From contig JAHBSH010000020.1 of NCBI GenBank assembly GCA_019639215.1, positions 1 to 34,779 on the forward strand: DNA of 34,779 bases. Reading direction: 5' to 3'. This DNA comes from Acidobacteriota bacterium (lineage in GTDB: Bacteria; Acidobacteriota; Blastocatellia; Pyrinomonadales; Pyrinomonadaceae). Both the position numbers and the translations under genes were made by a program. This document shows positions 1 through 34,779 of the stretch, in pieces; position 1 is the first letter of the stretch, and every line of letters begins with the position of its first letter. The notes under the pieces were generated by a model. That model had not been told where the DNA came from and did not search any database. It saw only the letters and a list, made by a program, of their open reading frames with translations.

Positions 1-1313
1 CATTTGAACGTGTCATTCATGTCATTTCAACTCAAGCAGCTCAGAAGCCGATCGTCGTTGTCTCGGCGATGACAAAGGTTACTGATGCTCTTTTGGCGGC
101 TTTTGAGATCGCCAGAAAAGGTGATGCTGCAGAGGCTTTTGTAGAGCTTGAACCACATTTCGACCGGCACGAAGTAGTAGCAAGGCATTTTATTTCTCAG
201 GAGCATTCCAAGGGATTTGATACTGAGATTCAGCTGGCAAAAGGTGAGGTCAGAGACCTTTTGTTACGTGTTTCGCGACGGTCGTTACCGCTATCTATGC
301 TGAAAGATGCCATTGTCTCCTATGGCGAACAGCTTTCGTCGCGGCTTTTGGCGGAAGTTCTGAGGTCAAGAGGAGTTAATACCAGGCATTTTGATTCGCG
401 AAGGCTTGTGGTGACAGACGACGAATTTGGTGCCGCCCAGCCCATCATAGAAGAGACAAATAAACTCCTCAAACTTGAATTATTCCCTTCATTGAAGTTA
501 GACGAAATACCCGTTATGGGTGGTTTTATAGCTGGGAATCGAGCCGGAGAGACAACCACGCTAGGCAGAGGCGGCTCAGATTACACGGCAGCAATAGTTG
601 CGGCGGCGATCGGGGCTTCTGAATTACAGATCTGGACCGATGTTACCGGTGTAATGACCTGTGATCCGCGCATTTGTAATGATGCCAAAACTATACCTGT
701 ACTTAGCTACGAAGAGGCGGCAGAGCTTTCGTATTTTGGGGCAAAGGTGCTTCACCCGAAAACGATAAAACCAGCAGTCGATCACGGAATACCGGTTCGT
801 GTCTGCAATACATTCGAACCGGAGGCAGTTGGAACCATGGTTCTGGCTTCTTCAGACGAAACCCCGAACAAGATAAAATCCATCGCCCACAAAAAGAACA
901 TCACGATCCTGCGTATTTCGTCCGCACGAATGCTTGGTAGCTATGGTTTTATGAGCGCGGTCTTTCAGGTCTTTGAACGGTACCGGACAGTTATAGACGT
1001 GATCTCGACATCCGAAGTATCCATCGCATTGACCCTAGATAACACTGCTGAATTGGATAAGATCGTAGAAGATCTCGAACGGCTTGGCGATGTCGAGATT
1101 GAAACTGGCTATGCTGTTATCTGTGTTGTGGGAGAGGGGCTACGTGCAAGCACTGGCATGGCTTCAAAGATATTCTCGACCATCAACGACACTAATATCG
1201 CACTCGTCTCGCACGGAGCCTCAAGCGTAAACCTCACATTCGTTGTAAAAGAGGAGTATTCGACAGAGGTTATCAAACTGCTTCATGACAAGTTACTTAG
1301 GGAAAACTCCTAA
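1..1313 (+). CDS. lysC: Aspartate kinase, 5'-truncated by the window edge
   Basis: It phosphorylates L-aspartate, the first step towards lysine, threonine, methionine and diaminopimelate. The frame is open from base 3 to the first internal ATG at 69 and encodes the family's conserved strand PIVVVSAMTKVTDALL across that ATG. The true start is therefore upstream of the window, and the Met at 69 is internal. The aspartate/ATP-binding block GGSDYTAAIVAAAIG and the segment SYFGAKVLHPKTIKPA are present, followed by two C-terminal ACT-type regulatory domains over roughly the last 140 residues. This is the monofunctional, AKIII/ThrA-like class, usually feedback-inhibited by an end-product amino acid. 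It leads a run of DAP-pathway genes on the same strand. Family certain; class and inhibitor inferred. Confidence 0.95.
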   Translation, partial: FERVIHVISTQAAQKPIVVVSAMTKVTDALLAAFEIARKGDAAEAFVELEPHFDRHEVVARHFISQEHSKGFDTEIQLAKGEVRDLLLRVSRRSLPLSMLKDAIVSYGEQLSSRLLAEVLRSRGVNTRHFDSRRLVVTDDEFGAAQPIIEETNKLLKLELFPSLKLDEIPVMGGFIAGNRAGETTTLGRGGSDYTAAIVAAAIGASELQIWTDVTGVMTCDPRICNDAKTIPVLSYEEAAELSYFGAKVLHPKTIKPAVDHGIPVRVCNTFEPEAVGTMVLASSDETPNKIKSIAHKKNITILRISSARMLGSYGFMSAVFQVFERYRTVIDVISTSEVSIALTLDNTAELDKIVEDLERLGDVEIETGYAVICVVGEGLRASTGMASKIFSTINDTNIALVSHGASSVNLTFVVKEEYSTEVIKLLHDKLLRENS

Positions 1314-1353
1314 TGATATAGTCCTTCATATATTTTGAAGTTAGAATTATCAA

Positions 1354-2169
1354 ATGGATAGTAAATGTTTTAGACGACTGTTTTTGATCTTTTTTACTTC
1401 TATTGCCGGGTTGATGCTTGGTTGTGGATCGCAAAATGAGACGCCGGTTGTGCTTGATAATTATCCGGTGAAAAGTGGCGTTGTTAATGGTAAGGAATTT
1501 TCTTACCGCATCTATGTTCCCGGCTCAACAGATAATTCCGAAAAACCGCAGGTCGTTCTTTATCTGCACGGAGCGGGAAATCGCGGTTCGGATAACTCTT
1601 CGCATTTAAATGGGTTAGGTGGGTATATCCAACAAAATAAAGACCTTATCAAGTTTATAATGGTCATGCCGCAGCTTCCCGAAGGCCGATTTTGGGACGC
1701 GGAGGCATTAGAAATGGCCAACGCCGCGTTGGATGCGACAGTGAAAGAATACAACGGAGATACTGAGCGGCTGGGTGTTATGGGTTTTTCGATGGGCGGC
1801 AACGGAGTATGGTCAATGGCGGTGATGTATCCGGGAAAGTTTGCCGCATTGGTGCCGATGGCCGCTCGGGTGTTGCCGACAGAGGAAGAAATACCGAAAG
1901 TCGCGAAAGAGGTAGCAGATGCAGCCAACGATCCGAATAACTTCAAAGCATATGCCGAAAAGATCGGGCAGACCGCCGTGTGGATCTTTCACGGCAGTGA
2001 CGATGAAGTTGTTTCCGACGGCGACGCCCATGCGATCCAAGATGCGATGCGAACAGGCGGAAATAAAAAAGCTAAAATGACGACGGTGGTTCGCGGGGGA
2101 CACGTTCCGTTAGCATTTGAAAACAAGGAAGTTTTTCAGTGGATACTGGAGCAAAAGAAAGAAAATTGA
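1354..2169 (+). CDS. Lipoprotein alpha/beta hydrolase (esterase/PHB-depolymerase-like)
   Basis: A 271-residue predicted exported serine hydrolase. The N-terminus has a basic start, a hydrophobic stretch and Cys in LMLGC, a slightly non-canonical lipobox, so it is probably a lipoprotein. The oxyanion region is YLHGAGNRG, the nucleophile elbow is GFSMGGNG (Ser about residue 146), the acid lies in HGSDDEVV and the catalytic His in RGGHVPLAF. The triad is therefore complete and in the usual order. The family covers carboxylesterases, phospholipases and feruloyl/PHB-type esterases, and the substrate cannot be read from sequence. Its TGA stop overlaps the ATG of the DapE-like gene by one base, so the two are probably translationally coupled. 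A direct role in lysine synthesis is not obvious. Confidence 0.85.
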   Translation: MDSKCFRRLFLIFFTSIAGLMLGCGSQNETPVVLDNYPVKSGVVNGKEFSYRIYVPGSTDNSEKPQVVLYLHGAGNRGSDNSSHLNGLGGYIQQNKDLIKFIMVMPQLPEGRFWDAEALEMANAALDATVKEYNGDTERLGVMGFSMGGNGVWSMAVMYPGKFAALVPMAARVLPTEEEIPKVAKEVADAANDPNNFKAYAEKIGQTAVWIFHGSDDEVVSDGDAHAIQDAMRTGGNKKAKMTTVVRGGHVPLAFENKEVFQWILEQKKEN

Positions 2170-3170
2170 TGAATGTCAATGAACTAACAATTCGGCTGAT
2201 GGAAATACCATCGACCTCTGGCGAAGAAGAGGCGGTCGGATCTTTCCTTCGTGATCATTTGGAATCGTTGGGTTGGACGGTCGAACTACAAAAGGTTTCA
2301 GATAATCAAAATAACGTCATAGCATATTTGAATGATACGCCACGTGTTTGGCTATCGACGCACATGGACACGGTGCCGCCGTATATTCCGCCGACCGAAG
2401 ACGACGAGAAAATTTACGGACGCGGAGCCTGCGATGCCAAGGGAATTATCGCTGCACAGATAACGGCGGCGGAGCAGTTGCGTAAAGAAGGAATTACGGA
2501 CATCGGCCTGCTTTATACTGTCGAAGAAGAGCGTGCTTCGACCGGTGCCAAGGCGGCGAATCTGCATCCGTTGGCGGCGAAGTGCGAATACATGATAAAC
2601 GGTGAGCCGACGGATAATGACCTTGCTATCGGCTCGAAAGGTTCGTTCAGATTCAAGATAAAAACCAGCGGCAAAGCGGCACATTCAGCCTATCCCGAAC
2701 AGGGCGATTCGGCCATAGAATCGCTGCTCGACATTTTGCAAGACATCAGAAATACGCATTTTCCCGAAGATGAGTTTTTCGGCGAAACGACCGTAAACAT
2801 CGGCACTATAGACGGAGGCTTGGCTTTGAATGTAATTCCGCCAAATGCCGAAGCGGGTTTTTTGGTACGCCTTGCAACAAAACGCGAGCCAATAGAAAAG
2901 GCTCTGGAAAACATAGTTCGCGGACGCGGCGAGATTGAGGTTCTCTCGTGCAGCGAACCGGTGAAAATGGTCGCCGTCGATGGTTTTCCGCAAAAGGTAG
3001 TGCGATTCACGACCGACATTCCGCATTTGCCGAATTGGAAAAATCCGCTGCTGCTCGGCCCCGGCTCGATCCTTGTAGCTCATACAAAAGATGAATTTGT
3101 GCTGAAAAAAGATCTGGAAAAGGCTGCGGACCTGTATTGCTCGCTTGTCAGGAAATTATTGACCACATAG
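2169..3170 (+). CDS. M20 family metallohydrolase, probable succinyl-diaminopimelate desuccinylase (DapE-like)
   Basis: Probably removes the N-acyl group from N-succinyl-LL-DAP with a two-metal centre in the cytoplasm. Metal-site motifs are STHMDTVPPY (His, Asp), GRGACDAKG (Asp), the EEE catalytic/metal cluster in YTVEEERAS, NGEPTDND, and the final AHTKDEFV His. The dimerisation insert starts near SGKAAHSAYP. I chose ATG 2169 (333 residues, MNVNELTIRLMEIPS) over an upstream in-frame ATG at 2139, because 2169 overlaps the preceding stop as TGATG and M20 proteins begin close to this motif. It is shorter than typical DapE (about 375) and its motifs also resemble ArgE and LysK-type deacylases. The DapE role rests mainly on the neighbouring dapB, dapA and dapD. 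The stop codon lies inside a palindromic repeat. Confidence 0.85.
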   Translation: MNVNELTIRLMEIPSTSGEEEAVGSFLRDHLESLGWTVELQKVSDNQNNVIAYLNDTPRVWLSTHMDTVPPYIPPTEDDEKIYGRGACDAKGIIAAQITAAEQLRKEGITDIGLLYTVEEERASTGAKAANLHPLAAKCEYMINGEPTDNDLAIGSKGSFRFKIKTSGKAAHSAYPEQGDSAIESLLDILQDIRNTHFPEDEFFGETTVNIGTIDGGLALNVIPPNAEAGFLVRLATKREPIEKALENIVRGRGEIEVLSCSEPVKMVAVDGFPQKVVRFTTDIPHLPNWKNPLLLGPGSILVAHTKDEFVLKKDLEKAADLYCSLVRKLLTT

Positions 3171-3218
3171 GTACATAGACCACGTAGATCTTTCTATGTT
3201 CTTATGTGTCAATGTGGT
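3162..3218. repeat. Imperfect palindromic intergenic repeat, dapE-like/dapB junction
   Basis: Outer arms ACCACAT (3162-3168) and ATGTGGT (3212-3218) and inner arms ACATAGA (3173-3179) and TCTATGT (3193-3199) form a nested inverted repeat. The left arm supplies the last two Thr codons and the TAG stop of the upstream gene. The wording is like ACCACATAG/ACATAGA intergenic repeat families seen in many environmental bacterial genomes. There is no following T-run, so it is not an obvious intrinsic terminator. Confidence 0.6.
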
Positions 3219-3229
3219 GATCGGAAAAT

Positions 3230-3949
3230 ATGAAGATCGCACTTATTGGATACGGAAAGATGGGCCGGTTGATCAGTAAACTGGCCGGTGAATCGGGTCA
3301 TGACATTGTTGTTACCATAAGTGAGTCTCACGCGGGACTTTCTGCGGGAGAACTTGCGGAAACTCTTCGCGCGGCTGATGTGGCGATAGATTTTACTGCT
3401 GCTGATGCCGTTCGCCGAAATGTTGAGGCTTGTTTGATCGCCGATATTCCGGTGGTTGTCGGTACGACGGGATGGAATGATCAAAAAGGCGATATAGAAA
3501 AGCTTGTAACCGAAAGAAATGGTGCAATGGTTTACGGGGCAAATTTTTCGATCGGCGTAAATCTTTTTTTTCGGATCGTAGAACTTGCTTCTGAACTAAT
3601 GGCGGATTTTCAGGATTATGAGCCTTTCATCGAAGAACAACACCATTCAAGAAAGCTGGACAGCCCAAGCGGAACCGCACTGAAACTAAAAGATATAGTC
3701 AGCAAGCATTTAAGGAAAGAGCTAAACATTGCCGCAACCCGTGCCGGAAACATTCCCGGAACGCATCGCGTAGGCTTTGACGGTCAAGGAGATCAGATAT
3801 TGTTGGAGCACACGGCTCGCAGCCGCGACGGGTTTGCACTTGGGGCCATTACTGCGGCCGAGTGGATAAAAGACAAAAAGGGGGTTTACGAATTCTCTGA
3901 CATATTGAAACGCACCAATGTCACTTTGCCAATCGATCAGAAGAACTAA
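3230..3949 (+). CDS. dapB: 4-hydroxy-tetrahydrodipicolinate reductase
   Basis: Reduces the product of DapA with NAD(P)H, in the cytoplasm, on the DAP/lysine pathway. The N-terminal Rossmann motif is IGYGKMG (residues about 6-12), followed by the conserved VVVGTTGW segment. The family signature is EEQHHSRKLDSPSGTAL, with catalytic His/Lys. At 239 residues it is near the short end of the family (about 240-270). The start ATG is the first codon after the palindromic repeat. The gene is 11 bases from the convergent minus-strand lipoprotein gene, with no clear terminator between them. Confidence 0.95.
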   Translation: MKIALIGYGKMGRLISKLAGESGHDIVVTISESHAGLSAGELAETLRAADVAIDFTAADAVRRNVEACLIADIPVVVGTTGWNDQKGDIEKLVTERNGAMVYGANFSIGVNLFFRIVELASELMADFQDYEPFIEEQHHSRKLDSPSGTALKLKDIVSKHLRKELNIAATRAGNIPGTHRVGFDGQGDQILLEHTARSRDGFALGAITAAEWIKDKKGVYEFSDILKRTNVTLPIDQKN

Positions 3950-3960
3950 GATGCTTTTTG

Positions 3961-4560
3961 TTACGACTGCCAGACTATGAATTTTTCCTTTATCGCCCAT
4001 TTACCATCCTTTTTATCTAATACGTATGCTGCCCCAAAACCGCAAAGTGGACATGCTACGTGTTCCAGCTTCAAGAATGCTTTATCGTAACGCGAGTTAA
4101 ATCCGACCCGTGAGAGTATTATGATCGACCCCGGAAGTTTGTTAGGACTACCTCCGAGTACGGGCTTCTTTAGTTCATCCGCAACTTGATCTCCATCCAA
4201 GAATTCGTATGGTTTTGTCAGTTCTAGTTTGGTTTCAAGACTAAATGTAAAAGGTTCTTGGTGCTTCGAAAGAAAGGATCTCAGCACTTCCTCATCAACG
4301 GGACCATATATCTCTTTTAGACTTTCTATTTGTTTATCAAAATCACCACTGTACAATCCGAATACATTATTTTCTACAGTTGACGCTTTATTAGAGATAT
4401 AGAGCGTTCCTGTTGAGCTGGCGGAAAACGCTTCTTCAATTGTTACAGAGTAAACGTCCGCCGATTCTTTAACTTCATCGAATTCACCATACTGCTTGCA
4501 ACCCGAGAATAATAGGAAAAGCAAGCAGAACATTGCTAACTTTGATGGAAGAATCGTCAT
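3961..4560 (-). CDS. Putative lipoprotein of unknown function with a CPLC motif
   Basis: A 199-residue protein I cannot assign. It has a short basic N-terminus, a hydrophobic segment and SGC at about residue 21, consistent with a lipoprotein signal although Phe at -3 is unusual. The rest is mixed alpha/beta with no known catalytic motif. The C-terminal part contains HVACPLCGFGAAYVLDKKDGKW, with a close Cys pair, and ends EKFIVWQS. This pattern resembles secreted hypothetical proteins that finish with a beta-sheet Gly/Lys/Trp motif. The gene lies on the minus strand inside an otherwise plus-strand lysine cluster, downstream of the M23 peptidase gene and co-directional with it. The 126-base gap between those two holds nothing I can identify. 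Confidence 0.7.
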   Translation of the reverse strand: MTILPSKLAMFCLLFLLFSGCKQYGEFDEVKESADVYSVTIEEAFSASSTGTLYISNKASTVENNVFGLYSGDFDKQIESLKEIYGPVDEEVLRSFLSKHQEPFTFSLETKLELTKPYEFLDGDQVADELKKPVLGGSPNKLPGSIIILSRVGFNSRYDKAFLKLEHVACPLCGFGAAYVLDKKDGKWAIKEKFIVWQS

Positions 4561-4686
4561 CCCAACAAGTATATACTATCTGGCGTGGACGGTAGTACGA
4601 GTGAAACTGTGAGTAACTTGATAGCTTGTGTATTGGTTGTATAGCAGTTACAGGATGATTTGTCGGGAAAATTGTATTCGATGAGT

Positions 4687-5304
4687 TTACCGAGTTGATG
4701 GACGAACTTGCTGATCGATGAAATCCGATGGATCGACCCAGCCATATCGGATCGGGCTGTAGCCGGTGAATACCATATTCCATGACGGGCAGTGTTCTTC
4801 GCGTATCTCAAAATGCAGGTGGCAAAGGTAACGGCCGTTTGCATTCCCGATGGTGCCGATAAGGTCTCTTTTTTTGACCTCACCAATCTTCATTTTGATC
4901 TCTTGAAGGTGTCCGTATAGCGATTGCACTTTTTTACCGTCGGGTAGAGTGTGCGTCACGATAATGACGTTTCCCCAACCTGTACCGGCATCAGCGGCAT
5001 ACGTGATCACACCGTTTGCTATCGCATAAACAGGTTCGCCGCAATCGGTATTACCGCCTGTGTTCTTGTTCCAATCCTCACCGAGATGGTTTTCCTCGCC
5101 AAAATCCAGAGCGTTATACCAATCATCATTTTTATCACGTGCCTGCGTAACATACTCCGTTTTGCCGACCGGATAGGCAAAGCTGTCGGCAGACAATACA
5201 GGCTCTGATGACAACGGCGTTTCTGTGGCAACGCTGTCCGAGCAGCCCAATGTGAATAGGGCGGCAGTGATAGAAATGCTTATAAGTGCTATAAATTTAA
5301 CCAA
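4687..5304 (-). CDS. M23 family zinc metallopeptidase (LytM/peptidoglycan endopeptidase-like) lipoprotein
   Basis: A 205-residue predicted envelope peptidase. The signal segment ends at TLGC, suggesting lipid attachment. The LytM domain covers about residues 60-185: HLGEDWN (first His and Asp zinc ligands), a beta-hairpin with IANGVITYAADAGTGWGNVIIVTH, SLYGHL, and HLHFEIR (the HxH motif). All zinc ligands are present, so it is probably active rather than a degenerate LytM regulator. Likely substrate: peptide cross-links of peptidoglycan, which contain the DAP made by the surrounding genes. The only possible start is TTG at 5304, since the frame upstream closes without an ATG. It is divergent from dapA, sharing a 70-base intergenic region. 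Confidence 0.88.
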   Translation of the reverse strand: MVKFIALISISITAALFTLGCSDSVATETPLSSEPVLSADSFAYPVGKTEYVTQARDKNDDWYNALDFGEENHLGEDWNKNTGGNTDCGEPVYAIANGVITYAADAGTGWGNVIIVTHTLPDGKKVQSLYGHLQEIKMKIGEVKKRDLIGTIGNANGRYLCHLHFEIREEHCPSWNMVFTGYSPIRYGWVDPSDFIDQQVRPSTR

Positions 5305-5311
5305 AGTATTT

Positions 5312-5341
5312 TTGTAACTTCTTCTCGGATAAGCATATACT
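5312..5341 (+). promoter_or_regulatory. Candidate sigma70-type promoter for dapA
   Basis: TTGTAA (5312-5317) and TATACT (5336-5341) are separated by 18 bases and placed about 34 bases upstream of the dapA ATG, in the divergent M23/dapA gap. This is a match to E. coli-like consensus by eye only. Confidence 0.4.
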
Positions 5342-5374
5342 TTACGAAATCAGTAGGACAAGGGTTCGAAGTTT

Positions 5375-6277
5375 ATGACCAGCAAAATTGAATGGATGCA
5401 CGGATGTGCGACCGCATTAGCGACGCCGTTTCACAAGGACGGTTCAATCGATGATGGATGTTTTCGGAGCCTCGTTGAACGGCAGGTCAAGAAGGGCGTA
5501 AGGCTGTTGGTGCCGTGCGGCACAACCGGCGAAAGTGTCACAATGACGCCAGAAGAGCAGGATCACGTTATCCGAATGACCGTAGAAACAGCGCATAAAC
5601 ACGGTGCAAAGGTCATTGCCGGAACAGGCACAAATAACACGTCAGCAGCCATTGACCTGACCCGTAAGGCTCGCGAAGCCGGTGCCGATGCCGCATTGAT
5701 CGTCGCGCCGTATTACAACAAACCTACACAGGCAGGACTTTTTGCTCATTATTCAGAGATCGCAAAGTCTGTAAAAGGTTTTCCGATAATGCTCTATAAT
5801 GTGCCGTCGCGAAGCGTTGCGAATATATCAGCAGAAACAACACTTCGGCTTGCTGAGGCTCACGAGAACATTGTCGCGATAAAAGAAGCCTCGGGAAATT
5901 TCTCGCAGATAATGGAGATACTTAGGAACAGGCCGAAAAACTTCAAAGTATTCGCGGGCGATGACGCAACGGCACTGCCGCTGATAGCGGTCGGTGCGGA
6001 CGGGCTTGTCTCCGTCTGCTCTAATGAAATCCCGAAAGAGATGTCGCAAATGGTGGAAAAAGCCCTAGACGGTGCTTACACGGCCGCTAGAAAGCTTCAT
6101 TACCAACTCTTACCGCTTATGGAAGCAAATTTTATCGAAGCATCACCGGCTCCGTGTAAATTCGTGATGTCCGTATTGGGGTTGCTGGAAGAAAATCTCA
6201 GATTGCCGCTTGTTCCTGTGACAAAAGAAACACAGCTAAAACTAAAGGCTGTGATGAAAGAAACAGGCCTTGTATAG
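5375..6277 (+). CDS. dapA: 4-hydroxy-tetrahydrodipicolinate synthase
   Basis: Condenses pyruvate with aspartate semialdehyde, the committed step to DAP/lysine. It is a 300-residue TIM barrel of normal length. Diagnostic segments are CGTTGESVTM (substrate/phosphate-like loop), LYNVPSRSVANIS with the catalytic Tyr, and VAIKEASG with the Schiff-base Lys at about residue 170. It restarts the plus-strand lysine cluster after the two minus-strand lipoprotein genes and probably has its own promoter just upstream. The next gene starts about 34 bases after its stop, so they are probably co-transcribed. Confidence 0.96.
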   Translation: MTSKIEWMHGCATALATPFHKDGSIDDGCFRSLVERQVKKGVRLLVPCGTTGESVTMTPEEQDHVIRMTVETAHKHGAKVIAGTGTNNTSAAIDLTRKAREAGADAALIVAPYYNKPTQAGLFAHYSEIAKSVKGFPIMLYNVPSRSVANISAETTLRLAEAHENIVAIKEASGNFSQIMEILRNRPKNFKVFAGDDATALPLIAVGADGLVSVCSNEIPKEMSQMVEKALDGAYTAARKLHYQLLPLMEANFIEASPAPCKFVMSVLGLLEENLRLPLVPVTKETQLKLKAVMKETGLV

Positions 6278-6311
6278 ATCGGGATGCCGAAACATTGTAG
6301 GAGATCTTTTA

Positions 6312-6764
6312 ATGAAAAGACTTGTGTTTTTGTTTTTGGCCGTTTTGTTCATTTCGGCAGGTTCCTATGGGCAGGCTCCGACGCCGTCGGATCAAAATAA
6401 TGCGGAAGCTGAAGTGATGAAAGCCATTGCAAAATGGGCTGATGCGGTTCGCAGCCGTGATATGAAAGCTTTGGACGCCCTCTTTGCAGACGAGCTTTTT
6501 ATTACGACATTTGACGGCAAAACGCGGGGAAAAAAGGAAGAGCTTGAGGTGCTGAAGCCCAATCCTAATGTCCGCACGGTCTCAGTCGAGAACGAAGATG
6601 TCAGAGTAAAGTTATATGGCGAGACGGCGGTCGTAACGGCCCTGACAAAGATGCAGTTCGTCATCAGCGAAAAAGAAACTCCGGTTGCGATGCGTTACAC
6701 AGCCGTTTTTGTAAAACGAGACGGGCGATGGCAGATGGTTGCGTTGCAAACGGCAAGGACCTGA
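6312..6764 (+). CDS. Exported SnoaL/DUF4440-like (NTF2 fold) protein
   Basis: A small secreted protein of about 150 residues. I chose ATG 6312 because it follows a TAGGAGAT ribosome-binding site and begins with a clear signal peptide (MKRLVFLFLAVLFISAGSYG, cleavage near GQA). An upstream in-frame ATG at 6270 overlaps dapA and would bury the signal. The mature part has the NTF2-like pattern: helix AIAKWADAVRSRDMKALDALFADELFIT, then a beta-sheet with VRVKLYGETAVVTALTKMQF and a closing RDGRWQMVALQTAR, typical of DUF4440. Such proteins bind small ligands or are ketosteroid-isomerase-like, and no function can be assigned here. It sits between dapA and dapD but has no known role in the pathway. Confidence 0.85.
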   Translation: MKRLVFLFLAVLFISAGSYGQAPTPSDQNNAEAEVMKAIAKWADAVRSRDMKALDALFADELFITTFDGKTRGKKEELEVLKPNPNVRTVSVENEDVRVKLYGETAVVTALTKMQFVISEKETPVAMRYTAVFVKRDGRWQMVALQTART

Positions 6765-6844
6765 AGCTGAAGCGGTATTTTGCCTTACAGACACAGAGAC
6801 GCGGATAGAAATTATAATAAGCTGAAAACTTACGAATATAATCA

Positions 6845-7675
6845 ATGAACTTACGAGAGCAGATCGAAGAGCTATTTTCCAAATCTGAATTTTCCGCCGA
6901 TGACAGGAAAGTATTTGAAGAATTCAAATCGGCATTGCGGACGGGTGAGATCCGTTCGGCGGAAAAGGGTGATGACGGTGTTTGGCAAGCGAATGCGTGG
7001 GTCAAGCAGGGTATTTTGCTTGGTTTTAGAATGGGTAAATTGGTCGAGATCTCTCAGCCGTCAGAAACGCTGAAATTCTTTGATAAGGACACGTTTCCCG
7101 TCAGGCCTATGACGGTTGAGGATAATGTGCGGATCGTGATGGGCGGTTCATCTATCCGTGATGGTTCTTATGTTGCTCCGGGAGTTGTGCTTGCTCCGCC
7201 GTGCTGGATAAACGTCGGGGCGTATGTTGATGAAGGCACGATGGTAGATTCGCATGCTTTGGTCGGCAGCTGTGCACAGATCGGAAAGCGTGTACATTTG
7301 TCGGCTGCGGCTCAGATCGGCGGTGTCCTAGAGCCGATAGGTGCAGTCCCGGTTGTCATTGAAGACGACGTTATGGTCGGCGGCAACACCGGCGTATATG
7401 AAGGCACGGTTGTCCGCGAACGGGCCGTGCTTGCTTCGGGTGTCATCCTAACTCGCTCCACGCCTCTTTTTGACCTGCCTAATTCACGGATCATCAAATC
7501 CGATGGCGATAAACCACTTGAAGTTCCCGCCGGAGCGGTCGTCGTGCAAGGTTCGCGTGCTATCAGCAGCGGTTTCGGCAACGAGAACGGCCTGTCGATC
7601 TATTGCCCGATAATCGTAAAATACCGCGACCAAAAGACAGACACATCGACGAAACTTGAAGATTATCTGCGATAG
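6845..7675 (+). CDS. dapD: 2,3,4,5-tetrahydropyridine-2,6-dicarboxylate N-succinyltransferase
   Basis: Transfers succinyl from succinyl-CoA to tetrahydrodipicolinate, committing this organism to the acylated (succinylase) DAP route. At 276 residues it matches the E. coli-type DapD length (274). An N-terminal helical domain is followed by a left-handed beta-helix of hexapeptide repeats over roughly residues 95-235 (for example GSYVAPGVVLAPPCWINVGAYVDEG in segments), including AAQIGGVLEPIGAVPVVIEDD and GGNTGVYEG. The C-terminus ends with GLSIYCPIIVKYRD, characteristic of this enzyme. The 80-base gap upstream contains a CACAGAGACGCGGA word resembling degenerate intergenic repeats, and no terminator. 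Confidence 0.96.
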   Translation: MNLREQIEELFSKSEFSADDRKVFEEFKSALRTGEIRSAEKGDDGVWQANAWVKQGILLGFRMGKLVEISQPSETLKFFDKDTFPVRPMTVEDNVRIVMGGSSIRDGSYVAPGVVLAPPCWINVGAYVDEGTMVDSHALVGSCAQIGKRVHLSAAAQIGGVLEPIGAVPVVIEDDVMVGGNTGVYEGTVVRERAVLASGVILTRSTPLFDLPNSRIIKSDGDKPLEVPAGAVVVQGSRAISSGFGNENGLSIYCPIIVKYRDQKTDTSTKLEDYLR

Positions 7676-7757
7676 ATCCGACGGATAAGAAGTAAAAGCT
7701 ATCCGACAGGCGTTTGCTCATTGGAACGGTCGATGAAGATTGATAATATGAAACTAT

Positions 7758-7982
7758 ATGCAGGAAGAAAACGAAAATCAGCTCCCTGACGAAGAACAAG
7801 GGCTTGCCGACAGAATAACGGGACTTGGGCAGAAGATAATCGGCGAGGTCGAAATGATCGGCGGTATTTTGACGGGCGACCCGAATACGGCTGCCGAAGG
7901 CGAGTTCAACCTTGAGGTCGGCGACCTCCGCGAGGATGTCGAAGAGGATCTAGAAGGATCTGAAGACAACGAAGGGCAGTAA
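7758..7982 (+). CDS. Small acidic protein, weakly CsbD-like
   Basis: A 74-residue, very acidic protein with many Glu/Asp residues towards the C-terminus and no signal peptide or membrane segment. The middle, GLGQKIIGEVEMIGGILTGD followed by AAEGEFNLEVGDLRED, has the spacing of CsbD-type general-stress proteins (GE...G...D...A.GE...G...). The resemblance is loose and I do not claim membership. The gene is flanked closely by dapD upstream (82 bases) and the aminotransferase downstream (12 bases), so it is probably in the same transcript. The stop TAA is followed directly by the aminotransferase's ribosome-binding site, supporting a real coding unit. Confidence 0.65.
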   Translation: MQEENENQLPDEEQGLADRITGLGQKIIGEVEMIGGILTGDPNTAAEGEFNLEVGDLREDVEEDLEGSEDNEGQ

Positions 7983-7994
7983 TAGGAGATAATT

Positions 7995-9152
7995 GTGAGT
8001 TTGGGAATGGAGAAAGCAGCTAACACAGGACTTGTGCTGCCAAAACGGCTTCAGGGGCTGCAGCCAACGCTGATACGTCAATTTTTTGAACGGGCATTGC
8101 CTGACAGCATAAATTTCGGGCTTGGTGAGCCGGATCTGCCCACGCCTGAGTTTTTGCGGCAAGAGGCGGCACGCGTGACGCTTGAGGAACAGAACGGTTA
8201 CACGTCGCATCCGGGTTTGCCTGCTCTGCGTGACAAGATCGCCGAACAGTATCCGCATCTTGGACTTCCTCGAACGGGTGTTGTTATCACATGCGGCTCT
8301 CAAGAGGCGATGACAGCAGCCTTGCTTTCTATTGTGGATGCAGGTGATGACGTCCTTGTTCCTGATCCAAGCTTTCCGGCTTATGATTCTTGCGTAAGGA
8401 TCGCCCAGGGAAATCCGGTGTTGTATCGGCTGCCTGCTGAAAAGGACTTTGCATTTGATATAGAAGAGTTCAAAAAAGCTATTACCCCAAAGACCAAAGC
8501 TGCGGTTGTGATCTCGCCCTCAAACCCAACGGGAAAGATATTCACAGAAAGCGATCTGAAACAGATCGCGGAAGTTCTGGAAGGTACAGGAATCTATCTC
8601 ATCTCAGACGAGATATACAGCGATCTTTACTTTGGAGAAAGGCCGCGTTCGGCATCAGAATTCTATGACCGCACGGTCGTTGTAAGCGGCTTGTCCAAAT
8701 CGCTGAGCATGACCGGGTGGCGGCTTGGCTGGGCGGCAAGCGGAGAAGCGGACCTGATGCAGGCGATCCATGTTCTGCACGGATTCCTGACCGTTTGTGC
8801 TTCTACCATCACGCAAAAGGCGTCCCTGCTCGCATGGACGGAAGAGGCTGAAGCGTGGAAGGAACGATCCCGCGAGATCTACAAAAAACGCGGGGAGTTT
8901 TTGGTCGATCTTTTTGAAAAAGAGCTCGGGTTGCGGGCGACCGCTCCAGAGGGAGCTTTTTACACGATGCTTGACGTACGCCCGCTAGGTGATGATCTGG
9001 AGATCGCTGAGAAATGCCTGCAAAATCGTGTCGTTACGGTTCCCGGCGTCGCCTTTGGGCAAGAGGCAAAAGGCTTTTTGCGGATATCCTTCTGCAATAC
9101 TGAAGAGCGGCTGGCGGAAGGTGTAAAAAGAATGAAAGAGGCTCTTGTTTGA
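7995..9152 (+). CDS. PLP-dependent class I/II aminotransferase, probable N-succinyl-DAP aminotransferase (DapC role)
   Basis: Likely aminates N-succinyl-2-amino-6-ketopimelate using glutamate, between DapD and DapE. It is a fold-type I aminotransferase of 385 residues: FGLGEPDLPTPEF, CGSQEAMTAAL, SPSNPTGKI, LISDEIYSDLYF with the PLP-contacting Asp/Tyr, and VSGLSKSLSMTGWRLGW with the PLP Lys; the C-terminal FLRISFCNTEERL carries the carboxylate-binding Arg. I chose GTG 7995 because AGGAG (7985-7989) lies five bases upstream; ATG 8007 is a weaker alternative. Aminotransferases of this class act on aspartate and aromatic amino acids too, so the DapC role rests on its position between dapD and asd. 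Confidence 0.9.
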   Translation: MSLGMEKAANTGLVLPKRLQGLQPTLIRQFFERALPDSINFGLGEPDLPTPEFLRQEAARVTLEEQNGYTSHPGLPALRDKIAEQYPHLGLPRTGVVITCGSQEAMTAALLSIVDAGDDVLVPDPSFPAYDSCVRIAQGNPVLYRLPAEKDFAFDIEEFKKAITPKTKAAVVISPSNPTGKIFTESDLKQIAEVLEGTGIYLISDEIYSDLYFGERPRSASEFYDRTVVVSGLSKSLSMTGWRLGWAASGEADLMQAIHVLHGFLTVCASTITQKASLLAWTEEAEAWKERSREIYKKRGEFLVDLFEKELGLRATAPEGAFYTMLDVRPLGDDLEIAEKCLQNRVVTVPGVAFGQEAKGFLRISFCNTEERLAEGVKRMKEALV

Positions 9153-9216
9153 TCAATCTGTGCAGGGTAGAACGATCGGGTCTCACATGACCTATTGTCC
9201 ATAATTAATCTAGCTG

Positions 9217-10254
9217 ATGAAAACATATAGAGTAGGAATTTTAGGCGCGACCGGAACGGTTGGTCAGCGGTTCGTGCAGTTGCTGCAGGGGCATCCGCAA
9301 TTTGAGATAACCGCTCTTGCGGCATCGGAAAGATCAGCAGGCAAGACCTATGCTGAAGCCTGTGCGTGGAAACTATCAGGAGATATTCCTGAGAGTGTAG
9401 GTATCCTTGAAGTTCAGCCCATAGAACCGCCGCTCGACTGTGACATCGTTTTTTCCGGTTTGCCGTCAAATGTTGCACGCGAAGCTGAGGCGGCATTTGC
9501 TCGTGCAGGCTATCCGGTCGTGACGAATTCTTCATGTTATCGCATGGATGAGGACATTCCTTTGTTGATACCGGAGATAAATGCCGATCATCTTGGACTT
9601 ATCCCGATCCAACAGGAAAAAAGAGGGTTCGGCACTGGATTTATCGTCACAAATCCTAATTGTGCGATATGCAGCTTTGCTCCGCCGCTTGCGGCATTGC
9701 ACCGTAAATTTGGCGTTGAGGCCGTTATGGTGACAACGATGCAGGCGATCTCCGGTGCGGGTTACCCGGGAGTTTCCTCAATGGACATAGCAGACAACGT
9801 TTTGCCCTACATAGCAGGAGAAGAACCAAAGGTTGAGACCGAGGCCCAGAAAATACTTGGTTCTTTCAATGGGCACGCTGTCGAAAAGGCAGATTTTACG
9901 GTTTCGGCACAGTGTTTTCGCGTTGACGTGATCGATGGACACACAGCATCTGTTAGGGTCAAGCTTTCAAAGACTTCGACACTCGAGGATGTGATAGAGG
10001 CGATGCGTGAATTTCCTTCACTTGGCCTATACTCATCACCGGAACATTTTATTGAGGTTTTGGAAGAGCCTTCGCGGCCGCAACCTCGGCTTGATCGTGA
10101 CCGCGGCAAAGGTATGACAATAACGGTCGGACGTCTTTTCCCCGACAATATATTCGATTACCGTTTTGTAGGCATGAGCCATAATACGGTTCGCGGAGCC
10201 GCCGGTGCTGCTATATTGAATGCCGAACTGCTGGTTGAGAAAGGCCTGATATGA
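9217..10254 (+). CDS. asd: Aspartate-semialdehyde dehydrogenase, archaeal/fungal-type
   Basis: Reduces aspartyl phosphate to aspartate semialdehyde, the branch point of lysine, threonine and methionine synthesis. The N-terminal NADP motif is GILGATGTVGQRF. The catalytic Cys is in VTNPNCAICS and the catalytic His lies later in the substrate domain. The block ISGAGYPGVSSMDIADNVLPYI and the following GEEPKVETEAQKILG are characteristic of the archaeal/fungal branch of Asd rather than the E. coli branch. The length of 345 residues suits that branch. It lies 64 bases after the aminotransferase, and its stop is 10 bases before the transporter ATG, suggesting one transcript. Confidence 0.95.
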   Translation: MKTYRVGILGATGTVGQRFVQLLQGHPQFEITALAASERSAGKTYAEACAWKLSGDIPESVGILEVQPIEPPLDCDIVFSGLPSNVAREAEAAFARAGYPVVTNSSCYRMDEDIPLLIPEINADHLGLIPIQQEKRGFGTGFIVTNPNCAICSFAPPLAALHRKFGVEAVMVTTMQAISGAGYPGVSSMDIADNVLPYIAGEEPKVETEAQKILGSFNGHAVEKADFTVSAQCFRVDVIDGHTASVRVKLSKTSTLEDVIEAMREFPSLGLYSSPEHFIEVLEEPSRPQPRLDRDRGKGMTITVGRLFPDNIFDYRFVGMSHNTVRGAAGAAILNAELLVEKGLI

Positions 10255-10264
10255 TTTGTCTCTT

Positions 10265-11353
10265 ATGACAGAAAACGAGCTATCATTCTCCAAGAAAGTT
10301 CTGACCGTTATCGGGCTTGTCGGCCTTTTTGGGCTATTGGCAGTAACGGTTTACTACACGATAGATGTCATCCTGCTGGTGTTTTCTGCGGCACTTATCG
10401 GCATTTTTTTGCGTGGCTTGGCAATGCCGATAGGAAGATACTTAAAGCTCAATGACGTTTGGTCGGTTCTGCTGGTTTCTGCCTTGCTCGTGGTCGTACT
10501 CGGAATTGCGGTATCGCTTCTTGCCCCCAGTGTTGCAGAGCAGGCAAAACATCTGCGAACTGAAATACCAAAATCGGCTCAACAGGCAGCGGATTTCATA
10601 AGCAAATTTAGTTGGGGTCAGGCCATTATTGAGCAAATGCCTAGCTCAGAAGCGATCATGGCAAAGATCGAGCCGGGTTCGCTGTTGAGCGGTGTAGGCG
10701 GTTTCTTTTCCACGACGATCGGATTTGTTGGAAACTTTTTTATCGTTTTGCTTTTAGGTATTTACTTTGCCTGTGAGCCGAGGCTTTATTCTGACGGGCT
10801 TTCCAAACTTTTTCCAAAATCAAATCGCGAGCGAGCCGCTGAGGTTTTCGGAGCTATCGGAGAAACCCTTCGCTGGTGGCTTATAGGCAAGGTCGCCTCG
10901 ATGATCTTCATCGGACTGCTGACGTGGATAGGCCTTTCGATAATAGGCGTGCCGATGGCACTTACCCTTGGGTTGATCGCCGGGCTGTTGTCGTTCATTC
11001 CTAACTTTGGTCCTATCATCGCGGCGGTTCCGGCCGTATTGTTTGCATTTATTGAGAGTCCTGCGAGTGCTCTTTATACACTTGGGCTATACATCGGCGT
11101 CCAGATAATCGAAGGGAATTTGGTCACGCCTTTCATAGAGAGGCATACGGTAGAACTGCCTCCGGCTTTGACCGTAGTTTCGCAACTGGCCCTCGCCGTA
11201 ACGATAGGCGGACTTGGGCTGCTGCTTGCAACGCCATTGTTGGCCGTTCTGGTCGTGATCGTACAGATGGTGTATATCGAGGATATATTGAATGACAGAA
11301 CGGACGAGATGGTTCCGCCGGAAATAGAACCGGAGCAGGCAAGCGAAGTTTGA
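10265..11353 (+). CDS. AI-2E family (PerM/YdiK-like) membrane transporter
   Basis: A polytopic inner-membrane protein of the AI-2E/UPF0118 family, which includes the proposed AI-2 exporter TqsA and Na+/H+-type antiporters; its substrate is unknown. It has paired N-terminal helices (VLTVIGLVGLFGLLAVTVYY, VILLVFSAALIGIFLRGLAM), a soluble loop of predicted helix around residues 85-135, and the family's conserved C-terminal block with FIPNFGPIIAAVPAVLFAF and LVTPFIERHTVELPPALTVVSQL. I use ATG 10265 because the alternative TTG at 10256 sits directly against the asd stop with no better ribosome-binding site. It is followed after four bases by purB, so they are probably co-transcribed. Confidence 0.9.
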   Translation: MTENELSFSKKVLTVIGLVGLFGLLAVTVYYTIDVILLVFSAALIGIFLRGLAMPIGRYLKLNDVWSVLLVSALLVVVLGIAVSLLAPSVAEQAKHLRTEIPKSAQQAADFISKFSWGQAIIEQMPSSEAIMAKIEPGSLLSGVGGFFSTTIGFVGNFFIVLLLGIYFACEPRLYSDGLSKLFPKSNRERAAEVFGAIGETLRWWLIGKVASMIFIGLLTWIGLSIIGVPMALTLGLIAGLLSFIPNFGPIIAAVPAVLFAFIESPASALYTLGLYIGVQIIEGNLVTPFIERHTVELPPALTVVSQLALAVTIGGLGLLLATPLLAVLVVIVQMVYIEDILNDRTDEMVPPEIEPEQASEV

Positions 11354-11357
11354 AATT

Positions 11358-12656
11358 ATGATCGAGAGATACACCTTACCTGAAATGGCGGCTATCTGGT
11401 CGCTTGAGAACAAGTTCAAAAAATGGCTCGATGTCGAGCTTGCCGTTTGCGAAGTCCATGCTGAGGACGGGACCATACCGGCTGAGGCGTTGGCCGAGAT
11501 AAAAGAAAAAGCGGCGTTTAGGGTCGAGCGTGTAAATGAGATAGAAAAAACAACCGATCATGACGTGATCGCCTTTACGACCAATTTAGCGGAGAACATC
11601 GGACCTGCATCGCGTTTTGTGCATTACGGACTGACGTCCAGCGATGTGGTCGATACCGCAAACGCTTTGCTTCTAAAAGAAAGCTGCGATGTTCTTTTGG
11701 AAAAGATCGATGCGATGCTGCCGGTGTTGAAAAGACGGGCTTATGAGTTCAAGGACACGCCGCAGATAGGGCGTACGCACGGCATACACGCCGAACCAAC
11801 GTCTTTCGGCCTTGTTTGGGCATTGTGGTATTCGGAGATGCGGCGGAACCGTGAGCGTCTTGTGACCGCACGTGAGCGGGTAGCGGTAGGCAAAATAAGC
11901 GGCGCGGTCGGGGCGTTTGCCCATTTATCACCGGATGTTGAATCCCGCGTTTGCTCGAAACTCGGCATTGCTGCTGCAGATGTTTCAACACAGGTCATTC
12001 AGCGCGACAGGTATGCCGAATACCTCTGTACACTTGGCATAATAGCCTCAACGCTTGAGAAGATCGCTCTTCAGGTGCGTCATTGGCAAAGAACCGAGTT
12101 GAGAGAGGCTCAAGAGGCTTTCAAAAAAGGCCAAAAAGGTTCGTCGGCAATGCCGCATAAACGTAATCCGATACTTTCTGAGCGAATCTGCGGTATGGCG
12201 AGGACTGTTCGGGCAAATACTATCGTCGGGCTGGAAAATGTGGCTCTTTGGCACGAACGCGACATTTCGCACAGTTCTGCGGAACGGATAGTCTTGCCTG
12301 ATTCGTCAGCAACAACAGATTATATTCTCGCAAAAGCAACATCCCTTTTAGACTCTCTGGTCGTGTATCCCGAGAATATGTTGAAAAACCTTAACATTAC
12401 ACGCGGATTGGTTTTCAGCGGACAGTTGATGCTTGCTCTGACGCAAAAAGGCGTTACCCGAGAGGACGCATATGTCTATACCCAGCGAAACGCTATGAAG
12501 GTCTGGGACGAAGGCGGCGAGTACAAGGAGCTTGTATTGCAGGACGCAGATATTTCCGGCAGCCTTTCGCGGGAAGAAATAGAAAAGGTCTTTGACCTGA
12601 AACACTATCTTAGGAATGTAGATAAGGTTTTTGAACGAGTATTTGAAAAAGGCTAA
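11358..12656 (+). CDS. purB: Adenylosuccinate lyase
   Basis: Cleaves SAICAR to AICAR and adenylosuccinate to AMP in purine synthesis. It is 432 residues, the usual length of the Bacillus/Thermotoga-type enzyme. Visible motifs are TTDHDVIAFTTNL, HYGLTSSDVVDTA, the catalytic His in RTHGIHAEPTSFG, and the fumarase/lyase signature GSSAMPHKRNPILSERI with its mobile catalytic Ser loop. It is the last gene of the plus-strand run and is followed by a strong hairpin terminator. purS and purQ follow in the window but are separated by a minus-strand gene, so they have their own promoter. Confidence 0.97.
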   Translation: MIERYTLPEMAAIWSLENKFKKWLDVELAVCEVHAEDGTIPAEALAEIKEKAAFRVERVNEIEKTTDHDVIAFTTNLAENIGPASRFVHYGLTSSDVVDTANALLLKESCDVLLEKIDAMLPVLKRRAYEFKDTPQIGRTHGIHAEPTSFGLVWALWYSEMRRNRERLVTARERVAVGKISGAVGAFAHLSPDVESRVCSKLGIAAADVSTQVIQRDRYAEYLCTLGIIASTLEKIALQVRHWQRTELREAQEAFKKGQKGSSAMPHKRNPILSERICGMARTVRANTIVGLENVALWHERDISHSSAERIVLPDSSATTDYILAKATSLLDSLVVYPENMLKNLNITRGLVFSGQLMLALTQKGVTREDAYVYTQRNAMKVWDEGGEYKELVLQDADISGSLSREEIEKVFDLKHYLRNVDKVFERVFEKG

Positions 12657-12687
12657 GATCTAAAAGAAAGGTTTCGACTGTATAAAC

Positions 12688-12722
12688 AAAAGGCCATCCG
12701 AAATAGATTCGGACGGCCTTTT
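12688..12722. terminator. Bidirectional intrinsic terminator, purB / DUF4870
   Basis: A 15-base stem (12688-12702 with 12708-12722) closes a five-base loop. The single A-C mispair on the plus strand becomes a G-U pair on the minus strand. Arms are AAAAGGCC... and ...GGCCTTTT, giving a U-tract in both directions. It sits exactly between the convergent stops of purB and the DUF4870 gene. Confidence 0.85.
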
Positions 12723-12747
12723 ACTTTCAGGATAGTTTAAATCAGGT

Positions 12748-13131
12748 TTATGCCCACTTTTCAGCAAGGTCACCGATTATCGGAAGCTTGACCTTTTGCA
12801 TTCCGTAAGCCTTGATGCAAAGGAAAATGGCCAGTCCGATGAAGGCTAATACAAACAACCATACGACCAGACTGAACAACATGCTTAATGTTGATGATAC
12901 AAATGCCAGTACCACACTGATAATGATCACTCCCACCCAGAGGACGATCAAAGCCACCATGAGTAACAGCGACTGGAAAGCGCAAAAACGGACGAACTTA
13001 TTATCCTTTTCTGTTACAAGGACAATAATGCTGTATATAAGGTTTATTGCGCAGACCGGCAAGTAGCATAGAAGAGCTCCGACGTTGGCGTCTAATCCGA
13101 GGGCGGTCTTTCCGCCAGGCGAGTTTTGCAT
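12748..13131 (-). CDS. DUF4870 (Tic20-like) small membrane protein
   Basis: A 127-residue integral membrane protein. After a short soluble start (LGLDANVGALLCYLP) it has about three to four hydrophobic helices with the conserved DUF4870 pattern: Asn-Val/Leu-Cys-Tyr in the first helix, a central KDNKFVRFCAFQSLLL (the polar loop with a conserved Phe-His/Cys-Ala-Phe-Gln) and a Gly-rich last helix followed by KAYGMQKVKLPIIGDLAEKWA. The function of this family is unknown. It is divergent from purS and convergent with purB, and the shared terminator lies 25 bases past its stop. A GGAGAAC ribosome-binding site lies about 17 bases before its ATG. Confidence 0.85.
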   Translation of the reverse strand: MQNSPGGKTALGLDANVGALLCYLPVCAINLIYSIIVLVTEKDNKFVRFCAFQSLLLMVALIVLWVGVIIISVVLAFVSSTLSMLFSLVVWLFVLAFIGLAIFLCIKAYGMQKVKLPIIGDLAEKWA

Positions 13132-13225
13132 ATTCTTTTTGTTGGTTCTCCTTAATCTGAGGTTGAAACTTGATGAATAAAATGTTTTTACAGAATTATG
13201 ACATTGTGAAAGTTATCATAGGACG

Positions 13226-13254
13226 TTGATAAATTCAAGATTTTGCGTAACAAT
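13226..13254 (+). promoter_or_regulatory. Candidate promoter for purS-purQ
   Basis: TTGATA (13226-13231) and TAACAAT (13248-13254) are 16 bases apart. The predicted start of transcription would fall just upstream of the purS ribosome-binding site, giving a very short leader. No purine riboswitch or PurR-like box is visible. Assigned by eye only. Confidence 0.35.
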
Positions 13255-13278
13255 CTACAATTTATTTCGGAGGCCGTA

Positions 13279-13530
13279 ATGAAAGCAAAGGTTTATGTAA
13301 CTCTAAAATCGGGTGTGTTGGATCCGCAGGGAAAGGCAATACATCATTCCGCAGAACTGATAGGTTTTGAAGGTATCAAAGGTATCCGTCAGGGAAAATA
13401 CTTCGAGATCGCATTGGACGAGGGGTTGACTGAGGAAGAGGCTCGTATCGAGGCTGAAAAGCTGGCCACTGATATCCTCGCCAATCCTGTTATTGAGGAT
13501 TTTACTGTTGATATCAGTAGAAGTGCATAA
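13279..13530 (+). CDS. purS: Phosphoribosylformylglycinamidine synthase subunit PurS
   Basis: The small dimeric subunit of the three-part FGAM synthase (PurS, PurQ, PurL); it bridges the glutaminase and synthetase subunits. I chose ATG 13279 (83 residues, normal for PurS) because GGAGG at 13269-13273 lies five bases upstream; the frame is open further 5' to 13243 but that start has no ribosome-binding site. The protein begins KVYVTLKSGVLDPQGKAIHHSAE, and the family features VRQGKYFEI-like strand (IRQGKYFEIAL), EAEKLATDILANPVIEDF and the C-terminal beta-strand are present. It is followed by purQ after 48 bases. Confidence 0.95.
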   Translation: MKAKVYVTLKSGVLDPQGKAIHHSAELIGFEGIKGIRQGKYFEIALDEGLTEEEARIEAEKLATDILANPVIEDFTVDISRSA

Positions 13531-13578
13531 GTTATCCGGCATTTTGGCCGATCAATTATTTCTCCCGTAGAATGTCTT

Positions 13579-14274
13579 ATGAAATTTGGGGTACCAGTTT
13601 TTCCAGGTTCAAATTGTGACCACGATGCCTATCACGTGATATCAAAGCACGTCGGGCAACCGGTCGATTTTATTTGGCACAAAGACACTGATCTTAGCGG
13701 CTATGATGCTCTGGTCATTCCAGGAGGCTTCTCTTACGGAGATTACCTTCGTGCAGGTGCATTGGCCAGATTCTCGCCGGTCATGGGGGCTGTGAAAGAG
13801 TTTGCTGCCAAAGGTGGTTTTGTTCTGGGAATTTGCAACGGCTTTCAGATATTGTGCGAAGCAGGACTTCTTCCCGGTGCATTGATCCGAAACCGCGGCC
13901 TAGATTTTGTTTGCCGCCATGTGAACGTCAGGGTCGAGACCGACGACACGCCTTTTACAAATCAGATCGAGTCCGGAACGGTTCTGTCCATCCCGGTTGC
14001 ACACGCAGAAGGGAATTATGTCTGTGATGACCAAACCTTGGATCAGTTAGAAAAGAACAGCCAGGTGATCTTTCGTTACTGTGATCCAGACGGTGCTCCG
14101 ACAGATGCTGCGAACCCGAACGGAGCCAGATCAAATATTGCCGGCATATGTAATGCGGAACGAAATGTGTTGGGAATGATGCCGCATCCTGAGCGTGCTT
14201 GTGAGGAGCTTCTCGGTTCCAACGACGGACGCGGGATATTCAGGTCGCTGACAAGGACAATAGAAGCTGCCTAG
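13579..14274 (+). CDS. purQ: Phosphoribosylformylglycinamidine synthase glutaminase subunit
   Basis: A class I glutamine amidotransferase that supplies ammonia to PurL for FGAM synthesis. It is 231 residues, as expected. The start is [14 protein letters not shown], typical of PurQ. The oxyanion region is [17 protein letters not shown], the nucleophile Cys lies in [10 protein letters not shown], and the His/Glu pair of the triad is in MMPHPERA near the C-terminus. PurL is not in the window and must be encoded elsewhere. It is convergent with the next gene, the stops being nine bases apart. Confidence 0.97.
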
Positions 14275-14283
14275 AGCTGCGGC

Positions 14284-14655
14284 CTAACGCCAGGATATTT
14301 CCAGTTGATACTCTCTTGCCCCACCACGATCATCGTAGATCTCAACGATGGTCGTAAAGCCGTTATCCTCAGCGGGTTGCTGTATAACAGTAACCTTTCC
14401 GCGTCCTTCTTTTCGAAGAGCCTGCACGGCAACCGGCGAACCGGGCAAAGGCGTTGTGAAGCTGAAAGCTCCGACAGGGTTCTCGTTGCCCGAGATGGTT
14501 CTGGATTCAAGAGATGTTCCCTTGATGACAAGATGAACCCTGTCATCTACCATGCCACGCCAAAATACACGCCCTTCTGTTCTTTGTGTTTGAGCAAGAC
14601 CGGCTATAGCAAACAGCAGAATGCACGCAATGGTCGGAAGAAAAAGTGATCTCAT
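14284..14655 (-). CDS. Small secreted protein of unknown function
   Basis: A 123-residue exported protein I cannot place in a family. I start it at ATG 14655 because GGAGGG (14662-14667) lies six bases upstream on this strand; an upstream in-frame ATG at 14682 has no such site. The signal peptide is MRSLFLPTIACILLFAIAGLA, cleaved near QTQ. The mature part is predominantly beta-sheet (GRVFWRGMVDDRVHLVIKG, AFSFTTPLPG, KVTVIQQPAEDNGFTTIVEIYDD, EYQLEISW) and resembles a small beta-sandwich or barrel. A possible promoter reads on this strand, TTGCCT and TAAGAT, 18 bases apart at 14715-14744. Confidence 0.7.
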   Translation of the reverse strand: MRSLFLPTIACILLFAIAGLAQTQRTEGRVFWRGMVDDRVHLVIKGTSLESRTISGNENPVGAFSFTTPLPGSPVAVQALRKEGRGKVTVIQQPAEDNGFTTIVEIYDDRGGAREYQLEISWR

Positions 14656-14762
14656 CTTAAGCCCTCCAGATATTTCTAGCAAAATTGTGGATACTCGGTA
14701 ATAGGGTGACTTACATCTTAGCGCCGTTATGCTTTATAAGGCAATATCTTTTAAGTGTAGTG

Positions 14763-15770
14763 TTATGAAACATTGACGACCAGGCCTTCATGATGAAGCT
14801 TCCAATCGAGAACCTCTATTCCGTCAAGTTCCCGGATCGCCGCCTCAACATTCGACTTTTGGCCGGATTCGCAGAAAAAGGCTATACAGCCACCGCCGCC
14901 CGCTCCGCATACCTTCGCCGCAACAGCCCCGCTGCTTTCAGCGGTATCGATCAGGACGTCCATGTGCGGTGTTGTAATATGTGGTGAGAGACGTTTTCTT
15001 AGCGGATGAGACTTTCTCAATATCTCTCCGACCTCATCCCAATCGCCAGCCAGCAACGCATCACGCAAATGGAGCGAACCATCGCGAATTCCCTCAAAAA
15101 TATCAAAAAGTTCAGGATCACCGTCAATATGCCGTTTCGTTATTTCCCAGTTATTGGTACCGGAATTTCGCGGCTCGCCCGTATAACAGACCACCACGCG
15201 TTCCTGTAAGGTGTCGATGTCAATGTCCAGCGGTTCACGCTGTATTCCGTCCGGCCTGAAATGAATACAGGCCGCTCCGCCGTACTGAGCTGAGTAATAG
15301 TCCTGAAAACCCGTCGGCACCTTTATCACCTGGCATTCTACATTAGCAGCGATCGGAATGAATCTTTCTGGAGCATAGCGATCTCCGACCAATTTATTTA
15401 GAGCACCAATACAGGCGATGTTAAGCGTGGATGAACCGGCAAGCCCAGCCCCGGCGGGAGCCATCGATTCGGTGATCATCTCAAATCCGGTTTCGGGTTT
15501 GAAGAAATACACGAGCTTTGCTAACAGTTCCAGTCGAGGTTCGTTCTTTAATTCACCGATACGATCAAGTGAGGATTCATACCTTACGCCGCGGTCAATG
15601 GACTCAAGGATGATCTTGCTGTCATCACGTGTCTCTATCCTGCATTTAGCAAGCAGATCAACAGCAAAATTCACTGTCGCGGAACCTTCATGAAAGAGAA
15701 AGAGCGGCGGTATGTCTATTGTTCCGCCGGCAAGGTCAACGCGTGTCGGCGCGGATGCTTCTATGATCAC
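14763..15770 (-). CDS. GHMP family sugar kinase
   Basis: A 335-residue small-molecule kinase of the GHMP superfamily. Motif 1 is PTRVDLAGGTIDIPP, motif 2 (ATP phosphate loop) is APAGAGLAGSSTLNIA and motif 3 is KVCGAGGGGCIAFFC, all in order. Its closest apparent relatives are D-glycero-D-manno-heptose-7-phosphate kinase (HddA-like) and L-fucokinase/galactokinase-like proteins. The absence of a sugar nucleotidyltransferase or heptose genes nearby prevents a substrate call. The start is GTG at 15770; TGAGG about 10 bases upstream supports it, and no ATG lies near. The 87-base gap to the next gene holds nothing notable. Confidence 0.9.
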   Translation of the reverse strand: MIIEASAPTRVDLAGGTIDIPPLFLFHEGSATVNFAVDLLAKCRIETRDDSKIILESIDRGVRYESSLDRIGELKNEPRLELLAKLVYFFKPETGFEMITESMAPAGAGLAGSSTLNIACIGALNKLVGDRYAPERFIPIAANVECQVIKVPTGFQDYYSAQYGGAACIHFRPDGIQREPLDIDIDTLQERVVVCYTGEPRNSGTNNWEITKRHIDGDPELFDIFEGIRDGSLHLRDALLAGDWDEVGEILRKSHPLRKRLSPHITTPHMDVLIDTAESSGAVAAKVCGAGGGGCIAFFCESGQKSNVEAAIRELDGIEVLDWKLHHEGLVVNVS

Positions 15771-15857
15771 AAAACAAAAACCTCAGATAGATTTAATAAT
15801 AAATTCAGGTGAAAAGTTATCTTACAGCAAAGAGCCTCAAAATCCGCAACTGCCTAT

Positions 15858-16607
15858 CTACTTTTTAGCGGATCTGGATGTCGGAGGCTTATCCGATGAG
15901 CGTTTTTTTGAGGAGTCGTTTTCGGTGTCCCGAGACAGGTGGAGCCGTTCAGAAAGATCTTGAAAAGTGTCGTGGGCAACCTCTTCCACCACATGGAACT
16001 TTTCTTCTATTTTTTGAATGGTCTCAGGATTAGCTTCTTCCACTTTTTCGGAGAGCCAATATCGCTCGATGACATAAAGTGCAATGACGACGAACAGAAT
16101 GACAAAGAATAGAGCTATGCCAATCTGCTGAAAGTCACCTATTATCGTTGTTATAGCACCGCTGAAGAAGTACCCCGTACCTGCCAATACCAGCACCCAA
16201 GCAAGGCAGCTGATAAAATCAAGTACAATGAAGCGGGCAAAAGGCATCTTTCCTATGCCGTAAAAAATACACATTGCGGCACGAATGCCGTATATGTATT
16301 TTGAGATAATGATCGCAAAGCCGCCGAATTTGTCTATTAACTTATCGACGCGCGGCTGAGCCATTTGATAGAAACGATAGTGCTTTGCCTTCTCATGGAA
16401 AATGCGGCCAATGGCATAGCCTATATGGTCGCCAACCATCCCGCCTAGTGTGCCAAAGAATACGACCTTGGCAAAACTGTAGTCGCCAAAAAAACCTCCC
16501 TGGGCCATCGCTCCTGAGATAAGAAGTGTAATGTCTCCTTCGACCATACAAAGAGCAAATACGGCATAAATGCCGTATTGCGCGATGATCTGTGAAAGCT
16601 CGTCCAT
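15858..16607 (-). CDS. DedA/SNARE-associated family membrane protein with charged C-terminal tail
   Basis: A 249-residue inner-membrane protein of the DedA family, whose members act in undecaprenyl-phosphate or phospholipid flipping and envelope homeostasis. It contains the reentrant helix region LCMVEGDITLLISGAMAQGG, the block GGMVGDHIGYAIGR, and KFGGFAIIISKYIYGIRAAMCIFYG. In this last block the usual Phe-Arg-Phe/Pro-Gly of DedA is replaced by SKYIYGIR, so it belongs to a divergent subgroup. Five or so hydrophobic helices end near residue 190, followed by a hydrophilic tail rich in Glu, Lys and Ser that may be cytoplasmic. The gene reads away from the lectin-like gene behind a terminator. 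Confidence 0.85.
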   Translation of the reverse strand: MDELSQIIAQYGIYAVFALCMVEGDITLLISGAMAQGGFFGDYSFAKVVFFGTLGGMVGDHIGYAIGRIFHEKAKHYRFYQMAQPRVDKLIDKFGGFAIIISKYIYGIRAAMCIFYGIGKMPFARFIVLDFISCLAWVLVLAGTGYFFSGAITTIIGDFQQIGIALFFVILFVVIALYVIERYWLSEKVEEANPETIQKIEEKFHVVEEVAHDTFQDLSERLHLSRDTENDSSKKRSSDKPPTSRSAKK

Positions 16608-16632
16608 AATACGCGGGCTGAAAAATGAACCG

Positions 16633-16666
16633 AAAGGCCTTGAACAGGTTACCGTTCAAGGCCTTT
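16633..16666 (-). terminator. Intrinsic terminator after the lectin-domain gene
   Basis: A perfect 13-base inverted repeat, AAAGGCCTTGAAC (16633-16645) and its complement (16654-16666), encloses an eight-base loop. On the minus strand the hairpin is followed by a few bases and a T-rich run (TTCATTTTT). It lies between the lectin-like gene and dedA, so the two are probably not co-transcribed efficiently. Confidence 0.75.
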
Positions 16667-16724
16667 ACAGTCAAACTTTTGCAAATATGTGTCTTTGTTG
16701 AGCTATCTATCGGTTCCCAAAGTA

Positions 16725-17570
16725 CTAATCGGCCGTATCAGGTAATATCTCGATCTGAGCGTTCAATGTGCCGCTGTTATCGTTCAGATTTCCTTCATTG
16801 ATGCCGAGGAAGAGAGCACCATCTCTTTCGGCGACAAACTCACGGCTCGAACCGATATAGATAAAGTCATTATTGTCATCGCCGACAACTGCAATAAGTG
16901 CTCCAGTTGGAACTGCCTTCAGAAGCTTGTCGTTGTCCTCGAGATCGTAAAGGCCCGCGGCCCCGGAGGTTTTACCTTTACCCAGAGATATTTCACCGGT
17001 GCCGGTTATACGGATACGCTGACCTTTGCGGACGACCCATCCGGTATTGGTCCAACCATTTGATGTGTTATCAGCCATCACCTTTATACTTATCGTGATG
17101 GGTTGAGCTGAAGAGGTTCGAACGATGGGTGCAGGATCACTTGCTGCTTCCGATCCGCTAACTACATCTTCGTCAATAACGGTTTCATCATCAAGCACGG
17201 CAACCTCACTGTTTATCGGATCCGGCGTTGCGGTCGGCTTAGGGATATCTGCTCTTGTTGTGTCCGAAACGATGACACGCGGAGAGTTTCTTACGGATCC
17301 TTGTCCTGTGGTGTTGTCCGATGTGACCACACGCGCTGTGGAAGGCGAATTTAAAGCGTCTCCGTCAAATTCTATGGAGTCAACCTCAGAAGCATCATAG
17401 GTTATAGTTCGCTGTCGTGTTCCTTCGCCAACGGTAATGGTGAATTTGCCGCCGCTAAACCCTGTGATGCGGCCTTTTATTATGCTTCCATCCTTCAACC
17501 GGATGGTGTCTGCCATAACAGAAAGGGAAACGCAGAAAACCAGAAGAAGCGATAGAATGGTTCTGGACAT
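16725..17570 (-). CDS. Secreted protein with SH3-like N-domain and LecA/PA-IL-like C-terminal lectin domain
   Basis: A 281-residue exported protein with three parts. Start ATG 17570 follows GAGGAG four bases upstream, and the signal peptide is MSRTILSLLLVFCVSLSVMA. Residues about 21-70 form an all-beta SH3/Sm-like segment (DTIRLKDGSIIKGRITGF...DSIEFD). Residues about 70-157 are a low-complexity acidic linker. Residues about 158-281 match the PA-IL galactophilic lectin pattern: Trp in NGWTNTGWVVRKGQRIRITGTGEISLG, PTGALIAVVGDD (the family's LPxGALIGRIG), FIYIGSSREFVAERDGALFLGINEG and DNSGTLNAQIEIL, with the DNSG loop. LecA binds galactose via Ca2+. Carbohydrate binding here is inference from fold similarity. 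Confidence 0.85.
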   Translation of the reverse strand: MSRTILSLLLVFCVSLSVMADTIRLKDGSIIKGRITGFSGGKFTITVGEGTRQRTITYDASEVDSIEFDGDALNSPSTARVVTSDNTTGQGSVRNSPRVIVSDTTRADIPKPTATPDPINSEVAVLDDETVIDEDVVSGSEAASDPAPIVRTSSAQPITISIKVMADNTSNGWTNTGWVVRKGQRIRITGTGEISLGKGKTSGAAGLYDLEDNDKLLKAVPTGALIAVVGDDNNDFIYIGSSREFVAERDGALFLGINEGNLNDNSGTLNAQIEILPDTAD

Positions 17571-17762
17571 CGGACTCCTCACTTTTGTTTCAAATTTATC
17601 TAGCCGGGAAGATGAGTTTGCTGAAACTCCTACAAAATGATGCAATTTCCTTGACCCTGGTTGTAATATAATAAATAGTTACTAAAACTTATTGGTCATT
17701 ATACACGTGATGCTGAGATCTCTGTCATAAAACTGTCGATCAGAGTGTATAAAGATCGCAAG

Positions 17763-17850
17763 ACTCTCCATTATCAACGTTCAGATCATGGGGAGAGTGT
17801 TTTCCCGGCCAGTTCCATTCGAGGATGGAACGAACGTCCAATTTGGGACG
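17763..17850 (+). promoter_or_regulatory. Structured leader with three successive hairpins upstream of the META-domain gene
   Basis: Three inverted repeats lie in a row: ACTCTCC/GGAGAGT (17763-17769, 17792-17798, followed by GTTTTCCC), TTCCAT/ATGGAA (17813-17818, 17825-17830), and CGTCC/GGACG (17835-17839, 17846-17850). They end 21 bases before the ATG. I do not recognise a riboswitch or leader family. Confidence 0.4.
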
Positions 17851-17871
17851 AAAGAACACAAGGATATTATT

Positions 17872-18657
17872 ATGAAACAACTATTTACACTTGTATTTGG
17901 TCTTGTTCTGACTTTCAGTCTTGTCTCGTCAGCATCAGCCCAGACTGACGCACTTTCAGCTAATCACTGGTCACTGGTGGAAATGAATGGCGAGGCTGTG
18001 GCGAATTCAAGAGCTTCGGTAGAATTCTCTACTGATCGTAAAAATGTAAGCGGTAATGCTGGATGCAACCGTTTCTTCGGCGGGGTTCGCGTCTCGCGCG
18101 GAACAATGCGTTTTTCCGGCCTTGGATCAACACGGATGTTTTGTGACGGAGCAATGGAGGCCGAAACCGCTTTTCTGGACGCCGTAAAAAGCGTTACGCG
18201 ATATAGAATAAGTGACAATGTTCTTACGCTGATAGCAGGCCGTACTGCGGTACTTAAATTTGCAGGATCACCGAAGCCGGAGGAAGCGGGTGAAAGCGGA
18301 TCTTCCGCATCCATATCGGAGCGAAAATGGGTGTTGGAAACAGCAGGCGGCGATCCAGTTGCGTCAACTGACGGGTCGGCGTTCATCACTTTTGATGCTG
18401 ATGAAAAACGTGCAGGCGGCAACACAGGATGCAATGTGTTTGGCAGCAGTTTTACTATTGCTGGTGGAAAGATAACTTTTAGTAACCCGGTTTCAACTAT
18501 GCGTGCCTGCATAGAGGATGGTCGGATGAAAGTTGAAAGATCGTTCATGGATGCACTGCAAAAAGTGGATAGGTACGAAATAAATGGCGACAGGCTCACA
18601 TTATTTGGAGGCAACACTGCGCTTCTTGAATTTGTAGGAATTGAAAAAGGCAACTGA
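17872..18657 (+). CDS. Secreted protein with two tandem META (HslJ-like) domains
   Basis: A 261-residue exported protein. ATG 17872 is chosen because it begins MKQLFTLVFGLVLTFSLVSSASA, a clear signal peptide cleaved near QTD; an upstream ATG at 17788 would put about 28 hydrophilic residues before it and lies in the hairpin leader. Domain 1 (about residues 30-130) and domain 2 (about 148-255) each carry the META pattern: W, N-rich strand, GNTGCN/GNAGCN (SGNAGCNRFFG, GGNTGCNVFG), ST(R)M-C (STRMFCDG, STMRACIEDG) and a final strand DRLTLFGG. META proteins include HslJ, linked to heat shock and novobiocin resistance in E. coli. The Cys pair in each domain may form disulphides. A terminator follows the stop. 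Confidence 0.9.
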   Translation: MKQLFTLVFGLVLTFSLVSSASAQTDALSANHWSLVEMNGEAVANSRASVEFSTDRKNVSGNAGCNRFFGGVRVSRGTMRFSGLGSTRMFCDGAMEAETAFLDAVKSVTRYRISDNVLTLIAGRTAVLKFAGSPKPEEAGESGSSASISERKWVLETAGGDPVASTDGSAFITFDADEKRAGGNTGCNVFGSSFTIAGGKITFSNPVSTMRACIEDGRMKVERSFMDALQKVDRYEINGDRLTLFGGNTALLEFVGIEKGN

Positions 18658-18682
18658 TCCGATCAGATCTGATCACATTATC

Positions 18683-18713
18683 AAGGGCCGTTCGTGAGGA
18701 CGGCCCTTTCTTT
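18683..18713 (+). terminator. Intrinsic terminator after the META-domain gene
   Basis: The stem AAGGGCCGT/ACGGCCCTT (18683-18691, 18700-18708), extended by a GU and a CG pair to about 11 base pairs, closes a GTGA tetraloop and is followed by TCTTTT. It lies 26 bases past the META gene stop. Confidence 0.85.
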
Positions 18714-18853
18714 TCGCAAAAATCGACCTTGGTGTTCACCCGCTGACTATCTGCAAAAATTTCCCTTCTACATAGAAGTTCGTTTATAATCGCTCGCATC
18801 TTTTTTGAACGAGGCGGTCAGTTATCATTTCTAAAGTTACTTAGAGGGTTGAT

Positions 18854-21406
18854 ATGTACCAGATCACATCCATCATAATGCAGGGCAATAGTATAAAAGG
18901 GGCTTTCGTTTGTGAACGCTTGCCGCATTTCAAAAGACTCGGTCAAACGATCATTCTGTTCATGATCGCAACATTGGTGTCTTTGAATTGTCTGGCGCAG
19001 CTAAGGCCTGTTGGAGATGTAAACGCAATAGTTGAAAAAGGGACAGCACATATTGTTTTTACTACGAGTGGCGGCCCGGTGGTTTCAGTTTCTTTCATGT
19101 CCGCTGATGTCATACGCGTCCGCATAGCTCCATCAGGTAAATTTGAACCTGACCACAGTTATGCCTTCGCTCCTGATCATAGGTCAACCAGGATAAATGG
19201 CCGAATCAATGAACGTCCGAATGAGATCGAACTTGTTTCTTCGGACGGAGTGAGAGTCGTCATCAAAAGACGTCCTTTCCAAATAGAAATATACGATGCC
19301 GACAACAGAGCAGTTCTCAAAGACGATCCGCGACGGCCTGTTCTGTTCGATGCTGAATCCGGTGAGGTGCAGACGACAAAGCTGCGGCAAAGCGAACTTG
19401 AAACTTATTACGGATTTGGAGAAAAGGCATTCTTGGAGATGTCGCGGAACGGAAAACACATTGTAAATTGGAACACCGACACATTCTCCTATCCAGTCGG
19501 AACCGATCCCATATATCAATCGATACCATTTTTTTACGCTCTTTATGACGGTAAGACATACGGACTTTTTCTGAACAACACATATCGCACGGTCTTTGAC
19601 ATGGGCAAAACCTCAACCAGCCGTTACACGTTTGGTGCGGAGGGCGGCGAACTTGACTACTTTGTTTTCGTCGGCGGTCAGGGGCGTTCGCCGCAAAAAG
19701 TGCTTAAGGATTACACCGCCCTTACGGGACGCACACCGCTTCCGCCGATCTGGGCTTTGGGAAATCAGCAGTCCAGATGGTCGTATTTTCCTGAAAAAAG
19801 GGTGAAAGAGATCGCCGCGGGCTACAGAAATAACAAGATTCCGGCTGATGTCATCTATCTTGATATCGATTATATGGATGACTATCGTGTCTTCACTTGG
19901 GACAAGGAGCGTTTTCCTGATCCAAAGAGAATGATCTCAGAGCTTCGTAAGGACGGCTTTCGAACGGTGCTTATCATTGACCCGGGCATAAAAGTTGACC
20001 CCAATTACCATACCTACGCTGAGGGACGCCGATTGGGAATGTTTGTGAAGAATCCGGACGGTTCGGAACTCCAGCGTGATGTCTGGCCCAAGGCATCGGC
20101 ATTTCCTGATTATACCGATCCGAAAGCTCGAGACTGGTTTGGCGAACAGTATAAAATGCACCTCGAAGAAGGCGTGGCCGGGTTTTGGAATGATATGAAT
20201 GAACCCGGAGTCTTCATGACCGCAGAAACCGAAAAGCCGGAGATCTTCCATCATCCCGCAAAGACCTTTCCGTATGACACACCGCATGTCGGAGACGGGT
20301 TAAAGGGCGACCATCGCCGGTATCATAATGTTTACGGGATGTTGATGACGCGGTCGACATTTGAAGGATTGAAAAAGCTCTCGCCGCATACGCGCCCATT
20401 TGTTTTGACCCGTGCAGGTTTTGCAGGGGTTCAGCGATATTCGGCCGTATGGACAGGTGACAATTATGCAAGCTGGGATCACCTCGCGATGACGATACCA
20501 ATGCTTGCTAACATGAGTGTTTCAGGTGTTCCTTTTGTCGGAGCTGATGTCGGCGGCTTTAACGACATGCCCAGCGGCGAGCTTTATGCACGCTGGCTGC
20601 AGGCGGCAGTATTGACACCGTTCTTACGCTCACATTCGGTCGGATGGGTCGGTAATAAGGAGCCATGGGAATACGGTAATGAGTTTACTGAGATAAACCG
20701 GCGTACGGTCGAACTGCGTTACAAAATGCTGCCGTACCTGTACACGCTTTTCAAGAAACATGAAGAAGACGGCTCGCCTCTTATGCGGCCAATGTGGTAC
20801 GAGTTTCCAAACGAGAAAGCTCTTTATCTGAATAACGACCAGTTTATGGTCGGCAGCGATCTGATGGTTGCCCCGGTCGTGAAGGAGGGAATGAGAACAC
20901 GTGGAATCTATCTGCCTGCCGGAGCAGAGTGGATAGATTGGTGGACCGGGGAAAAATATGAAAGCGGAAAGATACATTATCTGCAGACCCCGCTTGATAT
21001 GCTGCCGCTTTTCATTCGCGTCGGAGCGGTCGTGCCAACACAGGATGTCGTTCAGCATACAGGTGAAATGCCGTCATCAAAGATCACTTTGAATATAGCG
21101 GCAGGTATCAAACCCGATCAAACGCGGGTTTCTAAGCTGTATCAGGATGCCGGTGAAGGATATGGCTACAAGTCAGGTGAATGGAGCGAGGTTGTGGTCA
21201 CACATATTGCCGGAAAACTTCTGATCGAACGCAAAGGTAGATACAGCGGCCAGAGTATCGGATCGATAGCCGTTCATGGAGTTGCTGAGAGGCCGAAAAA
21301 CATTCTTGTTGACGGGAAGGTGACAGAATTTAGCTATACAGCCGACAAGAAGCGAGTTGAATTCTCCGTTCCTTCTAATGTAAGAGAGGTGGCGTTGGTA
21401 AGATAA
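18854..21406 (+). CDS. Secreted GH31 family alpha-glycosidase (alpha-glucosidase/alpha-xylosidase-like)
   Basis: An 850-residue retaining alpha-glycosidase. The catalytic nucleophile Asp is about residue 447, in FWNDMNEPGVF, the GH31 signature. The acid/base Asp is about residue 536, in WTGDNYASWDHL. The N-terminal beta-domain ends near YYGFGEKAFLEMSRNGKH, and the motif IPFFYALYDGKTYGLFLNN and LDIDYMDDYRVFTWD also match GH31. An N-terminal hydrophobic segment (LGQTIILFMIATLVSLNCLAQ) after a 30-residue lead suggests export; a later start is possible, but AGAGGG upstream of 18854 supports this ATG. Substrate could be alpha-glucan, isoprimeverose or xyloglucan fragments; the sequence does not decide. 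No matching LacI operator is visible upstream. Confidence 0.92.
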   Translation: MYQITSIIMQGNSIKGAFVCERLPHFKRLGQTIILFMIATLVSLNCLAQLRPVGDVNAIVEKGTAHIVFTTSGGPVVSVSFMSADVIRVRIAPSGKFEPDHSYAFAPDHRSTRINGRINERPNEIELVSSDGVRVVIKRRPFQIEIYDADNRAVLKDDPRRPVLFDAESGEVQTTKLRQSELETYYGFGEKAFLEMSRNGKHIVNWNTDTFSYPVGTDPIYQSIPFFYALYDGKTYGLFLNNTYRTVFDMGKTSTSRYTFGAEGGELDYFVFVGGQGRSPQKVLKDYTALTGRTPLPPIWALGNQQSRWSYFPEKRVKEIAAGYRNNKIPADVIYLDIDYMDDYRVFTWDKERFPDPKRMISELRKDGFRTVLIIDPGIKVDPNYHTYAEGRRLGMFVKNPDGSELQRDVWPKASAFPDYTDPKARDWFGEQYKMHLEEGVAGFWNDMNEPGVFMTAETEKPEIFHHPAKTFPYDTPHVGDGLKGDHRRYHNVYGMLMTRSTFEGLKKLSPHTRPFVLTRAGFAGVQRYSAVWTGDNYASWDHLAMTIPMLANMSVSGVPFVGADVGGFNDMPSGELYARWLQAAVLTPFLRSHSVGWVGNKEPWEYGNEFTEINRRTVELRYKMLPYLYTLFKKHEEDGSPLMRPMWYEFPNEKALYLNNDQFMVGSDLMVAPVVKEGMRTRGIYLPAGAEWIDWWTGEKYESGKIHYLQTPLDMLPLFIRVGAVVPTQDVVQHTGEMPSSKITLNIAAGIKPDQTRVSKLYQDAGEGYGYKSGEWSEVVVTHIAGKLLIERKGRYSGQSIGSIAVHGVAERPKNILVDGKVTEFSYTADKKRVEFSVPSNVREVALVR

Positions 21407-21436
21407 CCTATAGCAGGCGCGGCGAACCCGTGTCTG

Positions 21437-22624
21437 TTATTGGCTTGGTCTTTGGTTTGTTGCAGTTACTATAGACCAATTGCCTTTTTGCATCCTTGAG
21501 ATAATTATGTTGAGAGCCATAAGCGAAAGGCTACAGCCCAGTATCACATAAAATCCTGAACGCAGATCGCCGGAATGTGTTGAAACATAACCCACAAGCC
21601 ATGTAATAAAGGCTCCGCCAAGACTGCTGAGGACGAACAACGGCATTGCCTTTTGCGTTGATCCCGGGCCAAATGTACCTGTAAATCGTGACATGTTGGT
21701 AGGGAATACTACCGAACAGCCAAAGCCAAGGATCGCCGCTCCGAGCAGAAGAGCCGAAAGGGTCTCGGCGTATAGTATAACGCCGGTTCCGACGATCATT
21801 ACGGCAAGAGAAAAGAAGATCACGCTGCTCTCACTGGCGAGACGAAAGATCACAGGACCTAACATCCTGCCGATCACCAGCGTAAGAAAAAACAACGAGG
21901 CCGCAGAGAGCATGAATGTCCCTCCACTATCTACGACCCGGTCTTGATAAGTGGTTATCCAGCCGCCAACACTACTTTCGACCCCGATGTGAATAAAATT
22001 GAAAACCGCCAGCAGCCATGCGAAGGGCATTGTCCATATCGATACCGGTGAAGAGGTTTCCTGGATTTCGACACTTACTTTTTCAACACGTTTGTCGTAA
22101 ACGAGGAAAACTATCATTACCAGCGTCAGGGCCGTTGCCAGTGCGGCCGTTGTAATGAATATGCTCTCAGACGTCTGTGTGATATCGACGAACGGTTTTG
22201 AGAGTATCGCACCGAACCCCCAAAAAAAATTCACGATGCTCAGATTTGACGCTGACCTGGAATGATCCAGTTCGACCACGAACATATTTGTCGTGGGAAT
22301 ATTCAGTCCAATGCCGAAACCGTAGATCGATATCGCTGCAACACAGCTGAACCAGGAACCAAGATTCAGCATGAGAGTGCCGCAGATCATCAGAACACAG
22401 CTGGCTGCCAAAATTTTCGGATAGCCGTAGCAGTTTGACAATGAACTGTAACAAAATGCTCCGAGCAGGGAACCGCCGAATTGACAGATAAAGAGAGAGC
22501 CTGCTTCCTGATCGGTAAGCGAAAGTTGCCGTGACAACACGGGCAGGATCTGTCCTAACAAAACCGTAAGGATACCGGTTACGAGAAAGCCGACCCGTAA
22601 AAGAAGCATCAGGCGAGTATTCAT
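21437..22624 (-). CDS. Major facilitator superfamily sugar transporter (FucP-like)
   Basis: A 395-residue protein with about 12 hydrophobic helices and a hydrophilic central loop near residues 180-200 (VYDKRVEKVSVEIQETSS). The N-terminal half contains FGIGLNIPTTNMFVVELDHSRSASNLSIVNFFWGFGA, typical of FucP-type sugar symporters of Bacteroidota and Acidobacteriota. Substrate is unknown; the locus suggests a glucan-derived mono- or oligosaccharide. It is the last gene of the operon lacI, SGNH hydrolase, MFS, three bases after the hydrolase stop. It is convergent with the GH31 gene with a 30-base gap and no obvious terminator. Confidence 0.88.
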   Translation of the reverse strand: MNTRLMLLLRVGFLVTGILTVLLGQILPVLSRQLSLTDQEAGSLFICQFGGSLLGAFCYSSLSNCYGYPKILAASCVLMICGTLMLNLGSWFSCVAAISIYGFGIGLNIPTTNMFVVELDHSRSASNLSIVNFFWGFGAILSKPFVDITQTSESIFITTAALATALTLVMIVFLVYDKRVEKVSVEIQETSSPVSIWTMPFAWLLAVFNFIHIGVESSVGGWITTYQDRVVDSGGTFMLSAASLFFLTLVIGRMLGPVIFRLASESSVIFFSLAVMIVGTGVILYAETLSALLLGAAILGFGCSVVFPTNMSRFTGTFGPGSTQKAMPLFVLSSLGGAFITWLVGYVSTHSGDLRSGFYVILGCSLSLMALNIIISRMQKGNWSIVTATNQRPSQ

Positions 22625-22627
22625 TCT

Positions 22628-23296
22628 TTAGCGTAAATGAGGAGCAAGGATCTCTCGCCAGAGGTCGTAGCCTTTCCTGCTCAGATGAAGGCCGTCAGAG
22701 ATGAACAGATCCGCGGGAGGCTTTCCGTCAGTTCCAAGCATTGCCGTGGAAATATCCACAAACGTGACCTTTTTATGTTTTGCCGCCTCCGTCTTGATAA
22801 GTGAGTTTGTCTTCTCCATATTTGGCCATATTGCCCATCGCAAAATGCTCGGCTTCATTGAAATATAAATGACCGGTGTTCCGGCCAGGTGTTTATCCCT
22901 GATGGCAAGGAAAGCCTGAAAATCAGCAAGAACATCTTCGGGCGAACGACCTGCCTCAATGTCGTTCTCACCAGAATAGATAACGATCTTTTTGGGTTTG
23001 TATGGAATGACTATCTTTGGCGCGAAGAATACAAGATCGTTGAGCTGAGAGCCACCAAAGCCTCGATTTATCACATTCAATTTCGGAAAATCTGATCGCA
23101 GAGAAGTCCACATGCGTATGCTGGAACTTCCCGTAAAAAGAACGGCATTGGAAGGAGGTGTTTGTCGCAGATCTACGTCGAGAAAAGCGGCGATATCCTT
23201 CTCCCATATTTTCTCGCGGGTGTACGGTTCTGACTGAGCATCAACAGCCAAGAAGAACGTGAATATCAAAAAGAATGTTAAAAATATTCGAATCAT
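22628..23296 (-). CDS. Secreted SGNH/GDSL-family hydrolase (carbohydrate esterase-like)
   Basis: A 222-residue exported esterase of the SGNH fold. The signal peptide is MIRIFLTFFLIFTFFLAVDA, cleaved near QSE. Block I with the catalytic Ser is LFTGSSSIRMW; block II contains the Gly in NRGFGGSQLND; block III has the Asn in YSGENDIEAG; block V has the catalytic Asp/His in ISDGLHLSRKGYD. All four blocks are present. Many relatives deacetylate polysaccharides or sugars, which fits its operon with a LacI regulator and an MFS transporter, but the substrate is unproven. Its ATG overlaps the lacI stop by four bases (ATGA), indicating translational coupling. Confidence 0.88.
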   Translation of the reverse strand: MIRIFLTFFLIFTFFLAVDAQSEPYTREKIWEKDIAAFLDVDLRQTPPSNAVLFTGSSSIRMWTSLRSDFPKLNVINRGFGGSQLNDLVFFAPKIVIPYKPKKIVIYSGENDIEAGRSPEDVLADFQAFLAIRDKHLAGTPVIYISMKPSILRWAIWPNMEKTNSLIKTEAAKHKKVTFVDISTAMLGTDGKPPADLFISDGLHLSRKGYDLWREILAPHLR

Positions 23297-24375
23297 AATT
23301 CCGCGACTCTCGCAGTCGATTGACGAACGATTATTGTTGGTTCGACGCTTAGCGTTGTCGGCCCGTCGGGGCGTTTTCCGTTTGCCAGCTTATCAAGCAG
23401 TGTGGTTGCGGCGAGACTGCCCATCTCAAAAAGCGGTTGTTTGATCGTGGTTAGAGCTGGATTGTGGAAAGCCGCCGAATAAATATCATCAAAACCGAGG
23501 ACAGAGACATCTGCCGGAACACGAAGACCCATTTCATCCAACGCCCTAATGGCTCCTATTGCTGATATATCATTGAAAGCAAAAAGAGCAGTAAACCTTT
23601 CTCCGGTTGCCAAAAGTGCTTTTGTGGCGGAATAGCCGACCTCCGATGACGGAGAATCGCCTTGAAGCTGAATGGTGAGTTTTGAGTCAAATGGAATCCC
23701 ACGCTTTTGCGCAGCCTCATTTATCGTTTCCCACCGGATGATCGTGTCGGAACTGAATTCCTGGCCCTTGATCGCGGCTATACGGCGATGCCCAAGATTG
23801 TAGAGGTGTCCTATGCCGAGTTCGGCTGCATGACGATGATTCAGAACGACATTTGTCACACCATCGATCTCTTGATGGCCTGAGACATTAACCACAGGCA
23901 AAGCAGGATCGAAACGAATAGGCGTATCAACCGCGATAATTCCTTCGACCTGTCGTTCCATTAGGACGCGCGGGAGTTTTTCAAGCAGATCTTCACGATG
24001 CAGGTGGCTGGCAGTCAAATAAAAATATTCTGCAGTTGAAAGGGCAGATTCGACACCGTTCAGCACCATTGCAGAATAACCGTCGCTAAGTTCCGGGACC
24101 ATTACCCCGATAGTGTTCGTTTTCTGTACCCTTAATGAGCGTGCAAGATAATTTGGCCGGTAATTCATTTCCCGGGCGGCTCTGAAAATGCGTTCTTTGG
24201 TTTCCTTTTTTATCGAAACCGCTTTTGGCGAATCATTCAGAACAAGTGAAAGAGTAGTGGGTGAAAGCCCAACGTATTCGGCGAGCTCCCGGAGGCTGAT
24301 CGGGTCACCATTCTTGGATGGAGAAGGTTTCCCGGTCGTCGGTTTTATTTTTGGTTTTTTTGGTTGCCGGGGCAT
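23293..24375 (-). CDS. LacI family transcriptional regulator
   Basis: A 360-residue DNA-binding repressor. I take ATG 24375; the frame extends to 24573, but those 66 residues are unlike LacI proteins and overlap a likely regulatory region. After a Lys/Pro-rich stretch, the helix-turn-helix is SLRELAEYVGLSPTTLSLVLND, with the hinge-like NYRPNYLARSLR. The periplasmic-binding-protein-like core follows: IGVMVPELSDGY, FTALFAFNDISAIGAIRALDE, VSVLGFDD and FHNPALTTIKQP. Ligand is unknown, presumably a sugar. It is the first gene of the minus-strand operon with the SGNH hydrolase and MFS genes. A tandem operator-like site is seen on the other side of the divergent region, at the TonB-receptor promoter. 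Confidence 0.93.
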   Translation of the reverse strand: MPRQPKKPKIKPTTGKPSPSKNGDPISLRELAEYVGLSPTTLSLVLNDSPKAVSIKKETKERIFRAAREMNYRPNYLARSLRVQKTNTIGVMVPELSDGYSAMVLNGVESALSTAEYFYLTASHLHREDLLEKLPRVLMERQVEGIIAVDTPIRFDPALPVVNVSGHQEIDGVTNVVLNHRHAAELGIGHLYNLGHRRIAAIKGQEFSSDTIIRWETINEAAQKRGIPFDSKLTIQLQGDSPSSEVGYSATKALLATGERFTALFAFNDISAIGAIRALDEMGLRVPADVSVLGFDDIYSAAFHNPALTTIKQPLFEMGSLAATTLLDKLANGKRPDGPTTLSVEPTIIVRQSTARVAEL

Positions 24376-24438
24376 TTTTTGAGATATTGGCACAGAAAAA
24401 GACGCTTTATCAAGCGGCGACCCTATGGATCGAAAATA

Positions 24439-24455
24439 AATTGGTATAACCAATT
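24439..24455. promoter_or_regulatory. Palindrome AATTGGT-ATA-ACCAATT, candidate GntR/FadR-type operator
   Basis: Perfect seven-base arms around a three-base centre, in the lacI/TonB-receptor divergent gap, about 64 bases upstream of the lacI ATG and about 100 bases upstream of the TonB-receptor promoter. The form TTGGT-N3-ACCAA is like the operators of FadR-subfamily GntR regulators such as LldR and UxuR/ExuR. No GntR gene is in the window. Confidence 0.4.
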
Positions 24456-24555
24456 GCCTTCCATGGTCGATATTAGTAATAGGGAATCCCGATATTTGTT
24501 GATGAAAGTACAAATTGCAGGTGGACAAAAACTTCTGCTGAGCACACTTTTTTTC

Positions 24556-24586
24556 TTGACAATCAAAAAACATAGGTGATATAAAT
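24556..24586 (+). promoter_or_regulatory. Strong sigma70-type promoter of the Oar-like TonB receptor
   Basis: TTGACA (24556-24561) is followed after 18 bases by TATAAAT (24580-24586). Transcription should start near 24592, immediately before the tandem operator and about 155 bases upstream of the receptor ATG. Confidence 0.75.
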
Positions 24587-24592
24587 GCAAAA

Positions 24593-24619
24593 CTAAAACG
24601 ATTTAGTAAAACGATTTAG
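24593..24619 (+). promoter_or_regulatory. Tandem LacI-type operator overlapping the transcription start
   Basis: CTAAAACGATTTAG (24593-24606) is a near-palindrome with a central CG, the standard LacI-family layout. The 13-base word TAAAACGATTTAG then repeats exactly without a spacer (24594-24606, 24607-24619). The site sits just downstream of the promoter's -10 box, where a repressor would block initiation. The divergent lacI gene is the natural candidate to bind it. Confidence 0.6.
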
Positions 24620-24745
24620 GTTTCGTTTCCGTCGATCTGAAGATGCTTTCTCTGAGCTCTCCTGTAGCTTGGGTGACTCGGATCATAACTGGATAAACAG
24701 CATTTTGTTCCGTCACGTCAGACTTTATAAATTTTGGAGGAATCT

Positions 24746-27700
24746 ATGCGGCGAATGGTTTTTGGTCTTTTCAATGGCATCGGCGTTATAACCATGGTTC
24801 TCGCTCTTGCCGTGGTCGCCACTGCCCAATTCAGGGCGGGTGTTCAAGGGGTTGTTACGGATTCAAACGGTGCGACCGTTCCGGGTGCTACGGTAACACT
24901 TACAAATAAGAGTACTAATCAGACACAAAAGACCGTGACCAACAACGACGGTTTTTATAGATTTTCCGCTCTTCCGCCAAGCATTTATTCTGTCGCTGTT
25001 GATAAGGACGGATTTAGCAAGACGGTGGTTGATGATGTAAATGTCGAAGCCGAGGCGATAAAAGGACAGAACATCACGCTCCAGACAGGTTCGATCGACG
25101 AGACGGTGACAGTTGAGGCTGATACGGTTGCTCTTCAGACCGAAGATGCCAATATTCGTAAGACAATAACGACCAAAGAGATCCTGCAGCTACCGCAGAT
25201 CGGACGTGACCCGTATGAGCTTATTCGCCTGACGCCGGGTATTGTAGGGTTGGGTGCTCGCGACGGTGCCGGAGGATCGGTCGGGTTGCCGAATACATCA
25301 GGAAGGGCCGGTTCCAATACCGGTATCTTTCAAACGGAGAGTATGCAGCCTATATCGGCCAACGGTCAACGCGGTAGCTCGAACAATTATCAGATCGACG
25401 GAGTTAGTGTAAACAGCCAGAATTGGGGCGGTTCTGCCATCATCACACCTTCGCAGGAGATAGTTAAGGAAGTTCAGGTGCTTACGACAAGTTATTCCGC
25501 CGAAGACGGAAGAAACAGCGGAGCCCAGATCAAGACGATCACTCAGAGCGGTACCAATGATTGGCATGGCAGCCTGTTCTATAAATACAACGATCCCTCG
25601 CTGAACGCATTTAACAAAATGCCTACATCTATCGCCGGAGTTGGTGTTGAAGGGCCGAGAAAGGTTCTGCGAAAGTTTCGTTCTTTCGGAGGAAGTTTTG
25701 GCGGACAGCTTCCATTCCTGAATTTTGGCGAAGGCGGCCCTTTTATAAGAAGCGGTCGCGACAAGAGCTGGTTCTTTTTTGCATACGAGGGGACAAGGGA
25801 TAAAACAAACGATCCTTACTACTCATGGGTAGAAACATCAGAATTTCGTAACGCTATTGCTTCGCAGCGGGCAGGAACAGTTACGGCGGCGATAGTTGGA
25901 GCTCCGGGAGGAGATCCGCGTATTTTGGAAGTGATCACACCACGCCTTACCGCGGCTAATCGCTGGGCATGCGGTCCTGATGATTCAGTACTCTTGAATA
26001 ACTTTACGGCAAATCTCGTGGGAAATGGGATCGATTTCGGGTCGCTGACCGGAACATACGGGAATTACGCTGCCAACAATACAGCCGGTAACGGACTCGA
26101 TGGTATTCCCGACGTTCAGTGCGGAAGGTTTGATAACGAACGTACAACAAAAGGTGATCAATTTTTTGGCCGTGTGGATTTTCAATTGACCGATGCGGCA
26201 AGGCTTGCGATAACAGCCACGGTGACGCCGTTCAATGCTGGCGGAATGGACAGCGCAGCCCAGAGCCGTCCTCAGGCAGATTTCTTCTCAGACAGAACAA
26301 ATTTTGCAACGGCTGTGATCTACAACCACACTTTTACTCCGACATTTCTTATGGAATCGCGGCTTAGCTATAGCGGATGGGGTTATGATGAAATGGCATC
26401 CAATCCTCACGCTGACTTTGGCATTCCCCGTATCGAAGTTGAACAGATATGGGGAGGCAGGTTGCGCTGGGGCATTGCCCAACCTGGAATGTTCAAAGAC
26501 AGGCAGTATGACTTTAAGACGTCTTTCACTAACATTTCGGGAAATCATGTGTTCAAGTTTGGAATGAGCTATAACAAAGACTCTAACGAGGGCGGAAATA
26601 TGAGCCGGGCAAGGCCGCTATTCTCATTTGCCAGACCGTGGAACTTTGCTAACGGTACACCTGTATTCGAGTCTGTCGGAGCAAATCCATCCGGCAAGCC
26701 GACACCAGATGACACGATATTTCATTCTACTGGCTTAGCATTTTTCGTTCAGGATGACTGGAAGATGCTGCCTAATTTTACACTTAACCTTGGATTGCGT
26801 TGGGAATACCTCGGCCCAATAGTTGCGGATCGAAACGTAATAAGCAATCTGGTCTTGGATGCCAACGGCGGAACGGCAGGAGCGACACTCGTTGTAAATG
26901 ACACGCTGACGAAACAGGATTGGAACAACTTTGGCCCCCAGATCGGGTTTGCTTGGTCGCCGGAAAGATTTGGGAACAAGCTGGTTATCAGAGGCGGCAC
27001 CGGTCTTGCATATGACCGATTACCTAACGCACTGCTTAACAATGCTCGCAGAAACCCTGGCGGTCCAACACAGCTTTACAACATATGCTGTCCGGGAAAT
27101 AGTTCTGATCCGAATTTTCTTGCGATGAACTACAGCCTCAGTGGCGATGGTTCAATAACGGGATTCCCTGTACACGGACAACTTCCTGCCGTTGGCAGGC
27201 CCGAGATCTATGGGTCGCCTTGGGAAGTCCCCAACGCTTCCGTCTGGCGTTATTCCTTGGAGGCACAGTATGAACTTCCATGGAGAACAGTGGCAACGGT
27301 CGGTTATTCGGGAACCAGGGGCAAAAATTTCGTCCGCATAGAACCCAAACATATAACCGGCGGCTCAAATTCCGGTGCATCTGCTTTCGGGGCAGTTTAC
27401 TACGCAGTGCCGGATGTGGTGACAAATTATAATGCGATGATCTCTTCGGTCAGAACGAGGTTTTTCAAAGGCCTTTCCTTTATCGCAAACTACACATTTG
27501 GTAAAAGCCTCGATACCGTGTCATGGGAAGCGCCGTGTGCGTGTACTAACCAGACATTTCCTGTTGATCAGGATGAGGAATATGGAAGGTCAGACTTTGA
27601 CACTCGCCACAATATGAACTTTGCTGCGGTTTGGGATATTCCATTCTTCTCGAATCAAAGAACCTGGCAGGGCAAGATATTCGGCGGTTGGCAGCTGGGC

Positions 27701-28252
27701 ACGATCGTAACCTATAACACCGGGTATCCGTGGACGGCTCGTACAGCTGGCTGTTTGCAAGGGGCAACAACAGGAACCTCGAACTTCTGCGATCCGCGGC
27801 CAACTTATTATAATGGTACCGCACCTCGTGCTAATACGAATGAGAACTTCCTGAATGGTGGCCTGTTCCCCGGCACCTTTCTTCCGGGTGTTCCATGCAA
27901 TAATCTCGGGACCGCACCTGACGGGTGTAATACGGCTTTCTTTACGCCGATCACCACGACCGATCCATTTACCCAGCCGCCGGGCGTCGGACGAAACACG
28001 TTCTTTGGCCCGAAGTATTTCTCGACGGATATTTCCATCGGAAAGCGTTTCGGTTTGCCGAACACGGGCTTCTGGGGTGAAGGAGCCGGTCTCGATCTGA
28101 AATTCAACTTCTTCAACGTGTTCAATCAGCTGAATTTCGCACCGTTCGGAGCGAACAGCAATCCGACCCACGTTGACCGTGCCCAATTTGCTTTGCCGAC
28201 CAACGGGTTGTCAGGCAGAGTTGGTGAATTTCAGGCCAGGCTGAGCTTCTAA
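24746..28252 (+). CDS. Oar-like TonB-dependent receptor
   Basis: A 1168-residue outer-membrane transporter or receptor. The start is ATG 24746 with GGAGG (24736-24740) five bases upstream; the frame is open from a TTG at 24734 but that lies inside the Shine-Dalgarno region. The signal segment is MVLALAVVATA. Residues about 28-115 are a CarboxypepD_reg beta-sandwich (GVVTDSNGATVPGATVTLTN, DGFYRFSALPPSIYSVAV). A plug-like domain follows to about 290 (LPQIGRDPYELIRLTPGIV, SNNYQIDGVSVN). The remainder is a beta-barrel ending RVGEFQARLSF, with the C-terminal Phe used for barrel insertion. Gene order and the operator suggest sugar uptake. No SusD partner is present, consistent with this Acidobacteriota receptor type. 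Confidence 0.92.
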   Translation: MRRMVFGLFNGIGVITMVLALAVVATAQFRAGVQGVVTDSNGATVPGATVTLTNKSTNQTQKTVTNNDGFYRFSALPPSIYSVAVDKDGFSKTVVDDVNVEAEAIKGQNITLQTGSIDETVTVEADTVALQTEDANIRKTITTKEILQLPQIGRDPYELIRLTPGIVGLGARDGAGGSVGLPNTSGRAGSNTGIFQTESMQPISANGQRGSSNNYQIDGVSVNSQNWGGSAIITPSQEIVKEVQVLTTSYSAEDGRNSGAQIKTITQSGTNDWHGSLFYKYNDPSLNAFNKMPTSIAGVGVEGPRKVLRKFRSFGGSFGGQLPFLNFGEGGPFIRSGRDKSWFFFAYEGTRDKTNDPYYSWVETSEFRNAIASQRAGTVTAAIVGAPGGDPRILEVITPRLTAANRWACGPDDSVLLNNFTANLVGNGIDFGSLTGTYGNYAANNTAGNGLDGIPDVQCGRFDNERTTKGDQFFGRVDFQLTDAARLAITATVTPFNAGGMDSAAQSRPQADFFSDRTNFATAVIYNHTFTPTFLMESRLSYSGWGYDEMASNPHADFGIPRIEVEQIWGGRLRWGIAQPGMFKDRQYDFKTSFTNISGNHVFKFGMSYNKDSNEGGNMSRARPLFSFARPWNFANGTPVFESVGANPSGKPTPDDTIFHSTGLAFFVQDDWKMLPNFTLNLGLRWEYLGPIVADRNVISNLVLDANGGTAGATLVVNDTLTKQDWNNFGPQIGFAWSPERFGNKLVIRGGTGLAYDRLPNALLNNARRNPGGPTQLYNICCPGNSSDPNFLAMNYSLSGDGSITGFPVHGQLPAVGRPEIYGSPWEVPNASVWRYSLEAQYELPWRTVATVGYSGTRGKNFVRIEPKHITGGSNSGASAFGAVYYAVPDVVTNYNAMISSVRTRFFKGLSFIANYTFGKSLDTVSWEAPCACTNQTFPVDQDEEYGRSDFDTRHNMNFAAVWDIPFFSNQRTWQGKIFGGWQLGTIVTYNTGYPWTARTAGCLQGATTGTSNFCDPRPTYYNGTAPRANTNENFLNGGLFPGTFLPGVPCNNLGTAPDGCNTAFFTPITTTDPFTQPPGVGRNTFFGPKYFSTDISIGKRFGLPNTGFWGEGAGLDLKFNFFNVFNQLNFAPFGANSNPTHVDRAQFALPTNGLSGRVGEFQARLSF

Positions 28253-28270
28253 AGCTGGGCCGAATTTAAC

Positions 28271-28412
28271 AAAAGAGGGAGTCTGAAGAATAGTTCTTTT
28301 GTGTTATGTCCTATATTTTATGGTCAATTTTCTGCTAAGACAGTAAATGCCGTAGATAAACAGACGATCACAGAAACACAGTTTTACTCTGGTTTTTCAG
28401 ACGACCTCTTTT
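28271..28412. repeat. Long-spaced inverted repeat after the TonB receptor gene
   Basis: AAAAGAGGGAGTCTGAA (28271-28287) and TTCAGACGACCTCTTTT (28396-28412) are complementary at 15 of 17 bases, with 108 bases between the arms. The gap 28253-28512 otherwise has no gene. It could be a remnant of a small mobile element or a long terminator-like structure; a small internal AAGAA-TAG-TTCTT hairpin is also present. Confidence 0.45.
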
Positions 28413-28512
28413 CGGTAAGAGTTTAACTTTTAACTAAATAGGTATCACGTTCTCGAACTCATCCTTCTGCCTAGTTGCCAAACTGATATGAAAAGGCAGA
28501 GACTGATGCCAT

Positions 28513-29409
28513 ATGAGATCATCCGAAAACATTTTTCGTTCGATAGCAGTGGCCTTTGTTCTTTCGACGACCGTGTTCCTTGCGACAGCAGAGATCAGTG
28601 CCCAGCCCTTCAGGGTAATGACGTTTAACATTAGATATGATGAACCACGTGACGGTGTTAATGCGTGGCCTAATCGCAAGCAAAAGGTCGCTGACGTTAT
28701 CAAAAAATACGAAGCGGATATCGTTGGAGTTCAGGAGGCTCTTGAACATCAGTTAAAAGATCTTGAAACATTGTTGCCGGAAATGGATTGGTGCGGTGTC
28801 GGCCGTACAGACGGTACAAATACCGGCGAATATTCTGCGATATTTTATAACCGGCAGCGGTTTGAGCTGATCAAGACGGAAACCTTTTGGCTGTCAGAAA
28901 CACCGGACAAGGCAGGCAGCAAAGGCTGGGACGCGGCTCTTCCACGCATCGTAACGTGGGCAAAATTCAAAGATCGAAAAACAGGAAAGGAATTCTTTCA
29001 CTTTAATACGCATTTTGACCATATGGGTGAAAATGCTCGTGTCAACAGTTCCCGGTTGCTTCTCGAAAAGGTTTCGTCGATAGCCAAGAAAAAGAGAGCT
29101 GTTGTCACCGGAGACTTTAATGCCAATTATTCGACGGATGTTTACAAGACGATCATTGAGCCTGCGAAAAACCGTAAACCTATTCTATTTGATGCAAGAC
29201 GCAGTAGCGAGACCGAATATGTAGGAGTGTCTTCAACATTCTCCGCTTTCAAAGAGCTTGTTCCAGAGAATTGGATAGATCATATCTTTGTAAACAAGGA
29301 CGTTCGTGTTCTGCGATTCTTTGCCGCTGATGACAGGCCCGGTGGACTTTGGCCATCGGATCATTTACCTGTAGTGGCAGAGATCACTTTTGAAAAAAAG
29401 AAAAGGTAA
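28513..29409 (+). CDS. Secreted endonuclease/exonuclease/phosphatase (EEP) family protein
   Basis: A 298-residue exported metal-dependent phosphoesterase. The signal segment is VAFVLSTTVFLATAEISA, cleaved near QPF. All EEP blocks are visible: RVMTFNIRYDE (Asn), VGVQEAL (metal Glu), FNTHFDHMG (His), VTGDFNANYS (Asp/Asn), WIDHIFVN and PSDHLPVVAEI (catalytic His). Secreted members of this type are common beside glycoside hydrolases in Bacteroidota and Acidobacteriota; their substrates are usually unknown. It lies between the TonB receptor and the GH3 fusion gene on the same strand, 104 bases before the latter. Confidence 0.9.
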   Translation: MRSSENIFRSIAVAFVLSTTVFLATAEISAQPFRVMTFNIRYDEPRDGVNAWPNRKQKVADVIKKYEADIVGVQEALEHQLKDLETLLPEMDWCGVGRTDGTNTGEYSAIFYNRQRFELIKTETFWLSETPDKAGSKGWDAALPRIVTWAKFKDRKTGKEFFHFNTHFDHMGENARVNSSRLLLEKVSSIAKKKRAVVTGDFNANYSTDVYKTIIEPAKNRKPILFDARRSSETEYVGVSSTFSAFKELVPENWIDHIFVNKDVRVLRFFAADDRPGGLWPSDHLPVVAEITFEKKKR

Positions 29410-29513
29410 AGCCGAAAAGGTTTTTAGAAGGGAAGTGTTGATCTTTACGGCCTGACAAAGCTTAAAGCTGATCGATCTATTTTGCTTGATCCGATTCCGC
29501 AACAAAATCTGAC

Positions 29514-32500
29514 ATGATCAATAAACGAAATCTTCTTGCCTCATTAACATTGTGCGCCATCCTTATTGCCTCCGTCGTCTCTGTGTCTGCACAGCAGAGT
29601 CAGGCAGGACGGAATGCCGAGATCGAGCGGAGGATCGATGCACTTCTCGCTCAAATGACGCTCGCTGAAAAGTTGGGGCAGCTGCAGCAGCTTGATGGCG
29701 AAGCAAACGGTAAGTATCGTCCCGAACACCTAGAAATGGCTAGGAAAGGTTTACTCGGTTCTACGTTGAATGTCCGTGGTGCAAGGATGACGAACGAACT
29801 CCAAAGAGCAGCCCTCGAATCCAGATTGAAAATACCGATATTGCTTGGGTTCGATGTCATTCACGGATATCGGACGATCTTTCCTGTGCCTCTTGGCGAA
29901 GCCGCAAGCTGGGATCTTGCTCTTATGGAGCAAACAGCCGCCATTGCTGCCGCCGAGGCCCGGGCTGCTGGCGTACATTGGACATTTGCCCCAATGGTGG
30001 ACATTTCTCGCGATGCCCGCTGGGGCCGCATTATCGAAGGATCGGGCGAAGACACATATTTTGGTTCTAGGGTAGCTTATGCAAGGGTTCGCGGTTTTCA
30101 AGGAGATGATTACAGCCAAAAGGATCGTGTGATGGCGACCGCCAAGCATTGGGTCGGTTACGGTGCCGCTGAGGGCGGACGCGATTACAATACGACAGAT
30201 CTTTCTGAAAGAGCATTGCGCGAGGTTTATTTTCCGCCTTTTAGAGCGGCTATTGACGCCGGCGTAGGTTCTTTCATGACAAGTTTTAATGATATTGACG
30301 GATCACCGGCAACCGGAAATCCGTGGGTCATGAAAGATGTGCTTCGCGATGAATGGAAATTTGACGGACTTGTGGTCAGCGATTACACGGCAGTGCTGGA
30401 ATTGCAAATGCATGGTCTTGCGGGAAGCGAAAGCGATGCTGCAATGTACGCTCTGAATGCGGGTACGGATATGGAGATGGTCAGCCGTCTCTATAATAAA
30501 TACGGCGAAGATCTGGTCAGATCAGGCAAGGTCTCAATGCAAACCATAGATCAGGCTGTGCGTCATGTTTTGCGTGTAAAGTTCCGCCTCGGTCTGTTTG
30601 ACGACCCTTTCGCAAGTGAGGAACGGGAAAAAGCAGAGGTTTTCAAACAGGCAAATCGCGATGTTGCAAGGATCGCAGCTGAAAGATCTTTTGTTCTTTT
30701 AAAGAACGAGGGCAATGCTCTGCCTCTAAAAAAAGATGCAAAGAATATAGCTGTCATCGGTGCACTTGCAAACAGCAAAATAGACATGAACGGCAACTGG
30801 GCCGGTGATGGACAGCCCGAAGACCCGATAACCGTTCTTGAAGCCCTCAAGACCAAATACCCGACCGCTTCCGTTTCATTCGAACCGGGGTGCGACCCTG
30901 CATGTGAGAACACCGAAGGTTTTGAAAAGGCCTTAGATGCGGCGAAAAAAGCTGATGTCGCGATCCTTGTTGTCGGCGAAGCCGCATGGATGTCCGGTGA
31001 GGCGTCGTCTCGTTCAAAGATCGGGCTTCCCGGCAAACAGCTTGATCTTGTAAAGGCTATTCATGATTCTGGTAAGCCATATGTGGTCGTTTTGATGACG
31101 GGCCGTCCGCTTGAGCTTAACTGGTTAAAGGAAAATTCTCCAGCCATTCTTATCACCTGGCTTCCTGGAACTGAAGCCGGCAATGCGGTTGTGGATACGT
31201 TGTTCGGCGATGTCAATCCGGGCGGAAAGCTGCCTGCATCTTTCCCAAGATCGGTCGGTCAGCTTCCGCTTTACTACAATCACAAGCGAACCGGACGCCC
31301 GTTGTTGGAAGCGAACAAATATACCTCGAAATATCTTGACGTCGAGAATTCTCCGCTTTTTCCTTTTGGTTACGGTTTAAGTTATACCCGGTTCCAACTG
31401 GAGAACCTAAGGCTTGATAAACTCAAAATAAATCCGAACGAGAGCGTCAAGGTCAGCATTGATGTTCATAATCGCGGCAAGGTAAAAGGTGATGAGACCG
31501 TGCAGCTCTACATTCACGATATTGCGGCTTCGGTCACGCGTCCGGAAAAAGAGCTTCGCGGTTTCGAACGTGTTACGGTTGAACCGGGCCAGATGAAGAC
31601 GGTCGAGTTCACACTCGGGGCAAAAGAGCTAAGCTTTCTTGGACGTGACCTTAAACCCGTGTTGGAACCCGGCGAATTCTTGGTAATGGTCGGAACGAGC
31701 AGCGAGAGTGGACGTCAAAGCGTCTTCGAGGTCGTCGATCCAAACAAACCACCGGTTGGTATCAAAGAGGCGATTGATCCTGCTCCTACGGCTCCGGTCC
31801 CGACGGCTCGCATTTCGGCTGAGGATGATGCCTTTCTTGAAGACCTTTCTAAAAGGACATTCCAATATTTCTGGGAGCGAACGAATCCGAAGACCGGTTT
31901 AACACTTGACCGGGCTCCGGCTGATGGAAGTCCGCGTGGACGGGAGCATCGAAGCTATAACGTTGCGAGCATTGCCGCATCCGGCTTTGCCCTTAGCGGC
32001 TATTGTATTGCCGCCGACCGCGGTTGGGTAACGCGTGATGCAGCGAAAGAACGTACCCGCAACACGCTGGATTTCTTTGCCAACAAGATGTTTCACATGA
32101 ACGGCTGGTTCTATCATTTTGTCGATAGCGAAACCGGTGAACGTAAATGGCAGAGCGAAATATCGTCAATAGACACCGCGCTCCTTTTGGGCGGAGTGCT
32201 CACGGTTAAGCAGTGTTTTTCTGATGATAAACAGATCGTCGAACTAGCAGACAAGATATACCGTCGCGTCGATTTCAAATGGATGCAGGCCGGCAATCAG
32301 TATCTGCTTAGCCACGGTTATCGTCAGGAGCAAGGTGGCTTTATAAAGAGCACTTGGGGACGGTACAGTGAAGAAGCAATATTGTATCTGCTCGCTATCG
32401 GTTCCCCGACTCATCCGATATCACCAAATTCATGGTATGCATTTGAACGTCCGTGGAATGAATACGGCGGTTATCGCTACATTGGGTCTGTTTCGCCGCT

Positions 32501-33038
32501 TTTCATTCACCAGTTCTCACATGCTTGGGTCGATCTTCGTGCCAGACGCGAACGCATCCCGTCCTTTATCAACTATTTTGATAATTCGGTCAAAGCGACG
32601 AGGGCACAGCACAAATTCTTTGCTGAAGAATTAAGTAAGGAATTTCCAACATACGGGCCAGAGATGTGGGGATTGACATCATCTGATAGCGAACACGGAT
32701 ACACTGCATGGGGCGGTCCGCCACGACCTGACCGTATTGACGGTACTGTTGTGCCGTGTGCTGCGGCCGGGTCGCTGATGTTCGCACCGGACATAACGCT
32801 GCCGACCTTAAAACGAATGAAGGCCGAATACGGCGACAAGGTATATCAGAAATATGGATTTGTCGATGCCTTTAATCCACATACAGGATGGGTGAACGGG
32901 GATGTCATCGGCATTGATCTTGGTATAACTTTGCTTTCTGCAGAAAATCTCCGTTCCGGAAAGAACTGGTATTGGTTCATGCAAAACGATGAGATACGCC
33001 GTGGCCTAAAACTCGCTAGACTCGACATTCAACCCTAG
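29514..33038 (+). CDS. GH3 beta-glucosidase fused to a GH144/glucoamylase-like (PF10091) module
   Basis: A 1174-residue secreted two-enzyme fusion. The signal peptide is MINKRNLLASLTLCAILIASV, cleaved near SAQ. Residues about 30-740 are a full GH3 beta-glucosidase: KHWVGYGAAEGGRDYN, nucleophile Asp about residue 290 in GLVVSDYTAVLE, the (alpha/beta)6 sandwich with TWLPGTEAGNAVVDTLFGDVNPGGKLP, and a fibronectin-III-like domain ending near residue 735. A Pro-rich linker (about 742-770) leads to residues 770-1174, an (alpha/alpha)6-type module: LSKRTFQYFWERTNPKTGL, WQSEISSIDTALLLGGVL, GWGGP-like AWGGPPRPDRIDGTVVP, GWVNGDVIGIDLGITLLSAENLR. This matches PF10091, which includes GH144 endo-beta-1,2-glucanases. 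The pair could cleave beta-1,2-glucan to sophorose and then glucose. The polymer is inferred. Confidence 0.9.
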   Translation: MINKRNLLASLTLCAILIASVVSVSAQQSQAGRNAEIERRIDALLAQMTLAEKLGQLQQLDGEANGKYRPEHLEMARKGLLGSTLNVRGARMTNELQRAALESRLKIPILLGFDVIHGYRTIFPVPLGEAASWDLALMEQTAAIAAAEARAAGVHWTFAPMVDISRDARWGRIIEGSGEDTYFGSRVAYARVRGFQGDDYSQKDRVMATAKHWVGYGAAEGGRDYNTTDLSERALREVYFPPFRAAIDAGVGSFMTSFNDIDGSPATGNPWVMKDVLRDEWKFDGLVVSDYTAVLELQMHGLAGSESDAAMYALNAGTDMEMVSRLYNKYGEDLVRSGKVSMQTIDQAVRHVLRVKFRLGLFDDPFASEEREKAEVFKQANRDVARIAAERSFVLLKNEGNALPLKKDAKNIAVIGALANSKIDMNGNWAGDGQPEDPITVLEALKTKYPTASVSFEPGCDPACENTEGFEKALDAAKKADVAILVVGEAAWMSGEASSRSKIGLPGKQLDLVKAIHDSGKPYVVVLMTGRPLELNWLKENSPAILITWLPGTEAGNAVVDTLFGDVNPGGKLPASFPRSVGQLPLYYNHKRTGRPLLEANKYTSKYLDVENSPLFPFGYGLSYTRFQLENLRLDKLKINPNESVKVSIDVHNRGKVKGDETVQLYIHDIAASVTRPEKELRGFERVTVEPGQMKTVEFTLGAKELSFLGRDLKPVLEPGEFLVMVGTSSESGRQSVFEVVDPNKPPVGIKEAIDPAPTAPVPTARISAEDDAFLEDLSKRTFQYFWERTNPKTGLTLDRAPADGSPRGREHRSYNVASIAASGFALSGYCIAADRGWVTRDAAKERTRNTLDFFANKMFHMNGWFYHFVDSETGERKWQSEISSIDTALLLGGVLTVKQCFSDDKQIVELADKIYRRVDFKWMQAGNQYLLSHGYRQEQGGFIKSTWGRYSEEAILYLLAIGSPTHPISPNSWYAFERPWNEYGGYRYIGSVSPLFIHQFSHAWVDLRARRERIPSFINYFDNSVKATRAQHKFFAEELSKEFPTYGPEMWGLTSSDSEHGYTAWGGPPRPDRIDGTVVPCAAAGSLMFAPDITLPTLKRMKAEYGDKVYQKYGFVDAFNPHTGWVNGDVIGIDLGITLLSAENLRSGKNWYWFMQNDEIRRGLKLARLDIQP

Positions 33039-33073
33039 GCTGGAAGGTAAACAGTATTGTCTGCTATTCAATA

Positions 33074-33115
33074 AAAAAATACCGGCTCACTTATAAAAAT
33101 GAACCGGTATTTTTT
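33074..33115. terminator. Bidirectional intrinsic terminator after the GH3 fusion gene
   Basis: The stem AAAAAATACCGGCTCA/TGAACCGGTATTTTTT (33074-33089, 33100-33115) has a single A-C mispair on the plus strand (G-U on the minus strand) and T-tracts on both sides. It lies between the convergent stops of the GH3 fusion and the TonB-receptor fragment. Confidence 0.88.
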
Positions 33116-33133
33116 CTAGCTTACTCTAAATAA

Positions 33134-34678
33134 TCAGAACAAGAGTTTTAAGGCGAACTGGAACGAACGCGGTCCGCCGACTTGGTAGAGCGAGTTCAAT
33201 CCGCCGAGCTGAGCATTCTGGGTATTGGTCGCCTTACCAAAAAGTGAAGAACCCACTGACAGGCGATTTTCCACCGCTCCAAAATTTGCACGATTGAAAA
33301 TATTAAAGGATTCCGCACGGAACTGTAACCTTATATTTTCGGTTATCGGAAAGTTCCTTCTTATCGCGAGGTCTGCTTGAAATGATCCGAAACCCCGGGC
33401 TACGTTGCGGCCAAAATTCCCTTGTATCAGAGCGTTGTTTCCGTCACGTGCAACTTCAAATGCGTCAAAATTTATGCGTTTGCCGCCTGGAGCACTTGGG
33501 TCGTCAACATACAATGACCCGCCGATAAAGTTTGGCTGAAAATCAACCGACAAATATGGCACAGCCGGGTCGACCCCGCTTGCCCCGATTATGTTCACCG
33601 GCAACGCAGATCGGGCAGAGATCCTGCCGTCAATGGCCCAATTTTTTACCAGTGCCGCAATGACCGCATTTTCCGGCGAGAAAGGAATGTCATAGGACAG
33701 AGCGGCCTGGAAATTATGCCTGATATCAAAATCAGAATTTCCGCGTGTCAGCTGCCTGACGGTAAAATTGCTCGTTGCGTTATCAATAGAATGTGACCAT
33801 GTGTACGAAGCGTTTGCCTGAAGCCCTTGCGTTAATCTTCGCTGGTATTGAGCCTGCATGGCATGATAGCTAGAACGGCCTTCATTGGTCGTCAAAACTA
33901 TCGCGGCATTCGCGCTGAAATTCAAGTTGCCCAAAGCTCTCGGCAAGTATGAGCGGTCAACCAGCAATCTTTGCCCCGAAGCCCCGATGTAGCTGACCGA
34001 GATCGACTGTGAACTTCCCAGAGATTGTTCTACTGCACCGTTCCATTGCACCGTGAAGGGAAGTTTCAGGAAAGGGTCGTCGGTGAGGATCGTTTCTGTG
34101 TAAGGTGTCGTTACGCTTGGAGCAGGAATGCCGTCAACCTGAGCCTGTGTAAGCGGGAAATTTGCGTTTACAAATCTTGTGGTTATCCTAAACCCTGCAC
34201 GTCCGTAGCCGTCCGATGCCTGTGTATTTCCGAGGTCATAATATATCCCGCTGCCTGCGCGTATCACCGTCTCCCAACCGGGTTCATCTCTGAGAACATA
34301 TGCAAGGCCGATCCTTGGAGCGAAGTTATTCCATGTCGTTTTCCACAGGGGCCTGTCTCTGTCCATTACGAGGCGGGTAGTTGTAAGGTCAGTTACTTGA
34401 TCGATATTGTAGGGCGGCTGGCCTGCTGCATCAGTCGGGGCCGGGTTAACCTCATATCTCAGACCGAGTGAGATGCTGAGCCTTCTGCTAGCCCGCCATT
34501 CATCCTGTGCAAAAAGAGATAAATTCTTCAATCTCCGGCGCTTTACCTCGACGTTTTGCGTAGTTCTGTAAACGCGAAATATTGATTGCATACCGTTCGA
34601 ATGCGTTATTGAAAATATTTTTGAGTTCGGCACCTGAGTAGAAAAAGTAAATTTGTCGCTCACAATAAATATCCACAA
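33134..34678 (-). pseudogene. 5'-truncated Oar-like TonB-dependent receptor (C-terminal barrel only)
   Basis: The frame encodes the C-terminal beta-barrel of a second Oar-like receptor, about 470 residues from the conserved LSLFAQDEWRASRRLSISLGLRYEVNPAP to the terminal FQFALKLLF. The signal peptide, CarboxypepD_reg domain, plug and first part of the barrel are missing; full proteins of this type have about 1000 residues or more. Family-like sequence begins near 34540. The first 46 or so residues of the open frame (from 34678) are unlike any receptor, and the same DNA codes for an AbiEi-like protein in another frame. The ORF is intact, but without plug and export signal it cannot be a functional receptor. 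The ORF's barrel shows no stops, so the loss may be recent. Confidence 0.8.
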
Positions 34679-34779
34679 GCAGCTTTTCGAGATGAGGAAT
34701 ATTTATTGTTTGATTCTTGTCCTTTTTTTTCTGTATCGGGGATCGACTGATCAAGGGCTTCATGATAACCGGCTCTTCT
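34500..34779 (-). CDS. 3' end of an AbiEi-antitoxin-like (DUF6577-like) gene, running off the window
   Basis: The minus-strand frame is open from 34779 to TGA 34502-34500 and reads through the ATG at 34763 without a stop upstream, so the gene extends beyond the window. The visible part, KPLISRSPIQ, INIPHLEKLLVDIYCERQIYFF, YSGAELKNIFNNAFERYAINISRLQNYAKRRG, has the pattern I know from C-terminal regions of AbiEi-type antitoxins of type IV systems found mainly in Bacteroidota and allied phyla. The helix-turn-helix half would lie outside. No AbiEii nucleotidyltransferase follows; the receptor fragment begins directly, in an overlapping frame. The final residues (EEFISFCTG) may come from the receptor side of a junction. 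Family call moderately sure. Confidence 0.55.
   Translation of the reverse strand, partial: EEPVIMKPLISRSPIQKKKDKNQTINIPHLEKLLVDIYCERQIYFFYSGAELKNIFNNAFERYAINISRLQNYAKRRGKAPEIEEFISFCTG

What the first reader, a model, noticed from the sequence alone, without database searches (positions are those of the whole stretch)
29514..33038. Single polypeptide joins a GH3 beta-glucosidase to a GH144/PF10091-type module
The sequence shows two complete catalytic modules with one signal peptide and a Pro-rich linker near residues 742-770. PF10091 includes GH144 endo-beta-1,2-glucanases, which release sophorose, and GH3 enzymes can split sophorose. A fusion would process beta-1,2-glucan to glucose outside the cytoplasm without losing the intermediate. 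I do not know of this architecture being characterised.
Basis: partly seen in the sequence, partly recalled or inferred. Interest (0 to 1): 0.75.

Follow-up and report, generated by a model that had tools for sequence, protein, structure and literature searches.

The report
Fused beta-1,2-glucanase and beta-glucosidase enzyme
A soil Acidobacteriota bacterium and its close relatives have joined two neighbouring secreted enzymes into one protein, predicted to cut beta-1,2-glucan (a bacterial sugar polymer) into pieces with one half and trim the pieces to glucose with the other; it is a tidy, apparently undescribed arrangement of two known enzyme types.

Summary
Window 29514-33038 (+) encodes one 1174-aa protein: signal peptide, complete GH3 beta-glucosidase, a Pro-rich linker, then a complete GH144 module. 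The best solved relative is XcSGL (GH144, 42% identity). The predicted fold matches GH144 structures at Z 50-53, against 46 for GH189, 40 for GH194 and 20 for glucoamylase. The general acid (E953), candidate general base (D887) and clan-defining F997 and Y1063 are kept.

The fusion is real: 16 species-level genomes carry it, all in one family. Other Blastocatellia and Elusimicrobia carry the same two genes side by side, each GH144 with its own signal peptide. GH3s linked to GH144 form one clade and keep the Lin1840-type subsite +1 triad, which unlinked paralogs mostly lack. The gene sits by a TonB-type transporter and a LacI regulator. The host encodes no detected beta-1,2-glucan synthase.

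Best reading: a scavenging enzyme, probably periplasmic, that cuts beta-1,2-glucan (GH144) and trims the pieces to glucose (GH3). One correction: endo GH144 enzymes release Sop3 and longer; sophorose release belongs to another GH144 subtype. Activity and channelling are untested. Novelty: a new domain arrangement of known enzyme types.

The parts
29514..33038 (+). GH3-GH144 fusion gene, 1174 aa
   Evidence: conserved as one frame in 16 genomes
29514..29591 (+). Signal peptide (residues 1-26, cleavage about VSA/QQ); no lipobox Cys
   Evidence: Read by eye from the translation; no signal-peptide predictor available
29658..30578 (+). GH3 N-terminal TIM-barrel domain (residues 49-355); nucleophile D290, subsite +1 Y291
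   Evidence: Pfam PF00933; aligned with JMB19063 D261/Y262 and PMC4757417
30693..31385 (+). GH3 C-terminal domain (residues 394-624); acid/base E496, subsite +1 R595 and Y603
   Evidence: Pfam PF01915
31494..31703 (+). Fn3-like domain (residues 661-730)
   Evidence: Pfam PF14310
31728..31808 (+). Pro-rich linker (about residues 739-765), in the place of the signal peptide that separate GH144 genes carry
   Evidence: lower model confidence there
31809..33035 (+). GH144 (alpha/alpha)6-barrel module (residues 766-1174); general acid E953, candidate base D887, F997, Y1063, I1134
   Evidence: PF10091 at 32352-32987
28513..29409 (+). Endonuclease/exonuclease/phosphatase-family protein, found near the fusion in several relatives
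   Evidence: Pfam PF03372
24734..28252 (+). Oar-like TonB-dependent outer-membrane transporter, conserved upstream neighbour
   Evidence: PF13620 + PF25183
23293..24573 (-). LacI-family regulator, divergent from the transporter
   Evidence: NCBIfam hits; conserved in L041, L042, L065
22628..23296 (-). GDSL-type esterase (possibly same sugar locus)
   Evidence: Pfam PF13472
21437..22624 (-). MFS transporter, weakly like glucose/galactose GluP (possibly same sugar locus)
   Evidence: PF07690; TIGR01272 below cut-off

Best explanation
A secreted (probably periplasmic) two-step beta-1,2-glucan hydrolase. The C-terminal GH144 module cuts beta-1,2-glucan chains or rings internally by an inverting mechanism (acid E953 acting through the substrate, base candidate D887). 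This makes non-reducing ends and short beta-1,2-gluco-oligosaccharides (Sop3 and longer). The N-terminal GH3 module, a retaining BglX-type beta-glucosidase (nucleophile D290, acid/base E496), removes glucose from those ends until only glucose is left. The locus looks like a scavenging system: a TonB-type porin brings glucan in, the fusion degrades it, and glucose enters the cell by another transporter. The gene arose by fusion of two neighbouring genes that remain separate in other Blastocatellia. Shown here: the fusion, both folds (predicted), the catalytic residues, the conserved linkage and the neighbourhood. Inferred: substrate, product flow, compartment and any kinetic benefit of fusion.
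For: GH144 membership: PDB search ranks XcSGL first (E 5e-70) and GH144 chains score 180-328 bits against 60 for GH194 and 40 for GH189; Z 50-53 to GH144 structures; acid, base, F and Y kept and nearly invariant in 141 homologs. GH3: BglX equivalog model over its cut-off; close to JMB19063, BT_3567 and Lin1840; nucleophile, acid/base and the Lin1840 subsite +1 triad kept in all fused and nearly all adjacent copies but mostly absent from unlinked paralogs. Linkage: fused in 16 genomes, adjacent in many Blastocatellia and Elusimicrobia; the linked GH3s of these form one clade at 99 support. Shared compartment: separate GH144 genes each carry a signal segment, lost in the fusion. Neighbours: LacI regulator and TonB-type porin. 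Host has no CGS, OpgG or GH94, which fits scavenging.
Against: No activity data. The subsite +1 triad does not separate sophorose from laminaribiose (Lin1840 takes both), and JMB19063 with the same arginine was considered a cellulose-pathway enzyme, so the GH3 half may be broader. About half of the 80 best GH144 loci, mostly in Terriglobia and Bryobacterales, have no GH3 in the stretch held (some stretches are short), so GH3 is not obligatory. In G008, nested in the fused clade, the two genes are separate, so fusion is not essential for the function.
Confidence: 0.82

Rival explanations
1. The GH144 half cuts beta-1,2-glucan but the GH3 half is a broad-specificity beta-glucosidase (laminaribiose, sophorose and others), so the fusion is a general oligoglucoside cleaner rather than a dedicated beta-1,2-glucan enzyme. 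(This overlaps in part with the best explanation, so the confidences are not exclusive.)
For: Lin1840 and BT_3567 cleave laminaribiose and sophorose at comparable rates; GH3 belongs to the broad BglX group.
Against: The linked GH3s are one clade tied to GH144 across two phyla, distinct from other GH3 paralogs in the same genomes.
Confidence: 0.35
2. The GH144 half is an exo-acting sophorohydrolase like BDI_3064, so the pair works as sophorose release followed by sophorose cleavage.
For: BDI_3064 (5z06) is among the fold matches, Z 50; its group is in GH144.
Against: The module is closer to endolytic XcSGL (42%); proteins of BDI_3064-like size and layout (about 720-750 aa, barrel at the C-terminus) fall with the CpSGL side of the tree. 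In L172 an exo-like GH144, an ordinary GH144 and a GH3 sit as three separate genes.
Confidence: 0.1
3. The C-terminal half is a glucoamylase (alpha-glucan), as the Pfam name 'Putative glucoamylase' says.
For: Pfam PF10091 name; a GH31 gene lies nearby at 18854-21406.
Against: GH15 glucoamylases match only at Z 20, 7-10% identity, against Z 50-53 for beta-1,2-glucanases; SGL catalytic residues are all kept.
Confidence: 0.02
4. The fusion is an assembly or binning artefact of metagenomic DNA.
For: Most sequences are MAGs.
Against: Two modules joined in one frame without a stop in 16 genomes at 61-76% identity.
Confidence: 0.01

Closest known systems
XcSGL (XCC2207), GH144 endo-beta-1,2-glucanase, PDB 8XUL (PMC12102758)
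   Same: Fold (Z 51.9, rmsd 1.7 A over 390 residues), 42% identity, D rather than E as general-base candidate, general acid and clan residues
   Different: XcSGL is a stand-alone enzyme with a disordered C-terminal tail; here the module is fused behind a GH3
CpSGL, founding GH144 enzyme, PDB 5GZH/5GZK
   Same: Fold, E211 and E142 positions
   Different: 28% identity; E142 is D887 here; no GH3
GH3 Lin1840, BT_3567 (5XXL-O) and JMB19063 (3U48)
   Same: GH3 domain layout, nucleophile, acid/base, subsite +1 arginine and aromatic residues (Lin1840, JMB19063)
   Different: None is fused to a beta-1,2-glucanase; Tyr291 replaces Trp271 of Lin1840, as in JMB19063
Ignavibacterium album and Bacteroides beta-1,2-glucan gene clusters (PMC8861115)
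   Same: GH144 and GH3 genes grouped together
   Different: Separate genes; the Ignavibacterium cluster also has GH94 and GH35 partners (GH94 not found in this genome)
BDI_3064, exo-type GH144 (5Z06)
   Same: GH144 barrel at the C-terminus of a larger protein
   Different: Its N-terminal extension is not a GH3; releases sophorose

Membership tests
GH144 | SGL-clan residues: general acid Glu, Phe near the water site, Tyr at subsite -3 (XcSGL E239/F286/Y367) | tested here: met
   E953, F997, Y1063
GH144 | Acidic residue at the general-base position (CpSGL E142) | tested here: met
   D887, as in XcSGL
GH144 | Sequence closer to GH144 than to GH162/189/192/193/194 | tested here: met
   Profile scores 180-328 bits to GH144, 60 to GH194, 40 to GH189, 15 to GH192; no GH193 structure was available to compare
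GH144 | Tree placement inside GH144 | tested here: inconclusive
   Tree rooted on NdvB leaves the order of the XcSGL, CpSGL and present clades open; identity argument favours inclusion
GH144 | (alpha/alpha)6 barrel like GH144 structures | tested here: met
   Predicted model, Z 50-53 to seven GH144 structures
GH144 | Hydrolysis of beta-1,2-glucan, inverting | not testable with these tools
   Needs assay
GH3 (BglX-type beta-glucosidase) | GH3 N and C domains with Fn3-like domain | tested here: met
   PF00933, PF01915, PF14310; NF011678 BglX over cut-off
GH3 (BglX-type beta-glucosidase) | Catalytic nucleophile Asp and acid/base Glu | tested here: met
   D290, E496; invariant in linked copies
Sophorose/laminaribiose-type GH3 (Lin1840, BT_3567) | Subsite +1 Arg and two aromatics (Lin1840 R572, Y583, W271) | tested here: met
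   R595, Y603, Y291, by alignment with JMB19063
Sophorose/laminaribiose-type GH3 (Lin1840, BT_3567) | Dimer in which +1 residues come from the partner subunit | not testable with these tools
   No complex prediction available; expected by analogy
Sophorose/laminaribiose-type GH3 (Lin1840, BT_3567) | Preference for sophorose | not testable with these tools
   Needs kinetics

The most novel reading that the evidence does not exclude
A dimeric enzyme with four active sites that opens cyclic beta-1,2-glucans, which have no ends for a beta-glucosidase, and passes the new ends directly to the GH3 sites, giving complete conversion to glucose in one compartment from imported glucan rings shed by other bacteria.
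Probability: 0.25. Interest if true: 0.55.

Novelty: new variant of a known kind. Interest (0 to 1): 0.42.

Why it matters
Beta-1,2-glucans are symbiosis and virulence factors and osmoprotectants of many bacteria, but who consumes them in soil is poorly known. This gives a concrete, testable consumer locus in uncultured Acidobacteriota. The fusion also serves as 'Rosetta stone' evidence that GH3 and GH144 partners act on the same substrate, so GH144-linked GH3 genes across Blastocatellia and Elusimicrobia can be annotated with some confidence. A single-chain glucan-to-glucose enzyme could be useful for analysing beta-1,2-glucan.

Tried and rejected
Pfam's 'glucoamylase' reading: rejected by fold and residues. 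NdvB-type/GH189 origin: rejected, because the own genome has one PF10091 gene only, scoring 222 bits against about 55-94 for NdvB-size proteins, and no GH94. Assembly artefact: rejected (16 genomes). G037 first looked fused because the search tool reported one 1278-aa frame; direct reading showed a stop and separate genes five codons apart in the same frame. Strict single-clade test of fused proteins was rejected (p 2.7e-8) because G008, with separate genes, sits inside; so either one fusion and one later split, or two fusions. Literature queries for a GH3-GH144 fusion found none. A Pfam scan of the gene inserted in G008 failed on coordinates and was not repeated. No solved GH193 structure turned up, so that family was not compared.

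Full report
Observation. The stretch 29514-33038 on the + strand is one open frame of 1174 codons. Pfam finds the GH3 N and C domains and the Fn3-like domain of a complete GH3 beta-glucosidase, then PF10091 at residues 947-1158. The last 409 residues form a full GH144-type barrel, of which PF10091 is only the C-terminal half. A single signal peptide without lipobox is visible by eye, and residues 739-765 are a Pro-rich linker. The coordinates and the description are correct.

Is the C-terminal module GH144? A sequence search of solved structures puts XcSGL (XCC2207, 8XUL) first at E 5e-70. A profile of 16 homologs scores GH144 chains at 180-328 bits, GH194 PgSGL3 at 60, the GH189 domain at 40 and GH192 EeSGL1 at 15. 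XcSGL and CpSGL are GH144 beta-1,2-glucanases by assay (PMC12102758). The module is 42% identical to XcSGL, while XcSGL and CpSGL are 31% identical to each other. A model of the module (pLDDT 93.4) matches seven GH144 structures at Z 50-53, then GH189 at 46, GH194 at 40, GH192 at 37, GH162 at 30 and GH15 glucoamylases at 20. The residues that define the clan and the reaction are all there: E953 (XcSGL E239, CpSGL E211), D887 (CpSGL E142 position, D also in XcSGL), F997, Y1063 and I1134. The CpSGL residue numbers recovered from the PDB chain match the paper exactly and the XcSGL ones match at a constant offset of 14, which checks the alignment. A tree rooted on NdvB domains cannot order the XcSGL, CpSGL and present clades, so placement rests on identity, fold and residues.

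The GH3 half. It passes NCBI's BglX model and is closest to JMB19063, BT_3567, PaBglX and Lin1840. The nucleophile is D290 and the acid/base E496. In Lin1840 the sophorose-binding subsite +1 is made by Trp271, Arg572 and Tyr583, the last two from the partner subunit; JMB19063 has Tyr262, Arg587 and Phe598 there (PMC4757417). The alignment gives Y291, R595 and Y603 here. In 13 fused and 34 adjacent copies these are nearly invariant, while in 14 unlinked GH3 paralogs from related genomes the Y603 position is a tyrosine in one only and R595 an arginine in five. This supports, but does not prove, a sophorose/laminaribiose-type specificity, since Lin1840 cannot tell the two apart.

Distribution and origin. 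Among 60 relatives, and in searches of 119 family and 297 phylum genomes, the fused frame occurs in 16 species-level genomes including the window's own (12 full length, 4 cut by contig ends), in three genera of one family. Record titles place the named relatives in Pyrinomonadaceae and other Acidobacteriota MAGs. Other Blastocatellia and Elusimicrobia carry GH3 and GH144 as separate neighbouring genes, usually GH3 first, sometimes reversed. In G037 only a stop and five codons separate them, in the same frame. Separate GH144 genes have a hydrophobic signal-like segment directly before the domain; the fused ones have the linker instead. GH144-linked GH3s form one clade (99) apart from the unlinked paralogs, L172 excepted, and the joint tree groups the fused proteins at 99 together with G008, where the two genes are about 2 kb apart with another gene between. 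So there was either one fusion and one later split, or two fusions.

Surroundings. Upstream lie a LacI regulator, an Oar-like TonB-dependent porin and an endonuclease/exonuclease/phosphatase-family protein, and downstream part of another porin. The porin is found beside the fusion in most relatives, and the EEP gene in several. An MFS transporter and a GDSL esterase precede the regulator. The genome (92% complete) has no second PF10091 protein, no MdoG/OpgG and no GH94. It therefore probably does not make beta-1,2-glucan, which fits scavenging; a gene in the missing 8% cannot be excluded. Relatives and other Acidobacteriota often encode NdvB-type cyclic glucan synthases of about 2700-3000 aa.

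Mechanism. Shown: the fusion, the predicted folds, catalytic residues, linkage, signal peptide pattern and neighbourhood. Inferred: GH144 cuts internally to Sop3 and longer (as other endo SGLs do), then GH3 takes glucose off the new non-reducing ends. Because a cyclic glucan (DP about 20, PMC11842490) has no ends, the endo cut must come first; joining the steps in one chain guarantees both activities in the same compartment and ratio. Whether the substrate is imported whole through the porin, and whether fusion speeds transfer between sites, is not known. If the GH3 half dimerises as its relatives do, the enzyme would be a dimer with four active sites.

'Endo-beta-1,2-glucanases, which release sophorose' mixes two types: sophorose release is the property of the exo-type GH144 enzyme from Parabacteroides (BDI_3064).

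Novelty. Each half is a known kind, and their gene-level pairing is known in other bacteria (PMC8861115). No account of the single-chain GH3-GH144 form was found in the held library. CAZy modular tables and subscription journals were not searchable, so this is 'not found', not 'unknown'. It is a new variant of a known kind, of moderate interest.

Noticed in passing
L172:5558-6754 and L119:6001-7197: Two Acidobacteriota GH144 proteins have Gln at the general-acid Glu position (KYCQLAAMYLL) and an altered Phe position; in L172 the gene is followed by a BDI_3064-like GH144 and a GH3. Possibly a natural non-hydrolytic or binding variant.
   Followed up: partly
L168:2261-5467, L169:1480-4212, L170:2069-4540, L174:1556-4177: PF10091 proteins with N-terminal extensions of roughly 270-640 aa that match no Pfam family.
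   Followed up: partly
L167:3316-5775: One frame with PF10091 followed by a zinc alcohol dehydrogenase domain; could be a real fusion or an assembly slip.
   Followed up: no
L038:5507-7646: In G008, nested in the fused clade, a gene of about 700 aa that looks like a GH15 glucoamylase by eye lies between separate GH3 and GH144 genes; not confirmed by a family scan.
   Followed up: partly
window 28513-29409: Endonuclease/exonuclease/phosphatase-family protein; in the genus it is mostly found in genomes that have the fusion and lies within a few kb of it. Its role in a sugar locus is unexplained.
   Followed up: partly
window 69-10254: Lysine/diaminopimelate pathway genes grouped together: aspartokinase, dapB, dapA, tetrahydrodipicolinate succinyltransferase, aminotransferase, aspartate-semialdehyde dehydrogenase.
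   Followed up: no
window 16725-17645: Minus-strand protein with a weak PA-IL-like lectin match and a Leptospira LA_0442-type N-terminal domain below cut-off.
   Followed up: no
window 18854-21406: GH31 family enzyme about 8 kb upstream, with no evident link to the GH3-GH144 locus in relatives.
   Followed up: partly
[quoted passage not shown] two of them (G005, G028) also carry the fusion, so self-made glucan could be a substrate there.
   Followed up: no

Follow-up and report, generated by a model that had tools for sequence, protein, structure and literature searches.

The end of the contig analysed here joins two unrelated genes, the 3' part of an abiEi-type antitoxin gene and the last codons of a TonB-receptor-like gene, and we consider it probable that this contig end is chimeric, a reading that we prefer to a genuine recent recombination mediated by microhomology. 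The stretch under study (the window, 34,779 bases) is the entire contig C49 of the assembly G000, which comprises 2,910,571 bases in 135 contigs and is 92.24% complete and 0.8% contaminated; position 34779 is thus a contig end. The break lies about 258 bases from it, and a calculation by hand gave a chance of 1.5% (2 x 264/34779) that a uniformly placed break falls within 264 bases of a contig end. As the initial annotation had reported, two minus-strand frames of the open reading frame list overlap at 34500-34678: the first is open at the contig end and terminates at 34500, and the second has a mechanical TTG start at 34678 and runs to 33134. This overlap is trivial, since two genes have been joined in different frames. 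The features at this end of the contig are the following.

33134-34526, minus strand: last 463 codons of a TonB-receptor-like (OMP_b-brl_4) gene, by PF25183 and the homologous receptor of the congener G012.
34516-34779, minus strand: 3' part of an abiEi-type antitoxin gene, the foreign tail, by identity to G012:C12, PADLOC AbiEi and PF20217 DUF6577.
34516-34526, minus strand: overlap of both alignments over 11 bases, with the break somewhere inside; the abiEi identity ends at 34516 and the receptor alignment starts at 34526.
34500-34763, minus strand: mechanical open reading frame holding the antitoxin end, from the open reading frame list and alignment with two full-length relatives.
34527-34678, minus strand: spurious 5' extension of the receptor frame through abiEi, from the open reading frame list and present in 0 of 24 homologues.

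The last 480 bases of C49 occur in no other contig of G000, making this end a dead end, and no 25-base words were shared among 40 contig starts of 400 bases (out of the 135 G000 contigs) and both ends of C49. The junction was also searched for in viral contigs, where it was absent.

We compared the window with 60 relatives and found matches in 4 genomes, the window's own included. G012, a metagenome-assembled genome of the same genus (Acidobacteria bacterium isolate ACE_ACI6), holds both halves of the junction in two places, and G016 and G056 match only 37-38 bases. Positions 34516-34779 are identical to G012:C12:1830-2093 at 263 of 264 bases (C12, JAHBSK010000002.1, length 505983). Compared to this tail, every reported match of the other 34.5 kb of the window to G012 had an identity of 67-84%, and its main blocks lie in the same order as in G012:C1:537084-560252, with two extra short matches on other contigs. 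Only the tail is near-identical to G012, and to a different contig, so that the two sides of the join differ in their identity to one reference genome. Neither the contig end at 34779 nor the near-identity of the antitoxin piece to another species had been noticed in the initial annotation. Apart from the tail, the rest of abiEi, abiEii, the integrase gene and the first 20 kb of G012:C12 had no match in G000.

The same comparison gave two observations away from the junction. Positions 18662-33137 (14.5 kb) have no DNA match in G012, where their two neighbours lie about 240 bases apart; this segment contains a full-length TonB-type receptor (24734-28252), an endonuclease/exonuclease/phosphatase-family protein (28513-29409) and a 1174-aa fusion of GH3 and a putative glucoamylase (29514-33038). 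In addition, an imperfect palindrome of about 130 bases, with ends like GTCTGAAAAGTC / GACTTTTCAGAC, occurs in at least five places in G000 (C85, C19, C125, C2 and C88; loci L011-L015, around 1501-1650) at 78-84% identity, and one G012 copy lies on C1 (L008:15030-15185) beside transporter genes. The locus of the G012 copy had no Rfam match, and the palindrome may be MITE- or REP-like.

The initial annotation had taken one of the two frames for an AbiEi-like C-terminal region, and profile searches bear this out. The tail matched the PADLOC AbiEi model PDLC02235 (E 1.4e-31, profile 154-235 of 240) and Pfam PF20217, DUF6577 (E 5.4e-30, profile 117-199 of 204), the only Pfam label for this AbiEi-type family; by sequence match, the piece in the window is AbiEi. 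About 88 C-terminal residues are present, cut by the contig end, and the gene is without the last 7 codons of the relative (QELAASI); the final residues of the mechanical frame at 34500-34763, FCTG, come from receptor DNA. In two full-length AbiEi relatives, which share 53% identity, conservation reaches as far as E-F-[IL], immediately ahead of the break, and is slight after it. We searched about 84,980 species genomes, a set from which the window's own genome may be absent, with six exact AbiEi peptides and confirmed one record, G012; with one such genome, this AbiEi variant is not seen as widespread. At the DNA level, abiE matched in 3 of 119 family genomes, namely the window's own, G012 and G071 (68%). 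Relatives of AbiEi were found neither in viral contigs by peptide scan nor in phage or plasmid collections by DNA search. Structural approaches gave little: a single-sequence fold of the relative's AbiEi had a mean pLDDT of 32, a model too poor for use, and phmmer found no relative in the PDB.

At the source locus in G012, abiEi is unbroken (248 aa), matches the PADLOC model with E 7.7e-78 (profile 3-238 of 240) and is followed by abiEii (PF08843). An in-frame stop splits this abiEii (L003:380-1465) into pieces of 241 and 88 residues, both of which match the same AbiEii model. Beside the pair stand genes for a tyrosine integrase (PF00589), an HTH repressor-like protein and an M78 peptidase, and farther out come others that look phage-like by eye; from this gene content the locus may be mobile. 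In G071, a more distant relative, an abiEi frame of 253 codons overlaps a downstream frame of 362 codons by 4 bases, and the 68% DNA match suggests that this open downstream frame is AbiEii; an overlap of 4 bases is also described for abiE of Streptococcus agalactiae (PMC3985639). The gene from which the tail derives thus resembles the AbiE type IV toxin-antitoxin and abortive infection systems presented in that paper (PMC3985639) in matching AbiEi along its whole length and preceding AbiEii. Unlike those systems, the window has the AbiEi end only, and in the near-identical relative the toxin gene is broken. In the window, receptor sequence follows abiEi and no downstream AbiEii (PF08843) was found, nor was there a DNA match to abiEii anywhere in G000.

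The second frame is the C-terminal part of a receptor, in agreement with the initial annotation. It matched PF25183 (E 8.5e-91, profile 350-833 of 838) and includes the C-terminal barrel. This barrel half is orthologous to an intact receptor of 1079 aa in G012, one of the PF25183-type TonB-dependent receptors of Acidobacteriota, which we take to be those called Oar-like. Positions 33138-34526 aligned with G012:C1:558864-560252 at 78% DNA identity (1078 of 1389 bases), and 406 of the 463 residues are identical. Full-length relatives therefore exist in G012 for both partners of the join, the abiE pair with its in-frame stop included. Unlike such receptors, the window protein has no signal peptide or plug half on C49, as had been noted before, and it is missing the first 616 of 1079 residues; the signal peptide and the N-terminal plug half were not found elsewhere in G000 either. 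Homology to receptors begins at 34525/34526 (the N of N-L-S-L-F), which corrects the earlier placement near 34540, and the residues that precede it in the mechanical TTG frame, antitoxin DNA read out of frame, number 51 and not about 46. We aligned 24 receptor homologues, one open frame for each of the loci L026-L048 plus G012, omitting the rows of G000 itself and of the duplicate G012 locus. N-x-S stands in 22 of the 24 where the window, within the 11 bases shared by both alignments, encodes N-L-S, and none carries the N-terminal extension of the window receptor; a homologue with the same N-terminus, which the initial annotation had named as evidence against a join, was thus not among them. 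Compared to its intact homologue, the receptor piece had a dN of 0.081 and a dS of 1.85 (near saturation) and is open over 463 codons. It shows no decay, as for a gene not left to decay.

In G012 the receptor gene lies at least 85 kb from the nearer end of its contig (C1, length 646213), and its upstream neighbours, named by eye, encode an esterase-like protein and an ABC transporter with its binding protein, of iron-siderophore-type look. The search for the missing 5' half that the initial annotation had proposed was negative: with the first half of the receptor and the upstream esterase and transporter genes as queries, DNA hits in G000 fell only in short intergenic or paralogue stretches. 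A paralogue on C47 of G000 was rejected as the lost half, being a different receptor at 43% identity. Two family matches considered as 5'-truncated homologues were rejected as well: in G131:C80 the 5' half is present in another frame, and in G122:C270 the match begins at the contig edge. The former locus (L089) has its two receptor halves in different frames, and the open frame across both contains a stretch of about 40 residues twice, as seen by eye in the open reading frame list, so that it is possibly another assembly fault.

Alignment to full-length homologues, as had been recommended, placed the break within 34516-34526, where the G012 receptor and abiEi share 8 of 11 bases. In random joins, an overlap of at least 11 bases occurred in 1 of 200,000 and of at least 8 bases in 31 of 200,000; a chimera made by blunt ligation would therefore rarely show such an overlap, which argues against blunt ligation more than against chimeras primed by annealing. 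Complementary stretches of 2-21 bases are given for over 70% of chimera junctions from multiple displacement amplification (MDA) in one study (PMC1855051), chimeric reads formed by microhomology mis-annealing during library end repair are documented (PMC8674242), and so are contigs whose ends were chimerically extended during metagenome assembly (PMC7953547). With the terms used, our literature search found no paper on short-overlap joins in SPAdes or on microhomology chimeras at the ends of contigs of metagenome-assembled genomes. The end of C49 resembles the chimeric reads and contig ends that these reports describe (PMC1855051, PMC8674242, PMC7953547) in joining unrelated segments through a short overlap at a contig end without biological homology; the MDA chimeras of the first are, unlike this join, mostly inversions within one molecule (PMC1855051).

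In the reading that we prefer, the join would be a non-homologous one at the edge of a draft, MAG-like contig, arising during library preparation, amplification or assembly rather than inside the cell. Up to the middle of the receptor (34526) the contig would be orthologous to one stretch of the congener; there a 253-base abiEi tail would have been attached through 11 bases (or 8 of 11) that overlap by chance, and the contig ends after it. The receptor gene of the organism would then probably be intact, its 5' half lying among sequences that were left unassembled or unbinned, and the tail would belong to another community member or to its mobile element; we infer that the source organism of the tail was in the same sample. 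No mechanism would call for explanation, since the receptor and the antitoxin gene would lie on different molecules. An artificial origin of the join is suggested by its position at the contig edge, by the species-discordant identity of the tail (263/264 against 67-84% elsewhere), by the absence of anything else of the abiE region from G000, by the rarity of this AbiEi variant (1 in about 84,980 species genomes and 3 of 119 family genomes) and by the receptor piece being free of decay. An assembly chimera had been the initial annotation's own alternative, and it is the better reading on the strength of the contig edge, the discordant identity and the lack of other abiE sequence in G000. Some points count against it. 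Common assemblers work with k-mers much longer than an 11-base overlap, so that either a chimeric molecule or an assembly step tolerant of short overlaps would be needed. The first half of the receptor and its neighbours are absent from G000, itself an incomplete assembly, as a real loss predicts. Finally, real islands may also break contigs, which weakens the argument from the contig edge.

A genuine and very recent rearrangement is possible, and we hold it only tentatively. An abiE module, borne by a prophage or an island, would have been acquired from a congener and recombined illegitimately at the microhomology of 8-11 bases, joining the 3' end of abiEi to the middle of the receptor and removing the first 616 receptor codons together with abiEii. 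The receptor remnant would then be a pseudogene, presumably unable to work as a transporter with 616 residues missing and no signal peptide or plug, and abiEi, short of only 7 weakly conserved residues at its C-terminus, would be left as an orphan antitoxin. Consistent with this reading, the 11-base overlap (8 of 11 with the relative's receptor) would be rare by chance, the single substitution in 264 bases fits a recent transfer, the conservation of AbiEi stops just before the break, the 5' half of the receptor is not in the G000 assembly, and the abiE genes of G012 stand beside integrase, HTH and M78 genes and so may be mobile. The length of the overlap is also that of verified bacterial rearrangements: in a study of Salmonella, microhomology of about 8-12 bases or more is put forward as a mark of true rearrangements as opposed to ligation chimeras (PMC3411829), and the break in C49, like those, falls inside an overlap of 8-11 bases. 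Unlike the rearrangements of that study (PMC3411829), which connect two known sites of one chromosome, the sides of C49 have discordant identity to one congener. A real rearrangement moreover requires two recent steps, a transfer and a second, correctly oriented recombination, and the contig end 258 bases further on must be either a coincidence or a result of it. G000 contains nothing else of the G012 abiE locus (first 20 kb), and viral contigs (peptides) and phage or plasmid collections (DNA) held no related AbiEi. A more specific version, in which a prophage-linked abiE, freshly transferred between congeneric species, recombined into an outer-membrane receptor gene of a siderophore locus and a single event thus introduced a defence gene and eliminated a possible phage receptor, is improbable.

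The initial annotation had favoured a single event that put the antitoxin gene against the receptor gene. The break in the middle of the receptor stands, but a simple deletion between neighbours, in an ancestor with the abiE operon next to the receptor, is very improbable. Both genes have the same orientation where they meet, and the overlap is what a short direct repeat would give; however, G012 has abiE and the receptor on different contigs, the latter at least 85 kb from a contig end and with other genes flanking it, and abiE lies beside this receptor in 0 of 119 family genomes. On the gene order in G012, we rejected this explanation.

A functional arrangement, in which the receptor would have a changed N-terminus or its end would be translated downstream of abiEi, is hardly credible: both frames are open across the junction, but the 51 residues before the receptor are out-of-frame antitoxin code found in 0 of 24 homologues, the receptor part lacks 616 of 1079 residues and the two other partial matches in the family have other causes, so that the join appears, from its sequence, to yield no plausible functional protein.

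Either of the two leading readings is ordinary in kind, and no new family, system or mechanism is shown. A real rearrangement would be a fresh example in which a defence module passed between species of one genus and disrupted a receptor gene. As a chimera, the end of C49 is a caution that gene calls at the edges of draft contigs can fuse unrelated genes: taken at face value, it would point to a pseudogene of a truncated receptor and to an orphan antitoxin, which the organism may lack.
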